From: Symbiodinium sp. CCMP2592
Lineage: Eukaryota > Sar > Dinophyceae > Suessiales > Symbiodiniaceae
Direction of reading: 5' to 3'
Length of the DNA stretch: 64,000 nt
Assembly: GCA_905221615.1 (NCBI GenBank)
Contig: CAJNDT010004557.1
Location: forward strand, 1,483,001-1,547,000
A program made the position numbers and the translations under genes. This document shows, one piece after another, positions 1 to 64,000 of the stretch. The notes beneath the pieces were generated by a model. The model searched no databases. It saw only the letters and a program-made list of their open reading frames with translations, and was not told the DNA's origin. The stretch's first letter is position 1, and every line of letters starts with the position of its first letter.

Positions 1-946
1 AATCTGTCTGAGGAACCAAGCATAAAGTTTGCAATGGGGCAACCGTCAGGCCCCATGACATAGCTATGGTTTCCACCAACACAGTTGCAGGCACCACCGA
101 AGTATCAGGAAGACCATCCAAGCTGACAGCAACAAGGCGTTCACCCGAGGCTCGAGACATGTGGACCAAGCTCCAATGCCCATTATAGACAAAGGCTGCG
201 AGCAACGTGTGCGCATTGGCTCGTGGAAGCACCTCAAGACAACGACATGCCAAGCCCTGCATTGAAAGCTCAACGACCGTCGTGGCGACGGCACTCGGAA
301 GAATGCATAAGCCAGGAAATGATGCTAAGTCCACAAAGTGACCTAAAGCTGCATCAACTGCCGTGTCTGACATGCCAAAAGCATCGGAGGAATGTATGCA
401 GGGAATTCGCAAGTCCATGATCACGTCCTTCCAGAGGCGGGAATCCAAGGGGAAGCCTGCTCCGGTCAAGCCATCACGGCAGCACAAGCGATGCCAGGAG
501 GCATCAGAAGGAACCACCTCAAAAGCAAAAGTGCCAGCTGGGATCCGATGTTCAGTTATTCCACTAGAGGAAATTACAACGGCATGAACCGCCAGCTCTG
601 GCAGGGGTCTGGCCTGACATTTGTCAGCAATTGAGAGCACACATGAAGGGCTGCCTGCAAGGCTTTGCAGTGGGGTGGATGGCGGAATGACCCGTCCTTC
701 ATCATATAGGTTTAAGCGCTTGCCAAAACCTGACAACCTGGCCTCAGCAATCAAGAGATCAGCAACAGTGTCAGCTGGCGCAGCACGCATTTGAAAGTTG
801 ACTCCATCTTGCCTAATCGTGATCTGAAAAGCATGAGGGCCTTCAGACGTGGCCCAATGATCAGCCTGCTCCGTGAGCACAGACCTTTTACTCACCGAGT
901 TACAGGAACTGGCCAGATCTATCACAGCAGCTGCTGATTCAGCCAT
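1..946 (-). CDS. Partial large protein with N-terminal ubiquitin-like fold (runs off left edge)
   Basis: Reading the minus strand from the ATG at 946-944, the frame stays open for 315 codons to the window edge; the first in-frame stop upstream is at 1019-1021. I checked every possible stop triplet in this frame. Residues about 40-106 look like a ubiquitin/beta-grasp fold: a start ITIRQDGVNFQMRA, then DTVADLLIAEARL, then RLNLYDEGRVI and TPLQSL. A second beta-rich block follows. Near residue 257 there is a GHWSLVHM motif and near 277 an LDGLPD motif. A His-Trp followed by an Asp about 20 residues later resembles Ulp1/C48-type cysteine peptidases, but the cysteine would lie beyond the window, so this is only a suggestion. 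Another possibility is a fragment of a large dinoflagellate mobile-element ORF. The frame is also open from 946 to about 1018, so an upstream exon could join there. Confidence 0.6.
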   Translation of the reverse strand, partial: MAESAAAVIDLASSCNSVSKRSVLTEQADHWATSEGPHAFQITIRQDGVNFQMRAAPADTVADLLIAEARLSGFGKRLNLYDEGRVIPPSTPLQSLAGSPSCVLSIADKCQARPLPELAVHAVVISSSGITEHRIPAGTFAFEVVPSDASWHRLCCRDGLTGAGFPLDSRLWKDVIMDLRIPCIHSSDAFGMSDTAVDAALGHFVDLASFPGLCILPSAVATTVVELSMQGLACRCLEVLPRANAHTLLAAFVYNGHWSLVHMSRASGERLVAVSLDGLPDTSVVPATVLVETIAMSWGLTVAPLQTLCLVPQTD

Positions 947-1020
947 GGCGAAACGGTCCCTCAGGCGATCTGTTGAAAAACGGCCGCACCCCTGGTAGGA
1001 GCCTGAGCCCGCGGCTCCCT

Positions 1021-1180
1021 AAACCCCTATAAACTCTAAACCCCAAACCCCTAAACCCCTAAACCCTAAACCCTAAACCTGCCGAGGCTGCGGCCTGCAA
1101 GATCCGCGTCTCCTCCGAGGCAGCCTTGGTTCAGGCCAGACCCTTAGGGTTTAGGGTTTAGGGGTTTAGGGTTTTAGGTT
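1021..1180. repeat. Telomere-like tracts around an exon-like island
   Basis: 1021-1079 is degenerate CCCTAAA repeat and 1140-1180 is TTTAGGG repeat, in opposite orientation. The 60 bases between them (about 1081-1138) contain no repeat and read as sense codons on the plus strand (AAACKIRVSSEAALVQ), ending at a possible GC donor. Whether this is a true exon is uncertain. Confidence 0.5.
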
Positions 1181-2861
1181 TTCATGCTTAAGCCTAAGGG
1201 TCCAAATGACCCATTAATTAGGTACTTGGGTTTAGGATAGTAGTTACGTAGGTTTCTATTTTTTGAGAGTATATGATTTCTAGGTACTTGGACTATTAGG
1301 GTAGGCCTTCAAAACTTCTGAAGCCTAAACCCTAAACCAACTGATGAAACGTCAGAGTCAGAGGACTACGAGCGGAAGGTGGCGCAGCTGGGAAGTGGAG
1401 TGGGGCCACAGGTTGACGTGCACCTTGGCGTGCGTAGTTGTTGTGTAATGGTTTTTGGGGTTTGGGGGATTACGGTTTAGGGGTTAGACAGTTTTGTTAT
1501 AGTACGGTTTTTTGTGTGTGACATATATCTTTTTTTAATCTGCGGTTTTGTCAAGGATTCTTTCGGATTGAAATGAAGTGCGGTTCGACTTAAGCTTAAG
1601 CTGTTCTGTTGTGTAGCCTTCTCGCATCGCCAAGCCTCGCAGATTCTTTGCATGGTGTTTCGAGCCGAGAGCGCCCTGAGTTTCAAACCCGGTTGATGGA
1701 ATTTCCGTCGTGGCAATGATGATGGCGACGACGATGATGATGACGGTAACGGTCTACAGTGTGCTTCAGGACCTGTCTTGTTTCTTGGGGTTGATGGGTT
1801 CAAGATCGGGGATCCGACATAGGGTAGTCGTAGGCTAGAGGATGATGGGTTTCGGCATGGATTAGGTCCCGAAAAATGGCATGCCTGGATGTGAGAAAAG
1901 TGCTGGTGTGATAACATGGTCGGAATAAGTATTAACAAAAGTGCCCATTGATCGACCCCATATCAGTATAGCATAGTATGGCACAATTGTCTCCCAGAAT
2001 CCGGGTCTAACAAACGATCCCAATCTGAACACCCAGCCAAGGCTTTCGAGGAACTTCCCAGGGCATGTGCATGCACATAGCGTCTCCGAAACAAGGTTTC
2101 AGTAGTCATCGATGAGCGACGGAAAGCTGATCCCTCAATCCTCAGTTTCCTGGTCAAGGGTGCCCAAGCACCCAAGTTCGGAATAGCACCTGAGAGGCTC
2201 GAAGCTCTCAAACTTCAAGGAAGTTGAGAACCCAGGGTTCTTGGTAAGAGGTACCGGGCCCTCCGCAGTCTAGAGACTTAGGGCACTTCAGCACATGACG
2301 CTGCAGTGTTGTTCGTTTTTTCGCAGAAGACTTCTGCAAAGGGAACACCCAGCAATAAACCAGATTTGATGTTGGCACGAGAACAGACGTGTTTGATGTG
2401 TTTATGGCATGTAGGATGAAGGAGTCGTTTCGGATCTCTCTAAACCCCAAAGCGTACGCGAACCCTTTATAGGCACACCTTCAAACTTCCAGTGGCGAGG
2501 CTCGACCAACTCTCAGTCGTCCTGGACCCGGCGAAGGCATCATCCAAGAGTGAGTTTGAAGAAAGAGATAGATACAGGTGTCGGAATACAGTACTTAATA
2601 ATATGCCGTTTCAGTCACTCCCGAATATATGTGTAGTGTAATATAAACCCGATTCGACTTCTTAAGGCACCTTGTGTCCTATGCTAGCTGCTCAGCAGCC
2701 GGGGCGACGCAGGGTGTGGGAGGAGGGGAATTTCAGAAGGCCACACCACCCTAACGGGGCGGATGCCATGGGGATCCACGGGGTGCGGGCAGCATCATGT
2801 GTTTTGAGATGTTGAGCCCTCCGAAACCGAGTGACTCTAATACCTATCGGCAAGCAACACC
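1181..2861. other. Gene-poor stretch with one exon-like island
   Basis: Around 1337-1413 the plus strand reads ETSESEDYERKVAQLGSG and ends at a good CAG|GTTGAC donor, so it may be an exon. A 153-codon minus-strand open frame at 1477-1938 is serine- and proline-rich with no recognisable motif and is probably chance. I see nothing else. Confidence 0.35.
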
Positions 2862-3242
2862 ATGTCTGCTGCTGAAGTTGCTAAAATAGCTCCTACTGCT
2901 GCTTCTAATGAGGCGGGGAGTTCAGGTGCTGCCTGCTAGGGTTCAATGACTGGGACATGATAAGCTGGAAGTAGAAGAATCAATTCAGGGTACTCCATCA
3001 ACTGATCGCTCAAGCATCAGGACTTAACAGCCCCATCTTACTTTTCTTTGCAGGCTTTGGCATGCAAGTAGGTTAAAGCCGAACAGTCTATTAAGCCTCA
3101 ACACTTCAGAGCTTGACATCTACCTTTCTTGCAGGACTTCGCTCAAGACCAAGGTGCGGACGATCTCCATGCGAGACAAAGCTTGGATCTTGTCGAGAAG
3201 CTTCTCGACCGAAGGATTGACATAGTAGCTTTTATAGGGCCT
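2862..3242 (+). CDS. Start of a multi-exon gene (three exons), product unknown
   Basis: Three plus-strand pieces join in frame: 2862-2925 from an ATG (MSAAEVAKIAPTAASNEAGS...), a 14-base micro-exon 3054-3067, and 3135-3242. Exon 1 has 64 bases and the micro-exon 14, so exon 3 opens exactly in phase 0, and all three translate without a stop. Donors are CAG|GTGCTG, CAA|GTAGGT and CCT|GTGAGG. Acceptors are CTTTGCAG|G and TTCTTGCAG|G, matching the AG|G acceptor preference known for dinoflagellates. The third exon reads DFAQDQGADDLHARQSLDLV and then EKLLDRRIDIVAFIGP, a probable amphipathic helix. I do not recognise the family. Later exons would lie downstream, and the retrotransposon at 3541-13551 could sit in the next intron. 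An alternative donor at 3225 (ATA|GTAGCT) would end exon 3 18 bases earlier, also in phase. Confidence 0.5.
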
Positions 3243-3535
3243 GTGAGGTGGCGTGCGGATTTTTAGGTTTTAGGTGCGGAACAAAGGTGCTACAAGTGCT
3301 TCAGAAGGGTTTGTTGTGATGGTTAGTTAGAGCTAGTATCGTTTGGGGTTCCCCGGTATTTCGAGAGTCTGTAGAACACCCTTCTCCCCCAACGGGGATT
3401 CATACAAGGAGGGTTAAGGTCCCCTGTAGCAGACCTGGGCTGGCGCCTCCAGGGTTAAGGTTTGGGTTCTTTTCGGATTAGCATTGGGGCTACCATCGGG
3501 GTTCACGTTAGAGTCGGCATCAAGCTCACTGTTAG

Positions 3536-3540
3536 GACTG
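3536..3540. repeat. Target-site duplication GACTG (left copy)
   Basis: The five bases before the LTR at 3541 are identical to the five bases after the LTR ending at 13551. Confidence 0.93.
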
Positions 3541-3851
3541 TGAGAAACTTCACAACCCAGAAGGGTTCACCTGTGATCTTCGACGGGCGGGAAGGAAGTT
3601 CAGAGGGACATGGCTTCGAATTGGCGAACCTGCTGATTTTTCACACAGAACGTGTTTGCTTCTGCTTGCTCATGGCCATATTGGCCGGTGCTTTGCTATA
3701 CACATTGAAGTTCGGACCTGTCAGTCAACCTACCATAGTGTACAAAGTGCAGGGACGTTCAGGTCATACTCAAGAGCTCTTCGCGACTTGGGCATTCACT
3801 GCCTTCATGACTCACACTCAAGACCGCGCACTGCAGACATGGATTTCATCA
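3541..3851 (-). repeat. 3' LTR of element 1
   Basis: Direct repeat of 13241-13551, identical across 311 bases, with terminal TGAGAA...ATCA on the plus strand. In the element's orientation this is the downstream LTR. Confidence 0.95.
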
Positions 3852-3860
3852 CTCCTCCTT
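3852..3860 (-). other. Polypurine tract of element 1
   Basis: On the minus strand AAGGAGGAG directly abuts the 3' LTR. Element 2 has GAGGAGGAG in the same place. This is the expected site for plus-strand DNA priming. Confidence 0.75.
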
Positions 3861-3906
3861 GGTCCTTGCCCGCGGCAGAGACCACCATACAGTCTGCTGT
3901 GCGTGC

Positions 3907-6900
3907 TCAAGCATCCTTCCATCGGGACAGCCATTCCGATGTTGCCGTCTTTGATGAAAGCGTAGCCCATGAGAGTTCGGTCCGGCCTGAAAGGCTACGG
4001 TGTCGCCATACGTACAAAATGTACTTCAACTGTCGTGTTGTTGGTCTCATCGAAGATGGTGTCTCATCACCCATCATCATGGCAAGGCGTCGTACCAGGT
4101 CCTCCTTGAGACCTGAGACAGGTAAGCCCTCGTTCTCAAGGCCCGACTTGAGGTTCTTCACTGTAAGTAGGCCTAGAACATCTCGACAAACCCGATCACG
4201 CTCAAATTGCCCTGCACCATCCACGGAGTCCGGGGTCGTCGGCGTAGACATGCGTCTAGACGGTGGTGGAGTCGACGGTCGTGGCAACGGCGGGGTCCTT
4301 GGTCTCTGGCCTCCAAAAACACTTTCACGGGTGTCTTCGATATTCATCGGAGCCAGAGGCCTAGGCGATGGCCTGGGCGTGTGTGCCTGGCTCTCGCGTT
4401 CTTCTCGGAGAACCTGTCGTAGAGAGCGTGTCACGCTCTCACTGGATGTAGGCTCGTCTTGCTCCACCCACTTCTCGATCTCCGCCTCCGCTGCTGCCTT
4501 AGCCAACTCCCTCAACTTGTTAATCCTCCTTGTTCGCTTGGTACCGAACACATGATGCACTGCATAGCGGTAGAGCAACTTCGTCGCCTCCCAGACAGCT
4601 ACAGCAGAGATACACGTCAGAAGCAGCATCATCAGCAGCTCTCCTGACCCAGTCATCTGCAAAGGCTCCTTCTGGGCTGACACAGCCAACGATTGCACCG
4701 CCAGCATAAGCAGGAACAAGCATCCCAGCTTCATGAACTTCATTGTCTTTGCTCCATTCAACTCCGGCAGGCCAACCATATTCCATACACCCAACAAGTG
4801 CATCAGTCGGGCACGGCTGTGCAACTTGGTAGGTAGGTCCGCAGGCTGGTCCTCCCCCGGAAGGTGAACCACTCGTAGACTTCCATTCATCACCTGGTCC
4901 AGTACATAAGAATGTCTGATGCGTAGATGCCTCGTCCTCCAGCTTCCAGATGAACCATTCAGGATGTTGTGGGCCGCCATGTTGTCGATAAACAGGCTCG
5001 GTGGTTCCTCTTGCGGTAAAATCTCCTTCAACATTGCCTGAGTGGATTCCAACAGCAAGGCACACGTGGATCCCTCCATCAGCTCTGCTTCACAAACTGA
5101 CATGGCCACCATGCTCTGCTTGCCAGCCTTCCATGAGACAGGTGTACGACCCACCATAACCATGCTACAGCCAAAGCTCTTGCCACCATACGGAGCAAAC
5201 GACGCATCACTGAATCCCGACAACCCTACACGGAAACCTGCCTCATGTTGCTGCGTGGGCTCTGCTGTGGACTGCGTGGGCTCTGCTGTGGACTGCGTCG
5301 GCTCTGCTGTTGCGGACTGTGTTGGCTCTGCTGTTGCGGACTGCGTTGGCTCTGCTGTTGCGGACTGCGTTGGCTCTGCTGTTGCGGACTGCGTTGGTTC
5401 TGCTGCAGCTTCGACCTTCAACTTGAGCGTCGCAGTCGCGTTGAGATAGGCAATCACCTTCAAACCCACTTGGTAGACCTTCACCGGTCTCTTGGCCGTC
5501 ATTGCCGCCATGTAGTTCGTGACAAATAAAATGTCAGGCCTTGTGCGGTAGGCTAGCCAAAGACACTCTCCTGTGACCTTCTGAGCCCTGGTGAGCTCCT
5601 CCGCATTGAAGTTCTCCACCTCACCCTCGACCTCATCATCTTGGATCCACTCCTTCGGGCAAGGCAGGCCTGCGGCAGCTTGGGGGTCCAAACCATGAAG
5701 TCTCACCAAGTTGGTGACATAGGCCTCCTGTCCCAATGTGAAGTTATCCCCATCCTGGTCAAGCTCCATACCCAAGTAGCGGAGCCCCTTGTCAGAGAAC
5801 TCCAACTCCGAACAGGGCCATATGGAAGCGATCTTGCCATGCAGCAACAGGATGATTGCTTTCTTCGCCAGGTAAAGGAGGTCGTCCACATAGGTGACCA
5901 GGAGCCCCTTCAGCTGGGGGCGGTCCGCTCCGTTCGGCATGAAGAGAATTAACCAAAGTTCACCATCGGTGATCAACGGCCTCAACCACAAATACCTCTC
6001 CGCGCAATGCACCATGATCTCCTTCAAAACCTTGGTGCGGTGGTTGGCCCATAGTGCCGGGCTTTCTCTCAAACCGTAGAGTGCCCTTCTCACTACAAAC
6101 ACCATGTCCTCCGGAACGAGGTTCGCCTGCACCAGGATTTTAGGCGGTATCACACCGTACGTTGGCCTGTTCGACGGCCACTCCGCCTGAAGGAATGCCG
6201 CTGAAACATCAGTAGCAGCAGCGATCCATCCAAGTGCCGACGCGATGGCCAGAGCCAAGCGGAGCGCCTCAACGGAGGCGCCCGCTGCGTACAGCTCGCT
6301 GGCGCTCAAGGACTGGTTGGCGAGGTTGCCACATATCACTATCCTCGCTTTGCGTTTCCACCTTGCACCAGTGGACTTCTTCTCTGCCTTGGTCTCCGGC
6401 GCAGGAGGCTTCACGGTAAACACGACTTTGCCAGGAATAAGGATCAGAGATCCTTCCTTCACCATTCTCCTTGCTTCTGTGAGAGTTCGGGGCTCGATGG
6501 CGTTCGTCTTGGACCCTAGATTGGTGAGCTCCTTGTCCATAGGCTCGATCCAGTCGCCAATGTTCGCCTTCACCTGCTCCAGCGGAACATCCAGCGTCAC
6601 GTCCAAATCCTTCTTGAGGCTGACAAGGTATTCCTCGATGTCCCCAATCTCCTTGTCGTCCATGACATTGGCCACCTTGAGGTAGAGGTTATGGCAACGG
6701 GACTCCACTTCCTTCACTTGATCATCAACATCCTTGATCAGGTCCCTGACCACCTCGTTGATCCCTTTTATCTCCTCTCGAATCACCTCTCCCACCGTAT
6801 TGAACTCTTCCGCCAGAATCTCCTCCTCAGCCAAGAAGTCTTGCAACCATTCCCGGCGTTCCTGTAGTCGCCCAAGTACATCTTCTTGAAGTTGCCGCAA

Positions 6901-9900
6901 TTCCTGGCTTAGCTCCTGGGCCTTCTCACTGCGCTCCTCCTGGGTTCTGCTCATCTGGAACATCATCGCCTCCGACTCGGGGAAGTTCTCCGTGACATTC
7001 ATCATGTTGAGCACTACCCGTTGTAGTTGATCAGGTACTCGTGGAGGCAAGGGTGGTGGTTGGAAACCATACTCCACCAACTGGTCGTAGGTGGGCTGCT
7101 TCATCTTCGATGTCCTCGGAGTATATGCCGTAAGAACCAATCTCTTCCCCTGCCACTCCTCTGTTTGATGGAACTTCCGCGGGTTGAACGAGATGGGGTG
7201 CCCAGGTCGTAGATCTCGAACTCCTCCTCTTCGCCAATCCCCTCTTGGGAGCTGCCTCCATTCATCGGTGACATCATAATCCTCCGGATCCGACTCCACC
7301 CACACTCCGCCGCCCTGGTCACATGGTAGTAGAGGAAGTAACACATTGTTTCTTCCCACATAGTTGTGAACGTCGCGGTGGATCTGCATTCCCACATTTT
7401 CCGTCAGTAGGAGGGACGTGAAGTCCGTAATCCCAGTGATCTTCTGGAAGGCCTTGACCATATAGGCAGTGACCACCGGAAACCGGTCGGAATCCAAAGT
7501 GACTCCGCATTGTCCTCCATGGGTGTACTGGCCCATCAGCCATTGCAGACCCTCGCCCTGGGTTGTTCGTGTAGTAGTCTTCGCGTAAATCCTCAGGGCA
7601 TCCCACAGTTCCACTATGTTCTCCACCCCGTAGAGCTCTGCATCCATGAGGTCCTTGGCCTTGCGGTCGACTTCTGTGGTAGGATCCAGGAGGAATTGGG
7701 CCAAGGAGGTTTTTCCCCTAACTCGACGTACTGGGTCCTCCACTTCCATTTCAAAAGGCCCATGGTTCACCAAGTCGTCGGAGTCGATGAGGTACGGCTT
7801 GATGTGCACAGCCGTCGTGTAACTCCCATCATCATGACGCACCACGCGTCCTCCACGGACGTCCCCTGAGTATCCAACGAAGGTACCGGAACGCCAGCGT
7901 TCAGCAAGATCATATCGACCACCCTGCCCGAACCTCTTATGTTTCACGTGGACTGGCGCTCCAAACGGCAATGCCGCATCAGATCGGTCACCCAGAGCCA
8001 AGTCTCGCTGTCGTTTGGCATGAAATTCCGCGGCAAGGGGCCAACAGGACATAGGCAAGGAGGCAGCTCTCAACAGAAGCTTCACCCGGCTTTTGATGAC
8101 CCTAACCATCGCCTCTGCCCGGCCGTTCTGTTGAGGTTGCTGACTCTCTCCTGTCGTTGCCAGGATGTCCCGACTCGCCATCCACTCCCTTGTTTCCTGG
8201 GCCATTAGCTCCAACCCACGATCGCTGTGGATGCGCACCAACGGAAGCCCTTGTTGTCGTAGCTGTAGGTAGATCTGCTGGATCCGTGACCTTACTTCCT
8301 TCGCCGTGCGAGTCTTCATTGGAACAACAAAAGGGAGGGTCTGGTAGTCAATGTCGTCACCAACATCCTTGTAGAGGGCCTTGAAGCGTTCATTCATCGC
8401 CTTCTGCTCCTCATCCTCCTCCTCATCGAGTTGCTCCGCATCTCTCCGGTCCTCTTCAAAGGGGTCGATCTCGGCTTCAATCTGTTCCTCCTCCTCTTCC
8501 TCCGGTAGGTCCGCGTCCTTTGCCAGTTCCAAGCGGGGATGGCAATAAGCACCAATGAGGAGGTATCTAAGGCCCTTTTCCCCTGCTGTTTCTCCCTTTG
8601 TCCTGAAGGGACCCGCGATGTCGATGCCCAGGGTGTAGGCCGAAGGAGCAACGCACCGTCTGTGTGCACGGCCAGTTGCTGCGGCACGGACGCAAGTCCG
8701 ACACCTTCGATCATAGGGAACATGTCCATTGGCAACGTGCCTCTCCCAGTAGGCCAAGTCTCGCGCATTCATCTCCTTGGGTCCGGCGAGCTTGCACATC
8801 ATGGCTTCTCGTTGTCGCCGGCTTCCGTTTCTCCACTGTACCATAGCCTCCGCTAAGCCGGTCTTCAACTCAACAGGCCAGCTCGATTCCGGCGAGGGGT
8901 AGTTGAGCCGTGGGATCTCACTCTCCTCCACAGTCAAACCATCCGAGATCGGAAGCGTTCCCGCCATGAAGTACACCCCGGTCTTGGAGGCAACGGCATG
9001 GTAGCGGAGGTAGCGAAACTCTTCCTTGAAACGGGTCCAGGTGAAACTGGTCCAAACCGGGTGCCAAGTTGGTGCCTCCATCATGAAGAAGGGGGAGCAC
9101 AAGCACTCCCTGGTGGCCCCAGTATGTGCTACCAGCCAAAGCAGCATCATCCTGCGGAACAGCATTGAGCCCGACTCTGACCCTCGAGGTGGACCTCCAA
9201 GTATCCCTTCGATCTGTCCCCTTGCCGCTGCCCACATAAGGGCTCGCACAGCCGGCGTGTAGGTGCGGAGGTCGAAGGCCTTGTTATTCCGGATGTCCAT
9301 CCGAACCACAGTGACATCATCAGACTCTGCGCGGGAAAACTCGGCGCCCTGCTCGTCTCCATTGTACAAGTGGACGATCCACCTCGTCCTGAGAAGCCTC
9401 TTTCTCATAGTCCGGTTCCAGGGCAGTGCCTTCAAGTAGTGAGCACCTGCCTCATCAGAGAGAAGGAGCTTGTCGTCCACGCCAAGAAGAGCTGCAATGT
9501 CTTCTTCCAAAGGAGCTTGTAGAGGAGCTTCGGGGTCCAACAACATCCGCCTCAAGCTTGCCCGTTCGCCGGTCTCTACAAATGCTTCAGCACAATCTAT
9601 CCACGTGGTGACCGTCTCCTCTTCCGACGCGATCATTTTCAGCACTCCCTCTTCCGTTTGCTTCTCAAGCTTTCCCAGTTCCACTTGTTCCAAATCCGCA
9701 ATGAGTTGAAGTGCTTCGGCTTCACGTAGCACAGGCGTATCCCCCACGAGCTTCGTGGGCAGAATCCCATGGACCGGGTGTCGCACCTGGAGCCCCTTTT
9801 TTCTGCTCCACTTGAGCTCACAGCCAAGGGAGCTGACGAGGCTTCCGAGCGGTAGGATAGTCCCTCCTCCTTGTTCCTCCTCCGCAAGAAGAGTGCCTCC

Positions 9901-12900
9901 CTTGTTCTGGCGGAGGTAGATCGTCTTGCCATCTGCGAGCTGCACTCTGACCTTGCGGGCCGTGGAGGCCTCTTCCTTTGAGTGTGGGGCCCGATAGGCA
10001 TGCGAGGCACCACTATCCAGTAGGGCCATACCGTGACTCTCGCCAAGCCCTTGGGAACGAAGAAGAAGCTCCAAGTTCATCACAGCTCCGTCCGTCTGCG
10101 CCTGCATCGGAGCCAGCCTCTTGATCTTCGACAGGAACTGCTCAGCTAGTTCTCGAACCTCCCCCGCAGCCTGCTCAGAAAACAGAACCGTCGAAGCCGC
10201 AGAAGAGGAGCCACTGGAGGTAGCCATTGGATCCGCTGTGGTAGTAGCTGAGGTCAGAGGCGATCTCTCTGTAGGCGGGCCCATTGGGTGCTCCAAGGTT
10301 GAGTTCGCTGTGGTTGCCGGTGTCACCGGGACCGCGGTAGACGGCAAGGGTGCAGTGAGCGACGCCACCTGGGGGTTCGAAGCCAATGGGGCCTGCTTGT
10401 TCTTCTCGGGGTCGCCCTTCTGTGATCGCTTGCCACCTTGCTTGGTCGGACATTCAGCTTGTCGGTGCATTGTAGAACCACACGTCCAGCATCTCGCCTT
10501 CTTGTCCTCCTTGGTCGCGAACACATGACTGAACTTACAGGCAGCACCACGCCGACATCCTTCTGGCGACAACCAAAACTTGCAAGGTGCCCTTTGCCCC
10601 TGGCCCTTTCCGGTAGGTGAGGACGCCGAGGATGTTGGAGATCCGGGATCCGAAGTCATGCCCTTCAGCTTGGCGCCCTGCTCCTTGGCATTGAAGGGGA
10701 TCACTTGCTGGAGCTCTGCAAGGATGTGGTCCGCATAGGTAAGAACCGCAGTCAAGGAGGGCTGGTAGGGTAGCCGCAGCTCCTGCTTCGCCATGTTCAG
10801 CTTAAACGCCACATCCTTGTTGCCTTCAACCACAGTCTTGATCGCACCCTCTAAGGCCATTAGGAGGACCGAACCATCCGGTAGAGCTACTCCCATCTCA
10901 GCCGCCCGTCCTGTCAGCTTCTTCCACTTTCGAAGTGAGGCGATCAAGTCCACAATGTTCCCCTCGGGTCTAATGTGCTCAAGCTGCCGGATCAAACTTG
11001 CCCTCTCACTCGCTCCTCCTGGAGCGAAGGTGGTGTACAACTTGAAGAGGCAATCCTTCACACGGTTGATCCGGAGCATCGTGATCTCCGCCTTGATCGT
11101 TGGGGACATAGCTGACAGTAACAAGGTCATCACTCTCCGCTCCAATCTTGCCCACTTCTCAGGATCTACCTCCGGGCTCTCCAAGGCTTGCACATGGAGT
11201 CTCTTGAGAGGGACCTCGGCCTGGAATCGGTGGTAGGCCTCCATCGCTAACTCCACGTTCGCACTCCACCATCCCGCTGCCTTGTCCGTGATCGAGCCCA
11301 CGACCTGTCCCACCTCGTAGATCCACTCAAGAAACGCGATGGCACTTTGGTCCTGGTAGGGCTCCGGGAGCTTGGGGAGCTCCACGCTTCCCTTCAAGAT
11401 TTCCGGATCATGTCCGTCCCGTCGTAGCTGCAGCTGCTGAAGCTGCTTGATCCCCTCCGCAAGGAGGTCCATCGGGGCCTGAGACGCCCCCTTCTCTTCT
11501 CCACGACGATCAGTGGCCTGGGTCCCGTCGCTGGGGCCCGGTGCCTGGTAGGTCCGGGGCTTTCCTGCGGCATCATTCCGGCCGCCGCCCATCAAACACT
11601 GCCCGGTTGGCTCTTCGACCCGTCGTTCATCGCTACCTCGGACACCTCCTGGATCACTCGGTCGCTCACGGGCTGGAAGTGGTAGACCAGGGGGCCCCCG
11701 AAGAGCACCTTCACCTGCATGTAGGTGTCTGCGCGGATCACCTTGTTCGGAAGGCTTGGACGATGTCCCTGGGTCGATCCTCTGGCTCGCATACAGTAGC
11801 CCCGACCCATCACCTGGAACAGGCCCATCCACATCCTGAACTCCCCGCGCATCGGCATTCACCTCCATTATCGACACAAGGAGCTGCCTGAGCTCCGCAT
11901 TCTCCGCTTGAAGATCACTCACACGATGATCCCTCTGCTGCATGGCCTGCTGAACCGCCCTTCGCACCTCCTCCTGCACGACCTCAGGTTGAATCGACCC
12001 CGTCGACGACTGATCTCCATGATGTTCCTTCGGAGGTCCTGATTGGATCCGAGGTTGGGGTTCCTGTGGTCCTGAGGGCAGGCGAGGTTGCTGTTCTTGC
12101 GGTCCCGAAAGAAGCCGAGGTGGTGGTTCTTGTGGTCCTTGAAGCATACGAGGTTGTTGTTCATAAAGAGATTGATTCCTGGTCGGTTCAGGAACTTGAA
12201 AGTTCGGGGTAGCTATAGACCAAGCCGGGGATTGCGAGTACCATGAGTTCGGGGAAGGCGCCGGCATCGGTTTCAACCTCTCCAAACCACGCTGTACAAA
12301 TCCCCGAAGTCGTGTGAACCAAACCATCTGGCTTCCATTATGCTCCACCATCTCCCCTGACTCCACAGAAATACCTCCTGGGCTATCCCCATGGCCATCC
12401 TGGACTATGCGTGCCGCCCTTGCTTGCAAAGCCGCAACCAAGGCATTCCTCTGCTCTGTCAGCTGGGAAGCAGCTGGTGCCACCTGATCCGCGAGGTTCC
12501 CATTGCGGTTTTCCACTATGGGCAGCTGATCCTGCAAGGCCGACGGTGGCATAGAAGAACGCTGAGGCGTTGGCTGTTGAGGCAGGGCTGGACGATCCAG
12601 TACCTGTTGAGACTGTGAGGGTAGAGGTGGTGGTGGTTGATCTCGTACCTGCTGCGGCTGTGGCTGAGAAGGTGGTAGTGGACGTTCCGATGCCTGCTGC
12701 GGCTGGGGCTGCGGCGTAGTCTGTCGAGGGGTGCTGATGTCATGGTGTGTCGGAGCTGTTGCCTGTTGCTGACCTGGCCTACTCCTTAACCCCATCGCTT
12801 CACCCTGAAACCTCCGTGCCGTCGCGCCCATTCCGGTTTCCGTGTTCGCGCCGGGTCCGGAAAACGTCACTTCTGGCTGTCCTGCAGCCATGTGTCCCCC

Positions 12901-13236
12901 TTGTCCTTCCGCAGTCATAGCCGTTGGACCAGATTCAACTGTAGCCGGGGGCCTCGTCGACGGCGAGGGCTCCTGCGCCACATCCACATGCTGCTGCGAG
13001 CCCGTCGGAACGTGTCCCCCTGGAACGTGGGGCCTTTGGTGGCCTTCAAACGGGCCTCCAGGTACCACCCCGTTCAGTAGATCACGACCTTCGGCCCTGG
13101 CTCGATTCCTTGCTGCTTCGCCACCATCCGGCATCGGACCACGGGCTCCACCCAGATCCACACCTGCATAGGTCGGCGTAGCACTTGCCAAGCCTCCGCT
13201 TCCACCCGCACCACTTTGCGTGGATTGGGCGCTCAT
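3907..13236 (-). CDS. Copia-type Gag-Pol polyprotein with inserted methyltransferase-like and dioxygenase-like domains
   Basis: 3,109 aa from an ATG four bases inside the 5' LTR; an in-frame TGA lies in the LTR upstream. Order by residue: P/Q-rich leader 1-415; coiled coil 418-456; Gag-like helical domain 613-850; CCCH finger C885-x8-C-x5-C-x3-H904; CCHC knuckle 916-929; aspartic protease D1074 in LLDSGASH; methyltransferase-like Rossmann region about 1286-1440 with GGPPRGS (1347-1353) where C5-methylases have PPC; integrase finger H1500/H1505/C1512/C1515; integrase D1539, D1672, E1708 (DD35E); 2OG-Fe(II) dioxygenase-like region 1885-2045 with H1953-R-D1955, H2023, R2032; long coiled coil 2085-2200; reverse transcriptase with D2343 and YVDD (D2451, D2452); AEPTQSAT repeats 2612-2662; RNase H from D2677; two hydrophobic segments 2837-2854 and 2867-2882; SAP-like motif 3023-3053. 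The Gag, PR, IN, RT and RH calls are firm, and the extra domains are inferred from motifs. The frame is intact. Confidence 0.93.
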   Translation of the reverse strand: MSAQSTQSGAGGSGGLASATPTYAGVDLGGARGPMPDGGEAARNRARAEGRDLLNGVVPGGPFEGHQRPHVPGGHVPTGSQQHVDVAQEPSPSTRPPATVESGPTAMTAEGQGGHMAAGQPEVTFSGPGANTETGMGATARRFQGEAMGLRSRPGQQQATAPTHHDISTPRQTTPQPQPQQASERPLPPSQPQPQQVRDQPPPPLPSQSQQVLDRPALPQQPTPQRSSMPPSALQDQLPIVENRNGNLADQVAPAASQLTEQRNALVAALQARAARIVQDGHGDSPGGISVESGEMVEHNGSQMVWFTRLRGFVQRGLERLKPMPAPSPNSWYSQSPAWSIATPNFQVPEPTRNQSLYEQQPRMLQGPQEPPPRLLSGPQEQQPRLPSGPQEPQPRIQSGPPKEHHGDQSSTGSIQPEVVQEEVRRAVQQAMQQRDHRVSDLQAENAELRQLLVSIMEVNADARGVQDVDGPVPGDGSGLLYASQRIDPGTSSKPSEQGDPRRHLHAGEGALRGPPGLPLPARERPSDPGGVRGSDERRVEEPTGQCLMGGGRNDAAGKPRTYQAPGPSDGTQATDRRGEEKGASQAPMDLLAEGIKQLQQLQLRRDGHDPEILKGSVELPKLPEPYQDQSAIAFLEWIYEVGQVVGSITDKAAGWWSANVELAMEAYHRFQAEVPLKRLHVQALESPEVDPEKWARLERRVMTLLLSAMSPTIKAEITMLRINRVKDCLFKLYTTFAPGGASERASLIRQLEHIRPEGNIVDLIASLRKWKKLTGRAAEMGVALPDGSVLLMALEGAIKTVVEGNKDVAFKLNMAKQELRLPYQPSLTAVLTYADHILAELQQVIPFNAKEQGAKLKGMTSDPGSPTSSASSPTGKGQGQRAPCKFWLSPEGCRRGAACKFSHVFATKEDKKARCWTCGSTMHRQAECPTKQGGKRSQKGDPEKNKQAPLASNPQVASLTAPLPSTAVPVTPATTANSTLEHPMGPPTERSPLTSATTTADPMATSSGSSSAASTVLFSEQAAGEVRELAEQFLSKIKRLAPMQAQTDGAVMNLELLLRSQGLGESHGMALLDSGASHAYRAPHSKEEASTARKVRVQLADGKTIYLRQNKGGTLLAEEEQGGGTILPLGSLVSSLGCELKWSRKKGLQVRHPVHGILPTKLVGDTPVLREAEALQLIADLEQVELGKLEKQTEEGVLKMIASEEETVTTWIDCAEAFVETGERASLRRMLLDPEAPLQAPLEEDIAALLGVDDKLLLSDEAGAHYLKALPWNRTMRKRLLRTRWIVHLYNGDEQGAEFSRAESDDVTVVRMDIRNNKAFDLRTYTPAVRALMWAAARGQIEGILGGPPRGSESGSMLFRRMMLLWLVAHTGATRECLCSPFFMMEAPTWHPVWTSFTWTRFKEEFRYLRYHAVASKTGVYFMAGTLPISDGLTVEESEIPRLNYPSPESSWPVELKTGLAEAMVQWRNGSRRQREAMMCKLAGPKEMNARDLAYWERHVANGHVPYDRRCRTCVRAAATGRAHRRCVAPSAYTLGIDIAGPFRTKGETAGEKGLRYLLIGAYCHPRLELAKDADLPEEEEEEQIEAEIDPFEEDRRDAEQLDEEEDEEQKAMNERFKALYKDVGDDIDYQTLPFVVPMKTRTAKEVRSRIQQIYLQLRQQGLPLVRIHSDRGLELMAQETREWMASRDILATTGESQQPQQNGRAEAMVRVIKSRVKLLLRAASLPMSCWPLAAEFHAKRQRDLALGDRSDAALPFGAPVHVKHKRFGQGGRYDLAERWRSGTFVGYSGDVRGGRVVRHDDGSYTTAVHIKPYLIDSDDLVNHGPFEMEVEDPVRRVRGKTSLAQFLLDPTTEVDRKAKDLMDAELYGVENIVELWDALRIYAKTTTRTTQGEGLQWLMGQYTHGGQCGVTLDSDRFPVVTAYMVKAFQKITGITDFTSLLLTENVGMQIHRDVHNYVGRNNVLLPLLPCDQGGGVWVESDPEDYDVTDEWRQLPRGDWRRGGVRDLRPGHPISFNPRKFHQTEEWQGKRLVLTAYTPRTSKMKQPTYDQLVEYGFQPPPLPPRVPDQLQRVVLNMMNVTENFPESEAMMFQMSRTQEERSEKAQELSQELRQLQEDVLGRLQERREWLQDFLAEEEILAEEFNTVGEVIREEIKGINEVVRDLIKDVDDQVKEVESRCHNLYLKVANVMDDKEIGDIEEYLVSLKKDLDVTLDVPLEQVKANIGDWIEPMDKELTNLGSKTNAIEPRTLTEARRMVKEGSLILIPGKVVFTVKPPAPETKAEKKSTGARWKRKARIVICGNLANQSLSASELYAAGASVEALRLALAIASALGWIAAATDVSAAFLQAEWPSNRPTYGVIPPKILVQANLVPEDMVFVVRRALYGLRESPALWANHRTKVLKEIMVHCAERYLWLRPLITDGELWLILFMPNGADRPQLKGLLVTYVDDLLYLAKKAIILLLHGKIASIWPCSELEFSDKGLRYLGMELDQDGDNFTLGQEAYVTNLVRLHGLDPQAAAGLPCPKEWIQDDEVEGEVENFNAEELTRAQKVTGECLWLAYRTRPDILFVTNYMAAMTAKRPVKVYQVGLKVIAYLNATATLKLKVEAAAEPTQSATAEPTQSATAEPTQSATAEPTQSATAEPTQSTAEPTQSTAEPTQQHEAGFRVGLSGFSDASFAPYGGKSFGCSMVMVGRTPVSWKAGKQSMVAMSVCEAELMEGSTCALLLESTQAMLKEILPQEEPPSLFIDNMAAHNILNGSSGSWRTRHLRIRHSYVLDQVMNGSLRVVHLPGEDQPADLPTKLHSRARLMHLLGVWNMVGLPELNGAKTMKFMKLGCLFLLMLAVQSLAVSAQKEPLQMTGSGELLMMLLLTCISAVAVWEATKLLYRYAVHHVFGTKRTRRINKLRELAKAAAEAEIEKWVEQDEPTSSESVTRSLRQVLREERESQAHTPRPSPRPLAPMNIEDTRESVFGGQRPRTPPLPRPSTPPPSRRMSTPTTPDSVDGAGQFERDRVCRDVLGLLTVKNLKSGLENEGLPVSGLKEDLVRRLAMMMGDETPSSMRPTTRQLKYILYVWRHRSLSGRTELSWATLSSKTATSEWLSRWKDA
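5251..5403 (-). repeat. In-frame AEPTQSAT minisatellite inside the polyprotein
   Basis: Four 24-bp units (AEPTQSAT) are followed by two 21-bp units (AEPTQST) and a partial unit, all in frame, between the reverse transcriptase and RNase H. Element 2 has no equivalent. It is probably a flexible linker grown by replication slippage. Confidence 0.9.
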
Positions 13237-13240
13237 AACC
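13227..13240 (-). other. Primer binding site of element 1 (half-tRNA initiator Met type)
   Basis: Directly inside the 5' LTR the minus strand reads GGTTATGAGCGCCC. Its complement, GGGCGCTCATAACC, contains GCTCATAACC, the anticodon loop of initiator tRNA-Met with its CAT anticodon. Drosophila copia is known to prime from a 5' half of this tRNA cut in the anticodon stem-loop. The polyprotein ATG lies inside this site. Confidence 0.75.
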
Positions 13241-13551
13241 TGAGAAACTTCACAACCCAGAAGGGTTCACCTGTGATCTTCGACGGGCGGGAAGGAAGTT
13301 CAGAGGGACATGGCTTCGAATTGGCGAACCTGCTGATTTTTCACACAGAACGTGTTTGCTTCTGCTTGCTCATGGCCATATTGGCCGGTGCTTTGCTATA
13401 CACATTGAAGTTCGGACCTGTCAGTCAACCTACCATAGTGTACAAAGTGCAGGGACGTTCAGGTCATACTCAAGAGCTCTTCGCGACTTGGGCATTCACT
13501 GCCTTCATGACTCACACTCAAGACCGCGCACTGCAGACATGGATTTCATCA
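13241..13551 (-). repeat. 5' LTR of element 1
   Basis: Identical to 3541-3851. It should carry the promoter for the minus-strand transcript; I cannot place the start site. Confidence 0.95.
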
Positions 13552-13556
13552 GACTG
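13552..13556. repeat. Target-site duplication GACTG (right copy)
   Basis: Matches 3536-3540 exactly. Confidence 0.93.
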
Positions 13557-14771
13557 CTAGGATTACTTTCAGGATTACTAGTAGAGTGACGATCAGGGAT
13601 ACTTGGTGATCATGGGGTGGCGTCCCAAGAATTCACGCAGCTGAAACTGCAGAGCCGAGGTTGTCCAAGAAGAAGAACGAGCTTCTCAACGTGGTGTCTC
13701 GCACCTCGTCGTCAGGGCCGGTGATATGGGGACCTCAGTAAATCCAAGGAGGGTTTTGCGCTGGACTATCCTATCGCGATATGGAGGCGATTTCTGGAAT
13801 ATCCAGACCCTTATATCAGGGTTCCAGGCCCGATACAGGACCAGGAGGTGTTCTTGTCTGTCATGTTTCTGAGAATTCGGTACGCCTCCCAAGACCCTAA
13901 ACCCCGAGCATCCCCGAGCCGTCCTGGTTGTCATAATCCTTAGGAGTGTACACAGAGCCACCCGAGCCCCCATGTGATCTGCAGTCCGCAGTCCTCAAGA
14001 TCCTACAAGTCGCAACTGCTTTGCAGGAGTACATGAGTAGGATCTTAAGAGGGGAGTCATATCATGCGAGTACAGTCATTTTACGTGTTGAGAAGTCCTA
14101 GGCGAATGAATGCTTTGGAAACGCTCCCTATGGAGATGTTTCTAAGTCAACAGACTCCGAGCCACATGCCTCGCCTGGATTATCCGAGTGTGAGCGCCGA
14201 AACCCCCTAGACCCCTTCCCGTAAACCCCTATGAACCCTAAAACCTAAACCCTAAACCCTAAACCCTATAACCAGCCCTGCCAGAGTAACATCTTTGAAC
14301 TTTGAAGCCGGCATTCCGTCATTCCGTGCATGGAAGCAAGCCCATGTCCAGTCCTCTGTTCTTGTGGAGGTACCGAGTTTCATTTTACAGGTGTATGAAT
14401 GAAAAAATATTCGTGTTGACGAACTTCACTTCAACTACTAGAATCTAATCTTATATACAGAGCAGTAGATGTAAGCAGCATCTGTTGATGCTTGAAAGTT
14501 AGTTCTGCAACGACTCGGAATTCGGCGAAAAGCACCCGTATGGGGGTGAAACTTACACAGATCACTGTAGTGATTCAGCAAGCAGGACCTGTTGGGAAAG
14601 TCGCTCTGTGCCGTCCAGACCTGACGACAATCCCCAAATTTGACCGAGTTGGTCCTATAAACGTCATGCGCAAGGCCGTTACGTAACTGTTGGGGTATAG
14701 GGGTCTGGGGTATAGGATTCAGGGACAATCAGTGTAAAGCCCCTATAGCATTCAGTGATTCAAATCCACAG
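13557..14771. other. Intergenic or intronic stretch with one exon-like island and telomere-like repeats
   Basis: About 13640-13712 reads ETAEPRLSKKKNELLNVVSR on the plus strand between a possible acceptor and a GTGATA donor. 14221-14272 is CCCTAAA-like repeat, preceded at 14182-14203 by a motif (TCCGAGTGTGAGCGCCGAA) that recurs elsewhere in the window. Nothing else is recognised. Confidence 0.35.
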
Positions 14772-14965
14772 CTACTCCAAGACTTCGAGACACAAATCGA
14801 GTGCAAAGGCATGAAAACGGAGCAGCTGGCCTTGCAGAATGAGTGGATCGACTGCCACTCAACATTGCAGGCGTCGCAGGATGAATTTGGAGACTGCAGA
14901 CATTTGTTGATGTTAGAGGATTTCGGGCTCGAGGGCAGGGATTCGGTGGAGGATTCAAAGCCGAG
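14772..14965 (+). CDS. Exon candidate encoding a helical, probably coiled-coil segment
   Basis: The plus strand is open from about 14738 to a TAG at 14976 without an upstream ATG, so it would be an internal exon. It starts after CCACAG and ends at CCGAG|GTCAGA. It reads LLQDFETQIECKGMKTEQLA, then LQNEWIDCHSTLQASQDEFG, then LLMLEDFGLEGRDSVEDS: charged, with hydrophobic residues at heptad-like spacing. Codon texture is clearly protein-like and unlike the flanking repeats. The acceptor is AG|C rather than the AG|G seen at most other candidates, so the exact start is uncertain. It could belong to the gene that begins at 2862, but phase does not prove it. Confidence 0.4.
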
Positions 14966-16070
14966 GTCAGATCCCTAGACGCTGAGCTCCAAGGCTATGG
15001 CTTGAATGCTAGTGTAGCTAAGGCCACCTCAGCTCAAGCAAATGATTCAAGATCAAGCTTACTGCTACGGATGTGTACGTAAGGCCCCAATCACTTGGGG
15101 CTGCGGGGCGTGAGCATGTAGGAGGCGGAATAATTTAAAGTAGCAACATCAGGTACAATCAGACTAGTTTATACCCGAACACCTTGTTCGACACATTCAG
15201 GCCCCCATACTAATTAAACAGCAAGCAACTGTGGTTTAGGAGTTTAGGAGTTCCTTCTACCGCCTTGGCGTGCTTTCTTTTGACTACTCCTAGGTCACCG
15301 TGTGCAGGGCTGGTGACTGAAGAGCTCCCGAACACATCAATACGGGGTCCTTGTTAAGGAGCTTATTTAAATACAGTTTACCAAAATAGGGACATGACAA
15401 GTAATTAATTTGGTTTCCACATTATGGGAACCGGATGAAGTTCCTGCACAAGAAACCAGACAAGGGCATGCCTTGCGGTGGCTCCGCTCACCTACACAGT
15501 CGTTCCCTCACCCTCTAGAGACCCCGAAAGCCAAGCACTGAGCCAAGAGTCATCCGTCGCATCTAGTCCTACACCCGCAGCCCTAAAACATTAACCCCCA
15601 CGCCTCAATTTGGTATCTTGTCAGGAATATACTTCGAGGTCATGCTTGCAAACTAAAGATCACGCTTCTAACTACACTCGACGTAGACTCGATTTTGGAT
15701 TTAGGATTCAGGGGCTTGCACCAGACCTCTTGTTGTTCGACTTAAGGCTTCGTACTCAGCGCGAACCCGAAAACTTGAGCCTCAGCCCTGTTCAGAGCTT
15801 CTACAGCTCATTTGCTCCGGGACAGGTCACTCCTCTGAACCCTAAACATCCTTAAACCTTACACCAAAACCCTGACGCCCGGAGAGCTAATCATCAGGGC
15901 GGCAGAGCGCAGGCCACAGGGAAGCCCCTGTCTATCTAGGATTCTTGGGTTTGGGGTGGGTTAAGCCCGTCACCCTAGAGTCGACACTCATGCAGACTCA
16001 TGCACCCTCCACTGGCCCTAAATCCCAAGCAGCCCGAAACGTGAAGCCCAGAAACCTTCAACCTACCCAA
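14966..16070. other. Stretch with one short exon-like island
   Basis: 15033-15078 reads LKQMIQDQAYCYGCV and ends at a strong GTAAGG donor, so it may be an exon; its phase does not fit the donor at 14965. The rest shows no gene, only scattered telomere-like words. Confidence 0.3.
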
Positions 16071-16151
16071 AGGCCCCAAAGTAGTTCCTTTTTGGGGTTC
16101 ATATTTAGAATTGTATAAGGTAATCCCAAAAAAGGAACTACTTTGGGGCCT
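16071..16151. repeat. 81-bp hairpin element (family A-related)
   Basis: Near-perfect inverted repeat: AGGCCCCAAAGTAGTTCC on the left and its complement on the right, with an AT-rich loop. The core GTAGTTCCTTTTT is shared with hairpins at 21501 and 23417. Confidence 0.8.
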
Positions 16152-16690
16152 GTGGGCAAGACCCCAGAACCCCAAATCCTTTTGCGAAAGGCTTCGGAGC
16201 AGGCTGCTGTCGAACAGGCTCTTGGGTTCAGGGTTCAGGATATCTTTCCGGCCAGAACGTCACAGCCCGGATGCAAAAAAGGTAGTCTTGGAGCTTTGCA
16301 GGGTGACAGGGTGACAGAAAGGTCTTATTCATACGGGGGCTTGGGGGATGTCTTGACGGTTCCGGATTTATGTGCGCTGCAGTCCAAGCGGTTTTGTGAG
16401 TCTGACGGCTTGGGGGTTTCGGTTTTGCGAGTAGTACAGAAGCGTGAGGAAGGGGACCTCGTAGCCCCTTGGCCTCAAAGCAGCCCAAAAGCCACAGCCT
16501 TTCGATTGTAGACTTCAAAGCAATGAAACATGAGTCCTCAGAGCTTCAGGGTGACCCTTAAACAGAAGCTCTTCCCTGTACCGAGATTTCACCAAAACCA
16601 GCCTGCTGTACAGAGTTTCGTGCTAGTCAGGCAGGTGGCCAAACTTCCCTAAACCCTACAGCCTAGATAGCCTTGAAGCGAGTTACTCCC
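16152..16690. other. No gene recognised
   Basis: A 122-codon plus-strand open frame at 16143-16511 begins inside the hairpin and shows no known motif. I regard it as chance. Confidence 0.3.
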
Positions 16691-17110
16691 TCAACCCGAA
16701 ACCCTAAACCCTAGGCCCTAAACCCTAAAACCCTAGAACCTAAAACCCTAGACCCTAAAATCCTAAAACCCTAGACCCTAAAACCCTAAACTAAACCCGA
16801 GACCCTAAAACCCTAAAGCCCTAAAACCCTAAACCCTAAAACCCTAAAGCCCTAGACCCTCAAACCCTAAATCCTAAAACCCTAAACCCTAAGACCCTAA
16901 AACCTTAAAACCCTAAAACCCTCAACCCTAAAACCCTAAACCCTAAAACCCTAAACCACAATCGTTGACTTCTTTCTCTGTCCAGGAGCGCCTCCTCCAG
17001 GTGGCCCAGGAGACACTGGCAACTTTAAAGGAGCCCCGTCATTTGATTTAGGGTTTAGGGATTAAGGGTTTAGGGTTTTAGGGATTACGGGTTTAGGGTC
17101 TTAGGGTTAA
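16691..17110. repeat. Interstitial telomere-like arrays in opposite orientation around an exon-like island
   Basis: 16696-16958 is a degenerate CCCTAAA/CCCTAAAA array and 17045-17108 is TTTAGGG. Between them, after TTCTTTCTCTGTCCAG, bases 16986-17030 read ERLLQVAQETLATLK in phase 0, an exon-like 45-mer. A 26-bp stretch at about 17021-17047 (AACTTTAAAGGAGCC...) recurs at 17123-17148. Confidence 0.65.
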
Positions 17111-20100
17111 TGGTTAGCGCCGCAACTTTAAAGGAGCCCGTCATTCGACTTGCAAGCCGCAATCGAAGCGCCCCCGGGACGGTTTAGGGTTTAGGATCCC
17201 CCCCCTTCCCCGCCTACCTCTACCTTTTTGAAATAGTTCGTGTGGATATGACCATAACCATACGGAACCTTGGAGATGTAGCTTCTTGGGCCTCGGACAC
17301 TCTGAACCCAAGACCCTCGGTTTTTGGAAGGGCCCTGGTTGGGACTATGCAGCGGTTTGCAAAAGTAAGACCTTCGAAAACAGAAGGTCTTGTGTTCCGC
17401 ATGCCTGCAAACCCGAAGCTCGAATCAGCCCCTGAACCGAAAGCCCAGACCTACAAACGCTAGCAGGATTTAGAGCTCGAGCCTTTGTGCCCTGCTCTTT
17501 GGCCTGTACAGGGTTAGTCTCGGCGGAGTGGGCTTATAGTTCTTAGGTTGGGTGCCAGGGGGTTGCCGGGTTGCAGACTGTTGGTTGGATCTTGCAGCAA
17601 ACCTCAGCCCTTGCTTTTCCTAGAGACTCGTTGTCTTCAAGCCGAGTCTTGAGTAGCTGAACCTTGCCCTGGAATCGCGAACGTTGTGGTGAGTCGAATC
17701 ATTTGAGCACAAACCTGAGTATGCAAGATGCAAGGAGCAGCATGCTTTGGCCACAGCAACCATGGCGCGATACTCAGGGGAAGTGCCGGTGCCTGTTTAG
17801 GAATATAGCGCGCTGAATGGCTTGGTCCTCCTGTCGTTGCTTCTTCGACGGTCACGGCCACGACCATCACCACTACCACGGACACCAGTGGTACCCATGA
17901 CAACTCGCCTCTCGCCGTTGCGACAACAAACAGGACTTCTTCCGGCAGCATTCGTACTGCTCCTCCCCACCTCCGACGTGGCCCACCCAGCAACCGGCCC
18001 GGCTATACTACACTGTACTATACTCTACTGATGTTGGCACTATAGTACTGCAAGTAGCACAAGGATTACAACTACCACTACCATAAACACGACCACCAGA
18101 CCACTACTCCTGCTGCCGATGCTAGTGCTATCAGGTGAGGCATGGGAGGCGTTTATGAGTGTCTCTAGCTTGCCCGACATGATCCATGTATGCTGTCGCC
18201 TTTACTTGATGACCCTTTCCACTCGCATGATCGCCCCCTGTTGCCCTGAAAACGAAGACCACCGTTGCGGGCTGAGTCGATTGCTCGGTGGCATCCCGGA
18301 AGCTGTTCGCAAGCTAGCTTCGCAGCCGAGTCGTTGCTAAGGGCTGCGCACGGAGCGGTGCCGAACCTTGTCTGCACCTTTGAGGAGTTCGACCTCAAGT
18401 GCAATACAGGGCAGACTAAGGTTGCTTATAATGTTGCAAACTTCTTGGCAGAATGTGGTTGGTTGGGTTTCAAGACATTTAGAAGCATGACGTCTTCATT
18501 TTCTCAAAGCTCGGATGCTAGACGGCCAACCAAGGAACAACATGTACTGAGACAGACCTCAGAGTTGCTGAAGGTTGCTTATCCTCTGGGTTTCTTATCT
18601 GGGAAGCTCTTCGACTACTTGGAACAGTTCTTCTATGTATAAGATCGGGCCCTGAAGGAACAGCATCTGACATGATTTCTTAGATCCCTCTCGTATTGAT
18701 TGCTAAAACTCAGGCCATTATATATGATGTGTTTCGACGGTGAAGCCTCGCGCTGACAGCACCCCGCAAGGCGCCTTCGCCTTTGGCCACGCTGCCAGCA
18801 TCGAAGCGCCATTCGATTTCCATGTCCCGCTGCTTGTTTGCAACTTTCCGGTAACTTTGACCCGGAACCTGGTGAAGTAGAGTAGTTAGCTCAAGTTGTG
18901 CACCCGAACACAGAGACCTCGTCTGGCGAGTCCGAGTTGCGAGAGTGTAAACCCGGAGCCTAAACCGCCTGACCCGAGACTGTAGCGCAACTTTGTTGTT
19001 GAGGGAAGGCCTCAGGATTGATCAGTGCCTTATTTGGGGGCCTGATAATAAGGATCCTACTAAATAGGGTACTACATTAAAGTCCCCACATAGACTCAGC
19101 AACGGTCGCTGTTTTAACTGTCGTCGTCCTATAGCGCCGTCGTCGTTGTAGCCGCCGTAGCCACATGAACATGGCAAGCTGACTGCAGCAGTGGTCGTAG
19201 TGGCGGCTGTAGAACTGGTAGGTGCAGATTGAGATAGTTCACAGCCTGGTGAGCACGAGGCTCTCATATGTTTCGTTTTACCTTGCGGGGAGAGGCAGGA
19301 CCGGGCCTCTTAGGGACCTAAGAGTTTTATATCCTAGGGTGGTATATAATTCGGCTCAAGGCGCACATGAAGAAGGGTTTCATTCGAGCATTTGCTGAGG
19401 CCTATACTAGACAGATCTATGCAAGACACACCGCTCCGGTTGAAACTGGTAGTGTGTTTGGGGTGTGGGCCCAACGGAGTCCACGTACTCGTAGCGTGAC
19501 GGCCTCCGAGCACGATGGCTGTGTGCGATGGAGATAGCGCCAACTTCTTAGTCTTCAATGGTGTAGAGTCTAGAGTGGTTTAGGATTAAATGTGCAGGGG
19601 CATGGCATTCAGGGCTTGGTCTCGAGCCCATAAACCAAACATTTATCCACCATCATCAGCTCCAAACCCGAAAGCCATGTATCAGTATCCTAAACTCTAA
19701 ACCTTAAGCCGTAAATTAACCCTGGGTAAGAGGGAAAAAGTCTTTAAATCCACCCTAAACCCAAATCCTAGACTATACACACTCAAGCTAGGAATCTGGG
19801 GCCGGCACCAATACAGCTTCACAGCCGCAACGCCAGTTAAAACCCATTGGGGTCGAAGCAATCAGTAGTTGCGTTCCCTGCTTATTCGTCCCTGTGTCCC
19901 CGTACCAAAAGAAGCCCCAGGACTTCTGAAACTTGGTAGTAAGGGCCCTCTATTCAGCACCCACCATTTCGGAAACCTAAGATATGCCGAGGTCCACCGT
20001 CTGGCTCGGTCAGTCTCAACCGCTGGGTGCCTCGAAGGCGCATCACGTCTAGGAAGTTTGTGGGTTTACGGTTTGAGGTTTGAAGTTGATCTAGGGTTTG

Positions 20101-21049
20101 TAGATTTGGATTGTAGCTTGGTAGTATGGTGGGCACGAAGGCATGTGCACCGCAGCTTTTCAGCAAATGGGGAGTCTCAAGTGTGCTGCGAAGGCCTTTG
20201 AAATTAGATGCTCGTGGTTGAGTGCTTGCAGCTCAAGGTGCTTTGGATTATTTGTTCGCAGGTGCACATGAAACAGATGCTCCTTTGGGTCCTAGCAGTG
20301 GGGTGGGACGGGCTCTCCTCGGAGACTTCATCCCACGTAGAATGTTAGAAATATTCAGCTTCCTGGCTCTTGGATCAAGACAAAGACCTGCACAAAGCAT
20401 ATCCAGCCCTGCCATGTCCGATCAAAGTAGCACTCAAAGCTTTGTAAACCCTGGACTTGGCCGTACAATTCATGGTCGCACCAATGGAACGACCGACACA
20501 TGCGCAGCTTGCGAAGCCACAACTTCAGCAGTGCTTCGCAGTAGCGCATCTTGTGTTTTAGCAATACGCAGGATCCACTAAGAACAGAAGCAAGCAGAAT
20601 GCAGAACGCAAAACAGTGTTAGAGTTTGATGCAGCGCGACTTCATGGGCCCAAACTCTGCGACTGTGTGGTGACATGACGTGTAATTTTGAGTGTGTGTT
20701 TCTTTTTTTCCGGGGCTGTCTGATGGGTGCATAAAGAAAACATGCTTCCTACCTGGCCGCCTCTTGCGATCTGCTTCGTTCAGGGGATCCAACGTCCCTC
20801 CTAAAACGTAAACCCCAAACCGTTGAATCGTACACTCTCGACTACAAACCCTCGACTCTAGACGCTTACTTGATCCTTAGCCCCAAAAACCTGAATCCTA
20901 AAAACCCTCCCCTCCGTCCTCGATGCTTCGTGGAAAAGGAGCTCGCAAAGCAGCCCTGAAACCCTAAAACTTGCAGCCGTAAACCCTAACAGCCTAAACC
21001 CTCAACCCTCTCCAAGAGTCCTTTCACGCGAGCCCGCTGGGTAGCCTTG
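17111..21049. other. 3.9 kb without a recognised gene
   Basis: I see scattered telomere-like words and several short open frames. The most protein-like is the 3' part of 18265-18642 on the plus strand (CTFEEFDLKCNTGQTK...), which has no ATG near its start and no known motif. It might be an exon; I do not call it. Confidence 0.3.
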
Positions 21050-21253
21050 GAAGTACCATAACCCCAATTATGATCCCTTTTCTGGGCTTTGAAGTACCAT
21101 ACTTTAACACTTTTTTCTTAAAGGAACCCTTATGGAATAAAGGTTTATACTTTTTTCTCCCTGGTTACTTAAGGAACCTTATGAAATAAAGGTTTATACT
21201 TTTTTCTCCCAGGTTACTTAAAAGCCCAGTTTTGGGGTGCTTATAACTTCCTT
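21050..21253. repeat. Hairpin element with internal 48-bp tandem duplication
   Basis: Outer arms GGAAGTACCATAACCCC and GGGGTGCTTATAACTTCC are complementary with mismatches. Inside, GGTTTATACTTTTTTCTCCC with flanks occurs twice in tandem (about 21124-21222). Confidence 0.6.
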
Positions 21254-21360
21254 CTGAGTCCCCCGACCTTCTATAGCTCCCTTATCGAACCCTAGGAGGA
21301 ACCCTTATAGAGATCCCTTAAAAGGAACCCTATTCTAATCATATGGCCCCAAAATTCATT

Positions 21361-21493
21361 ACCCAGACTCAGACCCCCGGGAGGATCTAGAAAGTAGATC
21401 CCCTACGTAATTTGGGGCCCTATACTACAAAGGGTGCTTTATAGGAACCCCCGTTAAGGGATCTACTTTCTGGATCCTGTCGGGGGTCTGGGT
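21361..21493. repeat. 133-bp hairpin element
   Basis: Arms ACCCAGACTCAGACCCCC / GGGGGTCTGGGT and AGTAGATCCC / GGGATCTACT pair across the element. Confidence 0.7.
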
Positions 21494-21500
21494 ATACCCT

Positions 21501-21603
21501 ACCTATAGTCTCCATTGTAGTTCCTTTTTGGGGGTTACCTTTTAGGATCCTTAATCTAATTTTGGTTAAACCAAAAAAAGGAATTACAATGGAGACTCTA
21601 GGT
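21501..21603. repeat. Family A hairpin element, copy 1
   Basis: Left arm ACCTATAGTCTCCATTGTAG and right arm its complement with one mismatch, then CCTTTTTGG / CCAAAAAAAGG. It lies 15 bases upstream of an exon-like island. Confidence 0.8.
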
Positions 21604-21618
21604 ACTGTAGAAAGACAG

Positions 21619-21699
21619 GTCAGTTCTCGAGGCGGCCGAGGAGGATGAGCTGCAAGAGCTTCCAGATGACGGATCCTCGCAATCCCGCTTTGGACTTAG
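21619..21699 (+). CDS. Exon candidate, acidic segment
   Basis: After GAAAGACAG the plus strand reads VLEAAEEDELQELPDDGSSQ and ends CTTAG|GCGTTG, a GC-type donor of the kind dinoflagellates use. It is followed by TTTAGGG-like repeats. No family recognised. Confidence 0.35.
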
Positions 21700-22173
21700 G
21701 CGTTGAAGGGTTTAGGGATGTTTAGGGTTTAGTTTGGGTTAGGGGTTTTTGGTTTAGGGTTTAGGGCTTAGGGGTTTAAGGGTTTAGGGTTTTTTGGGGC
21801 TTCGGACGGTTCTGAGTTTTTTTTAAGTAAGGGGCGTACACGGCCTGAGAGAGTTCTATAGCGTTCCAATAGGGTTTCTATAGTGGTCTGCTGGGCTTCT
21901 GAGCGTTTGCAGTCAGGGCTTTGGGGTTGCCCCGAACCCTAAACCCTATAAACGTTTGCATTTACAAATGTGACCCTATCCCTCCAGGGACCTCATAGTT
22001 AGGGCCCTAGACCCCTTAAGGACCCCATAATCAGGTCCCTGGAGGCATAGGGTGAAATCATTCCGGATGCTTGGCCTGAGCGCACGAGTTGCTTACCCAC
22101 AGAGTGATTATGGTCGAGAGTTCGTCCTGGTAGAGTCGCAGCAGGCCACATGCAAAAGGGCTTAAGGTAAAAG

Positions 22174-22258
22174 CCAGAAAGTTGGAATATGATTATCCTA
22201 ACTCTTCTATGGTAAATTATAGGGTATCCTACCATGAAACCATATTCCAACTTTCTGG
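22174..22258. repeat. 85-bp hairpin element
   Basis: Perfect arms CCAGAAAGTTGGAATATG and CATATTCCAACTTTCTGG enclose a loop. Just upstream (about 22102-22160) the plus strand reads SDYGREFVLVESQQATCKRA after a CCCACAG acceptor, so the hairpin may sit in an intron. Confidence 0.75.
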
Positions 22259-22785
22259 AGTTCCCTGTAACGATTTAGGGGCTCTGGATGCCATGGACCG
22301 TTGGATGTTGTCTGGAAATATGATGGTGTCGGTCTGGCCATTGTGTCTCGTCGAAGCCTTTTTGGGAGGGCTTGGCGCTGTAGCATTTCTAGGGCTTTAA
22401 GTCTGAGGTTGCCGGCCGTAGACTCGCAAACTTGTGCCAGCAAGGGCCTAATTTACATTACTTCGCACTAAGCCCCAAGCTCTAATAACCTACGGCTCAA
22501 ATGCGCAAGATTTCCTCCGTTCATCACGGGGCAAGGCTTTGAGATCGAAGTTTCTTGCAAGCTGGGATGGGCGATTACGACGGCTGGGCTGAAGAGCTGG
22601 CAAGCAGTGCATTCAAGAAAGTCAGGAGACCCCGCCACCTCAGGACCTCGGCAGCACGCCAACAGCGCAACATGGGGCCGTAATACTTCGAACAGGCTTT
22701 TGGAGTGTACTATCTTTAAGTATCATCTTATTACCACTCTAATTGTAACCCTAAGGAATAGCAGTATTGGTATTTATATTACAAG
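22259..22785. other. No gene recognised
   Basis: Short overlapping open frames on both strands only; no repeat of note. Confidence 0.3.
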
Positions 22786-23016
22786 GAGGACCCGTGGAAG
22801 CTCACAGGCGACAGTGAGATGACCATGGCGGAGCGTGCAGCTTATGGGTTCCTCAAGAGCCAGCTGTGTATTGGTAAGCATTAGAAGCTGCCCCCACCCT
22901 GTAATAGTGACTATAAGGATTATATTAGGGCCCTATTATATACTTATTATCCACTATTACAGGGTGGGGGCCCCTTCTAAGGCAAGCATCCGTGTTGGCA
23001 TCTTTCGTGCCCGCCA
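22786..23016 (+). CDS. Two exon candidates separated by a hairpin intron
   Basis: Exon 22786-22873 follows ATTACAAG|G and reads EDPWKLTGDSEMTMAERAAY then GFLKSQLCI. It ends at a strong donor, TTG|GTAAGC. The intron 22874-22981 is essentially one hairpin element and ends CTTCTAAG|G. The next exon, 22982-23016, continues in frame (GC AAG CAT CCG ...) to a GTGGTT donor. The joint restores GGCAAGCAT, which also flanks the hairpin on its left as GGTAAGCAT. Protein family not recognised. The direct repeats and consistent phase make this the best intron in the window. Confidence 0.5.
22882..22980. mobile_element. Introner-like hairpin element forming an intron
   Basis: Terminal arms of about 29 bases (TAGAAG...CCCACCCTGTAATAGTG and complement) span nearly the whole intron. 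Flanks are GGTAAGCAT on the left and GGCAAGCAT on the right, a 9-bp duplication with one difference. The left copy supplies the GT donor; the element end together with the first base of the right copy supplies the AG acceptor. Confidence 0.65.
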
Positions 23017-23416
23017 GTGGTTTTGCTTGCCGTCCTAAACCCGAAAAGCCCTCAACCCCAGACCTTACAGAACCCAGCCTGTTAACGGCAGCATATATAG
23101 TCGTTAAACTGTTAAACTCTACAACTTACTGAGACCCTGGACGCCCGAATCCCCAAAGCCCAAACTTCAAACAATGAGAGTGATTGTGCTGCCAAAAAAC
23201 TTCAAACAGTGACCTCGAGCCCCAATAAGCAGACCCGAAAATCAAACATAGTATCAACGTCTGAAGAACTAGCAATAGTGTTCCTTTTCTGTCCTTATTC
23301 ATAATCCTACCTTTATCAGGTCAGACTTCTGGCAGCAAGGACCCGGAACCCTGTCCAGGGTTCCTTGAAGGGTTATGCGATGTGGGAGTAGGGTTCACAT
23401 TTGGAGGTTTGATGGT

Positions 23417-23532
23417 CTACCTATAGTCTCCATTGTAGTTCCTTTTTTTGGTTAACCAAAATCTCTATTATAAGGCCCTAACCGTAAAACTGGTTAACCA
23501 AAAAAAGGAACTACAATGGAGACTATAGGTAG
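23417..23532. repeat. Family A hairpin element, copy 2
   Basis: About 42-base perfect arms (CTACCTATAGTCTCCATTGT... and complement) around a 30-base loop. It could be spliced as GTCTAC...CTATAG|G, but I cannot verify flanking exons. Confidence 0.85.
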
Positions 23533-25083
23533 TGTTTATAGGACTTGCTCCACCGAACTCCTGAGACCCGAGGGCGGACAAGTTTCACACATTAGTTCAG
23601 CTTGGCTTGCGCCTTTTTTGTGTCGTTCTACTGAGCTTGGCTTGATTCGGTTTTGTAAATTCCAGTTGGGAGTTACGTTGTTTTACTCCTTGCTTCAAGT
23701 AGGAAGTTTAGCAACGGATAAGAGATGTTGTTACTGTATGTTAGTCATCATGGATGCTATCTACATCTACCGGTTCGATCGATCCAGATCGCTACCGATA
23801 ATTTAGCGGCTAAATCCAACCATGGGTATTGGTAGTGTTGCTTGGGCGCGGTTCCGTTCGGTGTCGATGTTTGGGTTCGAGCCCAAGACCTTCACATGTC
23901 AACCGAGCACTCACTCCTTCCACCATTCTCGCGCTTCTTGAAGAAACCCCTCCAAACCTCCACCCCACCAACACTCCGCCAACCATCGACCCCTAAACTT
24001 AGTTCCATCCAACCCTCCAAACCTAGCACAAACCTCCAGCCGCAGCCTCACACCTTCCGGCACCCCCTTCCTCCAGCTCCCTCCAGCCACCTTCCAGCCT
24101 CCCAGTGCAAATATGCTTCTGATGCTTGGTGTGGTTTCCTGGTTGCTGACGCTACATGATGCCGTTATGCTGATGGTACGAAAAATCTGGGTTGTTTGGG
24201 TCCGGCACAGGTGATTTTTGCCTGCGCGTTTTGGTGTCTCCTAGAATCCTAGAAAGTTCGTTTGAAGCCAGCTAGCATGAGGACACCCTATATGATACAC
24301 GCATGTATGTTCAGGGGCCCCATCCCCTATTTCACTTCCAACTGTTCAACTGGTTAGCCATTCGCGGCATGTTTTCCTTGACCTCTTTTTCATCTGCCGC
24401 AAAACCCACTTTACCAGATGCCCATATGCGCTGTGGAAGGTCTTTCGGTGAAAGCGGTATGCTTGTTTATTCAGTGCATCCCTTGCCTTCCCTGCATGGA
24501 ATATAGTCTGTAGGAACCCCGACGGAAATTATATATCCTAAACTCACCCCTAAGCTCCAAACCGCATGCTGGATGTCAGGATTCCCTCGTGCCGGAGCGC
24601 AGCGGTGGTCGGCGGAGGCTGTGGAAACCCGGAGTTTCGAAAACACCTGCGGTTGATTTGAATGATTTTTGTCGGGTGAAGGGCTTTTTCAGTGTTTGAT
24701 AAGGGTTGGCCTCAACCATAAACCCTGAACCCGAAACCCTTAACCCTAACAACAGTTAAGTAGGGGTTTTGTGACCCATAATTCTTCCTTCAGCTTCAGG
24801 CCCTTGAAGGCTTGTGGGGCCCATAGAAATATGTACCATCTCTCTGTATACAGGCTCGCAGAAGATCTTTCCCTAGCATGCTTGAGGGGCCTTGAACCGT
24901 TGATTTGTGGGGCGTGGTGTTTGTGCTGCCGGTGGGCTGCCCATGGTGTTTGGGCTGCCGGTGGGGTGTTAGGATTTGGGTCTGGAGTTGATCCCAAATT
25001 GGTTAGCTAATTTCTGTGCCCTTGAAGCATTCGACTTCCAGCCCTACATGCTAAACCAACGGACCAGCGCTCGCCACAACTTC
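23533..25083. other. No gene recognised
   Basis: A proline-rich open frame at 23842-24159 and several shorter ones lack recognisable motifs. Scattered telomere-like words occur near 24720. Confidence 0.3.
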
Positions 25084-25191
25084 ATGTAGGAACTTGATTA
25101 TGAAAAACCCTGCCCCTATAACCCCAAGATATTAGGAACCGTATTAAGAACCCTAATAAAGACCCAAGCTTTCTTAATCAGGTTCCTACAT
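25084..25191. repeat. Hairpin element
   Basis: ATGTAGGAACTTGATTA at the left pairs with TAATCAGGTTCCTACAT at the right with one mismatch. Confidence 0.65.
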
Positions 25192-25610
25192 TATCTGTAG
25201 CCCCAAGCCACAAGCCCGACCAAGCAGGAGATCGGGTCATCGCCCTTAAACGAATAGGCTCTTCGATCCACAGGCAAACCCTAATCCCACAAAGCCTTAA
25301 ATCGAAAAATCCCTGCAACAAAAAGCCCTGAAGCACACCAAAGGTCGAACTAGAGCCCGAAGCCTTCAGACAGGTCTGCTTCTGCACTCTTGCCGGTACT
25401 ATTGCGTGTTATTGCCGTGGCAGTGGGGAGACCCTTCAGGGCTTTGAGTCTTCGCCTTTGGGGCTTCGGGCTTCGGTTTTAGGGTCACGAGCACAGTCCT
25501 AACTGGCGGAAGAGCGGCACACTACCGGGCGTCCTTGCAAGCAAGCCTGCAGCAAAAAGGGTGTTGTCTACCTGGGAAATTTAGGGTTTAGCAAGGCTTT
25601 TCCCAAGCCA

Positions 25611-25627
25611 TATGGGAGCTTCCGAAA

Positions 25628-25664
<37 letters not shown>

Positions 25665-25747
25665 GCCTTTTTTTTGGGGTCCTTGTAATAAAGATCCTAC
25701 TATCTAAGGTATTATATTGGGGCCCCCTATTTTCGGAAACTCCCATA
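25611..25747. repeat. Family B hairpin element, copy 1, with long G run
   Basis: TATGGGAGCTTCCGAAAA pairs with TTTTCGGAAACTCCCATA with one mismatch. An uninterrupted run of 33 G (25631-25663) lies just inside the left arm and is absent from the other copies at 29130, 29739 and 37006. Confidence 0.85.
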
Positions 25748-25914
25748 TTACCCGAAAGGACGGAAGCTTTTAATATCATCCTGCTGCTGTCCGAACCCCT
25801 TCCCCCCCTCCGATTTGGCTACAACTCCTATAGCCTTAAAAGCCGCGCCCCAAGCCCGACCACGAAAGCCTGACCTAAAACATGATAGTAATATTTTAGT
25901 AGTAATAACATGTG

Positions 25915-25918
<4 letters not shown>

Positions 25919-25996
<78 letters not shown>
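25919..25996. repeat. (AT)n(AG)n microsatellite
   Basis: AT dinucleotides to about 25945 pass into an AG tract to 25996. Open frames through it are artefacts. Confidence 0.95.
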
Positions 25997-25999
<3 letters not shown>

Positions 26000-26226
26000 G
26001 GGAGCGTGAAAAAACGACACCGTGCAAACCCTACCTGTGGTCAAGAGACCTACCTGTTTAAGGAACTATACATACATACTATACATGTGCATATATATAT
26101 ATATATACATACACGTATAAACATACACAAAAACCATCAACACCCTAAATCCTGCAGGTCTCTGTTCGTTGACCCATCAGATCCCAACTCTGCTTGGAGT
26201 CAGGGCCTCGGTCAGATTGTGGATGT

Positions 26227-26530
26227 ACGGTTTAGGTTTTCAGGATTTAGGGTTTAGGGTTTGAGGGTTTAGGATTTAGGGTAGGATTTAGGGTTTGAGG
26301 GTTTCGGATTTAGCGTTTGGCGTTGAGGATTTAGGGTTTATAAGATTTAGGATTTAGGGTTTAGGTGTTCAGGGTGCCCCCGGCAAGACTTCAAGAGGCC
26401 TGGATGCAAAAAAAAGTGGTCAGGGTTCGGGTGTTCAGGGTTTGGAGTTTCGGGTTTTAGGTTTCCAGGGTAAAAATAATGGTTTTCAGGGTGTAGGGTT
26501 TAGGGTTGAAGGTTTGCAGGCTGCCCTTGA
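26227..26530. repeat. Degenerate TTTAGGG-like array
   Basis: Repeated variants of GGATTTAGGGTTTAGGG. It ends near GGTTTGCAG|G, followed by a short exon-like reading (AALEVDAVCKCD) from 26520. Confidence 0.6.
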
Positions 26531-29129
26531 AGTCGATGCCGTTTGCAAATGTGATAGGGGTCCTGTAGCTGGTGTAGTCAGTGGAGTTTTGGGTTTAGGA
26601 TTGGCATGCGCCTTGGAATCCTGTGCGGCATCCGCTGCATTGCATATTTCGAGCCGGTTCGGGGATGACAAAGTCGTCCTCTCAGTCGTGGGCACGAGAG
26701 AGGATTAGCCCCCATCTTCCACAGTGGAAAAACGACCGGGGATTGTGGAGGAGGCGGTTGTGTTGGTTCTGGTCGCTGCATTCGTTGTGTTTTCAGACTT
26801 TGCGATTACTCTGAAGAATCTTCAATGTCTCTTCTTGCCCCTGTTCTTATTCAGTAATCTTCGTGGATGGCGTCTCACTGCAGATGTCGGATACTTCCCA
26901 TGTTTCGGGTTGGCCCCAACCGGAAGGTTCGGTGGTTATTGGAAAGTCCCAGACCTAAATCCTGAATAAAGCCCTCAGCCGCTCTCTGTCGGTTGCAGCG
27001 GGTGAGTGTCGACAAAGGAACACACAACAACGCAGCTGAACTGCTCAGGTTTCATGTATCTTATAGAACTTCGAAGATTTAGAGACATCTCAATGCTTCG
27101 TCATTTTAGAACTCAGATTTTTTAGACGCATCTCAATGCCCGGGTGCCGGCCTGCGGAAAGATTGCATTACTTGAAGATGCGGCTGACGTCAACCCAAAC
27201 CTCACCGGATCCACGTGAGAACAGAAGAAGAGCAGTGCAATCACGCCTTGGCCTCCCTAGGCTGTACATTTACCTGGCCCTGTAGCCTCAATCCACCCAG
27301 TCAAGATTTACAGGACTTTGCCTCGAACCGCAAAGCTTGAGGCAGAACTGCCCAGCCCGCCGTCGAAACGCCTTGCATCAGGACGCCTTGCAGTCCGAAG
27401 TGCAGTGACGTTCCGAAGCCAAGCCCCAAACACGCAAACCAGCCAGCCCCGAAATTCAACAGCAAGTCTAGCACCACGTGCTGAGCCACATGAAGACTAT
27501 ATAGAATCTAGGTAGGGCTTTGGGACATTTTATATTTGCTCTTATTGGGCTTTAAGAGGAACTTACTTACTAATATTTTTCAGCTGCTTTAAGAGCACCT
27601 CCTAGGAATCCGAACCTCGAGCCGGTAAGACCTGGAACAAGCAGTGTCGAGGTATTGAGAGCGTGGTATCTGAGGCCGTCGGCGAGGCAGCTGTTCGGCC
27701 TAGGGTTCAAGGTTTAAGTTTCAGGCTTCGGGTTTTGTTTGGTCTGAATCTGCTTTAATGCAATCATTGGGCATCTTCGTCGGATTTTGGTTTAGCGATG
27801 CCTGCCTCTTGGCTTTTTGACCCTCGAAACTTAGCCTCTCAAGTGCTAAGTGCTTTCAGGGCTGACGTTTCGGTCAGAGTCTCACGACGTTTTGTAGACC
27901 GCCAAACCAGTAAACCTTGCATGACTACTCCTGCATCCGATTAACAATCCCCAGAAACCCCATAGAAAACAACAAAAGGCAAATCTTGAAAGCATGTCAT
28001 AAAGCCCATAAGTGATCTTGAGACGCTTACGTCTGGTACAGAAAGAAAGCCCCAAATATCTCCAACCTAAACCCCCCAAAATAGGCAAAATAGTGGCCCA
28101 ATGCCTATCAAAGGCTATTATTCTACATACTTTGGGGGTCCAGGAAGTCCTTGGGCAGGTTCTTGGCACCCGGGCACCCAGGGGAGCCTGGGTGAACGTC
28201 TTCGAAGAGGCGCGGTGTCGGGATACGGTTTAGGGTTTAGGGTTTGCTTATCCGAGAATCGACAGGTTGCTGGCGTTGAAGCAAAATGCAAGGCCCCTTA
28301 CAATAGATCCCTTATAGTAGCCCTTATAGATCCCTTTAAAGAGAAGCCTCATCAGTTCTTGGCTTAGGTTTATCTTTGCATTTTATGTTTTGTTTTGGGA
28401 TGGGGGATCATGTGGTTGCTAGGGTCTTAACTAGGGCTTCGGCGTGCATTACACTGGGTGAAACAGGGCTCTGCGCGGGCTTAGGGCTGAGAGTTTACGG
28501 TGTAAGACTTCGGATTTGGGGTTTCGATATATGCTATGTTTTCTGTATGGCAATTCGTAGGGCGCCACATGCTCTCAGCTTCAGTTCAAGGCAAGGGTGG
28601 CATTGCCCAAATTTAATCCTTCGCTCATCGAACAGATGCAGCAGTCACACATATTTGTTGATTTGAGGTTTGGATATCGTGTTGGCCCTAAACCCTAAAC
28701 ACTAAAGCCTATAGCCCGCCCTCACCCCCTGATCTTCGCAATGAACCCAACAGCTCCTGGCGGGCAGGACTCATCAGGCCGTTTCGGACCCGTGGCAGCA
28801 TGCTCATGAGATAACGAATTAACCTAAGCTTTTGCCGATGGTGAGACACTTCTCAAACTTGTCGTGCGGGCACTACTTCACTTTCGAATGGCCATAGCAT
28901 AAGTAGACATGCGATTCTGTTGGCGGTATCAGCTTGGTCTTGGGGGGCTTCAGATCCAGATGTAGGTTTCCCCGCCCTTTCAGGGCATCTAAGCACATGC
29001 GAGGTTTAGGGCAGGCAGTTGATTCACACATTGAAGTCAAGCGGGGCTTGTAGATTGGTTTGGTGGGGCTACTGTGCACATCTGAGATGGCCGGGGCCAG
29101 TGTGCACTCAGCACACATGCCTCGTCCAG
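26531..29129. other. 2.6 kb with possible exons but no confident gene
   Basis: Protein-like plus-strand stretches occur at about 26600-26706 (ALESCAASAALHISSRFGDD), 26724-26969 (a hydrophobic VVLVLVAAFVVF segment, no ATG start) and 27645-27700 (GIESVVSEAVGEAAVR). 28071-28143 is an imperfect hairpin (CCCCCCAAAATAGG...) related to 46926-46993. None is certain. Confidence 0.3.
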
Positions 29130-29235
29130 ATGGGAGGTTCCGAAAAATAGGGATACCTTATTTGGGGGTCCTTATGATAAGGATCCTACTATTTAGGCTA
29201 CTATGGTAGGAACCCCTATTTTCGGAAACTCCCAT
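29130..29235. repeat. Family B hairpin element, copy 2
   Basis: ATGGGAGGTTCCGAAAAATA and TATTTTCGGAAACTCCCAT arms. The centre GGATCCTACTATTTAGG is shared with copy 3. Confidence 0.85.
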
Positions 29236-29738
29236 ATGAGGGATTCTGACTGGCCAGAACTACACTCAAACCCTCACCTCGCGCGGCGACACAGACCCTC
29301 CAAACCGCAAACCCTGAAACCTTCAAACCACAGTGGGAAAGGCCAAGACCCTCCAACCCAAAGCCTCAAGCTCTCAAGCCCTACATCGCTCATTGCCGAA
29401 GCGCCGAGGAAAAAGCGCCCGTGCCAGCCACCGAGCACTTGAATGTAAGCTTAAATACAATAGGGATCGGAATAACTAATAAGCGCGTCCCCTTAACTTA
29501 GGGCTTAGGGATGTTTAGAGGTTGAGGGTTCAGGGTTCGGAATCAAGGTGTCTGCTTATCTTAGTAGTGCTTTGGGGGAATTGGGGGAGTTGATCCCAAG
29601 ACTACTTTCTTAAAAGATCTATACAGTAGTCCTTCTATTCTCCCCTCCGCACTCCTTTCAGCACAAGCACGAAATGGACCCTGTGTATAGCTATACCGCT
29701 ATACCATCATGCCCGTTCGCAGTGGCCTCCTCCCAATT

Positions 29739-29841
29739 TGGGCGTTTCCGAAAATAGGGGTACCTTATTTAGGGATCCTTACAGTAAGGATCCTACTATT
29801 TAGGGTACTCTATGAGGGTCCCCTATTTTCGGAAACTCCCA
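29739..29841. repeat. Family B hairpin element, copy 3
   Basis: TGGGCGTTTCCGAAAATAGG and its complement, with a second internal palindrome GGATCCTTACAGTAAGGATCC. Confidence 0.85.
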
Positions 29842-30116
29842 TTTAGCTCCGCACTCAGCAGTCGGTGAAGGCTAAGGGTTTAGGTCTCACGGATTAGGGC
29901 TTTATGGCTTTGGGTATTTAGGGTTCAGGGTTTATGGCTTTGGGGTTTTAGGAGTTTAGGAGCTTAGGGTTTATAAGCCTTATGTGGTTTTGGGGTTTAT
30001 TTCTTCAGGGGTTTACGGTTAGCGGTTGTTAGACGGTGGACGCGGCTTCGGTTTGGGTGCTGCGTTAAAGAGTGTATCTCGATGTGTTTTGTCCTTCCTG
30101 GAGGCAGAGTATGGGG

Positions 30117-30230
30117 ACCTAGATAGTTACCAATACCATCTTGGGGGATTCTTTATTTAATATAAGTATAGTATAAAATGCCCCAAGACCCTACTCTAAT
30201 TATTAAGGCCCCTATACTACTGATTTTCGG
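30117..30230. repeat. Family C hairpin element
   Basis: GGGGACCTAGATAGTTA at the left pairs loosely with TAATTATTAAGGCCCC at the right. The internal motif TAAGTATAGTATAA is shared with copies at 42268, 46316 and 60631. A truncated relative is near 30570-30630. Confidence 0.65.
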
Positions 30231-30654
30231 TTTCCGAGGGCAAGTCCTCAAGTTCCTGTAGAGCGATGTGAATCAGTCTTGTCCACTGCAAGGTCTGGTC
30301 AGGAAGAATCATTCCTAAATCTACGACATACCCGTGAAGAGATGTAACATCTCAGAAGCGCATATGTACAATCTTGAAAATTCCTCAGCCCACAATCCAC
30401 AGCCCCCACAAACCCTACTCTAATGTACAAATGCATAAAACTTTATAGCCATGGACCCCTGAGAGCGCAGAAAGCCCCATATCCCGCCGCAAGCCTCTAG
30501 AAGCCCGATGAAACCCCAACTGCTGTCTTTTGAAGACCAGGGCTTTCTGCACCGCATAATACAGGGGCCTAAACGATTACAAATATCATTTTTTGGTGTT
30601 TCCTTATGATAAGTACGGTATAATCTAGAATGGTGTCGCGAGCGAGGTCGTTCG

Positions 30655-31355
30655 AACTCGAAGGTTTGAAAGTTTGAGAGTTTGGAGGTTGAAGCTTGAA
30701 AGTTTCAAACTTTGAAGGTTTGAAGGTTCGAAAAGTGCTGGAGTTCGAAAGTTTGTGCACCTTGGTGTGCACAAGCTAGCCGCGGTCAAACTTCGAACTT
30801 TTCGAACTCGAAACTTTCAAACTTTCAAGCTTTCAAACTCTCGAACTTTCAAGCTCGACTGGCTGCTTGAAACTCAAACTTCAAACTTTTCCCGCGGGCG
30901 AGTTCGATCGGCCTTCGAAGTTTGAGAGTTCGAGACTTTGAAAGTTTGCAAATTCGAAGGTTCGACGGTTTCAAACTTTGAAAGTTCGAACGTTCGAAAG
31001 TTTGAAAGCTCGAAAGTTTCAAAGTTCGAAAGTTTGAAAGTTCGAAAGTTCGGAGTTTGAAAGGTTGGCTTCAGATTTCCTCTTCGGCTTGGGCTGAGGT
31101 GACGAGTTTGAAACTTCGAAGGTTTCAAACTTCGAAAGGTTTCATGTTCGAAGGTTTGAAAGTTTCAGAGATCGAAAGTTTGAAAGGGATGAAAGTTCGC
31201 GAGTTTGAGAGTTCGAAAGATTGAAAGTTTGCAAAGTTTGAAGGTTTGAAGCGCGTCGAGATGCAAAGTTTGAAAGTCCGCTGAGTTTCGAGCTTGAAAG
31301 TTCGAGAGTTTGACAGTTTGAAAGTTCGAGTTTGAAAAGTTTCAGAGTTTGAAGC
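30655..31355. repeat. GTTTGAAA/GTTCGAAA satellite, forward
   Basis: Dense 8-9-base units such as AAGTTTGAAAGTTCGAAAG. A short internal block at 30785-30890 runs in the opposite orientation. Long minus-strand open frames here are repeat translations. Confidence 0.9.
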
Positions 31356-31639
31356 GCTCGACATGCGGTCACGTATATGGGTGTTGTTCGCAACCTCAAT
31401 TAATAATAAGTATCTTGAACAAACACGCCTTCTTTGTTGGCGATTCCGGTTCACTTCGCCCTCATTTTGCGATTCCGGTCATCATAGCCCCTCACCACAT
31501 ATCTTAATTACGCTCCCATTGGGCGATTCCAGCACACCGTGTAACTTAAACGCACCCCTTGAGTTGGCGATCTTAAGCACACCCCTCATTTAGCTTTTCC
31601 GGGTCATCGTATTGTCGTATTACGCTTACTCATTTGGCG

Positions 31640-33130
31640 CTTTCGGTTAATTTTACATCTTACACACGCCTTCTCTTTTGGCGATTCTAGTATATCTCAA
31701 GCACGCCCAAAGGACGTTTTGGTTCATTTCTTCGCGGCTTAAACAAACGGGGAGTTTGCTGTCTAAAAGCGCATCCCCCCCCTCCCCCTCCATTTGCAAA
31801 GCTTCCGAACCACCCAACATGAATATTATTTTCGCTTTTAACCCCCCGATGCGTTTTCGTGTGGCTTTCTCCTTTGTGTGTCTTGGAGAAGACTTTTCCC
31901 GGCGACTAGTGGTACTATTCGGGGGGGTGGCGAGGGGCTCATGGGTGAAATATGATAGGGGGGCTTTGTAGTGTTGGATCTGGGCGAAGTATGAGAGAGG
32001 GGGTTGGGTGAAGTATGTAGTCCTCCAAATCACTGGGGTTGGGTGAAGTACGTAGTCCTCCAAATCACCTTCCAAATCACTCATGATCATAATGCTCTTT
32101 TCTTCGTCTTTAACCCCCCTGAAGCGTTTTCGTCTGTTTTTCTTCGTTTGTGTGTGTTGGAGAAAACGCGGCTTAAGAGAGCAGGAAGTTTGCAGTCTAA
32201 AAACAGCGGGGGGTTGGGGGGGGGGCGCAGCCCCCCCCATTTGCAGAGTTTCCACATCATTCATGAAAGAAGGGGGGTTTTGGGTGAAGTACGCTTGCAG
32301 TCTAAAATAAGCGGCGGGGGGGAGGGGGGGGTTGGGGGGCGCAGAGCCCCCTCCCTCATCTGCAGAGGTTCAAAATCACTCATGATTCATGATGTCTTCT
32401 TCGCTTCTAATCCACCTGAAGCGTTTTCGTGTGCTTTCTCCCTTGTGTGTGTTGGAGACTGGGGGGGCTCGAGTCTTGGATTTGAACGAAGTATGAGGGG
32501 GCGGGGCTCGTACTCTGGTTTTTGGTGATGTATGAAGGGGGTTACGTTTTATTTTTTTCGCGGCTTAACAGAGCAGGGAGTTTGCAGTCCAAAACAAGTT
32601 GGGGGGTTGGGGGGGCGCAGCCCCCCCCCCTTTCAGAGCTTCCAAATCATTCATTCTTAAGTTTTGTTCTTTGCGTTTAGCCCCCTGAAGCATTTTTGTG
32701 TTGCTTTCTCCTTTGTGTGTGCTGGAGAAAGGTGGGGCTTAAAGTCATGGATTGAGGAAGACTGTAAGGGGACGCCTCGACGTCTTAGATTTGGACGACG
32801 TATCAGGGGAGGGGGATCTTAAGAGAGCACCCCCATTTGCACAGCTTCTTAATCACTCATTTTAATTCTTCGCGTTTAAACCCCTGAAGTGTTCTCGTGT
32901 TGCTTTCTCCTTTGCCTGTGTTGGAGAAAGGGGGGCTTAACATCTTGGTTTTAGGAAGACTGTAAGGGGAAGGGGGAGGCTCGAAGTCTTGGATTTGGAC
33001 GAAGTATGAGGTTGGGGGGGCCCGTAATCTTGGTTTTTGGTGAAGTATGAAGTGGGAGACGCTTTCATTAAGTTTTTCTCGGCTTAACAGAGCGGGGCGT
33101 TTGCAGTCTAAACAGAGCGGTGGGGTTCCC
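31640..33130. repeat. Degenerate G/C-run macrosatellite
   Basis: A unit of roughly 200-250 bases recurs about five or six times: CGGCTTAACAGAGCAGGGAG, a GGGGTTGGGGGG...CGCAGCCCCCC core, CATTTGCAGAGCTTCC, and CCCCTGAAGCGTTTTCGTG. Open frames here are repeat artefacts. Confidence 0.75.
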
Positions 33131-33314
33131 CGAAGACTCCAAGCCCGGCCCCCCCCCCCGCCCCCCCATGGTCTTCCTAAATCCAGAACTACAACCCCCC
33201 CCCTTCATACTCTTCCTAAATCCAGGACTACCTGTCGCCCAGGGGGGTCCCGGGCTATTGAATCGGACTCGGAGTTACCGGGCCCAGACCCTAAAATGAG
33301 GACGTCAACATGGT

Positions 33315-33850
33315 TTCAAAATCAAACTTTCAATGTATTCAAACTTCAAACTCTTCAAACTTACAAACCTTCAAACTCCCAAACTCTCAAACTTTGAACA
33401 TCTCAAACTTTCGAACTCCACGGCTCTCAAACTTTCAACTGTCGAAATTGAAAACTTCAAACCTGCAACCCCCCAAAGCTTGAAATTTTGGAAATTTCAA
33501 TCTTCGAAGCTTTCGAACTTTCAAACTTTCAAACTTCCTGGGTTTCAAACTTTCAAACTCCAAGCTCTCAAACTTTCGAACTCGAGCCTGAGGGCTGCTC
33601 TGTGAACCCCTACGCGTCTCCAGCGGTCCTTCTCCTTTTCAAACTTTCGAACTTTCAATCTTCGAAGCTTCAAACTTTCAAACTTCCTGGGTTTCAAATT
33701 TTCAAACTCCAAACTCGCGCCCGCTTTCGAACTCGAAACTCTCAAACTTTCAAACTTCAAACTCTTCATTCTCCAAACTTTTCAAACTTTCAAACTCTCG
33801 AATCCCGTCCAACATGTACTACGTTCAAACTCTCAAAGATTCGAGTTCGA
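33315..33850. repeat. TTTCAAAC/TTTCGAAC satellite, reverse orientation
   Basis: The same 8-9-base units as 30655-31355 but inverted, so the two blocks face each other across the macrosatellite. Confidence 0.9.
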
Positions 33851-34488
33851 AAAACCCCACTCGTGACACCTCTCTATAATCTACCCCACAACTCTATTCT
33901 AACTGTTGTTCTTGAATAGGGACCCTTAAAAAGGTTTGCAATTTGAGCTGCAGGTGGGGGTCTGGGTAGGGGTTGGTGGAGGCTTCTTCCCACGCCCTTG
34001 TACTTCTGAAAATACTTTGGGTACCGGGTTATAGGTACTCTTCAGGTTTGCATACCAGGTTCAGGCAACAGTAACATTTTGGCTCCAAGGGTGGGCAGAA
34101 CCGACTTCCTCAGCCTGAAAGCTTCAGAACCGAGGGCATCAAGAGCTCTTAAAACTGCCTTGTGGTCTGGGATCGCGGTCTAGGGCTCAGGGTGGAGAGT
34201 GCGGGGATAAGTGTTATAGGATCTAGGTTCGTTTCTGACCGAAAGTTCAGCTAACTTTGACATCGTGGGCCTTAGCAGTTGTCGGTTGCATCGACTGTGC
34301 TTGTTTGTGATCTGTGTGAGTCCCTAGACCCCCCAACTGCCTTCTACTATACCCTAAATACCCACTATTAAGGACCATAAGGGCTCTATTAAAGGGTATT
34401 TGGGGGGTCCTGGTCAAGACCCAGCTTGCAATCCAACCCTCCAGTCTGCGTCTGCTCTTAAACCTTGACCTTCATCACCCTTCAAACC
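33851..34488. other. No gene; one imperfect hairpin
   Basis: 34326-34411 has ACCCCCCAA... and GGTATTTGGGGGGTCC partly complementary. Otherwise nothing recognised. Confidence 0.35.
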
Positions 34489-34595
34489 CTACCTTAACCC
34501 ACCAAAACCTACTTGTTTGTAGGGTCCCTAAAAAATCAATACTAGGGCTTATAATAAGAACCTCCAACAACGTAGGTTTTGGTAGGTTAAGGTAG
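34489..34595. repeat. Hairpin element, family E copy 1
   Basis: CTACCTTAACCCACCAAAAC and GTTTTGGTAGGTTAAGGTAG are near-perfect complements. A relative with arms TACCTTAACCC/GGGTTAAGGTA lies at 45261-45353. Confidence 0.8.
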
Positions 34596-34742
34596 ACCTC
34601 TTCGCCCTGAGCCGCCATAAAAGCAGCCCTTGGGGGCCATGCAAAGTCGTTTAGGGTTTAGGGTTTAGGGTCAGTTAAGTCGTGTTAGTCAAATAAGATC
34701 AGGGCCTGGATTCTCGCCTGCAGCCTGTCCGGGCTGCGATGT

Positions 34743-36048
34743 ATGAGTGCATCGATGCATCGTCAGCCACATATCGACCGCGACTGTGGTTCCTCAGGGG
34801 CCGAATCCAAGGATCCAAGCACAACAAACGCTGATGATCCGGAATATGACTTGCTAAACCCTCACGATCTCGTCCAGTTCCTCATTGATGCCAACATACG
34901 CTTGGTAAGCCTCAGATATCTCATGGACTTATGGGAAGCTGGACGTTTGTGGCCGCGTCGACAGGAAGCGGAGCAGGACTTAGTTTCAATGGAGGAGATC
35001 GAGAACCTGAAGCAGGCAGAATTCTGCCAGTACCGTGAGGCTGAGATCGCGGGATATGCTTATGGTTCTCGTGTCGGTGGATACTTCAGCTTCAAGCATT
35101 CGGGCAAAAAAACCGGGGGGGGCGCGGATCTACGCGGTCTCGCATTGCTGGGAGGCGCAGCAACATCCGGACCCGTTTGGTTTTCAGTCCAGGAGGCTTT
35201 TAGATTGGTTCTTTCTTCCTTCTCAGACGGGGATTGAGAGTGTGGCGGGTAAATTTTCTCCTGACTCAGCATGGCTGTTTATAGACTACATTTGCTTGCC
35301 GCAGTACAAAAGGTCAGGGGACGAACAGGTGAGTTTCAGCCGTGCCATGAAGGCGATGCACGTGCTCTACGCACATGCAGCTATTTTTCACGTTGTCCGC
35401 TTGGAAGACATTGCAGCCTCTGAGCATCTCGACCTGCCGAATCCGTTCCCAAGTCTAGGTAGGTTTATCATCACAAGCATGTTGAGATGCGTCCCGGGAG
35501 TTCGATCGCCGAAGTTCATCGAAATCTATTGTGAGAGCACCAACAAAGTTGAGCTTCGTCCCTTCGCCGAATTGGTGCTGAACCGTGTGCCGTATGCTCA
35601 GCGAGGCTGGTGCATCGCTGAGGTTCAATGGATGAGCACCAAGGAAAGCATCCATCGGTATGCACCTATGACTCCGGCCATGTTTCGAGAGCGGGTGAAG
35701 CGTGGGCTGGAGGGAGAACAAGATGGGTTGGTGTTGATGTTCACACACCGTGATGATATGAACATTGTAGTAAGACTCCAAGAGGCAGTGTTTTTGAAGC
35801 ACTCCCAGCAGCGGACAAAGCTTTGTGCCTTTGATTTGCCCTTGAAGGAGGTAGAAGTGCTGGCTGAGACGCTGCCCAGCTTTGTGAATCTCAAGTTTTT
35901 AAGAGTTGTGTATAGTAGCGAGGCAGATGTCGATTTGTTTGAGTCGTGCATTGCAATACTACAGCCGGTAATCCCGCTTTGCCGCAGGCTGAGCGAAGCC
36001 ACAGTTGTTGATCGTGATCGTGTTGCTAATCTCCTTATCAAATCATGA
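34743..36048 (+). CDS. HET-domain-like protein in two frames (frameshift near 35105-35125)
   Basis: The first frame runs from the ATG at 34743 to 35237 and the second is open from about 35035 to the stop at 36046. They meet where the sequence has seven A then eight G (35105-35122). One base gained or lost there would give a single protein of about 430 aa. After the joint come IYAVSHCWE, WLFIDYICLPQYKR, SRAMKAMHVLYAHA and PYAQRGWCIAEVQW. These match the order in HET (heterokaryon incompatibility-like) domains: an AxSHCWG-type start, a D.ICI.Q block, an iM..iY.....A helix and an RgWc..E block. The N-terminal 110 residues are acidic with no known domain. Dinoflagellates carry many such proteins, usually of unknown function. 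The shift could be an assembly error in a homopolymer, a small unrecognised intron, or a real pseudogene lesion. Confidence 0.6.
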
Positions 36049-36499
36049 TTACGAGGGGAAGGACCAACCAAATGCGTGCAAAAGACGGTGACGTGTGGGA
36101 AGCAGGCCGATCTTATATGGTGCATATGATGTAGCAGGGTCAATGAAGAACAGACTACATAGTGTTTTGACTAGCCGGCATTACGCTCACAGACTAGATT
36201 GGGATACTGATATCACAAAAGAGCGCGAAGAGCTGTCGGGTTTGGGCATGGTTTGCCTCATGTAGCCCTGAAGGCCAATACACTAACCCCGTGTATATAC
36301 GAACAAGAAGTGAGAAGGGTGGTAGTGCAGTGATTAGTCTGATCAGGTTGGACCAGGAATAGCGACTGTAAGACATGCATACAATGAAACTTCAAGGCCT
36401 CAAACAGTTGCTTAGATTCAAAACAAATGGGCTATGGCACAAACTGTTATATAGTCCGATATCTTTTGAGATCTTGCTGCCTTGTTTTTTTGTTTTCAG

Positions 36500-37210
36500 G
36501 GTTCAGGAGGAGGCTGCGCCGAGCACAGGTGGAGCCGGAGCCCTTATGCGTGAACAAGTGAACAACCAATGGTGTGGGACCTCATCGAGTTTCTACCTAT
36601 AGTCGCCATTGTAGTTCCTTCTTTGGGGTACCTTATAGGATCCCAAACTGCTCCAATGGTCATCTTGTCTGAACTGCAACAGCGCCGAGGCAGCGCAGAC
36701 AGCATTGCTGAGGCAGCTGGAAAAAGAGGCAAGGAACCCGGAGCCCTTTGATTTAATTGTGGCACTGATGTAGCTTGAGGGTTCATTTTTCAGGGTTTAC
36801 GTCCTCTGGTATTTGATTCAGAACCTGTCGGAATACGGGGGTTCAGAGATCTAAGCTGGGTGATTTCAGCTTTCTGGTGTAGGATTTTGCAACTTAGGGG
36901 TTCAGGTTGCCGAGCTGATACACCGAAGCACAGAGCCTGGGGTGAAAACACAGGTTGTTAAGGTTGGAGGCCATTTCTGCGTTCGGGAACTTTGAAGATC
37001 CTAGATCGGAGTTTCCGAAAATGGAGGACCCTAATATAGCACCCTATATAGTACGATCCCTTGCTATAAAGACCCCAAAACAATGTACCCTGAATTTTCG
37101 GAAACTCCCAGATGCGAGTGTTGCGGGCTTTGGTCTCGGGGAGCCGGAACCACAGAGTAGCACCAAAGCTTCGCAGGAGGCGAGTCTCCGTGCTGATGTG
37201 GAGGAGCACG
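36500..37210 (+). CDS. Chain of exon candidates, product unknown
   Basis: A strong acceptor (CTTGTTTTTTTGTTTTCAG|G) opens exon 36500-36571 (VQEEAAPSTGGAGALMREQV...). Exon 36683-36758 reads AEAAQTALLRQLEKEARNPE then PFDLI and ends at GTGGCA. From 36968 AISAFGNFE follows, and after a family B hairpin (37006-37110) the strand reads ASVAGFGLGEPEPQSSTKAS to about 37210. Phases agree between the first three pieces (2, then 0, then 0). The segments are charged and helix-prone; no family recognised. Between exons 1 and 2, CCAATGGT occurs at 36566-36573 and again at 36653-36660 around a 79-bp insert that contains half of a family A hairpin. Confidence 0.42.
37006..37110. repeat. Family B hairpin element, copy 4
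   Basis: CGGAGTTTCCGAAAAT and ATTTTCGGAAACTCCCA arms, with AGAT on both sides. Protein-like sequence flanks it on both sides, so it may act as an intron. Confidence 0.75.
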
Positions 37211-37377
37211 GTGTTTCTTGTAGCCTCTTTGCAATGTTGCTGTTGTTGAAGGAGGTCAAGCAAAGTTGTGCTTATTCGGTTCATGCGATGAGCAATAACC
37301 ACATAGTCAGAGCGTATGTGTGGACGGGTACGGCTAAAATGTGCGCTTCTCAGGACTCTACACCCAAACCCTCATAG

Positions 37378-39830
37378 TAGCCCTTAGTGCCATACCTTTT
37401 CAAGGAAAGCTATTCTACTTATCAAGGCTCGATGTTCTAGGGTCTGGGATATTGGTGACTACTGTGCCCTCCGCTTCGATGTCAGCTCAGAGATCAGACG
37501 TTCTGGGGCAAAGGAACATGGAATAAGGCTTGAATAAGGACTAACAGAGTTTACGGTTTATAAGTCAGAGTTTACGGCTTATAACTAAGGGCTGAAAGCG
37601 TTTAGGGTCTACGGGTTTAGGGTTTTGATCGTTTCGGTCTTTAACTAGCGACGCTTCTGACGTGGTGTCTTGGGCTATGGAGGAGGGCAAGAATGTCTGA
37701 GTTTGGGCATCTTCATCCGGAGTGAGACTTGCATCTGGAGAGGTGTGGCCCTTCTGGCATGAGACAAGAGATGCAAGGCAACAGAAAGACCATTGGCCAG
37801 CAATGGTGAACCAGAAAGATGCTTGAGATCTGGAAGGCTAGAAACGAGAAGCTGCGTATTGCTCGAAGAGCTCCCAGCAGCATCAGGCAATGCTCGATTC
37901 AGAAACCGTCGTCACAGGTTCTTAGTAGCTGAGTGGATACACTTTACACTTTTTGGAATAGTATTACACTATAAATCTGGAAGTGTAGACTTTTTGGGGC
38001 TTATGAACTCAACAACTAGGGTTCTCTGATGACTTCTATGGCAAAGTGCACTGACACCACTAACTGCTCTGTAATTCTCAAGCCTAAGATGCAAATTGCT
38101 GTTGCAATTGCTGAAAACAGCCCATAGAACCTCATGACTTTCGGCGCGCACAAGCTTGTTTCACGGTTCGCTTCTGTTCGCTTCTTGGTCTACCTGCATA
38201 AAGCCTTGAACCCAACCGCAAATGCCGCAGGGTACATAATTTTGCACTCCAAATATCTTAAAACCCATCGAAGCATTGAACTCTGCGCCCAAATTAACTT
38301 GGATGTGAGCTTTAATCACATGACACTTTGCCATGAACTTACGCCGTGCCTACACGGCGCCTCCGTTCCTCTTCGCCGCTGCCTACATCGTTGCGCAGGT
38401 GAGGGTGGGGTTGTTGCTTGCATGGTCAGATTCTAAACCGAACAGTCCTACTTAGGGCTTCGGGGGTTTTTCAGAAAACAAGGAGCCCATACCTACCTAG
38501 ACTCATAGAGCTGAAATAGAGGGGATCCTGGTTGTAAAGACGCACCCAATAAAGGGCACCCTGTGGAGAATTGGGTTTTAGAAACTCGCAGGTAAGTGAA
38601 TCTCTCATCCTTTCTCGCCCACTATGCGCGGTTGAAGGTTCAATTTCCGCAAAGGCTTGAAGTTCTTACACCTTCGACTTATGCAGGAGCGGATTCCATG
38701 TACTTGTTTCAAGAAAACCAACAAAACCTAACGGCATTCCAGCATTAAACAGATCGAGAAGTCCTTGTCGGGTGAGCTGGCAAGACATCCCAAACCATCT
38801 CTTAATATCTTCAACCCCAAGCACAACCGTGAATGATATTCTAGGGCTCGTCATTCTGGTCAGACTATTGAACAGTATACCCCAACACCCATTCTAGTCC
38901 AGTTATTCATGCCCCCCAAGCGCTAGGGGCTCAAAAAAGGAAGCATACACTAGCCCTTCTCCGACACTTGAAAGAACACCTCCTTTCTTTAAGCTTCTAA
39001 GAAGCTTAGGGTCCTTTTAAGGGTGCCTTTGAAAGGCTCCATTAAGGGTTCTTTAGGGATACTACAAGGGCACTATAAGAGCCCCTTTAAGGGAAGCCTA
39101 GGGATACCATAAGGGTCCCTTTAAGGGAAGCCGAGGCCCGAAACTCTTGGTCCCATGTGTGCCTTCGCCAAAGGTGCGGCCAGGATTTCTTAGTCCAGGG
39201 AGCCCGCGACTCGCCCACGGGAGCCTCCGGCAGCGACTGCGGCGGCAGGTCTGGGGTTGGGCTTTAGTCATAGGGGTTTAGGGCTTCTAGGGCTTTAGGG
39301 TTTAGGGCTTTGGGGTGTAATTAGGGTTTATGGCTTCAGGTTCTGGGTCAGTTTAGGGCTTAGGGCGTCTTAGGTTTAGGGGAAAACAGGACTCCATGGC
39401 TTCAGATAGGGAGGGGATTCTAGTTTTAAAGGATTTCTGCTTGCTGTTAGGCTTCGAAAGAGTTTATGATTGAGTTTGGGGTTTGCAGTTGTTTAGTCCA
39501 GGCTTAGGGAGTTCAGGCTAGGGTTCAACATAGTCTGGCTCATTATTAGGGCAGCTGTCCCAGCTGAGCTCCTGGCTTAGAGGACGGGCCCTCAGCCCCA
39601 AAACTCTCAAAGCAAGTTTTATCCGTAGGGCAACTATTCGCTGTCCGGCCAAGGTGCCTGTATACCGAATGCTATCCACAAAACTGAGCTACTGCGCATC
39701 CCCAGGTGTCAAATGCATAAATTGTTTCCATATACAGGCACACTTCAACGAGTACGTGCACTTCTCACCGAGTACTTGGCAGGTTGGGTTGTCCCCGCAA
39801 ACCCTAAACCCTAAACCCTAAATCCTCAAG
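37378..39830. other. 2.4 kb without a recognised gene
   Basis: It has telomere-like words at 37550-37630 and 39250-39380. At 38985-39135 there are several short direct repeats of CCTTTAAGGGAAGCC type. No open frame has a motif I know. Confidence 0.3.
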
Positions 39831-40055
39831 GAAGAGCAAGAGCGAAGTGAGAAAACCACGAAGGATGCCGAGGAACAGCTGGCGGAACTTACAATCTGCA
39901 TAAGGGAAATGCAAGACCCGTCCAAGTGTGGCATGTCCCGCTGCACGCGTTGGCCATGTTGCAGTGAGCGTCAGTCTGACATCGGCGAAACTGACTGGTG
40001 GAAAGCATTTGCAGTCAGGCACCTTCATCTGTGCACGACTCTCCCACATCTTTGA
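39831..40055 (+). CDS. Exon candidate, coiled-coil start
   Basis: After ATCCTCAAG|G the plus strand is open for 74 codons to a TGA at 40053-40055 and has no leading ATG, as an internal or final exon would. It reads EEQERSEKTTKDAEEQLAEL then TICIREMQDPSK, a clear heptad pattern, then a Cys/Trp-rich tail. Telomere-like repeats lie directly upstream (39799-39823). The true exon may end earlier. Confidence 0.4.
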   Translation, partial: EEQERSEKTTKDAEEQLAELTICIREMQDPSKCGMSRCTRWPCCSERQSDIGETDWWKAFAVRHLHLCTTLPHL

Positions 40056-40340
40056 TTGCAATTGCATGCCCGATGGCTCGCTAGTGCAGTGACGGGAATG
40101 GGATGTCTCGACACTGCTTGCTCCAGTGCCGGAAGTCCCAATGCGTGTGGGGTACTTAGAAATATTATTGAATTTTTGGTTATTATAATCCCTAAGAAAC
40201 AGCTAAAATGATGATTTTTGCTAGGGTTCTAAGTTCAGTATAGTAATGTTTGGGAGTTCTTAATCTGGGGTTCTCCCTCAGCCAATGTGCTGTTCGCCCT
40301 GTACCAGGATCCTCACCCAGGCATGTCCGAGTGTGAGTGC

Positions 40341-40520
40341 TGAAACCCTAAATCCTAAACCCTCAGCCCTAAACCCTCAACCCTAAAAACCCTAAAGCCC
40401 TAAACCCTAAACAGTCAACCCTAAGCCCTAAACCCTAAACACTCAACCCTAAGCCCTAAACCCTCAACCCTAAACCCTCAACCCTAAACCCTATAAGCCC
40501 TAAGCCCTAAACCCTGAAGC
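40341..40520. repeat. CCCTAAA-like array
   Basis: Variants of AAACCCTAAACCCTCAACCC. Immediately upstream is CAGGCATGTCCGAGTGTGAG, the recurrent donor-like motif, itself preceded by an exon-like reading (ANVLFALYQDPHPGMSE) after CTCCCTCAG. Confidence 0.75.
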
Positions 40521-42267
40521 ATCCGATGTAGTATGCCCAAGCGTGCAACTTCGAGTTATGAAACGTGCGGGGTGTACATCCGAAAGAACGCACTGCGCTG
40601 CACTCCAACCCTGAGCCGCCCTCAACCCTATGCCTATACCCGAAAGATTTGAGCCTCGAGCCCTAACTCCTAGCCCTTTAGCCCTGTACAAACCCGACAG
40701 AACCTGAAAGCCCTAATTCCTAACCCCTTAGCCCCATACAAACCCTAAAACCTGAAACCCTAACACCCTAAATCCTAGACCCCACCTTCGAAGCTCTGAA
40801 GCCCTGATGTCGAGCCAAGGGCATCTTCGTCTGCTGGATTGCCGGAGAACGTGGTGGATGTGGCTCCCATCTTCCATAGGACAGGAACACCAAACAGACA
40901 TGCGCAAATGCATCTGCATGTATGAGCATGTAAGTACAGCGGGGCTCTTTGTTTGTCTGTCAGTTTGCTTGTGCGTCTGTATGTACTTGGCCGTCAGAAA
41001 GAGAGACCAACACAAGAAGACACCCGGGTTTTCGGCGAAACTGGTGCTCTCCTGCGGAGGATCGCTGCAGCATGGCCGGAGGGCACCCTTGTGCAGGCCC
41101 AGTAGCAGAATCAGGGTGTTTGGGTTTATGAACTCCACAGCTCTGCATCAAGGATTGTAAATTCCATAAGGTTGAGACAACCTCGAGCTGCAACGCTACT
41201 TGTTTCTGTAATCCGCTGGTTCAGATGATGCTGTTTAGTTGGGGACATGTTTCCTTGTCATTTGCCCTCCTTACCCCCCTGATTGAGGTATAGTTGGAAT
41301 TATGTTAAAGATCTCTCTCTAAGATTCTAGATGTGTTTCCTAGTTACGGGGGGAAGTTATAGGAGCCCAGATGAAGATCTGAGTTTTGAGGGTTTGTTGC
41401 GTTTTGGGCTTAGCTGACGCAATCCTGTGTAAAGAGGCCCTGTATGCTTTGGGGCTTTCGAGGGTAGGGGGTTCAGGGCTCAAGAAGCAATACAGAGGTC
41501 TGAACAGTTGCTCCATTTTAATCGTTCAGGAACCTGGGCTAAGAGACACTTAGTTTTCGGGTGTTTTGAAAGTCAGAAGGATCCTCAACCTTAAACCGGC
41601 AACCTCGGCGGATGAGGGAACTCATGATCCACATGTCTGGTGATACGTGCCAGCTGTGTAGTTAACGAAGGGCCAGGATCGCTATAGACCTTGCCAGGCT
41701 TTGTCCGAGTGTGAGTGTCAAAAAAAAACCGGCAACCTAAGTCCGCAAGTTGCATCAAGCCCGACATACTACTCAGAACATGAGAACATACAAACAAAGC
41801 CTCCTGCAGCCACAATTCGAGATCGCCCGAATAGATATCCGACACAGTCGCGCAACGCACCAACGCATGATCTGCGAGCTTCCGAACATATGGTATCTTC
41901 AATACTTTATAGCACAACCCAGCTACCCACATCCTTACTAGAATGCTCCCCAAAACCTAAAGCAGGAACCTCGCTCGAGTTAGAGGAACCCTGTTTCTTG
42001 CGAGGTGGGGGCCTGCGATGGTGACTTTGGGGAGGAGCCGAGCTCGAACGATCCTGTTCAACGCCTGCCTTCTGGACGGCACTAATATGGGCTGCGTTCT
42101 GTATTCGCGTGTCGGTGGAGGTATTTAGATTGACATTACTGCGTTGAGGGGGCATCCTTCTTGCTTTTCGCTATGAGGCGGCACGCAAGTAGAGCCACTT
42201 ATTACCAATGCTGGCGCTAGGAAAACCGTTAGAGTCGCGCTAGGCATGTTTTGAGGGGCCTATATTA
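40521..42267. other. No confident gene
   Basis: Overlapping 60-140-codon frames on both strands near 40.7-41.2 and 41.6-42.0 kb show no motif. The donor-like motif recurs at 41701-41724. Confidence 0.3.
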
Positions 42268-42378
42268 TAGGGGCCTCAATAACTACCTATACACTGCACT
42301 ATTTTGGGGGGTTCCTTATGGTAATAATTTATAGTATAAATATACCCCGAAGCCCTATTCTAATTATTAAGGCCCCTA
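42268..42378. repeat. Family C hairpin element, copy 2
   Basis: TAGGGGCCTCAATAACT pairs with TAATTATTAAGGCCCCTA. ATTA occurs on both sides. Confidence 0.7.
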
Positions 42379-43642
42379 CATTAGGAGAGTTTGGGGTTCC
42401 GGGTCTTGGGTGTGTCTTGGGGTATTTGGTCTGCAACCAGTCGGCATGTGCCGTATGTACGCCTTTGTTTGCATCAATGCTGAATCCCGTCGACTATTGC
42501 CCACTGAAGGTCCAATCAACCTCGCTTGTTCTTGTTCTTGTTGGTGTCGGTGTTGCGGTTTCTGACTTCGTTGTGACAGCGTCCTGGCCTGTGTTTCAGG
42601 GCACGAGTACCGAGGCTTTTGCAGGAACCTTCCATGCGGGCCTTGCTGGTGGAGGCAAGCTGTGGTCGTCTTGTACGGGTGTGGTGGCGTTGCTGCCCTT
42701 GTTTTTGCGAACTGGCAAAGCCTCCAGGGCAGAATGTGGAGGACGTTGCAGTGTGACAGGCTTGCGAACTCGATGGCCCAGGAAGCTACGAATGACAATT
42801 TTCAGCTGTGGGCTCTGCATGTGCCCCATCGACCCAGAGTCTCTGATTCTTTGCATCGACCCAGAGTCTCTGATTCTTTGACCCAACACAATGACTAGGC
42901 CCGCAACGACCCTGAGAAGATAAATTTGGAAGCCTCGGCGAAGGAGACACGCAGCCATGATAGGCTCAGCAAAGCTGTAACGCGAACAAACATTCGCAGT
43001 GTCATCTTCAGCGGAAGGAAGGTCGTCATCGTCGTAGTGGCAGAGTAGGTGTTTATGCCGTTTGGACTTCGAGCTGTCATATCCGCGTTCGCGTCGTGAC
43101 CACCGAGCATAATTATTCAATTATAGTTTAGCCGGGACAATGCGAAGGTTCATAAAAAAAAGATACGGTACTGCCTCACAGGCAAATCCTGCGGTGTTCG
43201 ACACGCTGCGCGGCAAGGTGGAGCAAATCCGATGGTTGCATCACATCCTCTCGTAGCCGTAGAGGCAGGCTATAACTAGGGAGCACAAAGACCTGGCGAC
43301 CGTGTTAGGCCTCTTACCCGAATCCCGACCTGGAGCGGGTTTAGTTTTCGGTTTCTTGCTTTGGAATTGGGTAGACGGCTTGCCGTGGCTGTGCTTGTGC
43401 CCTACACTTGGTGGGTTGTCAGGGTCTGGCATAGGTCTTGGAGTACACGATGTTTCATTGTACTGGGGCTAGTCGTTGTGAAGCCTAGACGGGCGTGAGA
43501 GTCCTAACCCAGCCAGGCTTTTGGACATAAGAGTTTGGAGAGTCAGGATGTTGGAAGCACGGGGTTCATCAGAGTTACTGCAAAACTCAATATGTACATT
43601 TATATGCTGGTTTCCCACACACATACACCCAAACATGTAAAT
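42379..43642. other. Stretch with a tandem duplication, no confident gene
   Basis: Open frames of 174-187 codons run on both strands (42318-42881 plus, 42596-43120 minus) but neither shows a known motif. A 27-bp unit is duplicated in tandem inside both (42827-42853, 42854-42880), keeping both frames open. Confidence 0.3.
42827..42880. repeat. 27-bp perfect tandem duplication
   Basis: CATCGACCCAGAGTCTCTGA plus TTCTTTG, twice, without a mismatch. A recent slippage or duplication event. Confidence 0.95.
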
Positions 43643-43661
43643 AAATATATATATATATACA

Positions 43662-43700
<39 letters not shown>
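43643..43700. repeat. (AT)n microsatellite
   Basis: Interrupted TATATA tract. Confidence 0.95.
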
Positions 43701-43704
<4 letters not shown>

Positions 43705-44061
43705 GAACATTTGCTCCCTCCCTCGACCTAGATCATATGCACATACCTATTCATACACATGCATACACTTATATGTATAAGCATAAGATAATACACATAT
43801 TGGCGTTGATATACAATTACACAGAGAGATAGAAAGTCTATGTGTATATACGCATATACAATACACCATGACATATTTGATGTATGTGTGTAACGCAACA
43901 ACATGGTTTAACATTCGTCGGTTTAGAGACGGATAGGCAAGTAGATAGGCAAGCAGTTGGACAGACAGGTAGATAGAGATATTTTCCCACACACATGTGT
44001 AAATATGTTATGTATATGTAAACAAGTATATGTGTGATATTTATTGTACTTGTTTACTGAT

Positions 44062-44105
44062 ATAATATGTATATATATATATATGTTTGTGTGTGTGTGT
44101 ATATG

Positions 44106-44175
<70 letters not shown>

Positions 44176-44310
44176 TAAAGAGAGAGAGAGAGAGAGAGAG
44201 AGAAAACAACTGAGATAGACACAGAGAGAAACACAGAGAGACAGAGAGAGAGACAGAGACAGAGACAGAGACAGAGACAGAGAGAGAGACAGAGACAGAG
44301 ACAGCGAGCG
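44062..44310. repeat. (AT)n, (GT)n, (AG)n and AGAGAC compound microsatellite
   Basis: AT and GT tracts are followed by a long AG tract (from 44122) and AGAGAC units to about 44305. Serine/leucine open frames on the minus strand here are artefacts. Confidence 0.95.
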
Positions 44311-45260
44311 AGCATACGCTCTGGTCGCAATACTGGAAGACCTCGAACTCGATGTGCCTGAACAGGTGGAGAATCGCTTTACTGGTGGTCGCGTGACCGC
44401 AGCGAACGTCGCTTAGCTTCACTTCACCGTTCGTTGAAGCTAGGTAGGTTTGTAGCTGCAGGGTTGAAAGTGTCAATCAGTGCTCTGTGCAGCTTTTGTG
44501 GGTTTGTCTTTCGGACCAGATAGTTTGGTTTTGACAAGATATCGCGAAGCAGCGAGCCAGAATCCTAGTGCCAGTGCTGGCCAAAATTCTCAATCGAGAC
44601 CTTTGTGTTGGCTGCATCAAAGGAGCAGAGTCTTTGGGTTGAGAACTCCGTTCGCATTGCAGACCGTTGGATTTTACGGCATCTTTGGATGCATAGCACT
44701 TGTAAGAGCATGGCACATCGTGGCCTAGCCAATATCGGCACCACTCAGTAGGTTGGTTTTAACGGTTTTAGCGCGTTGGCCAAGGTCCATGGCAAGTTTG
44801 ATGTATAGGGTCGTTCGTGCTTTCATTGCGGTTCTGCTTATGTAAATAAATTCTACAGAGCCCTATATATTGGACACGAGACCTTTGTTTAACCAGCCCC
44901 TGACCCGGCAGTCAGTATACACTCTTGTACCGATGCCCCGATGTGGAAGCAAGGTAGCCGTGACCGCCGGCACTTGCACCGCAGCGTCCTTCTTCGTCGT
45001 CTCGCCAAAGTTTGCAGAGGACGCACAGAGATGTCCTCGAACACGGACAATCCGAAAAGCGAACAGGTTTTGGAAATCCGAGACCCTTAAGCTCTATGCT
45101 TCCCAACAACCATACATTTTGACACCTCGAACCCCCAAATTTCTAGGCAGTACAAAAGCCTTTAGCCGCCTCATATCCAGGGCACCGCTCCGATACCGGG
45201 AAGGCAAACAGTCCCTGTACCCGAAGACCCACAGCAGTTTACCTGGTCTCGTTTAGGGTT
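44311..45260. other. No confident gene
   Basis: A plus-strand frame at 44870-45256 ends with TVPVPEDPQQFTWSR-like text in another frame close to the next hairpin. This could be an exon end but is unproven. Confidence 0.25.
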
Positions 45261-45353
45261 TACCTTAACCCGGAATAACCTACCTTTTTGAGGACTTATA
45301 TAAGGAAATCATAATAAGGAACCCTAAAATGTAGGTTATTCAGGGTTAAGGTA
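45261..45353. repeat. Hairpin element, family E copy 2
   Basis: TACCTTAACCCGGAATAACC and its complement (GGTTATTCAGGGTTAAGGTA) with one mismatch. Protein-like text follows on the plus strand from about 45360 (AKRVRCFSELQRRQNDDSIF). Confidence 0.8.
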
Positions 45354-46309
45354 GGGTCCGCAGCCAAGAGGGTCAGATGCTTCTCTGAGCTTCAGAGGAG
45401 GCAGAATGACGACTCCATCTTCGATTGGCTATTTGGGAAATACATGTTTAGGCTTAGGGCTCAGAGCTTAGTATCGAGAGGTAGGGCGAGTAGGGTTCAG
45501 GTTGAAGGGGCTTAAGGCTTTGGATTTACCACTCGGGTTTTGGGCCGTTCTTGCAGAAGGCCTTGCACATAACCCCACACAACAATCAAGTACCTAAACC
45601 ACAGAACCCAAAGTCCTCAAGTAAAATTTATCCACAATCCGTCTATCTCGGAAGGACTATCCGAGGAAAGCCTTCCATTGGGCTTGCTGTTTGGCCTGCC
45701 AGGTGAGTCCTAAAGAGGTGAGTCCTAAAGGGACCCATGGGAAGGGGTTCCCGGATACCAGAATCCTGACCAAACTGTAACTTAGCTTAGGGCTGTTTTA
45801 GGGATGGGTATTTCGAACAGCACCCCCACAAGTTCCAAGCAGAAGCTTGTCCGGTTAATCTCGGCAGTTTGGTTCAAGATTCCGGTTTTGTACGGTCTAG
45901 AAGCGGGGGCTTTCTTACCGAAGCCTTTGTAGCCTGCAAGGAAGCTTCAGGTTTTCCTTTGGGACAGTTGGCGCTGCCGCGGAGCTATACCATGCTATAC
46001 CATTTTTGCGTCTTCCCATATTTGATATTTTCCTCATAAGCAGGCGAGGTTATGTAAAAGTTGTATATTCACACCTGTTACATGGTGCATGTCTACATGA
46101 TATACGAGGGTCCCTAAGCCCTGAAGCCTAACCGTGCTCGAAAAGGCTTTGCATGCGGAGAGATTCGAGTTCGTGGGCAGGGTTTGCGTGTCGGGGCTTG
46201 GGGTTTGGGAGATCTCAGCGGGGATGCAACATGGGGTGCAGGGTTTGGATATCATTGTCAGGGCCTGGGATTTTGCTACTTATCGCAAGTATAGGACTCA
46301 AGGGCTGTA
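45354..46309. other. No confident gene
   Basis: Apart from the exon-like start noted with the preceding hairpin I see only telomere-like words. Confidence 0.25.
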
Positions 46310-46417
46310 AATGCAGGGGCCTAAATCATTGCCGATACTATTTTAGTGGGTCCTTATAATAAGTATAGTATAATGGGCCCCGAAACCTCATCCAATTATT
46401 TTGGCCCCTATAATGCA
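46310..46417. repeat. Family C hairpin element, copy 3, with AATGCA flanking repeats
   Basis: GGGGCCTAAATCATT and AATTATTTTGGCCCC arms. AATGCA occurs directly outside both ends (46310-46315 and 46412-46417), consistent with a target duplication. Confidence 0.7.
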
Positions 46418-47102
46418 AGTGTAGCATACCGGGGTCTAGGTCAAGCAAACCAAGGCTTTCAACTCGGTTCCATGGACTGCCAGCACGTGGCAAAGCACCA
46501 TGTGCATGCACCTCGGCGAAGGCTTCTGGTTCGGGGATGCAGGATGTAAGGGATCCTTTAAGGGTTCCTCTAAGGGATCCGTGAATTGTCTGGGGTGTCC
46601 TATCTGCCCACCTCAGGCTTTCATTGGGGGGTGTCTTACGGGGTGTAACATGGGTTTGTGGCTGTTCCACTCGATTGCTCCTTGAACATGGTAACCGATA
46701 TCTAGGGTTCCCAAATGTATACCTATAGCTGAAAACCTCGCAAACCCGAATCTTACTGGTAAGGCCCCCATAGGCCTGTCAGTCCGGAACCCCGAACCTG
46801 AACATGGATTCCTACATGAAGAAGCCCCTAGAAAACCCGAACCTTACAGCGCAGCTCGCGCTCCTCGAGAGGCCCCCCAGACTGCTTTTGTAAGGGCTAT
46901 ACCTTATAACAGACTAAACCTATACTAAACCCCCAGAAGTAGGTAAAATAATGGCCCAACACCTACAAAAGGCCATTACTCTACGGGTCCAGGAAACGGA
47001 TCTGCCAAAGGGCTTCAGGCCCCTTCGTACGCCCAACTATTTCAAGCCCGAATCATAGCCTATATAAGCTTGCACTGCAAGGGTATATTGCTGAACTAAC
47101 AG
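46418..47102. other. No gene; one degenerate hairpin relative
   Basis: 46926-46993 resembles 28071-28143 (CCCAGAAGTAGGTAAAATAATGG...). Otherwise nothing recognised. Confidence 0.3.
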
Positions 47103-47199
47103 CTTGGTGGTTTTCCGGGTGACCTACGAGAACCCTCACACAACCGAAATGTGCGAGGTCGGTTTGAGCCAGGAGGAGTTTGCCAAATACATCGAGGCC
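47103..47199 (+). CDS. Exon candidate
   Basis: A CTGAACTAACAG acceptor with a perfect CTAAC branch-like motif precedes C|LVVFRVTYENPHTTEMCEVG then LSQEEFAKYIEA, ending at GCC|GTTTCG. A further protein-like stretch lies at about 47362-47457 (DDGTYPLVEFASQPRALTGK then YLFSYPEPLRVG), running up to the hairpin at 47458. No family recognised. Confidence 0.42.
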
Positions 47200-47457
47200 G
47201 TTTCGGTTTGAAGCTATAGTTGAGGCCTACGACCTACGGTTTAGGGCTCGAGTGTCGGGGTTGGCTTAAGGGCTTTTGCGGTTTTGCAGGGTTTTAGCAG
47301 GCATATCTAACAGGGGCCTCTAGGGGTGTGGGGCTTTTGGGTTTAGGGCTCTTGTTTCGAAGATGATGGAACTTACCCATTGGTCGAATTCGCGTCACAG
47401 CCCAGAGCCCTGACGGGTAAGTACTTGTTCAGCTACCCAGAGCCCTTGAGGGTCGGA

Positions 47458-47564
47458 TAAAGGGATCCAGAATGCAGGGCCTTAGATTTGTTGCTTTTAG
47501 TAAGGCGTCTTGAGCACCCTTACTAAAGCAACAAACCTAGAGTCCTGCAGGATGGATCCCTTTA
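47458..47564. repeat. 107-bp hairpin element
   Basis: TAAAGGGATCC / GGATCCCTTTA ends, and TTTGTTGCTTTTAGTAAGG pairs with CCTTACTAAAGCAACAAA. Confidence 0.85.
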
Positions 47565-47803
47565 CCTTGCCTTGAAAAGGTATCCAGGTCCTTGGGAACT
47601 GCATAGCACCCCAAACCTAAAACAGCAGCCAATACACTCCCATAAAGCCCTTTGAAACAAAGCCAAATCTTCAAGGAAACCCTCTGAACCAACCTAAGAC
47701 CCCAAAACCCTAAACCCTCAACCCTAAATACCCTCTGAACCAACCCAAAACCCAAACCCTAAACCCCCAAACTTGGAGTCCCGTCTGTCCGAGTGTGAGC
47801 ACC

Positions 47804-47817
47804 GAATCTTGGAGCCC
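47804..47817. repeat. 14-bp direct repeat flanking the next gene (left)
   Basis: GAATCTTGGAGCCC, repeated exactly at 48711-48724. Confidence 0.8.
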
Positions 47818-47869
47818 GGTCCTCTACAGAAGCCCACTTTCGGGGGCGCTCCTACCACGACCGGCACAC

Positions 47870-48535
47870 ATGCGAATGGAAGGCAAGGGCAACCAGAGGA
47901 TTGCGTATTCCTTTGGCTCCTATGTGCTCAAAGTCACAACTTTTGCCTACGACCATGGGTCTGAGGAGAACTACAGTACCCGGTTCACCAAACTGTGTGC
48001 TATTGTGGTGCACGTGGGGCCTCTGAATGTTCGTATTGGGCAGGGCGCCCATGCAGAGTATGCTGTGCTCCACTGTCTGGTTCAGGAGAAAGTGAACAGA
48101 AAAGCCGAGCCTTGGCTAAATGCCGAAACGCCGGCGATAGTCAGGGAATGGTTCAGCTACCTGCTGGCCGTGGTTACCTGGCTGGGAGCCTGCAGGGTCA
48201 GGGTGGCAGACATCACGATCTCCAACTTGGGCTTGAATGAGGATAACAGTGTCCGTTTCTACGACTTGGGGAGCTGGTCAAGCTTGCCATACCCCCAATG
48301 GGGTGGCGGCAGCGGCCTTGAACGGCTTCTGGCCCAACGTGAGCCGGAGCTGCTACGACAGTTAAAGGCGCGCACCACAGAAAGGCTACAGGCTCTCTTT
48401 GAGCACTTTGCCTCCCAAGCGGGGCGGTTTGCTGGGTTCCTCAGCCAGCAAGGCGTGGCGCAGTTAGGGGAGCATCGTAGAATGGCTCCCTCGCGGAGGC
48501 TGACTCGAGACGAAAAGGGGGACCTGTCTACCTGA
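47870..48535 (+). CDS. Intronless gene with a kinase-like motif
   Basis: The frame is open from before 47795, but the first ATG is at 47870, giving 221 aa to the TGA at 48533. Around residues 110-150 the text YLLAVVTWLGACRVRVADIT then ISNLGLNEDNSVRFYDLGSW recalls the catalytic loop and DFG region of protein-kinase-like folds (D.t.sNigl....v.f.DlG), but the usual catalytic loop HRD is reduced to VAD, so activity is doubtful. The C-terminal third is rich in Arg, Gln and Glu and likely helical. It has no intron, lies between exact 14-bp direct repeats, and is followed by three compact stem-loops. It may be a retrogene or part of a mobile cassette. The function assignment is weak. Confidence 0.5.
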   Translation: MRMEGKGNQRIAYSFGSYVLKVTTFAYDHGSEENYSTRFTKLCAIVVHVGPLNVRIGQGAHAEYAVLHCLVQEKVNRKAEPWLNAETPAIVREWFSYLLAVVTWLGACRVRVADITISNLGLNEDNSVRFYDLGSWSSLPYPQWGGGSGLERLLAQREPELLRQLKARTTERLQALFEHFASQAGRFAGFLSQQGVAQLGEHRRMAPSRRLTRDEKGDLST

Positions 48536-48578
48536 GCGGGCCTCTCCAGAAGCCAACGCGACTCCAAAAGCCTGCTGG

Positions 48579-48663
48579 CTGGTGTCCAGCCACGGAGGGT
48601 ACAGCTGACACCTGTTTCCAAAGGAACAGGGCACCCGCCGGATGGCGTCCATCCGGGGTTTTT
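48579..48663 (+). other. Three consecutive compact stem-loops after the kinase-like gene
   Basis: TGGCTGG-TGT-CCAGCCA, then CCTGTTTCC-AAA-GGAACAGG (one bulge), then CCGGATGG-CGT-CCATCCGG followed by GG and five T. All have three-base loops. The last looks like an intrinsic terminator, which would be odd in a nuclear genome. Confidence 0.6.
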
Positions 48664-48710
48664 CTAATTAAGTGCATGCGGAGCCTACGGCTGCGGAGAG
48701 CAACGAGCGA

Positions 48711-48724
48711 GAATCTTGGAGCCC
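48711..48724. repeat. 14-bp direct repeat flanking the gene (right)
   Basis: Exact copy of 47804-47817. Confidence 0.8.
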
Positions 48725-48851
48725 TAGTACGGGGCCGTAATAACTAGAATAAGGCTTGGGGGCCCATTATACTACAATTCTAATAAGGGGCCCCCCCAAC
48801 ATAGTATTGGCAATTCTTTAGGCCCTGTATTATGGTGCCTTTATAGATCCC
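48719..48851. repeat. Family C-like repeat, interrupted by element 2
   Basis: TAGTACGGGGCC...GGCCCTGTATTA arms, then GCCTTTATAGATCCC. The tail resumes after element 2 at 59848 (TCATAGTAAGCCTTATAGG) and matches the tail of the family C copy at 60720-60760. Confidence 0.55.
48847..48851. repeat. Target-site duplication ATCCC (left copy)
   Basis: Identical to 59843-59847. Confidence 0.92.
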
Positions 48852-49160
48852 TGTTGACGTACTGGTTCATCATGAAGGTTGGGGTTGTTCGCACTATCAG
48901 CTGCCATAGTCGAGGATCTTCTCAAGGCGTTCCAGAAAACTAGTTCAGAGAACTGGCGCAACCGACCATGGGCTCACGACTGATTCACTTTTACGCGCAA
49001 CAACACATGTCGAAGCTGTCTGTCCTCAGGACTAGAGCTTATGCCTGTTCACTAGGCTAGCTTGACTCGTGTCTGCTGGCTTCTGCCGATCATGGCTTAG
49101 CTCAGCTCTGCCTGGGCCGTCAAGGCTGTGCGGACGTGCTGGCCTGCAGTGGCTTCAACA
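48852..49160 (-). repeat. 3' LTR of element 2
   Basis: Direct repeat of 59534-59842, 308 of 309 bases identical. Confidence 0.95.
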
Positions 49161-49169
49161 CTCCTCCTC
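49161..49169 (-). other. Polypurine tract of element 2
   Basis: GAGGAGGAG on the minus strand directly abutting the 3' LTR. Confidence 0.75.
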
Positions 49170-49201
49170 AGCTGCATCATCCAGTTTTGGATGGAAAGCT
49201 G

Positions 49202-52200
49202 TCAATCCCTTCCGTCCCGCAAAGCCTGGAGGCAATAGCGACATATCATCCTGTCCTGTACTGAAGTCGTGTTCCTAAGCACTTGACAGGATCGGAAGAG
49301 ATGTAGTGCTCCTGGGGATCTACTTGCTGTGGTCATCACGTGGAGCTCACACAACTCACTAAATGTGAAACCTTGATCAAAGGTAGTTTGCGTAGATGCA
49401 TCCTTAGCCGTCTTGACTTCTTTCTCTAAACCACTATTCGGGACAGAGGATCGAGTCTCTAAGAAGGCCGGAAAAGGTGCCGGTGGCGGTTCAACCGCCG
49501 GAAATCCAGAAAGTCCATGAAATCCATAGGTGGTATCGGTCGGGATGGATACCGAACTGCTGGAAGGCAGTGGTGGTGGCGGTGGCGGCAAATCCAAAGC
49601 AGGGAGTTGAGGCCGTGTTTCCACTTCCACTCTAACATAGGAAGCTTCCGCATGGGGGGGCTGACGACTTTCAACCTCTCGACTGCCTATACCCCTTTGC
49701 CTCAAACCTTCCTCTTCCAACTCACGGGCAATGACTCTACGAACCTGCTCCTGTCTACGTTCCCTTCGGGTGGAGGGTTCTTGTTCTCCTACGTCAGGGT
49801 CTGCATGAACCATTCTCACCGCTACTGGCTCACGTTGCCTGCAGCAGGATCGTACACAGTACCTACCTGACTCCCAAAGAAAGAGTATCGACATAACCAA
49901 CAACACCACCAAAAGCGAGAGCTCTAGACCCAATGGTTCTGCTTCAAGTTCATCGCTTGGTGCAGCCTCATTGACGTCCGCCTGGACCAACAGTAGCATA
50001 CCTAACAACCATAACCCCATTCTATGATTACCCACGAAACTCCTTTGCACGGCACTCCTGGAGGAGGATTGCCCCGAGGCCTCGCTGAAGGGCTCGAAGG
50101 GTCCTTGTGAAGGTAATGCGTCCGTCTCAACTCGGGACACCTGTGATGGCGTGGAATTGGGGTTAGGAGGTCCTAAACCCAAGAGCTTACACAGGTCGTC
50201 GAGGCGGGTTTTCATTAGGGCCTTAGTTAAGCAGTCAGCCAACTGCACATCACCGGGGCAGTGCGACACCTCGATTTCCCTTCGTTCGATCATGTCTCGA
50301 ATGAAGGACGATCGGACTCGCAAATGTCGCGTGCGCTGGCTCCCTTCACCGCCTGCTAGCGTTACTGCTGCGGTGTTATCAATCATCAGATGTTTGCCAC
50401 AAGGCCCCTCCTCAAGCTCAGAAATTAAAGCTTCCAAAGACTGTGCTAGCACAACCCCTTCGCAACCTGACACAAGCTCCGATTCCGCTGTGCTTAGTGT
50501 AACGATGCTTTGGCGCTTCGACTTCCAAACAATACAACACTCATCATAAAGAAGGGCTATGCCGCTGATGGAGTGGCTTCCGTGGGGCGCGAATGACGCG
50601 TCCGTGTAGATCCTAAGCCCATCGGCCTTCCCTGGAATCAACATAAGTCTATGAGACTTCGTGGTTGCCAAATACTCTAAGGTTCTAAGTCCTATCTTCA
50701 GAACCTGCTTCGGGAAGCGAGCTACCCAGCTTGCCATCATTCCCACGCAGTAGCTGATGTCCACCCTGGACCTCTGAGCCACCCAGAGAAGCTCTCCTGT
50801 AATGCGCTGAGCTGCTCGTAGCTCCTTCTCTGAGAATTCCTCCTCCTGGGGAAGTTCACGCACCCATTCCTTGGGTACTGGCGCTGTAGCACGGGAATTT
50901 GACCTTACATCATGGCTCCGCAACAACTCTGCAATGTGGGACTCCTGAGCCAGGCTGTACCCTATCAGGTCACCAGTATCATTCAGCTCAGCATAAATGT
51001 CCACTCCCAGGAAGCGCAACGGGTCCGTGGCTGTCGCCTCCTTCAATCCCGTGCATTCCCAAGACTCCCTAATCCAGTCAATGAACGACTGCGCCACTTC
51101 TGGCTCTGTCAGAAGCAACATGTCGTCCACATAGACCAACAGGTGTCCAATGCATAAGCCGCTCTCGTGCCTCATTCGCCAGACGTTGCTTTCAGAGGAA
51201 AACTGCTCCAAAGTGACCTTCCCCAATGGGGTATTCCACTCTGCCTTTGCAAGAAAACTGTCTCTGAACAACGACCACCAGCGCGGACTTTCTCTAAATC
51301 CATACAACGCCCTGTCTATAATCCACACCTCGTCCTCCCGTGCCAGCTCAAGCTCGACTAACAGACGTGGTGCCCGCATTGCATAGCGCTTCGTCACTCC
51401 TTCCGGAATCGATGCGAGAAGGAAAGCAGACTTCACATCCAGCCCGTATGCCCTACGACCACGTCGGGCCGAATGGGCGAGTAGGGCCCTCAGGGACTCT
51501 GCGCCGGCACCACCAGCGTAAAGCTGGGACTCGGCAGTTGTCTTCGCATAGTTCCCACATGACACAATCCTAAATTTTCTCTTGTAAGGGGCACCAGGTT
51601 TCACCGTACATACCGGTTTCCCCGGTATGACCTCGTAGTCCGAACTTCTGAGGATAGCACGGGCTTCGCTTCCGTAAAACTTGCGTATGACTCCCATGGT
51701 CTCAAACGTGCTCAACTCTGCCTGTGCTGCCGGGCGCCAAGCTGCCAAGTTCTGCCGGACTTCAGCGGGTGCCACGTTGTGCGTCACCTCCAATGGACCT
51801 TGCAACTTGGACAACAGGTCTTCCACATTTGGAGTGAATCCACTCTCATCGACCCGATTGATCATTGGATCCGGCAGTGCTGCGGGATGACCTGCACCTA
51901 TATTCCCCAACGGGTCCTCAGTCGGAACACCGATCACTGACCTAGTGCCCTGGGCTCCCTGGTGTCTCGCCTTCAAACTCTCACTTGGCGACTCAGGACC
52001 GCTACGAGCTTCGCTAGGGGAAAGACAAGGACGGACTACCATACATCTATATTCTTCAGACGACTGTGGCGAGGATGAATCTGTCGGATCTGCACTAGTC
52101 TCCTCCGGGACTACATTATCACCTAGATCTGGACTAGGAAGCTGGGCTCCAGAAGGAACTGGCCTCGACGGCTGAGAACTGGATGCTGCTCCAACGCTGG

Positions 52201-55200
52201 GTATCCACTCTTCATCTCCCCACATCTCTTGCATGTACATTACGTGGTTATAGTCAGACCTCACTTGAACACCAGGGTTCGAGGATGGCTCCCCGGAGTT
52301 ATCGTAAGGTGGGCCTAAACCCAACTGTGGCGAGGGTGAATCTGTTGGATCTGCACGTGGTGTCTCCTCAGGGACATCCCAGCGGCGTCCTGGGCGAGTG
52401 TCCTCCTTAGGGTCCGACAGCCTCCGAAGGGCATCTGGTTGTTTAATGCCTAGAGAGGGCAGCGGGGGTCCTGGACACCTGACTCCCAGCGTCCGGTTCT
52501 GAAAGATCCAAGGAATCTGCCTATTGGTCTTATCGAACACTCGGACCTCGCCTGTAGTTAGGCTAGAGTTCTGGGGATTATCAGGTCTCCTAGTCCCGGG
52601 TGGGTGGATCCCTTGCATTATTCTGGTGGCCAGCCACTCTGGGATACCGTGCTCAATCAGGTCTTCGACAAACAGAAATTGCAGGTCGTTTGGAACCTCA
52701 ATTCCCAACGCTCTCAGCTGGCGATACGCTTGATGGGCACCCCTGACCGTAAGGTAATCAGCTAGATCGATATTCTCGAGGGCCTCCTGCGGTCTATCAC
52801 CTGGGTTTCCAGAACTGAAGTCCCAACCGATTAACAATGAGTCGGCACTCGGCTGCAAATCAGCCGACAGAGAATCCTGCGCGGCGGACGAACAAGACCC
52901 ACCATCAGAGTCTGGCACTTGCTCGCGCAACCTAGTGGCCTCGATCTGTCTTTGCAGCTCATCAGACTCGATACTCGACTCCGACGTATCTTCGGAGCTC
53001 GTGGTCAATGCCTGAACCCTATACCCACGATCATCAACTCCAGGTACATGCTGTTGGGCACTGGTGGTTTCCGGCATGGGAAACTCATACGCCTCCAACA
53101 TCGCTACACTACTCTGCTGAAGCTTCCCAGTACCTAACGGGGTGTAACCGACTATCAACCAGTTCTGGTGCATTCGCACTGCATGGTGCCGGCGCGCATT
53201 GAAAGCCACAGGAACCTCAGTGAGGGCTCGAGTCTCCTGGGAACACCAGGTGGGATTCGGCAAAGCTCCGCCCTTTACTCGGGCAGATTCATCGGGCTCG
53301 ACCCATAATTGAACCTCTCCCGGAACGTGCATGACAAAGTTTAGTGTGCCCCATTCATTCCTCCAATCCCGGTGCACTTCCACATCCCCTGCACGCATCA
53401 ACATCAACGCTGACCATGTGGGTCTAACCCCTTCACAAGCACTGACACGGGAAGCCAGCACAGCGTTCAAAAGCCTGGTGGTCCAAGGCTTCCTCTTGGT
53501 CAAACCAGTGACTCCTCTCAGGCCACCATGACAGTACGCACCAAGGACGTATTTTCCCTCAGCGATACCTCTCCTGTCTCCTGTGCTCTCCTCCTCCTGG
53601 GCAAAGGCACTCAAAACCTTGTGGACTCCCTTCAGGCTCAAATCCTGGGAAATCAAAAGCTCATGGGCCACCTCCTCAGAAGTAGGAGAATCCAAACACT
53701 CAAGAAACCGGACAGAGGTCTTATCTCTCAACCTTTTCAGTGGCACCCCCGATTCATCTACCAAAGCGTCCACGGGCTCCCCGGCATCCTCCTCCTGAAG
53801 AAGTGGGGGTTGTAAGTCTGGGAGCTTGGTGGGGTCTATCACATGCGACCTGAAGCCCCGAGAAGCTACTAAATTGCCCGCTGCATTGATCAACACATGT
53901 CCATCCGTGATCGAACGGTGCGGAGCTGCATATTGTGCTTCAATCCAGCGCTCCATTAACTGCTTTGTGCCGTCTGCCGGCTGTTTCACACGGTGCAACA
54001 CTCGCTGCCCAAAGGCCGGTAGATCAGCCTCACCCAAGAGATGTTGATTGTGCTTGGCAACAGCCCAGCGGGCAGCTAGTGGCCACCATCCCACCGAAAG
54101 GCCAGCGCCATTCAGCAACGTACGGATGCGGGACTTGACCCAACCTACTGTCCTTTCTGCCAGGCCATTAGCTCTCTTATCTGTGGGTAGGGAATGCTGA
54201 ACTCTTACCCCGTGGTTGGCTAACCACTTACTAAGGGCTGCTGACCCAAATTCGGTGCCAGGATCATGATGGATGCTCTGCACTGGGAACCTTTGGTTGA
54301 TTCCCAAGATCATTCGTTGGAGGGCTTCTGCAACCTCAACACCGGATTTAGTGCGTAGCGGAATGAAGTATCTCAAGACTACCTGGTCCACCGGCTCATT
54401 CAACTCCTTGATTAAACGTGCCAGCTCAACCGGATCCTCCGGAAGATCACCAGAGTCCCATACAGACACCTCAGGGGCCTCTGCCGACTTGACCTCAGCA
54501 TCTGGCACTGGTTCCCGCTCCTCGGGAGTCTGCTGAATGGCATCCGGGTTCGAAGCAAAGAGTTCTGGGAACAGCTCATCGCTTGCGTTTGAAGGTTCGT
54601 ACTCGGCAAGTTCGTCCCCTTCTAGGGGTGCTTGAGGGACCTCACCTTTAAACAGATCCTCAACCCCACTTGGTCCACTCGTTGACTGGACAACCGACCT
54701 CGGAACACGGAAGGCACCAACTAGTCCGTAGCGAAGGATTGACTTGCCGGTGACACACCCCTCATCCCGTCCTGCCTCTGACACCGGAACCGGACCGAAG
54801 AGATCAACCGACAACGCAAATGACTTTGGGAAACGAACTCGCTTGTGAAATACGCCTAGCCCTGAACCCTCCACGCATTGCCGGCAATCCCTACGGTAAG
54901 GGAGATGGCCGTTACGCAAATGCTGCTTCCATCCCTCAAGCTCTGCACCTGTTATGCCTAGCTCCTTAGGGTTGAGCTTAGGGTCCTCACCATCGGCCGG
55001 CGCCCGAGAAGGTGCTTCAACCTCCTTGACACACAAGTCTTCACCCAAAACCTCCTCCTCATCATCACAATCAAGATCACTTTCTACCTCAAAGGCCCTG
55101 CGTAATGCCTGGCCCTCCCAATCCATCTCCAGAGGTTCAACCTCCACGGAAGGAGCATCAGTGGTGGGAGGCTCACAACAGGCAGACTGCCCGTTCAGGT

Positions 55201-58200
55201 GAGAAGATATCTCTCGGTCAAGAGTTTCACACGAGGGCCCTAGGTAGTTCCCAGACAGCACCTGAACCAAGGCCGTACGCAGGTGAGTCGTCCAGGCTCT
55301 TCCCCCGGGGGGAGCCAAAGGGTTGCCACGAGGTTCAAGGGAGGAGAGATAGCTTAGATCCAGATTGGTGATCAAGGCTGTTGGTCTCAAGTACTCATCT
55401 CCTAGCGCACCCTGAGAGAACTCAACTACCTTGGTTCCCGACCAGCTCAAGAATGATTCGGCGGCCTTGCCAAAACACGACGGGTGCTCTGCTATATACA
55501 CTATTCCCCTGCCTCTGGCGACTGAAGCTAACGACCACAGGATCATTCCCTGGGCCACCAACCTCCTTACCTCGTCGGTGCTGCCAGCCGGAGGGGTTGA
55601 GAACAGAGCTGCAATCCGGCCCTGCGAGGCAGCCCAGAGAAGGACCTTCCAAACTCCGTTCTGACTCCTTAGATCCCAGCCCTTTCCGCCAGGCTGGCGA
55701 AGATCCACGCTGAGGACAGGCATTCCCCTTTCATCTGCCCACTTACTCAAAGGATCACCCCTGTTAGGAGGCCCGCTACACAGGTGCACCACCCACTGCT
55801 TGGAGTCAAGGAGACGTCGTCTAGTGGCCCGTTTCAATGGTAGCCGCTTCAAGAGGGTCCTTGCGGTATCAGAACTTCCATTGGGAAATGACTCTGCAAG
55901 TTCAACCCTGGCCTCATCGGGCAGTGCCTCCAAGTAAGGCTGCGCGAGGAACGCCCTAAGCGCATCCACACGGGTGCCAGTGTCAACAAGCGAGCGCAAC
56001 GCGCCCGTAGGATCTGGGCACTGATCAAAGGCGCTCAGTTGACACTCCAAATTCTGCACTCGTTGCCTGAAATGATCTACCCGTTGGTCCTCAAGTTCGG
56101 CAATCAAGCGTAGGGCTTGGGATTCTTCCACATAGGGGCAGGTGTTCTTAGAGATCTGGGTCTTAAGCACCCCTAGCGTAGGGTGTACGACCCTTAACCC
56201 CCGTTTCTTAGACCAGCTCACCTGGCAGCCTAACGTCTCAACCAGGGCTCCTAGTGGAAGGATCGTCTGTGAAGACTTAGGAGTTGCAGGCTCTTGGCTT
56301 GGCGGGATTACCAAAGTTCCCCCTTCCGTTCTTAGCCACTCTTGCCTCTCATCACCGGCTAGGGTAACTGGTACAGGCTCAAGGTTCCTTAGCTTTTCAT
56401 GGAAGGAGATCACCGCATGCGTCGCCCCACTATCAAGCAAGGCAACACCTCCAGCCCCATCATCCTTAGCCTGAACCCTAGTTTCAAAGATCTCAACCGC
56501 TCTCTTCAAGGCATCCAACTGGGTCCTAAGTGCGCTCACAGAGATCCCAGCACTCATCCCGGGCTCCTTAAAGGGCTCGCCCAGACCGTCGGGACCCTTA
56601 ATCACTTTAACCTCTGGATCTCGCGACAGCCCTCGGAGAGTGTCCAACTGAGCACTCAGGGAAGCCAGCGTGACTGGCGTGCCCTGAACAGCCGCTGCAG
56701 TAGGCGCCTGGGGCTGAGCACCAGAAGGCTGTGCTGGGGTTGGGGTAACCGGAACGGTCAGAACCGGCTCTGCCCCGGCGGACTGCGATGTAGGCATTGA
56801 CTGCTGGAGTATCCAGGCTGCATCAGCTAGGAGGCTCTTGATCTGTTGCTGATTCGTGTCACCTCCCGGCGGGGGTGGAGGAGGAACACTAGGGGGGTTA
56901 GGGTTGGACTTAGGCCCACTAGGTCCCTTGGCTCCCTTACCCTTACCCTTAGCTTCATCCAACTTTGTGCCAGCCTTACACTCAGCAGACTTGTGGGTTT
57001 TAGACCCACACACCTTGCATCTTGCAGCCTTCTCAGACGCCGAGAATCCGTTCCAATCATGCTCGTAGGTGCAATCCGCTCCCTTCTTACAGCCATTATG
57101 TCCAACGTAAAACGTACACGGTGTCTTAGTGGCGGAGCCTGGTTCTTGAGAGCCTGCCTTGGCATTGCTCGGCGCCTTTGGGGGGCTCTTGGGTGGTTTC
57201 TTAGGCGGGGGTGGATTTGGATTAGGGGCCTCCACACCCTTCACCTTAGCCGGAGCCTGTGGTGGGGGGTCTCGCGTTCCCTTATCCTTATCACCCCTAT
57301 GTGCAATGGCCTCCAACTCCCCAAGGAGTTGAGCGTGCAGCTTTCGGACCTTCTCGTCGTCCGGATTCAGGTCGATTTGGAGTGACGCCCTCGCGAGATT
57401 CACACGGAACGCCACTTCGGGGTTCTGTTGCAGGACCGTTTTGGTCAGCTTGCTCAAGGCTCTAACCTGAAGGGAGCTGTCCGGGAGCTTACCACCGAGT
57501 TCAGAGATTCGCGAGCTCCACCTCTGCCAGCGCCGCAGCCCTTCGATCGTTTCTTGGATTGAGGAGCACGGGGCAGGGTCAGTGATATTTTTAAGGCCTA
57601 GTTCGCGCTCGGTGATACTACCGGGGCCGTAGATTATGAATAATCGGCAGACTAGTGGAAGTAGCCCGGACACCCGGGAAGCACTCAACTCGTCCTTTAT
57701 CGCCTGGGGCGACGCCGCTATTATCATAGTCTCGATCCTACGAGCCACACGGGTCCACTTGGGTTGTGCTAACTCATCTGAAGCCTTGGGTTTTGCCGTG
57801 AGGCGAGCTAACGGATCTAGCTTCAAGTAGTTAGCATACCACTCCTTGGCCTCTGCTATGGTCGTGGTCCACAAAGACTCCGAAGTATCCGAAATGTCGG
57901 CTAACGCGGGTTTCGAGGCGTGCAACCAATCCGCAAAACTCAAGCAAGACTCTGGCCCATGTGGAGGCAGCTCAGGGAGGCTAACCACTCCTGGTTTTAT
58001 AACCTCGGGTTTCTGGGTGTTCTTAGGGCTTGCCATTTCCTGAACAACACTCTGCAACTGCGCCATCCCGCTCAAAACAACGGTCATAGGATCCAAACCC
58101 TGTGCTCCTGGCCCTCCCTGCGAGGGAGCTGCCTCCGGTGCTTGAGCGATCGGAGGAGCCTCCGGTCCTGCCGTGGCCACACATGCACGATCCAGGGCAC

Positions 58201-59380
58201 TTCCTGGTCCAGCGGCTGGGAAAGGCTCAGGATTAGGGCTTCTTAGGGAACCAAGAAGGGGCTCATGTGGCGGTTGTGGAGGGACTTCATACCTAGGCTG
58301 GGCCCTGGGCTGATCCTCTACAAGACCTCTACACGGTCCCGATCCTAGGTATCCTAACTCCCGTTGGGTAGGGCCTAAACCGAAGTTAGGGTTACTAGGC
58401 GCGGTAGGGTATGTTGCAGGTTGATGAGCTGTTCCACCTGGCAGTTCTTGACCTAACAGGGCTCTCGGGGCCGACGGAGGTGGAGGAACACCAGAGGCAA
58501 TAGGGAGAGGAGGCGGTAACGGCTGAGGAGCCTGAGGCGTGCCCGAATCCAGGGCTCGCTCAGGTCTGGGATGGCCCATTAGAGATCCCAATCCTCTTCC
58601 TAACCAACCAAATCCAGGAAACCCCGTAGACTGCCGAAAAGGATGCATCCCTGGCTGGGGCTCAAACTCAGCCCTCATTCTCAAACTCTGGTTCTCCATG
58701 GACAACGCCTCCACTTGGGCGCGGAGCCTTCGGCTCTCCTCGTCCCTTAAAGCCATAATTTCCGTTAGTTGTCTTCTAACCTCGGCTTGTAGCTCACTAG
58801 ACGACGTAGATGGAGGTCTGGGGCCCTCTCGCTCATAGAAACCCCTCTGATCCACTGGTTCCGCTGACATGCGTGGTCCGGCAAATTCCAGCGAGGCCGC
58901 TGGATAGAGCAGCGGAGCAGCTTCCTGCATCTGCTGCATTCTCACCAGAGTAGGCACGTCGAACAAAGGATCAGATGGCGTAGGTTCCGGCGGCGGAGGC
59001 GGTAATCCCCGCTCAGCCGAGGATCTCACCGAAGCGTACTCCACACTGTCATGTTGGGCAGGCGTTCCTGGACCAGAGCGTCCTCCTGTAGACCTCGCCA
59101 CAAGATTCTCCATGGTCGCCGGCAAGGTTTGCACCGCCCTTAGGACACCCGTCAAAACTCCGGGTTGAGCAGATGGTCTTGGCCCATCCTGACTTGGCGC
59201 AGCAGGACTACGAGGTCCCGGCAAGGCAGCTGAAAGGCCGGATGCCGGAGCTCGCAAATCCGCCACAGGATTCCGCTGGGAATCCGCCCCAGACAGACCA
59301 CCAAAAGCTGAAGCCACTTGAGTTCGACCCGTGCCGGGAGCTGCATCGCCCACCGCACTGGGAGCCTCACGACCAGTCAT
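49202..59380 (-). CDS. Copia-type Gag-Pol polyprotein, divergent relative of element 1
   Basis: 3,392 aa. Order by residue: P-rich leader; coiled coil 195-238; Gag-like domain 460-696; CCCH finger C755-x8-C-x5-C-x3-H774; CCHC knuckle 788-801; protease D983 in LLDSGATH; methyltransferase-like region about 1196-1345 with VHLCSGPP at the motif-I position and TPPAGS (PP at 1263-1264) where PPC is expected; integrase finger (HLRNGH, CRQC); integrase D1526, D1706, E1742 (DD35E); dioxygenase-like region about 1930-2085 with GAYCHGG, H2003-R-D2005 and H2066, but Asn2073 where element 1 has the 2OG-type Arg; reverse transcriptase D2648 and YVDD (D2752, D2753); RNase H from D2927; signal-like segment 3121-3134 and transmembrane segment 3152-3169; C-terminal Cys/His set C3344, H3347, C3365, C3380, C3383. 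The start ATG overlaps the stop of an upstream leader frame (ATGA). Confidence 0.93.
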   Translation of the reverse strand: MTGREAPSAVGDAAPGTGRTQVASAFGGLSGADSQRNPVADLRAPASGLSAALPGPRSPAAPSQDGPRPSAQPGVLTGVLRAVQTLPATMENLVARSTGGRSGPGTPAQHDSVEYASVRSSAERGLPPPPPEPTPSDPLFDVPTLVRMQQMQEAAPLLYPAASLEFAGPRMSAEPVDQRGFYEREGPRPPSTSSSELQAEVRRQLTEIMALRDEESRRLRAQVEALSMENQSLRMRAEFEPQPGMHPFRQSTGFPGFGWLGRGLGSLMGHPRPERALDSGTPQAPQPLPPPLPIASGVPPPPSAPRALLGQELPGGTAHQPATYPTAPSNPNFGLGPTQRELGYLGSGPCRGLVEDQPRAQPRYEVPPQPPHEPLLGSLRSPNPEPFPAAGPGSALDRACVATAGPEAPPIAQAPEAAPSQGGPGAQGLDPMTVVLSGMAQLQSVVQEMASPKNTQKPEVIKPGVVSLPELPPHGPESCLSFADWLHASKPALADISDTSESLWTTTIAEAKEWYANYLKLDPLARLTAKPKASDELAQPKWTRVARRIETMIIAASPQAIKDELSASRVSGLLPLVCRLFIIYGPGSITERELGLKNITDPAPCSSIQETIEGLRRWQRWSSRISELGGKLPDSSLQVRALSKLTKTVLQQNPEVAFRVNLARASLQIDLNPDDEKVRKLHAQLLGELEAIAHRGDKDKGTRDPPPQAPAKVKGVEAPNPNPPPPKKPPKSPPKAPSNAKAGSQEPGSATKTPCTFYVGHNGCKKGADCTYEHDWNGFSASEKAARCKVCGSKTHKSAECKAGTKLDEAKGKGKGAKGPSGPKSNPNPPSVPPPPPPGGDTNQQQIKSLLADAAWILQQSMPTSQSAGAEPVLTVPVTPTPAQPSGAQPQAPTAAAVQGTPVTLASLSAQLDTLRGLSRDPEVKVIKGPDGLGEPFKEPGMSAGISVSALRTQLDALKRAVEIFETRVQAKDDGAGGVALLDSGATHAVISFHEKLRNLEPVPVTLAGDERQEWLRTEGGTLVIPPSQEPATPKSSQTILPLGALVETLGCQVSWSKKRGLRVVHPTLGVLKTQISKNTCPYVEESQALRLIAELEDQRVDHFRQRVQNLECQLSAFDQCPDPTGALRSLVDTGTRVDALRAFLAQPYLEALPDEARVELAESFPNGSSDTARTLLKRLPLKRATRRRLLDSKQWVVHLCSGPPNRGDPLSKWADERGMPVLSVDLRQPGGKGWDLRSQNGVWKVLLWAASQGRIAALFSTPPAGSTDEVRRLVAQGMILWSLASVARGRGIVYIAEHPSCFGKAAESFLSWSGTKVVEFSQGALGDEYLRPTALITNLDLSYLSSLEPRGNPLAPPGGRAWTTHLRTALVQVLSGNYLGPSCETLDREISSHLNGQSACCEPPTTDAPSVEVEPLEMDWEGQALRRAFEVESDLDCDDEEEVLGEDLCVKEVEAPSRAPADGEDPKLNPKELGITGAELEGWKQHLRNGHLPYRRDCRQCVEGSGLGVFHKRVRFPKSFALSVDLFGPVPVSEAGRDEGCVTGKSILRYGLVGAFRVPRSVVQSTSGPSGVEDLFKGEVPQAPLEGDELAEYEPSNASDELFPELFASNPDAIQQTPEEREPVPDAEVKSAEAPEVSVWDSGDLPEDPVELARLIKELNEPVDQVVLRYFIPLRTKSGVEVAEALQRMILGINQRFPVQSIHHDPGTEFGSAALSKWLANHGVRVQHSLPTDKRANGLAERTVGWVKSRIRTLLNGAGLSVGWWPLAARWAVAKHNQHLLGEADLPAFGQRVLHRVKQPADGTKQLMERWIEAQYAAPHRSITDGHVLINAAGNLVASRGFRSHVIDPTKLPDLQPPLLQEEDAGEPVDALVDESGVPLKRLRDKTSVRFLECLDSPTSEEVAHELLISQDLSLKGVHKVLSAFAQEEESTGDRRGIAEGKYVLGAYCHGGLRGVTGLTKRKPWTTRLLNAVLASRVSACEGVRPTWSALMLMRAGDVEVHRDWRNEWGTLNFVMHVPGEVQLWVEPDESARVKGGALPNPTWCSQETRALTEVPVAFNARRHHAVRMHQNWLIVGYTPLGTGKLQQSSVAMLEAYEFPMPETTSAQQHVPGVDDRGYRVQALTTSSEDTSESSIESDELQRQIEATRLREQVPDSDGGSCSSAAQDSLSADLQPSADSLLIGWDFSSGNPGDRPQEALENIDLADYLTVRGAHQAYRQLRALGIEVPNDLQFLFVEDLIEHGIPEWLATRIMQGIHPPGTRRPDNPQNSSLTTGEVRVFDKTNRQIPWIFQNRTLGVRCPGPPLPSLGIKQPDALRRLSDPKEDTRPGRRWDVPEETPRADPTDSPSPQLGLGPPYDNSGEPSSNPGVQVRSDYNHVMYMQEMWGDEEWIPSVGAASSSQPSRPVPSGAQLPSPDLGDNVVPEETSADPTDSSSPQSSEEYRCMVVRPCLSPSEARSGPESPSESLKARHQGAQGTRSVIGVPTEDPLGNIGAGHPAALPDPMINRVDESGFTPNVEDLLSKLQGPLEVTHNVAPAEVRQNLAAWRPAAQAELSTFETMGVIRKFYGSEARAILRSSDYEVIPGKPVCTVKPGAPYKRKFRIVSCGNYAKTTAESQLYAGGAGAESLRALLAHSARRGRRAYGLDVKSAFLLASIPEGVTKRYAMRAPRLLVELELAREDEVWIIDRALYGFRESPRWWSLFRDSFLAKAEWNTPLGKVTLEQFSSESNVWRMRHESGLCIGHLLVYVDDMLLLTEPEVAQSFIDWIRESWECTGLKEATATDPLRFLGVDIYAELNDTGDLIGYSLAQESHIAELLRSHDVRSNSRATAPVPKEWVRELPQEEEFSEKELRAAQRITGELLWVAQRSRVDISYCVGMMASWVARFPKQVLKIGLRTLEYLATTKSHRLMLIPGKADGLRIYTDASFAPHGSHSISGIALLYDECCIVWKSKRQSIVTLSTAESELVSGCEGVVLAQSLEALISELEEGPCGKHLMIDNTAAVTLAGGEGSQRTRHLRVRSSFIRDMIERREIEVSHCPGDVQLADCLTKALMKTRLDDLCKLLGLGPPNPNSTPSQVSRVETDALPSQGPFEPFSEASGQSSSRSAVQRSFVGNHRMGLWLLGMLLLVQADVNEAAPSDELEAEPLGLELSLLVVLLVMSILFLWESGRYCVRSCCRQREPVAVRMVHADPDVGEQEPSTRRERRQEQVRRVIARELEEEGLRQRGIGSREVESRQPPHAEASYVRVEVETRPQLPALDLPPPPPPLPSSSSVSIPTDTTYGFHGLSGFPAVEPPPAPFPAFLETRSSVPNSGLEKEVKTAKDASTQTTFDQGFTFSELCELHVMTTASRSPGALHLFRSCQVLRNTTSVQDRMICRYCLQALRDGRD

Positions 59381-59589
59381 ATAGTAGTTCCGGCCGTCGC
59401 GGCCACAACTTCATCATCAATATCCTGTGAGCCCCTCAAGGGGTTCTGAGTCCCATTCATCAAGGGTCTCCCACACTCGTTGTCATTCTGCGTAGCGGTA
59501 GCGCTAGCAGTAGCACTTGGGCGTATCATAACCTGTTGACGTACTGGTTCATCATGAAGGTTGGGGTTGTTCGCACTATCAGCTGCCAT
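59377..59589 (-). CDS. Short leader frame upstream of and overlapping the polyprotein
   Basis: A 70-codon frame from an ATG in the LTR (59589), or 50 codons from the ATG in the primer binding site (59529), ends at TGA 59379-59377. That TGA overlaps the polyprotein ATG (59380) as ATGA. The protein (IRPSATASATATQNDNECGR...) is low-complexity with no known domain. The overlap suggests reinitiation, or a frameshift that would fuse leader and polyprotein. Element 1 lacks this leader and uses the primer-site ATG directly. Confidence 0.5.
   Translation of the reverse strand: MAADSANNPNLHDEPVRQQVMIRPSATASATATQNDNECGRPLMNGTQNPLRGSQDIDDEVVAATAGTTI
59519..59533 (-). other. Primer binding site of element 2
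   Basis: The minus strand reads GGTTATGATACGCCC directly inside the 5' LTR. GGTTATGA is shared with element 1 and complements the TCATAACC anticodon loop of initiator tRNA-Met. Confidence 0.65.
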
Positions 59590-59842
59590 AGTCGAGGATC
59601 TTCTCAAGGCGTTCCAGAAAACTAGTTCAGAGAACTGGCGCAACCGACCATGGGCTCACGACTGATTCACTTTTACGCGCAACAACACATGTCGAAGCTG
59701 TCTGTCCTCAGGACTAGAGCTTATGCCTGTTCACTAGGCTAGCTTGACTCGTGTCTGCTGGCTTCTGCCGATCATGGCTGAGCTCAGCTCTGCCTGGGCC
59801 GTCAAGGCTGTGCGGACGTGCTGGCCTGCAGTGGCTTCAACA
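59534..59842 (-). repeat. 5' LTR of element 2
   Basis: Matches 48852-49160 except one base. Confidence 0.95.
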
Positions 59843-59847
59843 ATCCC
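59843..59847. repeat. Target-site duplication ATCCC (right copy)
   Basis: Matches 48847-48851. Confidence 0.92.
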
Positions 59848-59920
59848 TCATAGTAAGCCTTATAGGACCCCTTGTTTATAGGCCCCTCTAGTAAGCCTGG
59901 GTTTCTTCTGCTCTTTCCAG

Positions 59921-60004
59921 GAGATCTCTGTTCCCAGCCGCACGCCGAGCGAGCTGCTCAGCGAAGTGTCGCTGCGGCCCGAAGATGCCCCTAGGCTGTT
60001 TGAG
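59921..60004 (+). CDS. Exon candidate
   Basis: A textbook acceptor (GGGTTTCTTCTGCTCTTTCCAG|G) opens an 84-base exon in phase 0: EISVPSRTPSELLSEVSLRP then EDAPRLFE, ending at GAG|GTTTGG. Codon use is GC-rich and clearly protein-like against the AT-rich repeat background. Family not recognised. It may be a later exon of the plus-strand gene structure seen across the window. Confidence 0.5.
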
Positions 60005-60630
60005 GTTTGGGGTTGGGGGGTTTACTGGGATTGAGGGTTTTAGGGTTTAAGGTCCAGGTTTGAGAAAAAGGGCTCTACAAGAGCCCCCCAAGAGCCCTTA
60101 AAGAAGCCTTAATTAAGGCCTCAGTAATGGGTATTTGGAGTATGCTAGAGGGTAGTTGGGTGGGGTCTAGGAGAGCTTAAGGTTTGCTTATGAATACGTC
60201 AATGAAGGTTCGGGGTTTAGGTGACAACTTTAGGGTTGGGGGGTCAGGGCTCAGGGTTTCGGGTTTATTGAACTGCATTGTTTGGGGTCGCAGGGTTTAG
60301 GGGTTTGTGTTAGGGTGGGTACAGGTTCAAGGGGCTTGGGTTTTGTGCTTTTGGTTTAGAGTCTAGAGTTTACTGTTTACAGTTTCGTTTCTGTCACCCC
60401 CTCGGTTGCATCCCTCGTGAAATGCGAAGGCTCTGCTGTTGAGAAGTGCTTGCTGGCACACGACCCAAGCCCATGCTAAAAAAATGGTTACGGTTTGGAG
60501 TCCATTGTTCGCGGTTTTGCACGAATGATGAGCTTTCTAGGGGCTTGCAGGGTTTTGTCAAGTTTGAGGGGTTTAATAGTTGGTAGAGTTTATGGGGTGT
60601 ACCAGGCTTCGGGGTTTAGCGGCGACCCTA
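60005..60630. other. No gene; telomere-like words
   Basis: Scattered TTTAGGG-like words. No open frame of note. Confidence 0.35.
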
Positions 60631-60719
60631 TAGGGCCTCAATAATGGGGGGTTCTTTATTCTAGCTATAGTATAACATACGCACCCCCCCCAACCCCATT
60701 CTAATTATTAAGACCCCTA
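60631..60719. repeat. Family C hairpin element, copy 4
   Basis: TAGGGCCTCAATAATGGGG pairs with CCCCATTCTAATTATTAAG...CCCTA with mismatches. The internal CTATAGTATAA is shared by the family, as is the tail to 60760. Confidence 0.65.
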
Positions 60720-61021
60720 CATTGTAGTACCTTTGTAGATCCCTTATACTAACCCTTATTGGCCCCTTAAAGAAACCCTATGAAACCCTATTCTAAAAAT
60801 TACTAGTACCCAGAGTAGGCGCTTATTCCCTTTTTTAGGGTTTAGGTTCCCTTATAACTTATACCACCCTTTAAACCAAAAAGGGCACCCTTTTCATTCC
60901 CAGGCTACTCCGAGGTCTAGGTAAGACCCCTACGTTGCAAAGGTCAGCATTCTGGCAGTCGATGCTGAGGGCTTCGACGATGCCATCGTTCCCCGAAAGG
61001 GAAGGGGAAAATGGGCGGGTT

Positions 61022-61027
61022 CAAAAA

Positions 61028-61076
<49 letters not shown>

Positions 61077-61338
61077 CACATGAAATCAATGTCAAAATGT
61101 ATATATATATATATAGATATATATATATATATCCTTGTAAGACCCTCAACCGGAGGTTGAATTACTATTTCAGAGGCCCTTGAAACAGTGCCGCGATGTA
61201 AGGCTAACACACTGGAGACTCGTGGACCATTGACGTCCCAATTCTCCACACAAGCTTGTAATGGAGCCCTGGGCCCGGATTCAGTGTTTAGGCCCAAAAA
61301 GTGAACCCTAAATTGATATATATATATATATATATATG
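61022..61338. repeat. Poly(A) and (AT)n microsatellites
   Basis: A run of A and an AT tract at 61022-61072, an AT tract at 61098-61133, and another at 61315-61338. Confidence 0.95.
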
Positions 61339-61754
61339 TCATTTGAAGAAGGGGAAGTTGTTTGTCGGGTCATCTGTCTACACTGAGTGTTTGCCAGTAC
61401 ACAGGGAAAGGAACAGAGTTCCACGTTTCGCTCATCCTCTGACAGTGCATCCGGAAGCCCACATGAAGCTCCACCGCCAAATTCCAAAGCCACAGAACCT
61501 GAACGAAGCAGGCCAAGCCGTTCTTGGCACTTGATTCTGAGTCTCTGCACTTTCAGAGGGCTGCCGCAAAGGCCGTAAAACCCTTAAACCTAAACCTCTG
61601 CTCACTCCCCACTGTTGGTTGAGATACTGTGGACTATGCCTGCCTTGTGCGAGTGTGAGCGTCGAAACCCTTAAAAGCAGCCCCGAAGCCCCAATCTCCG
61701 TGTGGTGAGGCCTGAACAGTGCTGTAGGGGCTTGTCCGAGTGTGAGTGTCAAAA

Positions 61755-61975
61755 AAACCCTAAGGCCTAAAACCCTAAACCCTCCAGTAAACCGCAACCC
61801 CCTAAAACCCCTAAGCCCTAAACCCTAAACCCCAAACCCCTAAACCCTCAACCCCAAACCCCTAAACGCTAAACCCCTAAACCCCTGAACCCCAAACCCC
61901 TAAACCCCCAAACCCCAAACCCCTAAAACCCCCAAACCCCTCAACCCTAAACCCCCGACCCCTAAACCCAAAAGG
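61755..61975. repeat. CCCTAAA-like array
   Basis: AAACCCTAAACCCCAAACCCC variants, beginning just after the donor-like motif TTGTCCGAGTGTGAGTGTC at 61732-61750. A second copy of the motif is at 61645-61665. Confidence 0.8.
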
Positions 61976-62049
61976 TACGTGCGTTCTTGGAGCTCCCAGG
62001 TTTCCAGCCGAGGCGACCCCCTCCGGACTGAGGAAGCTCCATGATAAGG

Positions 62050-62290
62050 TGTGGGTTTAGTGTTTTAGGGGTTCAGAGTTTATTGTTTTAGGGTTTGAGG
62101 GTTTCAGTTTAGGGTTTGAGGGTTTCAAGGTTTAGGGTTTGAGGGTTTTACGGTTTTTAGGGTTTGCGGGTTTCAAGTTTTCAGGGCTTTAGGTTTTGGG
62201 CCACCTTTAGTTTGTGGTGTGAGTGTGTAGAGTCAGTGCGTTTAGGGTTCAAGGTTTTGCAGGGCTTAGGATTTAGAGTTCCTTTTCGAT
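62050..62290. repeat. TTTAGGG-like array, opposite orientation
   Basis: Variants of GGGTTTGAGGGTTTCAGTTTAGGG. With 61755-61975 it forms a pair of facing arrays. Confidence 0.65.
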
Positions 62291-63470
62291 CGAAGTGTCC
62301 AAAGATCTGTTTAATCTATACTATTGAGCTTTTGAGTTTGAGACAGTAGCAACATTGAAGCTCTCATTTTGGCCACTTTGTCTTGTATTACAGGATCTTA
62401 ACCTTTTCGCTACACCCGAGACTGTGGCTGAAGCTGTAGCCTGTCCACGTCTAAGGTTGACAGTTTGAAGACGAACGTTTGAATGACATGGAACAAAGAG
62501 GTATCAGGTACTGGTACTAGCTTGAACGGCTACGACACATGAACTTATGAACGCCGTGAGGCTGATCACGTTCGAGGTTGCCCACATGCATGCGGCTGGG
62601 AAGGACTGCGGTTTAAGTGTGGGCTCTACTTGTAGCGGTCTAGTCTAGGGGTCGGAGTAAATCGTAATGATAACGTAATGAAGTAGACTTGGATATTATA
62701 GAAGTTTTCCTTCGTAATTAGCCTCTATACTTTGATCAATACCATAGAAACAGTCTAATATGTTCTAATCATACAGGCCCTTAGATCATCGTTCGACGGC
62801 AGTTCGGCTCTCGCAAGTCAACTTTAGGGGCTTCTAGTATACGCTACAGGTAGTCACACAGGTCACCAAGCAAGAAGTGCGGTCTGACTTTCTGTTATGC
62901 CAAAATTAAGCTGAATGTGGAGCGAAGAGCTCGTCGCATAGCGCAGTGGTGCTGTGCTGTCGTGGAGCAGTTCCTGGGAAGCTTTCCCACGGAATGGGTA
63001 TCCGCATTGTGCTCCGGTAGTCTGGTTAGCTGCAGGCTCTAAATTCAGATCACGTCACTGCTCACTATAGTCGGCATGTGGGTCAGCCCAGTGGCAGCAG
63101 CATGCTCGTTGTTGGGAACATCATGAAACGAGGCCGGTGATGATGATGTTTGTGTTGATGCTGCTGCCGGTGTCGGTCAATGCTGGTTTAAGATGTTGCC
63201 GGTGCTGCTGATGGCTGTTAGCAACTGTTAGCATTGTCATTTCCCGGCTTTTGCCCTTTATTCTTAACAACTTGATCTTCAAGGCACCCCTGTCATGATA
63301 AGTTTTGCTATGACAGATACTGCCGTATTTAGTCTTTATCGGCCCAAGTGCCTTTTTCAGGAGCAGATGTGTCTCCTTCTGGCCGCGCGAGGCTCGGACC
63401 CGTACATTGACCTTCCTCCAGAAACATCCTTTTCATACAAAGCAGCACGACATGCACGATGCCCTCAACC
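62291..63470. other. No confident gene
   Basis: A 65-codon plus-strand frame at 63295-63492 is protein-like and could be an exon; it runs into the next hairpin. Nothing else seen. Confidence 0.3.
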
Positions 63471-63575
63471 CAGAGACTCCAATATCCCTTAATTCAGGAG
63501 TATTCCTTAAATCATATTAGGGATCCTACTATAAATTAAAGTATATTCCTTAATTAAAGGATATTGGAGTCTCTG
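63471..63575. repeat. 105-bp hairpin element
   Basis: CAGAGACTCCAATATCC and GGATATTGGAGTCTCTG are exact complements. CAACC occurs just outside both ends, and protein-like text lies on both sides (right: WNSIDRALKTVCPKAW). Confidence 0.85.
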
Positions 63576-64000
63576 CGCAACCTGGAACTCCATTGACCGG
63601 GCCCTGAAAACCGTGTGCCCGAAAGCGTGGATGCCTTGAGAGGCTATAGCACTGCCTGGGCCAGCACTGACATGAGTATGAACGGGCGTGGTGACCTCGT
63701 CGCCTGGCAGTGACCTGTAGGGCCAAACCACTCAGCGAGGAAGTAGGCTTCTGAAGTCCAGAAACCCTAAATGTGTTTGATTGCTAGAATTCACATGCTC
63801 TTTGAACCAGTTTAAACCCATATGGTTACATGCTCAGGTTTGCTACCCCCCCCAATTCCCACGCAAACGAAACTTGGTTATCGCTGCGTGTGGCGGACTT
63901 CCAGCCTTCTCCTTCGGCTCGCAAAAAAGGAATTCGATTGCTCCTGCCGGGTTCTCGATACTTCCGTGCTCCTGTGCTTCGAAGCGAGATGTTGCTGGCT
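63576..64000. other. Possible exon remnants; no gene called
   Basis: After the WNSIDRALKTVCPKAW stretch (to about 63640) I see no further coding signal to the window edge. Confidence 0.3.

Follow-up and report, generated by a model that had tools for sequence, protein, structure and literature searches.

The closest described counterparts of the domain reported here are the TET/JBP proteins of fungal DNA transposons and Helitrons, which, in the accessible part of their description, are likewise 2OG-Fe(II) domains of mobile elements with an HxD...H arrangement, only H, D/E and H being conserved in all three lineages (PMC12730594); in the present case the domain lies instead inside a dinoflagellate copia Pol polyprotein. 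A 2OG oxygenase has also been gained by the Ty3/gypsy elements of orchids, LTR retrotransposons with an active AlkB-type ALKBH5-like 2-ODD protein; according to the accessible sections of that study, this protein carries RxxxxxR, is specified by a separate ORF and is an m6A RNA demethylase in vitro (PMC9289625), whereas the element domain is best read as TET/JBP-like, is part of Pol and belongs to copia. Captured base-modifying enzymes are known from the same genus, in which DNMTs occur in Symbiodinium retrotransposons, Copia being without any DNMT domain; the enzyme in that case is a methyltransferase, and the accessible text makes no mention of TET, JBP or dioxygenase (PMC5890265). The structurally solved NgTET1, CcTet and TET2 are longer than the element domain, share about 12% identity with it and are matched by sequence at E 0.05 at best.

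Dinoflagellate DNA holds 5-hydroxymethyluracil (5-hmU), and the question of the enzyme responsible dates from the 1970s. In general, 5-hmU is likely to be a product of TET-family enzymes, according to the accessible part of a review (PMC6723414), and no such 5-hmU-making enzyme is named for dinoflagellates in the corresponding parts of PMC6723414, PMC11071213 and PMC11453091. The accessible data for Breviolum indicate that most repeats are enriched in 5-hmU, Maverick most of all, and that Copia belongs to the least accessible ones (PMC11071213); for Symbiodinium, CG methylation across most of the genome has been described in the available text (PMC5890265). A literature search, with most subscription papers and all preprints outside its scope, found no TET/JBP-like domain in a dinoflagellate retrotransposon. 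If true, a TET/JBP-like oxygenase in copia Pol would be a new retrotransposon way of interfering with base modification, and a domain resembling DNA-oxidizing enzymes would be a new kind of retrotransposon cargo.

The window, a 64,000-nucleotide stretch of the genome of Symbiodinium sp. CCMP2592, contains on its minus strand two very long open frames, each the polyprotein of a copia element (Table 1). Elements 1 and 2 are recent full-length insertions, flanked by target duplications (the 5-bp GACTG and ATCCC, respectively), and display the LTRs, the target duplication, the RVT_2 domain and the integrase-before-RT order of Ty1/copia, the Pfam integrase match being weak. The CpG observed/expected ratio (0.73 and 0.68 in the elements vs 0.66 in the remaining window) is uninformative either way.

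Table 1. Features of the two copia elements, in window coordinates.
Feature	Position	Strand	Remarks
Element 1, whole	3541-13551	minus	full-length copia
Element 1, 5' LTR	13241..13551	minus	311 bp, identical to 3' LTR
Element 1, 3' LTR	3541..3851	minus	311 bp
Element 1, polyprotein ORF	3907..13236	minus	3109 codons without a stop; RVT_2 E 3.3e-13
Element 1, integrase region	8047..8781	minus	residues 1486-1730; Pfam rve weak, E 0.052
Element 1, predicted TET/JBP-like 2OG-Fe(II) dioxygenase domain	7057..7584	minus	residues 1885-2060
H1953-R-D1955, first two putative metal ligands	7372..7380	minus	
H2023, distal putative metal ligand	7168..7170	minus	
R2032, proposed 2OG-binding Arg	7141..7143	minus	R in 14/17 rows
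Element 1, reverse transcriptase, RVT_2 stretch	5689..6381	minus	residues 2286-2516
Element 2, 5' LTR	59534..59842	minus	309 bp, 1 mismatch vs 3' LTR
Element 2, 3' LTR	48852..49160	minus	309 bp
Element 2, polyprotein ORF	49202..59380	minus	3392 codons without a stop; RVT_2 E 4.4e-10
Element 2, integrase region	54071..54955	minus	residues 1476-1770; Pfam rve E 0.0028
Element 2, domain copy	53075..53623	minus	residues 1920-2102; H2003, D2005, H2066; N replaces Arg
Element 2, reverse transcriptase, RVT_2 stretch	50876..51628	minus	residues 2585-2835

Between the integrase and the reverse transcriptase (RT) of element 1, where an earlier note on this DNA had placed a TET/JBP-like dioxygenase domain, the motifs on which that proposal was based are found at the residues given for them: GQYTHGG at 1902-1908, HRDVHN at 1953-1958, GGGVWVE at 1975-1981, FNPRKFHQTEEW at 2017-2028 (with H2023) and KRLVLTAYTP at 2031-2040 (with R2032). 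The core of the domain, residues 1895-2045 (7102-7554 of the window), spans about 150 residues with an HRDxxN...H pattern. As the note had also stated, element 2 carries the same block in the same place, the two being homologous at about 28% identity (tblastn, E 5.9e-9). The GGxLW/GGGVW-type stretch that follows HxD in relatives is shared with the fungal-transposon TET/JBP proteins. The AlphaFold2 model of the domain is confident (pLDDT 88.1) and displays the double-stranded beta-helix of 2OG-Fe(II) oxygenases, which, together with matches in fold searches, supports the proposed fold, so that the first of the two refuting outcomes named in the note (no dioxygenase hit, or a model lacking the beta-helix) did not arise. 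A chance motif match is ruled out by this model and by the invariance of the metal ligands described below.

Of 172 candidates obtained when 5.8 billion proteins were searched with the block, 15 reached E <= 0.01, which places the block beyond chance. A profile search of short proteins found 10, several of them fragments, and a search started from the polyprotein P0016 yielded 19 proteins, P0016 counted. Since the word-based search finds close relatives only, this list is a lower bound; all relatives with a source name are from Symbiodinium. Viral contigs contained no relatives, and no match below E 6 came from phage records. Across 264 kb, made up of the window and 20 flanking pieces of 10 kb, each of the five copia RTs detected is paired with one of five domains, in a count based on an RT profile built from 27 domain-bearing elements, so that domain-less copia could be missed. 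The flanking copies L008, L010 and L019 are open throughout the stretch read (1118-1133 codons) and retain HxD, the distal His and the Arg. Besides the two elements of the window, many other Symbiodinium copia polyproteins contain the domain, in agreement with the suggestion that it has been retained in a retrotransposon lineage.

These polyproteins fall into divergent groups. Group 3, which consists of P0016 and its kin, is homologous to group 1 in an hhalign comparison with no members in common (probability 99.8, E 5.7e-28) and also to the group of element 2 (97.9, E 6.4e-13). The order integrase-domain-RT is found in elements 1 and 2, P0017, L008 and L010, and the order domain-integrase-RT in L019 and in all 14 group-3 polyproteins (of 19) in which both motifs were found; because the domain precedes the integrase in L019 and the P0016 kin and follows it in elements 1 and 2, it has either moved or been gained more than once. 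Groups 1 and 3 come out apart in the RT tree of 25 polyproteins and likewise in the domain tree, which fits joint inheritance of RT and domain, the branches of P0002 and P0017 being too long for placement.

Residue conservation was assessed in alignment A7, a selection of 17 rows that represents the groups, has pairwise identities of 0.19-0.72 (median 0.27) and does not include the broken rows P0014, P0015, P0019 and P0045. Only eight of the 133 gap-free columns are invariant (G1902, G1907, G1911, H1953, D1955, N1958, H2023 and F2058), and they include the three proposed metal ligands, H1953, D1955 and H2023, in all 17 divergent rows; assuming equal columns, the chance of all three named columns being invariant is 1.5e-4. 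In a larger set of 46 domain rows, several of which are fragments, HxD occurs in all 45 rows that have letters there and N1958 in all 46, while 38 out of 39 rows have the distal His, the exception being P0019 with F; the distal H of P0045, in which the second half of the domain has been replaced, is probably misaligned. Free variation of the metal ligands, which the earlier note had named as evidence against a dioxygenase, is therefore absent from both sets. The loss of the second half of the domain in the polyproteins P0014 and P0015 and the F of P0019 in place of the distal His count against a competent enzyme.

Domain and RT are conserved to a similar degree, their identities to element 1 being comparable in near and distant polyproteins. 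For the 11 group-1 polyproteins P0003-P0013 the identity is 0.59-0.85 in the domain and 0.27-0.76 in the linker before it, and it is 0.56-0.94 in the RT, compared in those 10 that align over 200 or more RT residues; for the distant P0016, P0017 and P0002 the respective values are 0.37, 0.32 and 0.36 in the domain, 0.23, 0.35 and 0.36 in the RT and 0.08, 0.31 and 0.25 in the linker. The comparison of P0003 with element 1 (domain 0.85, RT 0.94, protease 1.00) counts against this parity with the RT. Between the close elements P0001 and P0003 the domain and linkers are 0.76-0.85 identical and the other Pol parts 0.91-1.00, which may reflect recombination or faster change.

The domain is assigned to the 2OG-Fe(II) dioxygenases with high confidence. 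The domains of elements 1 and 2 match no oxygenase family in Pfam, and the TET/JBP affinity advanced in the earlier note stands through their relatives rather than through the domains of the window themselves. Among the 19 group-3 domains found, 13 were scanned, of which 12 match Tet_JBP (PF12851) at E <= 1, the best at 1.5e-4, and no other oxygenase family; the best Tet_JBP match overall, to a domain of a non-copia retroelement, reaches E 2.6e-7 and 30.5 bits vs a Pfam cut-off of 34.9. All Tet_JBP matches are under the curated cut-off, which counts against the TET/JBP-like reading. Searching PDB sequences with the 17-row profile gave six matches at E <= 10, headed by a histidine kinase (E 0.037) and otherwise consisting of three TET2 (E 0.051-0.052) and two CcTet sequences (0.17-0.18); searches with the first domain profile, the group-3 profile, the whole of P0046 and the L019 domain returned nothing relevant, nor did PHROGs and NCBIfam for the group-3 rows.

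The least improbable alternative, itself unlikely, is a generic enzyme of the prolyl-hydroxylase type (2OG-FeII_Oxy_3, PF13640) with a protein substrate, which might be the Gag of the element itself or a chromatin protein of the host. The L019 domain has no Tet_JBP match in Pfam and instead matches PF13640 just under the cut-off (positions 5-97 of 98, E 4.3e-5, 24.8 bits, cut-off 27), Foldseek lists AspH structures in its best rows, and R2032 lies nine residues past the distal His, a spacing familiar from prolyl hydroxylases. Across alignment A7, however, PF13640 matches one of the 17 rows vs nine for Tet_JBP, and the six PDB sequences matched by the profile include no prolyl hydroxylase.

Ranking just behind, and doubtful as well, is an AlkB-like N-demethylase acting on element RNA or cDNA, as the orchid Ty3/gypsy ALKBH5-like protein does in vitro, an LTR retrotransposon precedent (PMC9289625). 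The fold comparison is compatible with this alternative, as TET, AlkB, ABH3, ALKBH5, NMAD-1, FTO and a bacterial 2OG enzyme obtain tied scores; the fold search did not separate TET from AlkB or other 2OG enzymes. Against it, no AlkB family was matched in any of the Pfam scans made, and the RxxxxxR signature is missing, the residue six after R2032 (Y2038) being Y in 16 of 17 rows and F in one. Filing the domain in the AlkB family was rejected on the absence of RxxxxxR after the distal His.

R2032 itself, proposed as the 2OG-binding residue, is R in 33 of 38 rows of the larger set and in 14 of 17 rows of alignment A7, the exceptions in the latter being element 2 (N), P0017 (Q) and P0037 (C); the Arg is thus present in most rows and not universal. 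The Arg is absent from element 2, P0017, P0020, P0027 and P0037, which counts against the favoured explanation, but this variability is not decisive because the fungal transposon TETs, in the accessible part of their description, share only H, D/E and H across lineages (PMC12730594). A pseudo-enzyme or structural module, an oxygenase in origin kept only for binding nucleic acid or integrase, would accommodate the non-universal Arg and the somewhat faster change of the domain than of the rest between P0001 and P0003, but is very improbable given metal ligands that are invariant despite a median identity of 27%.

Overall, the domain is a predicted 2OG-Fe(II) dioxygenase, TET/JBP-like and maintained under constraint; TET/JBP-like is the best reading, and we do not file the domain as a TET/JBP member. 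It is rather probable that the domain is a catalytically competent enzyme of this kind and a standing module of the Symbiodinium copia Pol polyprotein, a reading supported by the predicted fold, the conserved HxD...H, the open frames in recent elements and the occurrence of the domain in several divergent copia groups and one non-copia retroelement family. The domain would be made within Gag-Pol, adjoining the integrase in both arrangements, and, being translated in Pol beside the integrase, would be expected inside the particle and as part of the pre-integration complex, where it would act on nucleic acid. The likeliest reaction would be oxidation of a pyrimidine 5-methyl group: with 5-methylcytosine as substrate, host CG methylation of the element would be undone or recoded, and with thymine the product would be 5-hmU, two options between which the sequence cannot tell. 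Formation of 5-hmU by the element domain is plausible, if unproved. We regard as improbable the wider proposal that the dinoflagellate thymine (or 5-methylcytosine) oxidase is a retrotransposon product, retroelement TET-like domains making the 5-hmU that marks repeats. The elements supply concrete, expressible candidates, so that the question of the dinoflagellate 5-hmU enzyme becomes directly testable.

The 1.098-Gb assembly of the same genome was searched with PF12851 in six frames ignoring introns, 150 of 155 candidates being scored. Four matches were obtained at E <= 0.001 (2.2e-4 to 3.0e-4), none of them above the cut-off, and thus no canonical host TET/JBP gene was found by a search that may miss a host gene. 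The four domains are 96-98% identical and therefore represent one retroelement family, which was called non-copia because the RT near the first match is recognized weakly by RVT_1 (E 0.01) and not by RVT_2. Its TET-like domain matches that of P0016 (BLASTP, E 1e-20, a single comparison), and the sequence it matches best in the PDB is TET2 (E 0.064), covering the HRD stretch; the distal His falls in the same order in a second TET2 stretch, which is not significant alone.

In this non-copia family (L001 1192-3291, with L002-L004 and L005), a stretch with methyltransferase-like motifs (APPCGTASRARE ... TLENP) comes directly after the TET-like domain and is itself followed by an RT-like part. The pair could possibly represent a writer and an eraser in one frame. 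Synonymous/nonsynonymous counts in three copies, L002 being omitted because of a frame shift that affects part of the domain, are 5/3, 3/3 and 2/0 in the TET-like part and 0/11, 1/8 and 1/3 in the methyltransferase-like part. The counts are too few to decide, and those of the methyltransferase-like part do not suggest constraint.

A second methyltransferase-like lead concerns the copia elements, in which a conserved region between protease and integrase (8875-9426 and 55289-55843, minus strand) bears the motifs GGPPRG / TPPAG; its relatives have PPSRTFS and ENP in P0017 and PCTKWC in P0016, the catalytic Cys being mostly missing. These spacer motifs recall a C5-methyltransferase. The model of the spacer is poor (pLDDT 59.9) and fold searches with it were uninformative, and Pfam detected no methyltransferase in P0046 or the polyproteins and no family for the spacer, so that the methyltransferase-like reading stays a motif-level lead.

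Elsewhere in the polyprotein of element 1, a short tandem repeat coding for AEPTQS-type units (5251-5405) lies directly ahead of the RNase H region, a SAP-like stretch (4084-4173; Pfam E 5e-4, under the cut-off) lies close to the C-terminus, and the Gag portion contains one CCCH-like and one CCHC-like zinc finger (10447-10593; Pfam, under the cut-offs). Among the relatives, a Symbiodinium natans record named Cacna1h (P0029) combines a copia RT and a TET-like domain with the ion-channel family PF00520 and is probably a chimeric gene model. Degenerate interspersed repeats of the CCCTAAA type, which is telomere-like, occur in the window at 1009-1085, 14196-14279, 16684-16978, 40340-40520 and 61790-61986.
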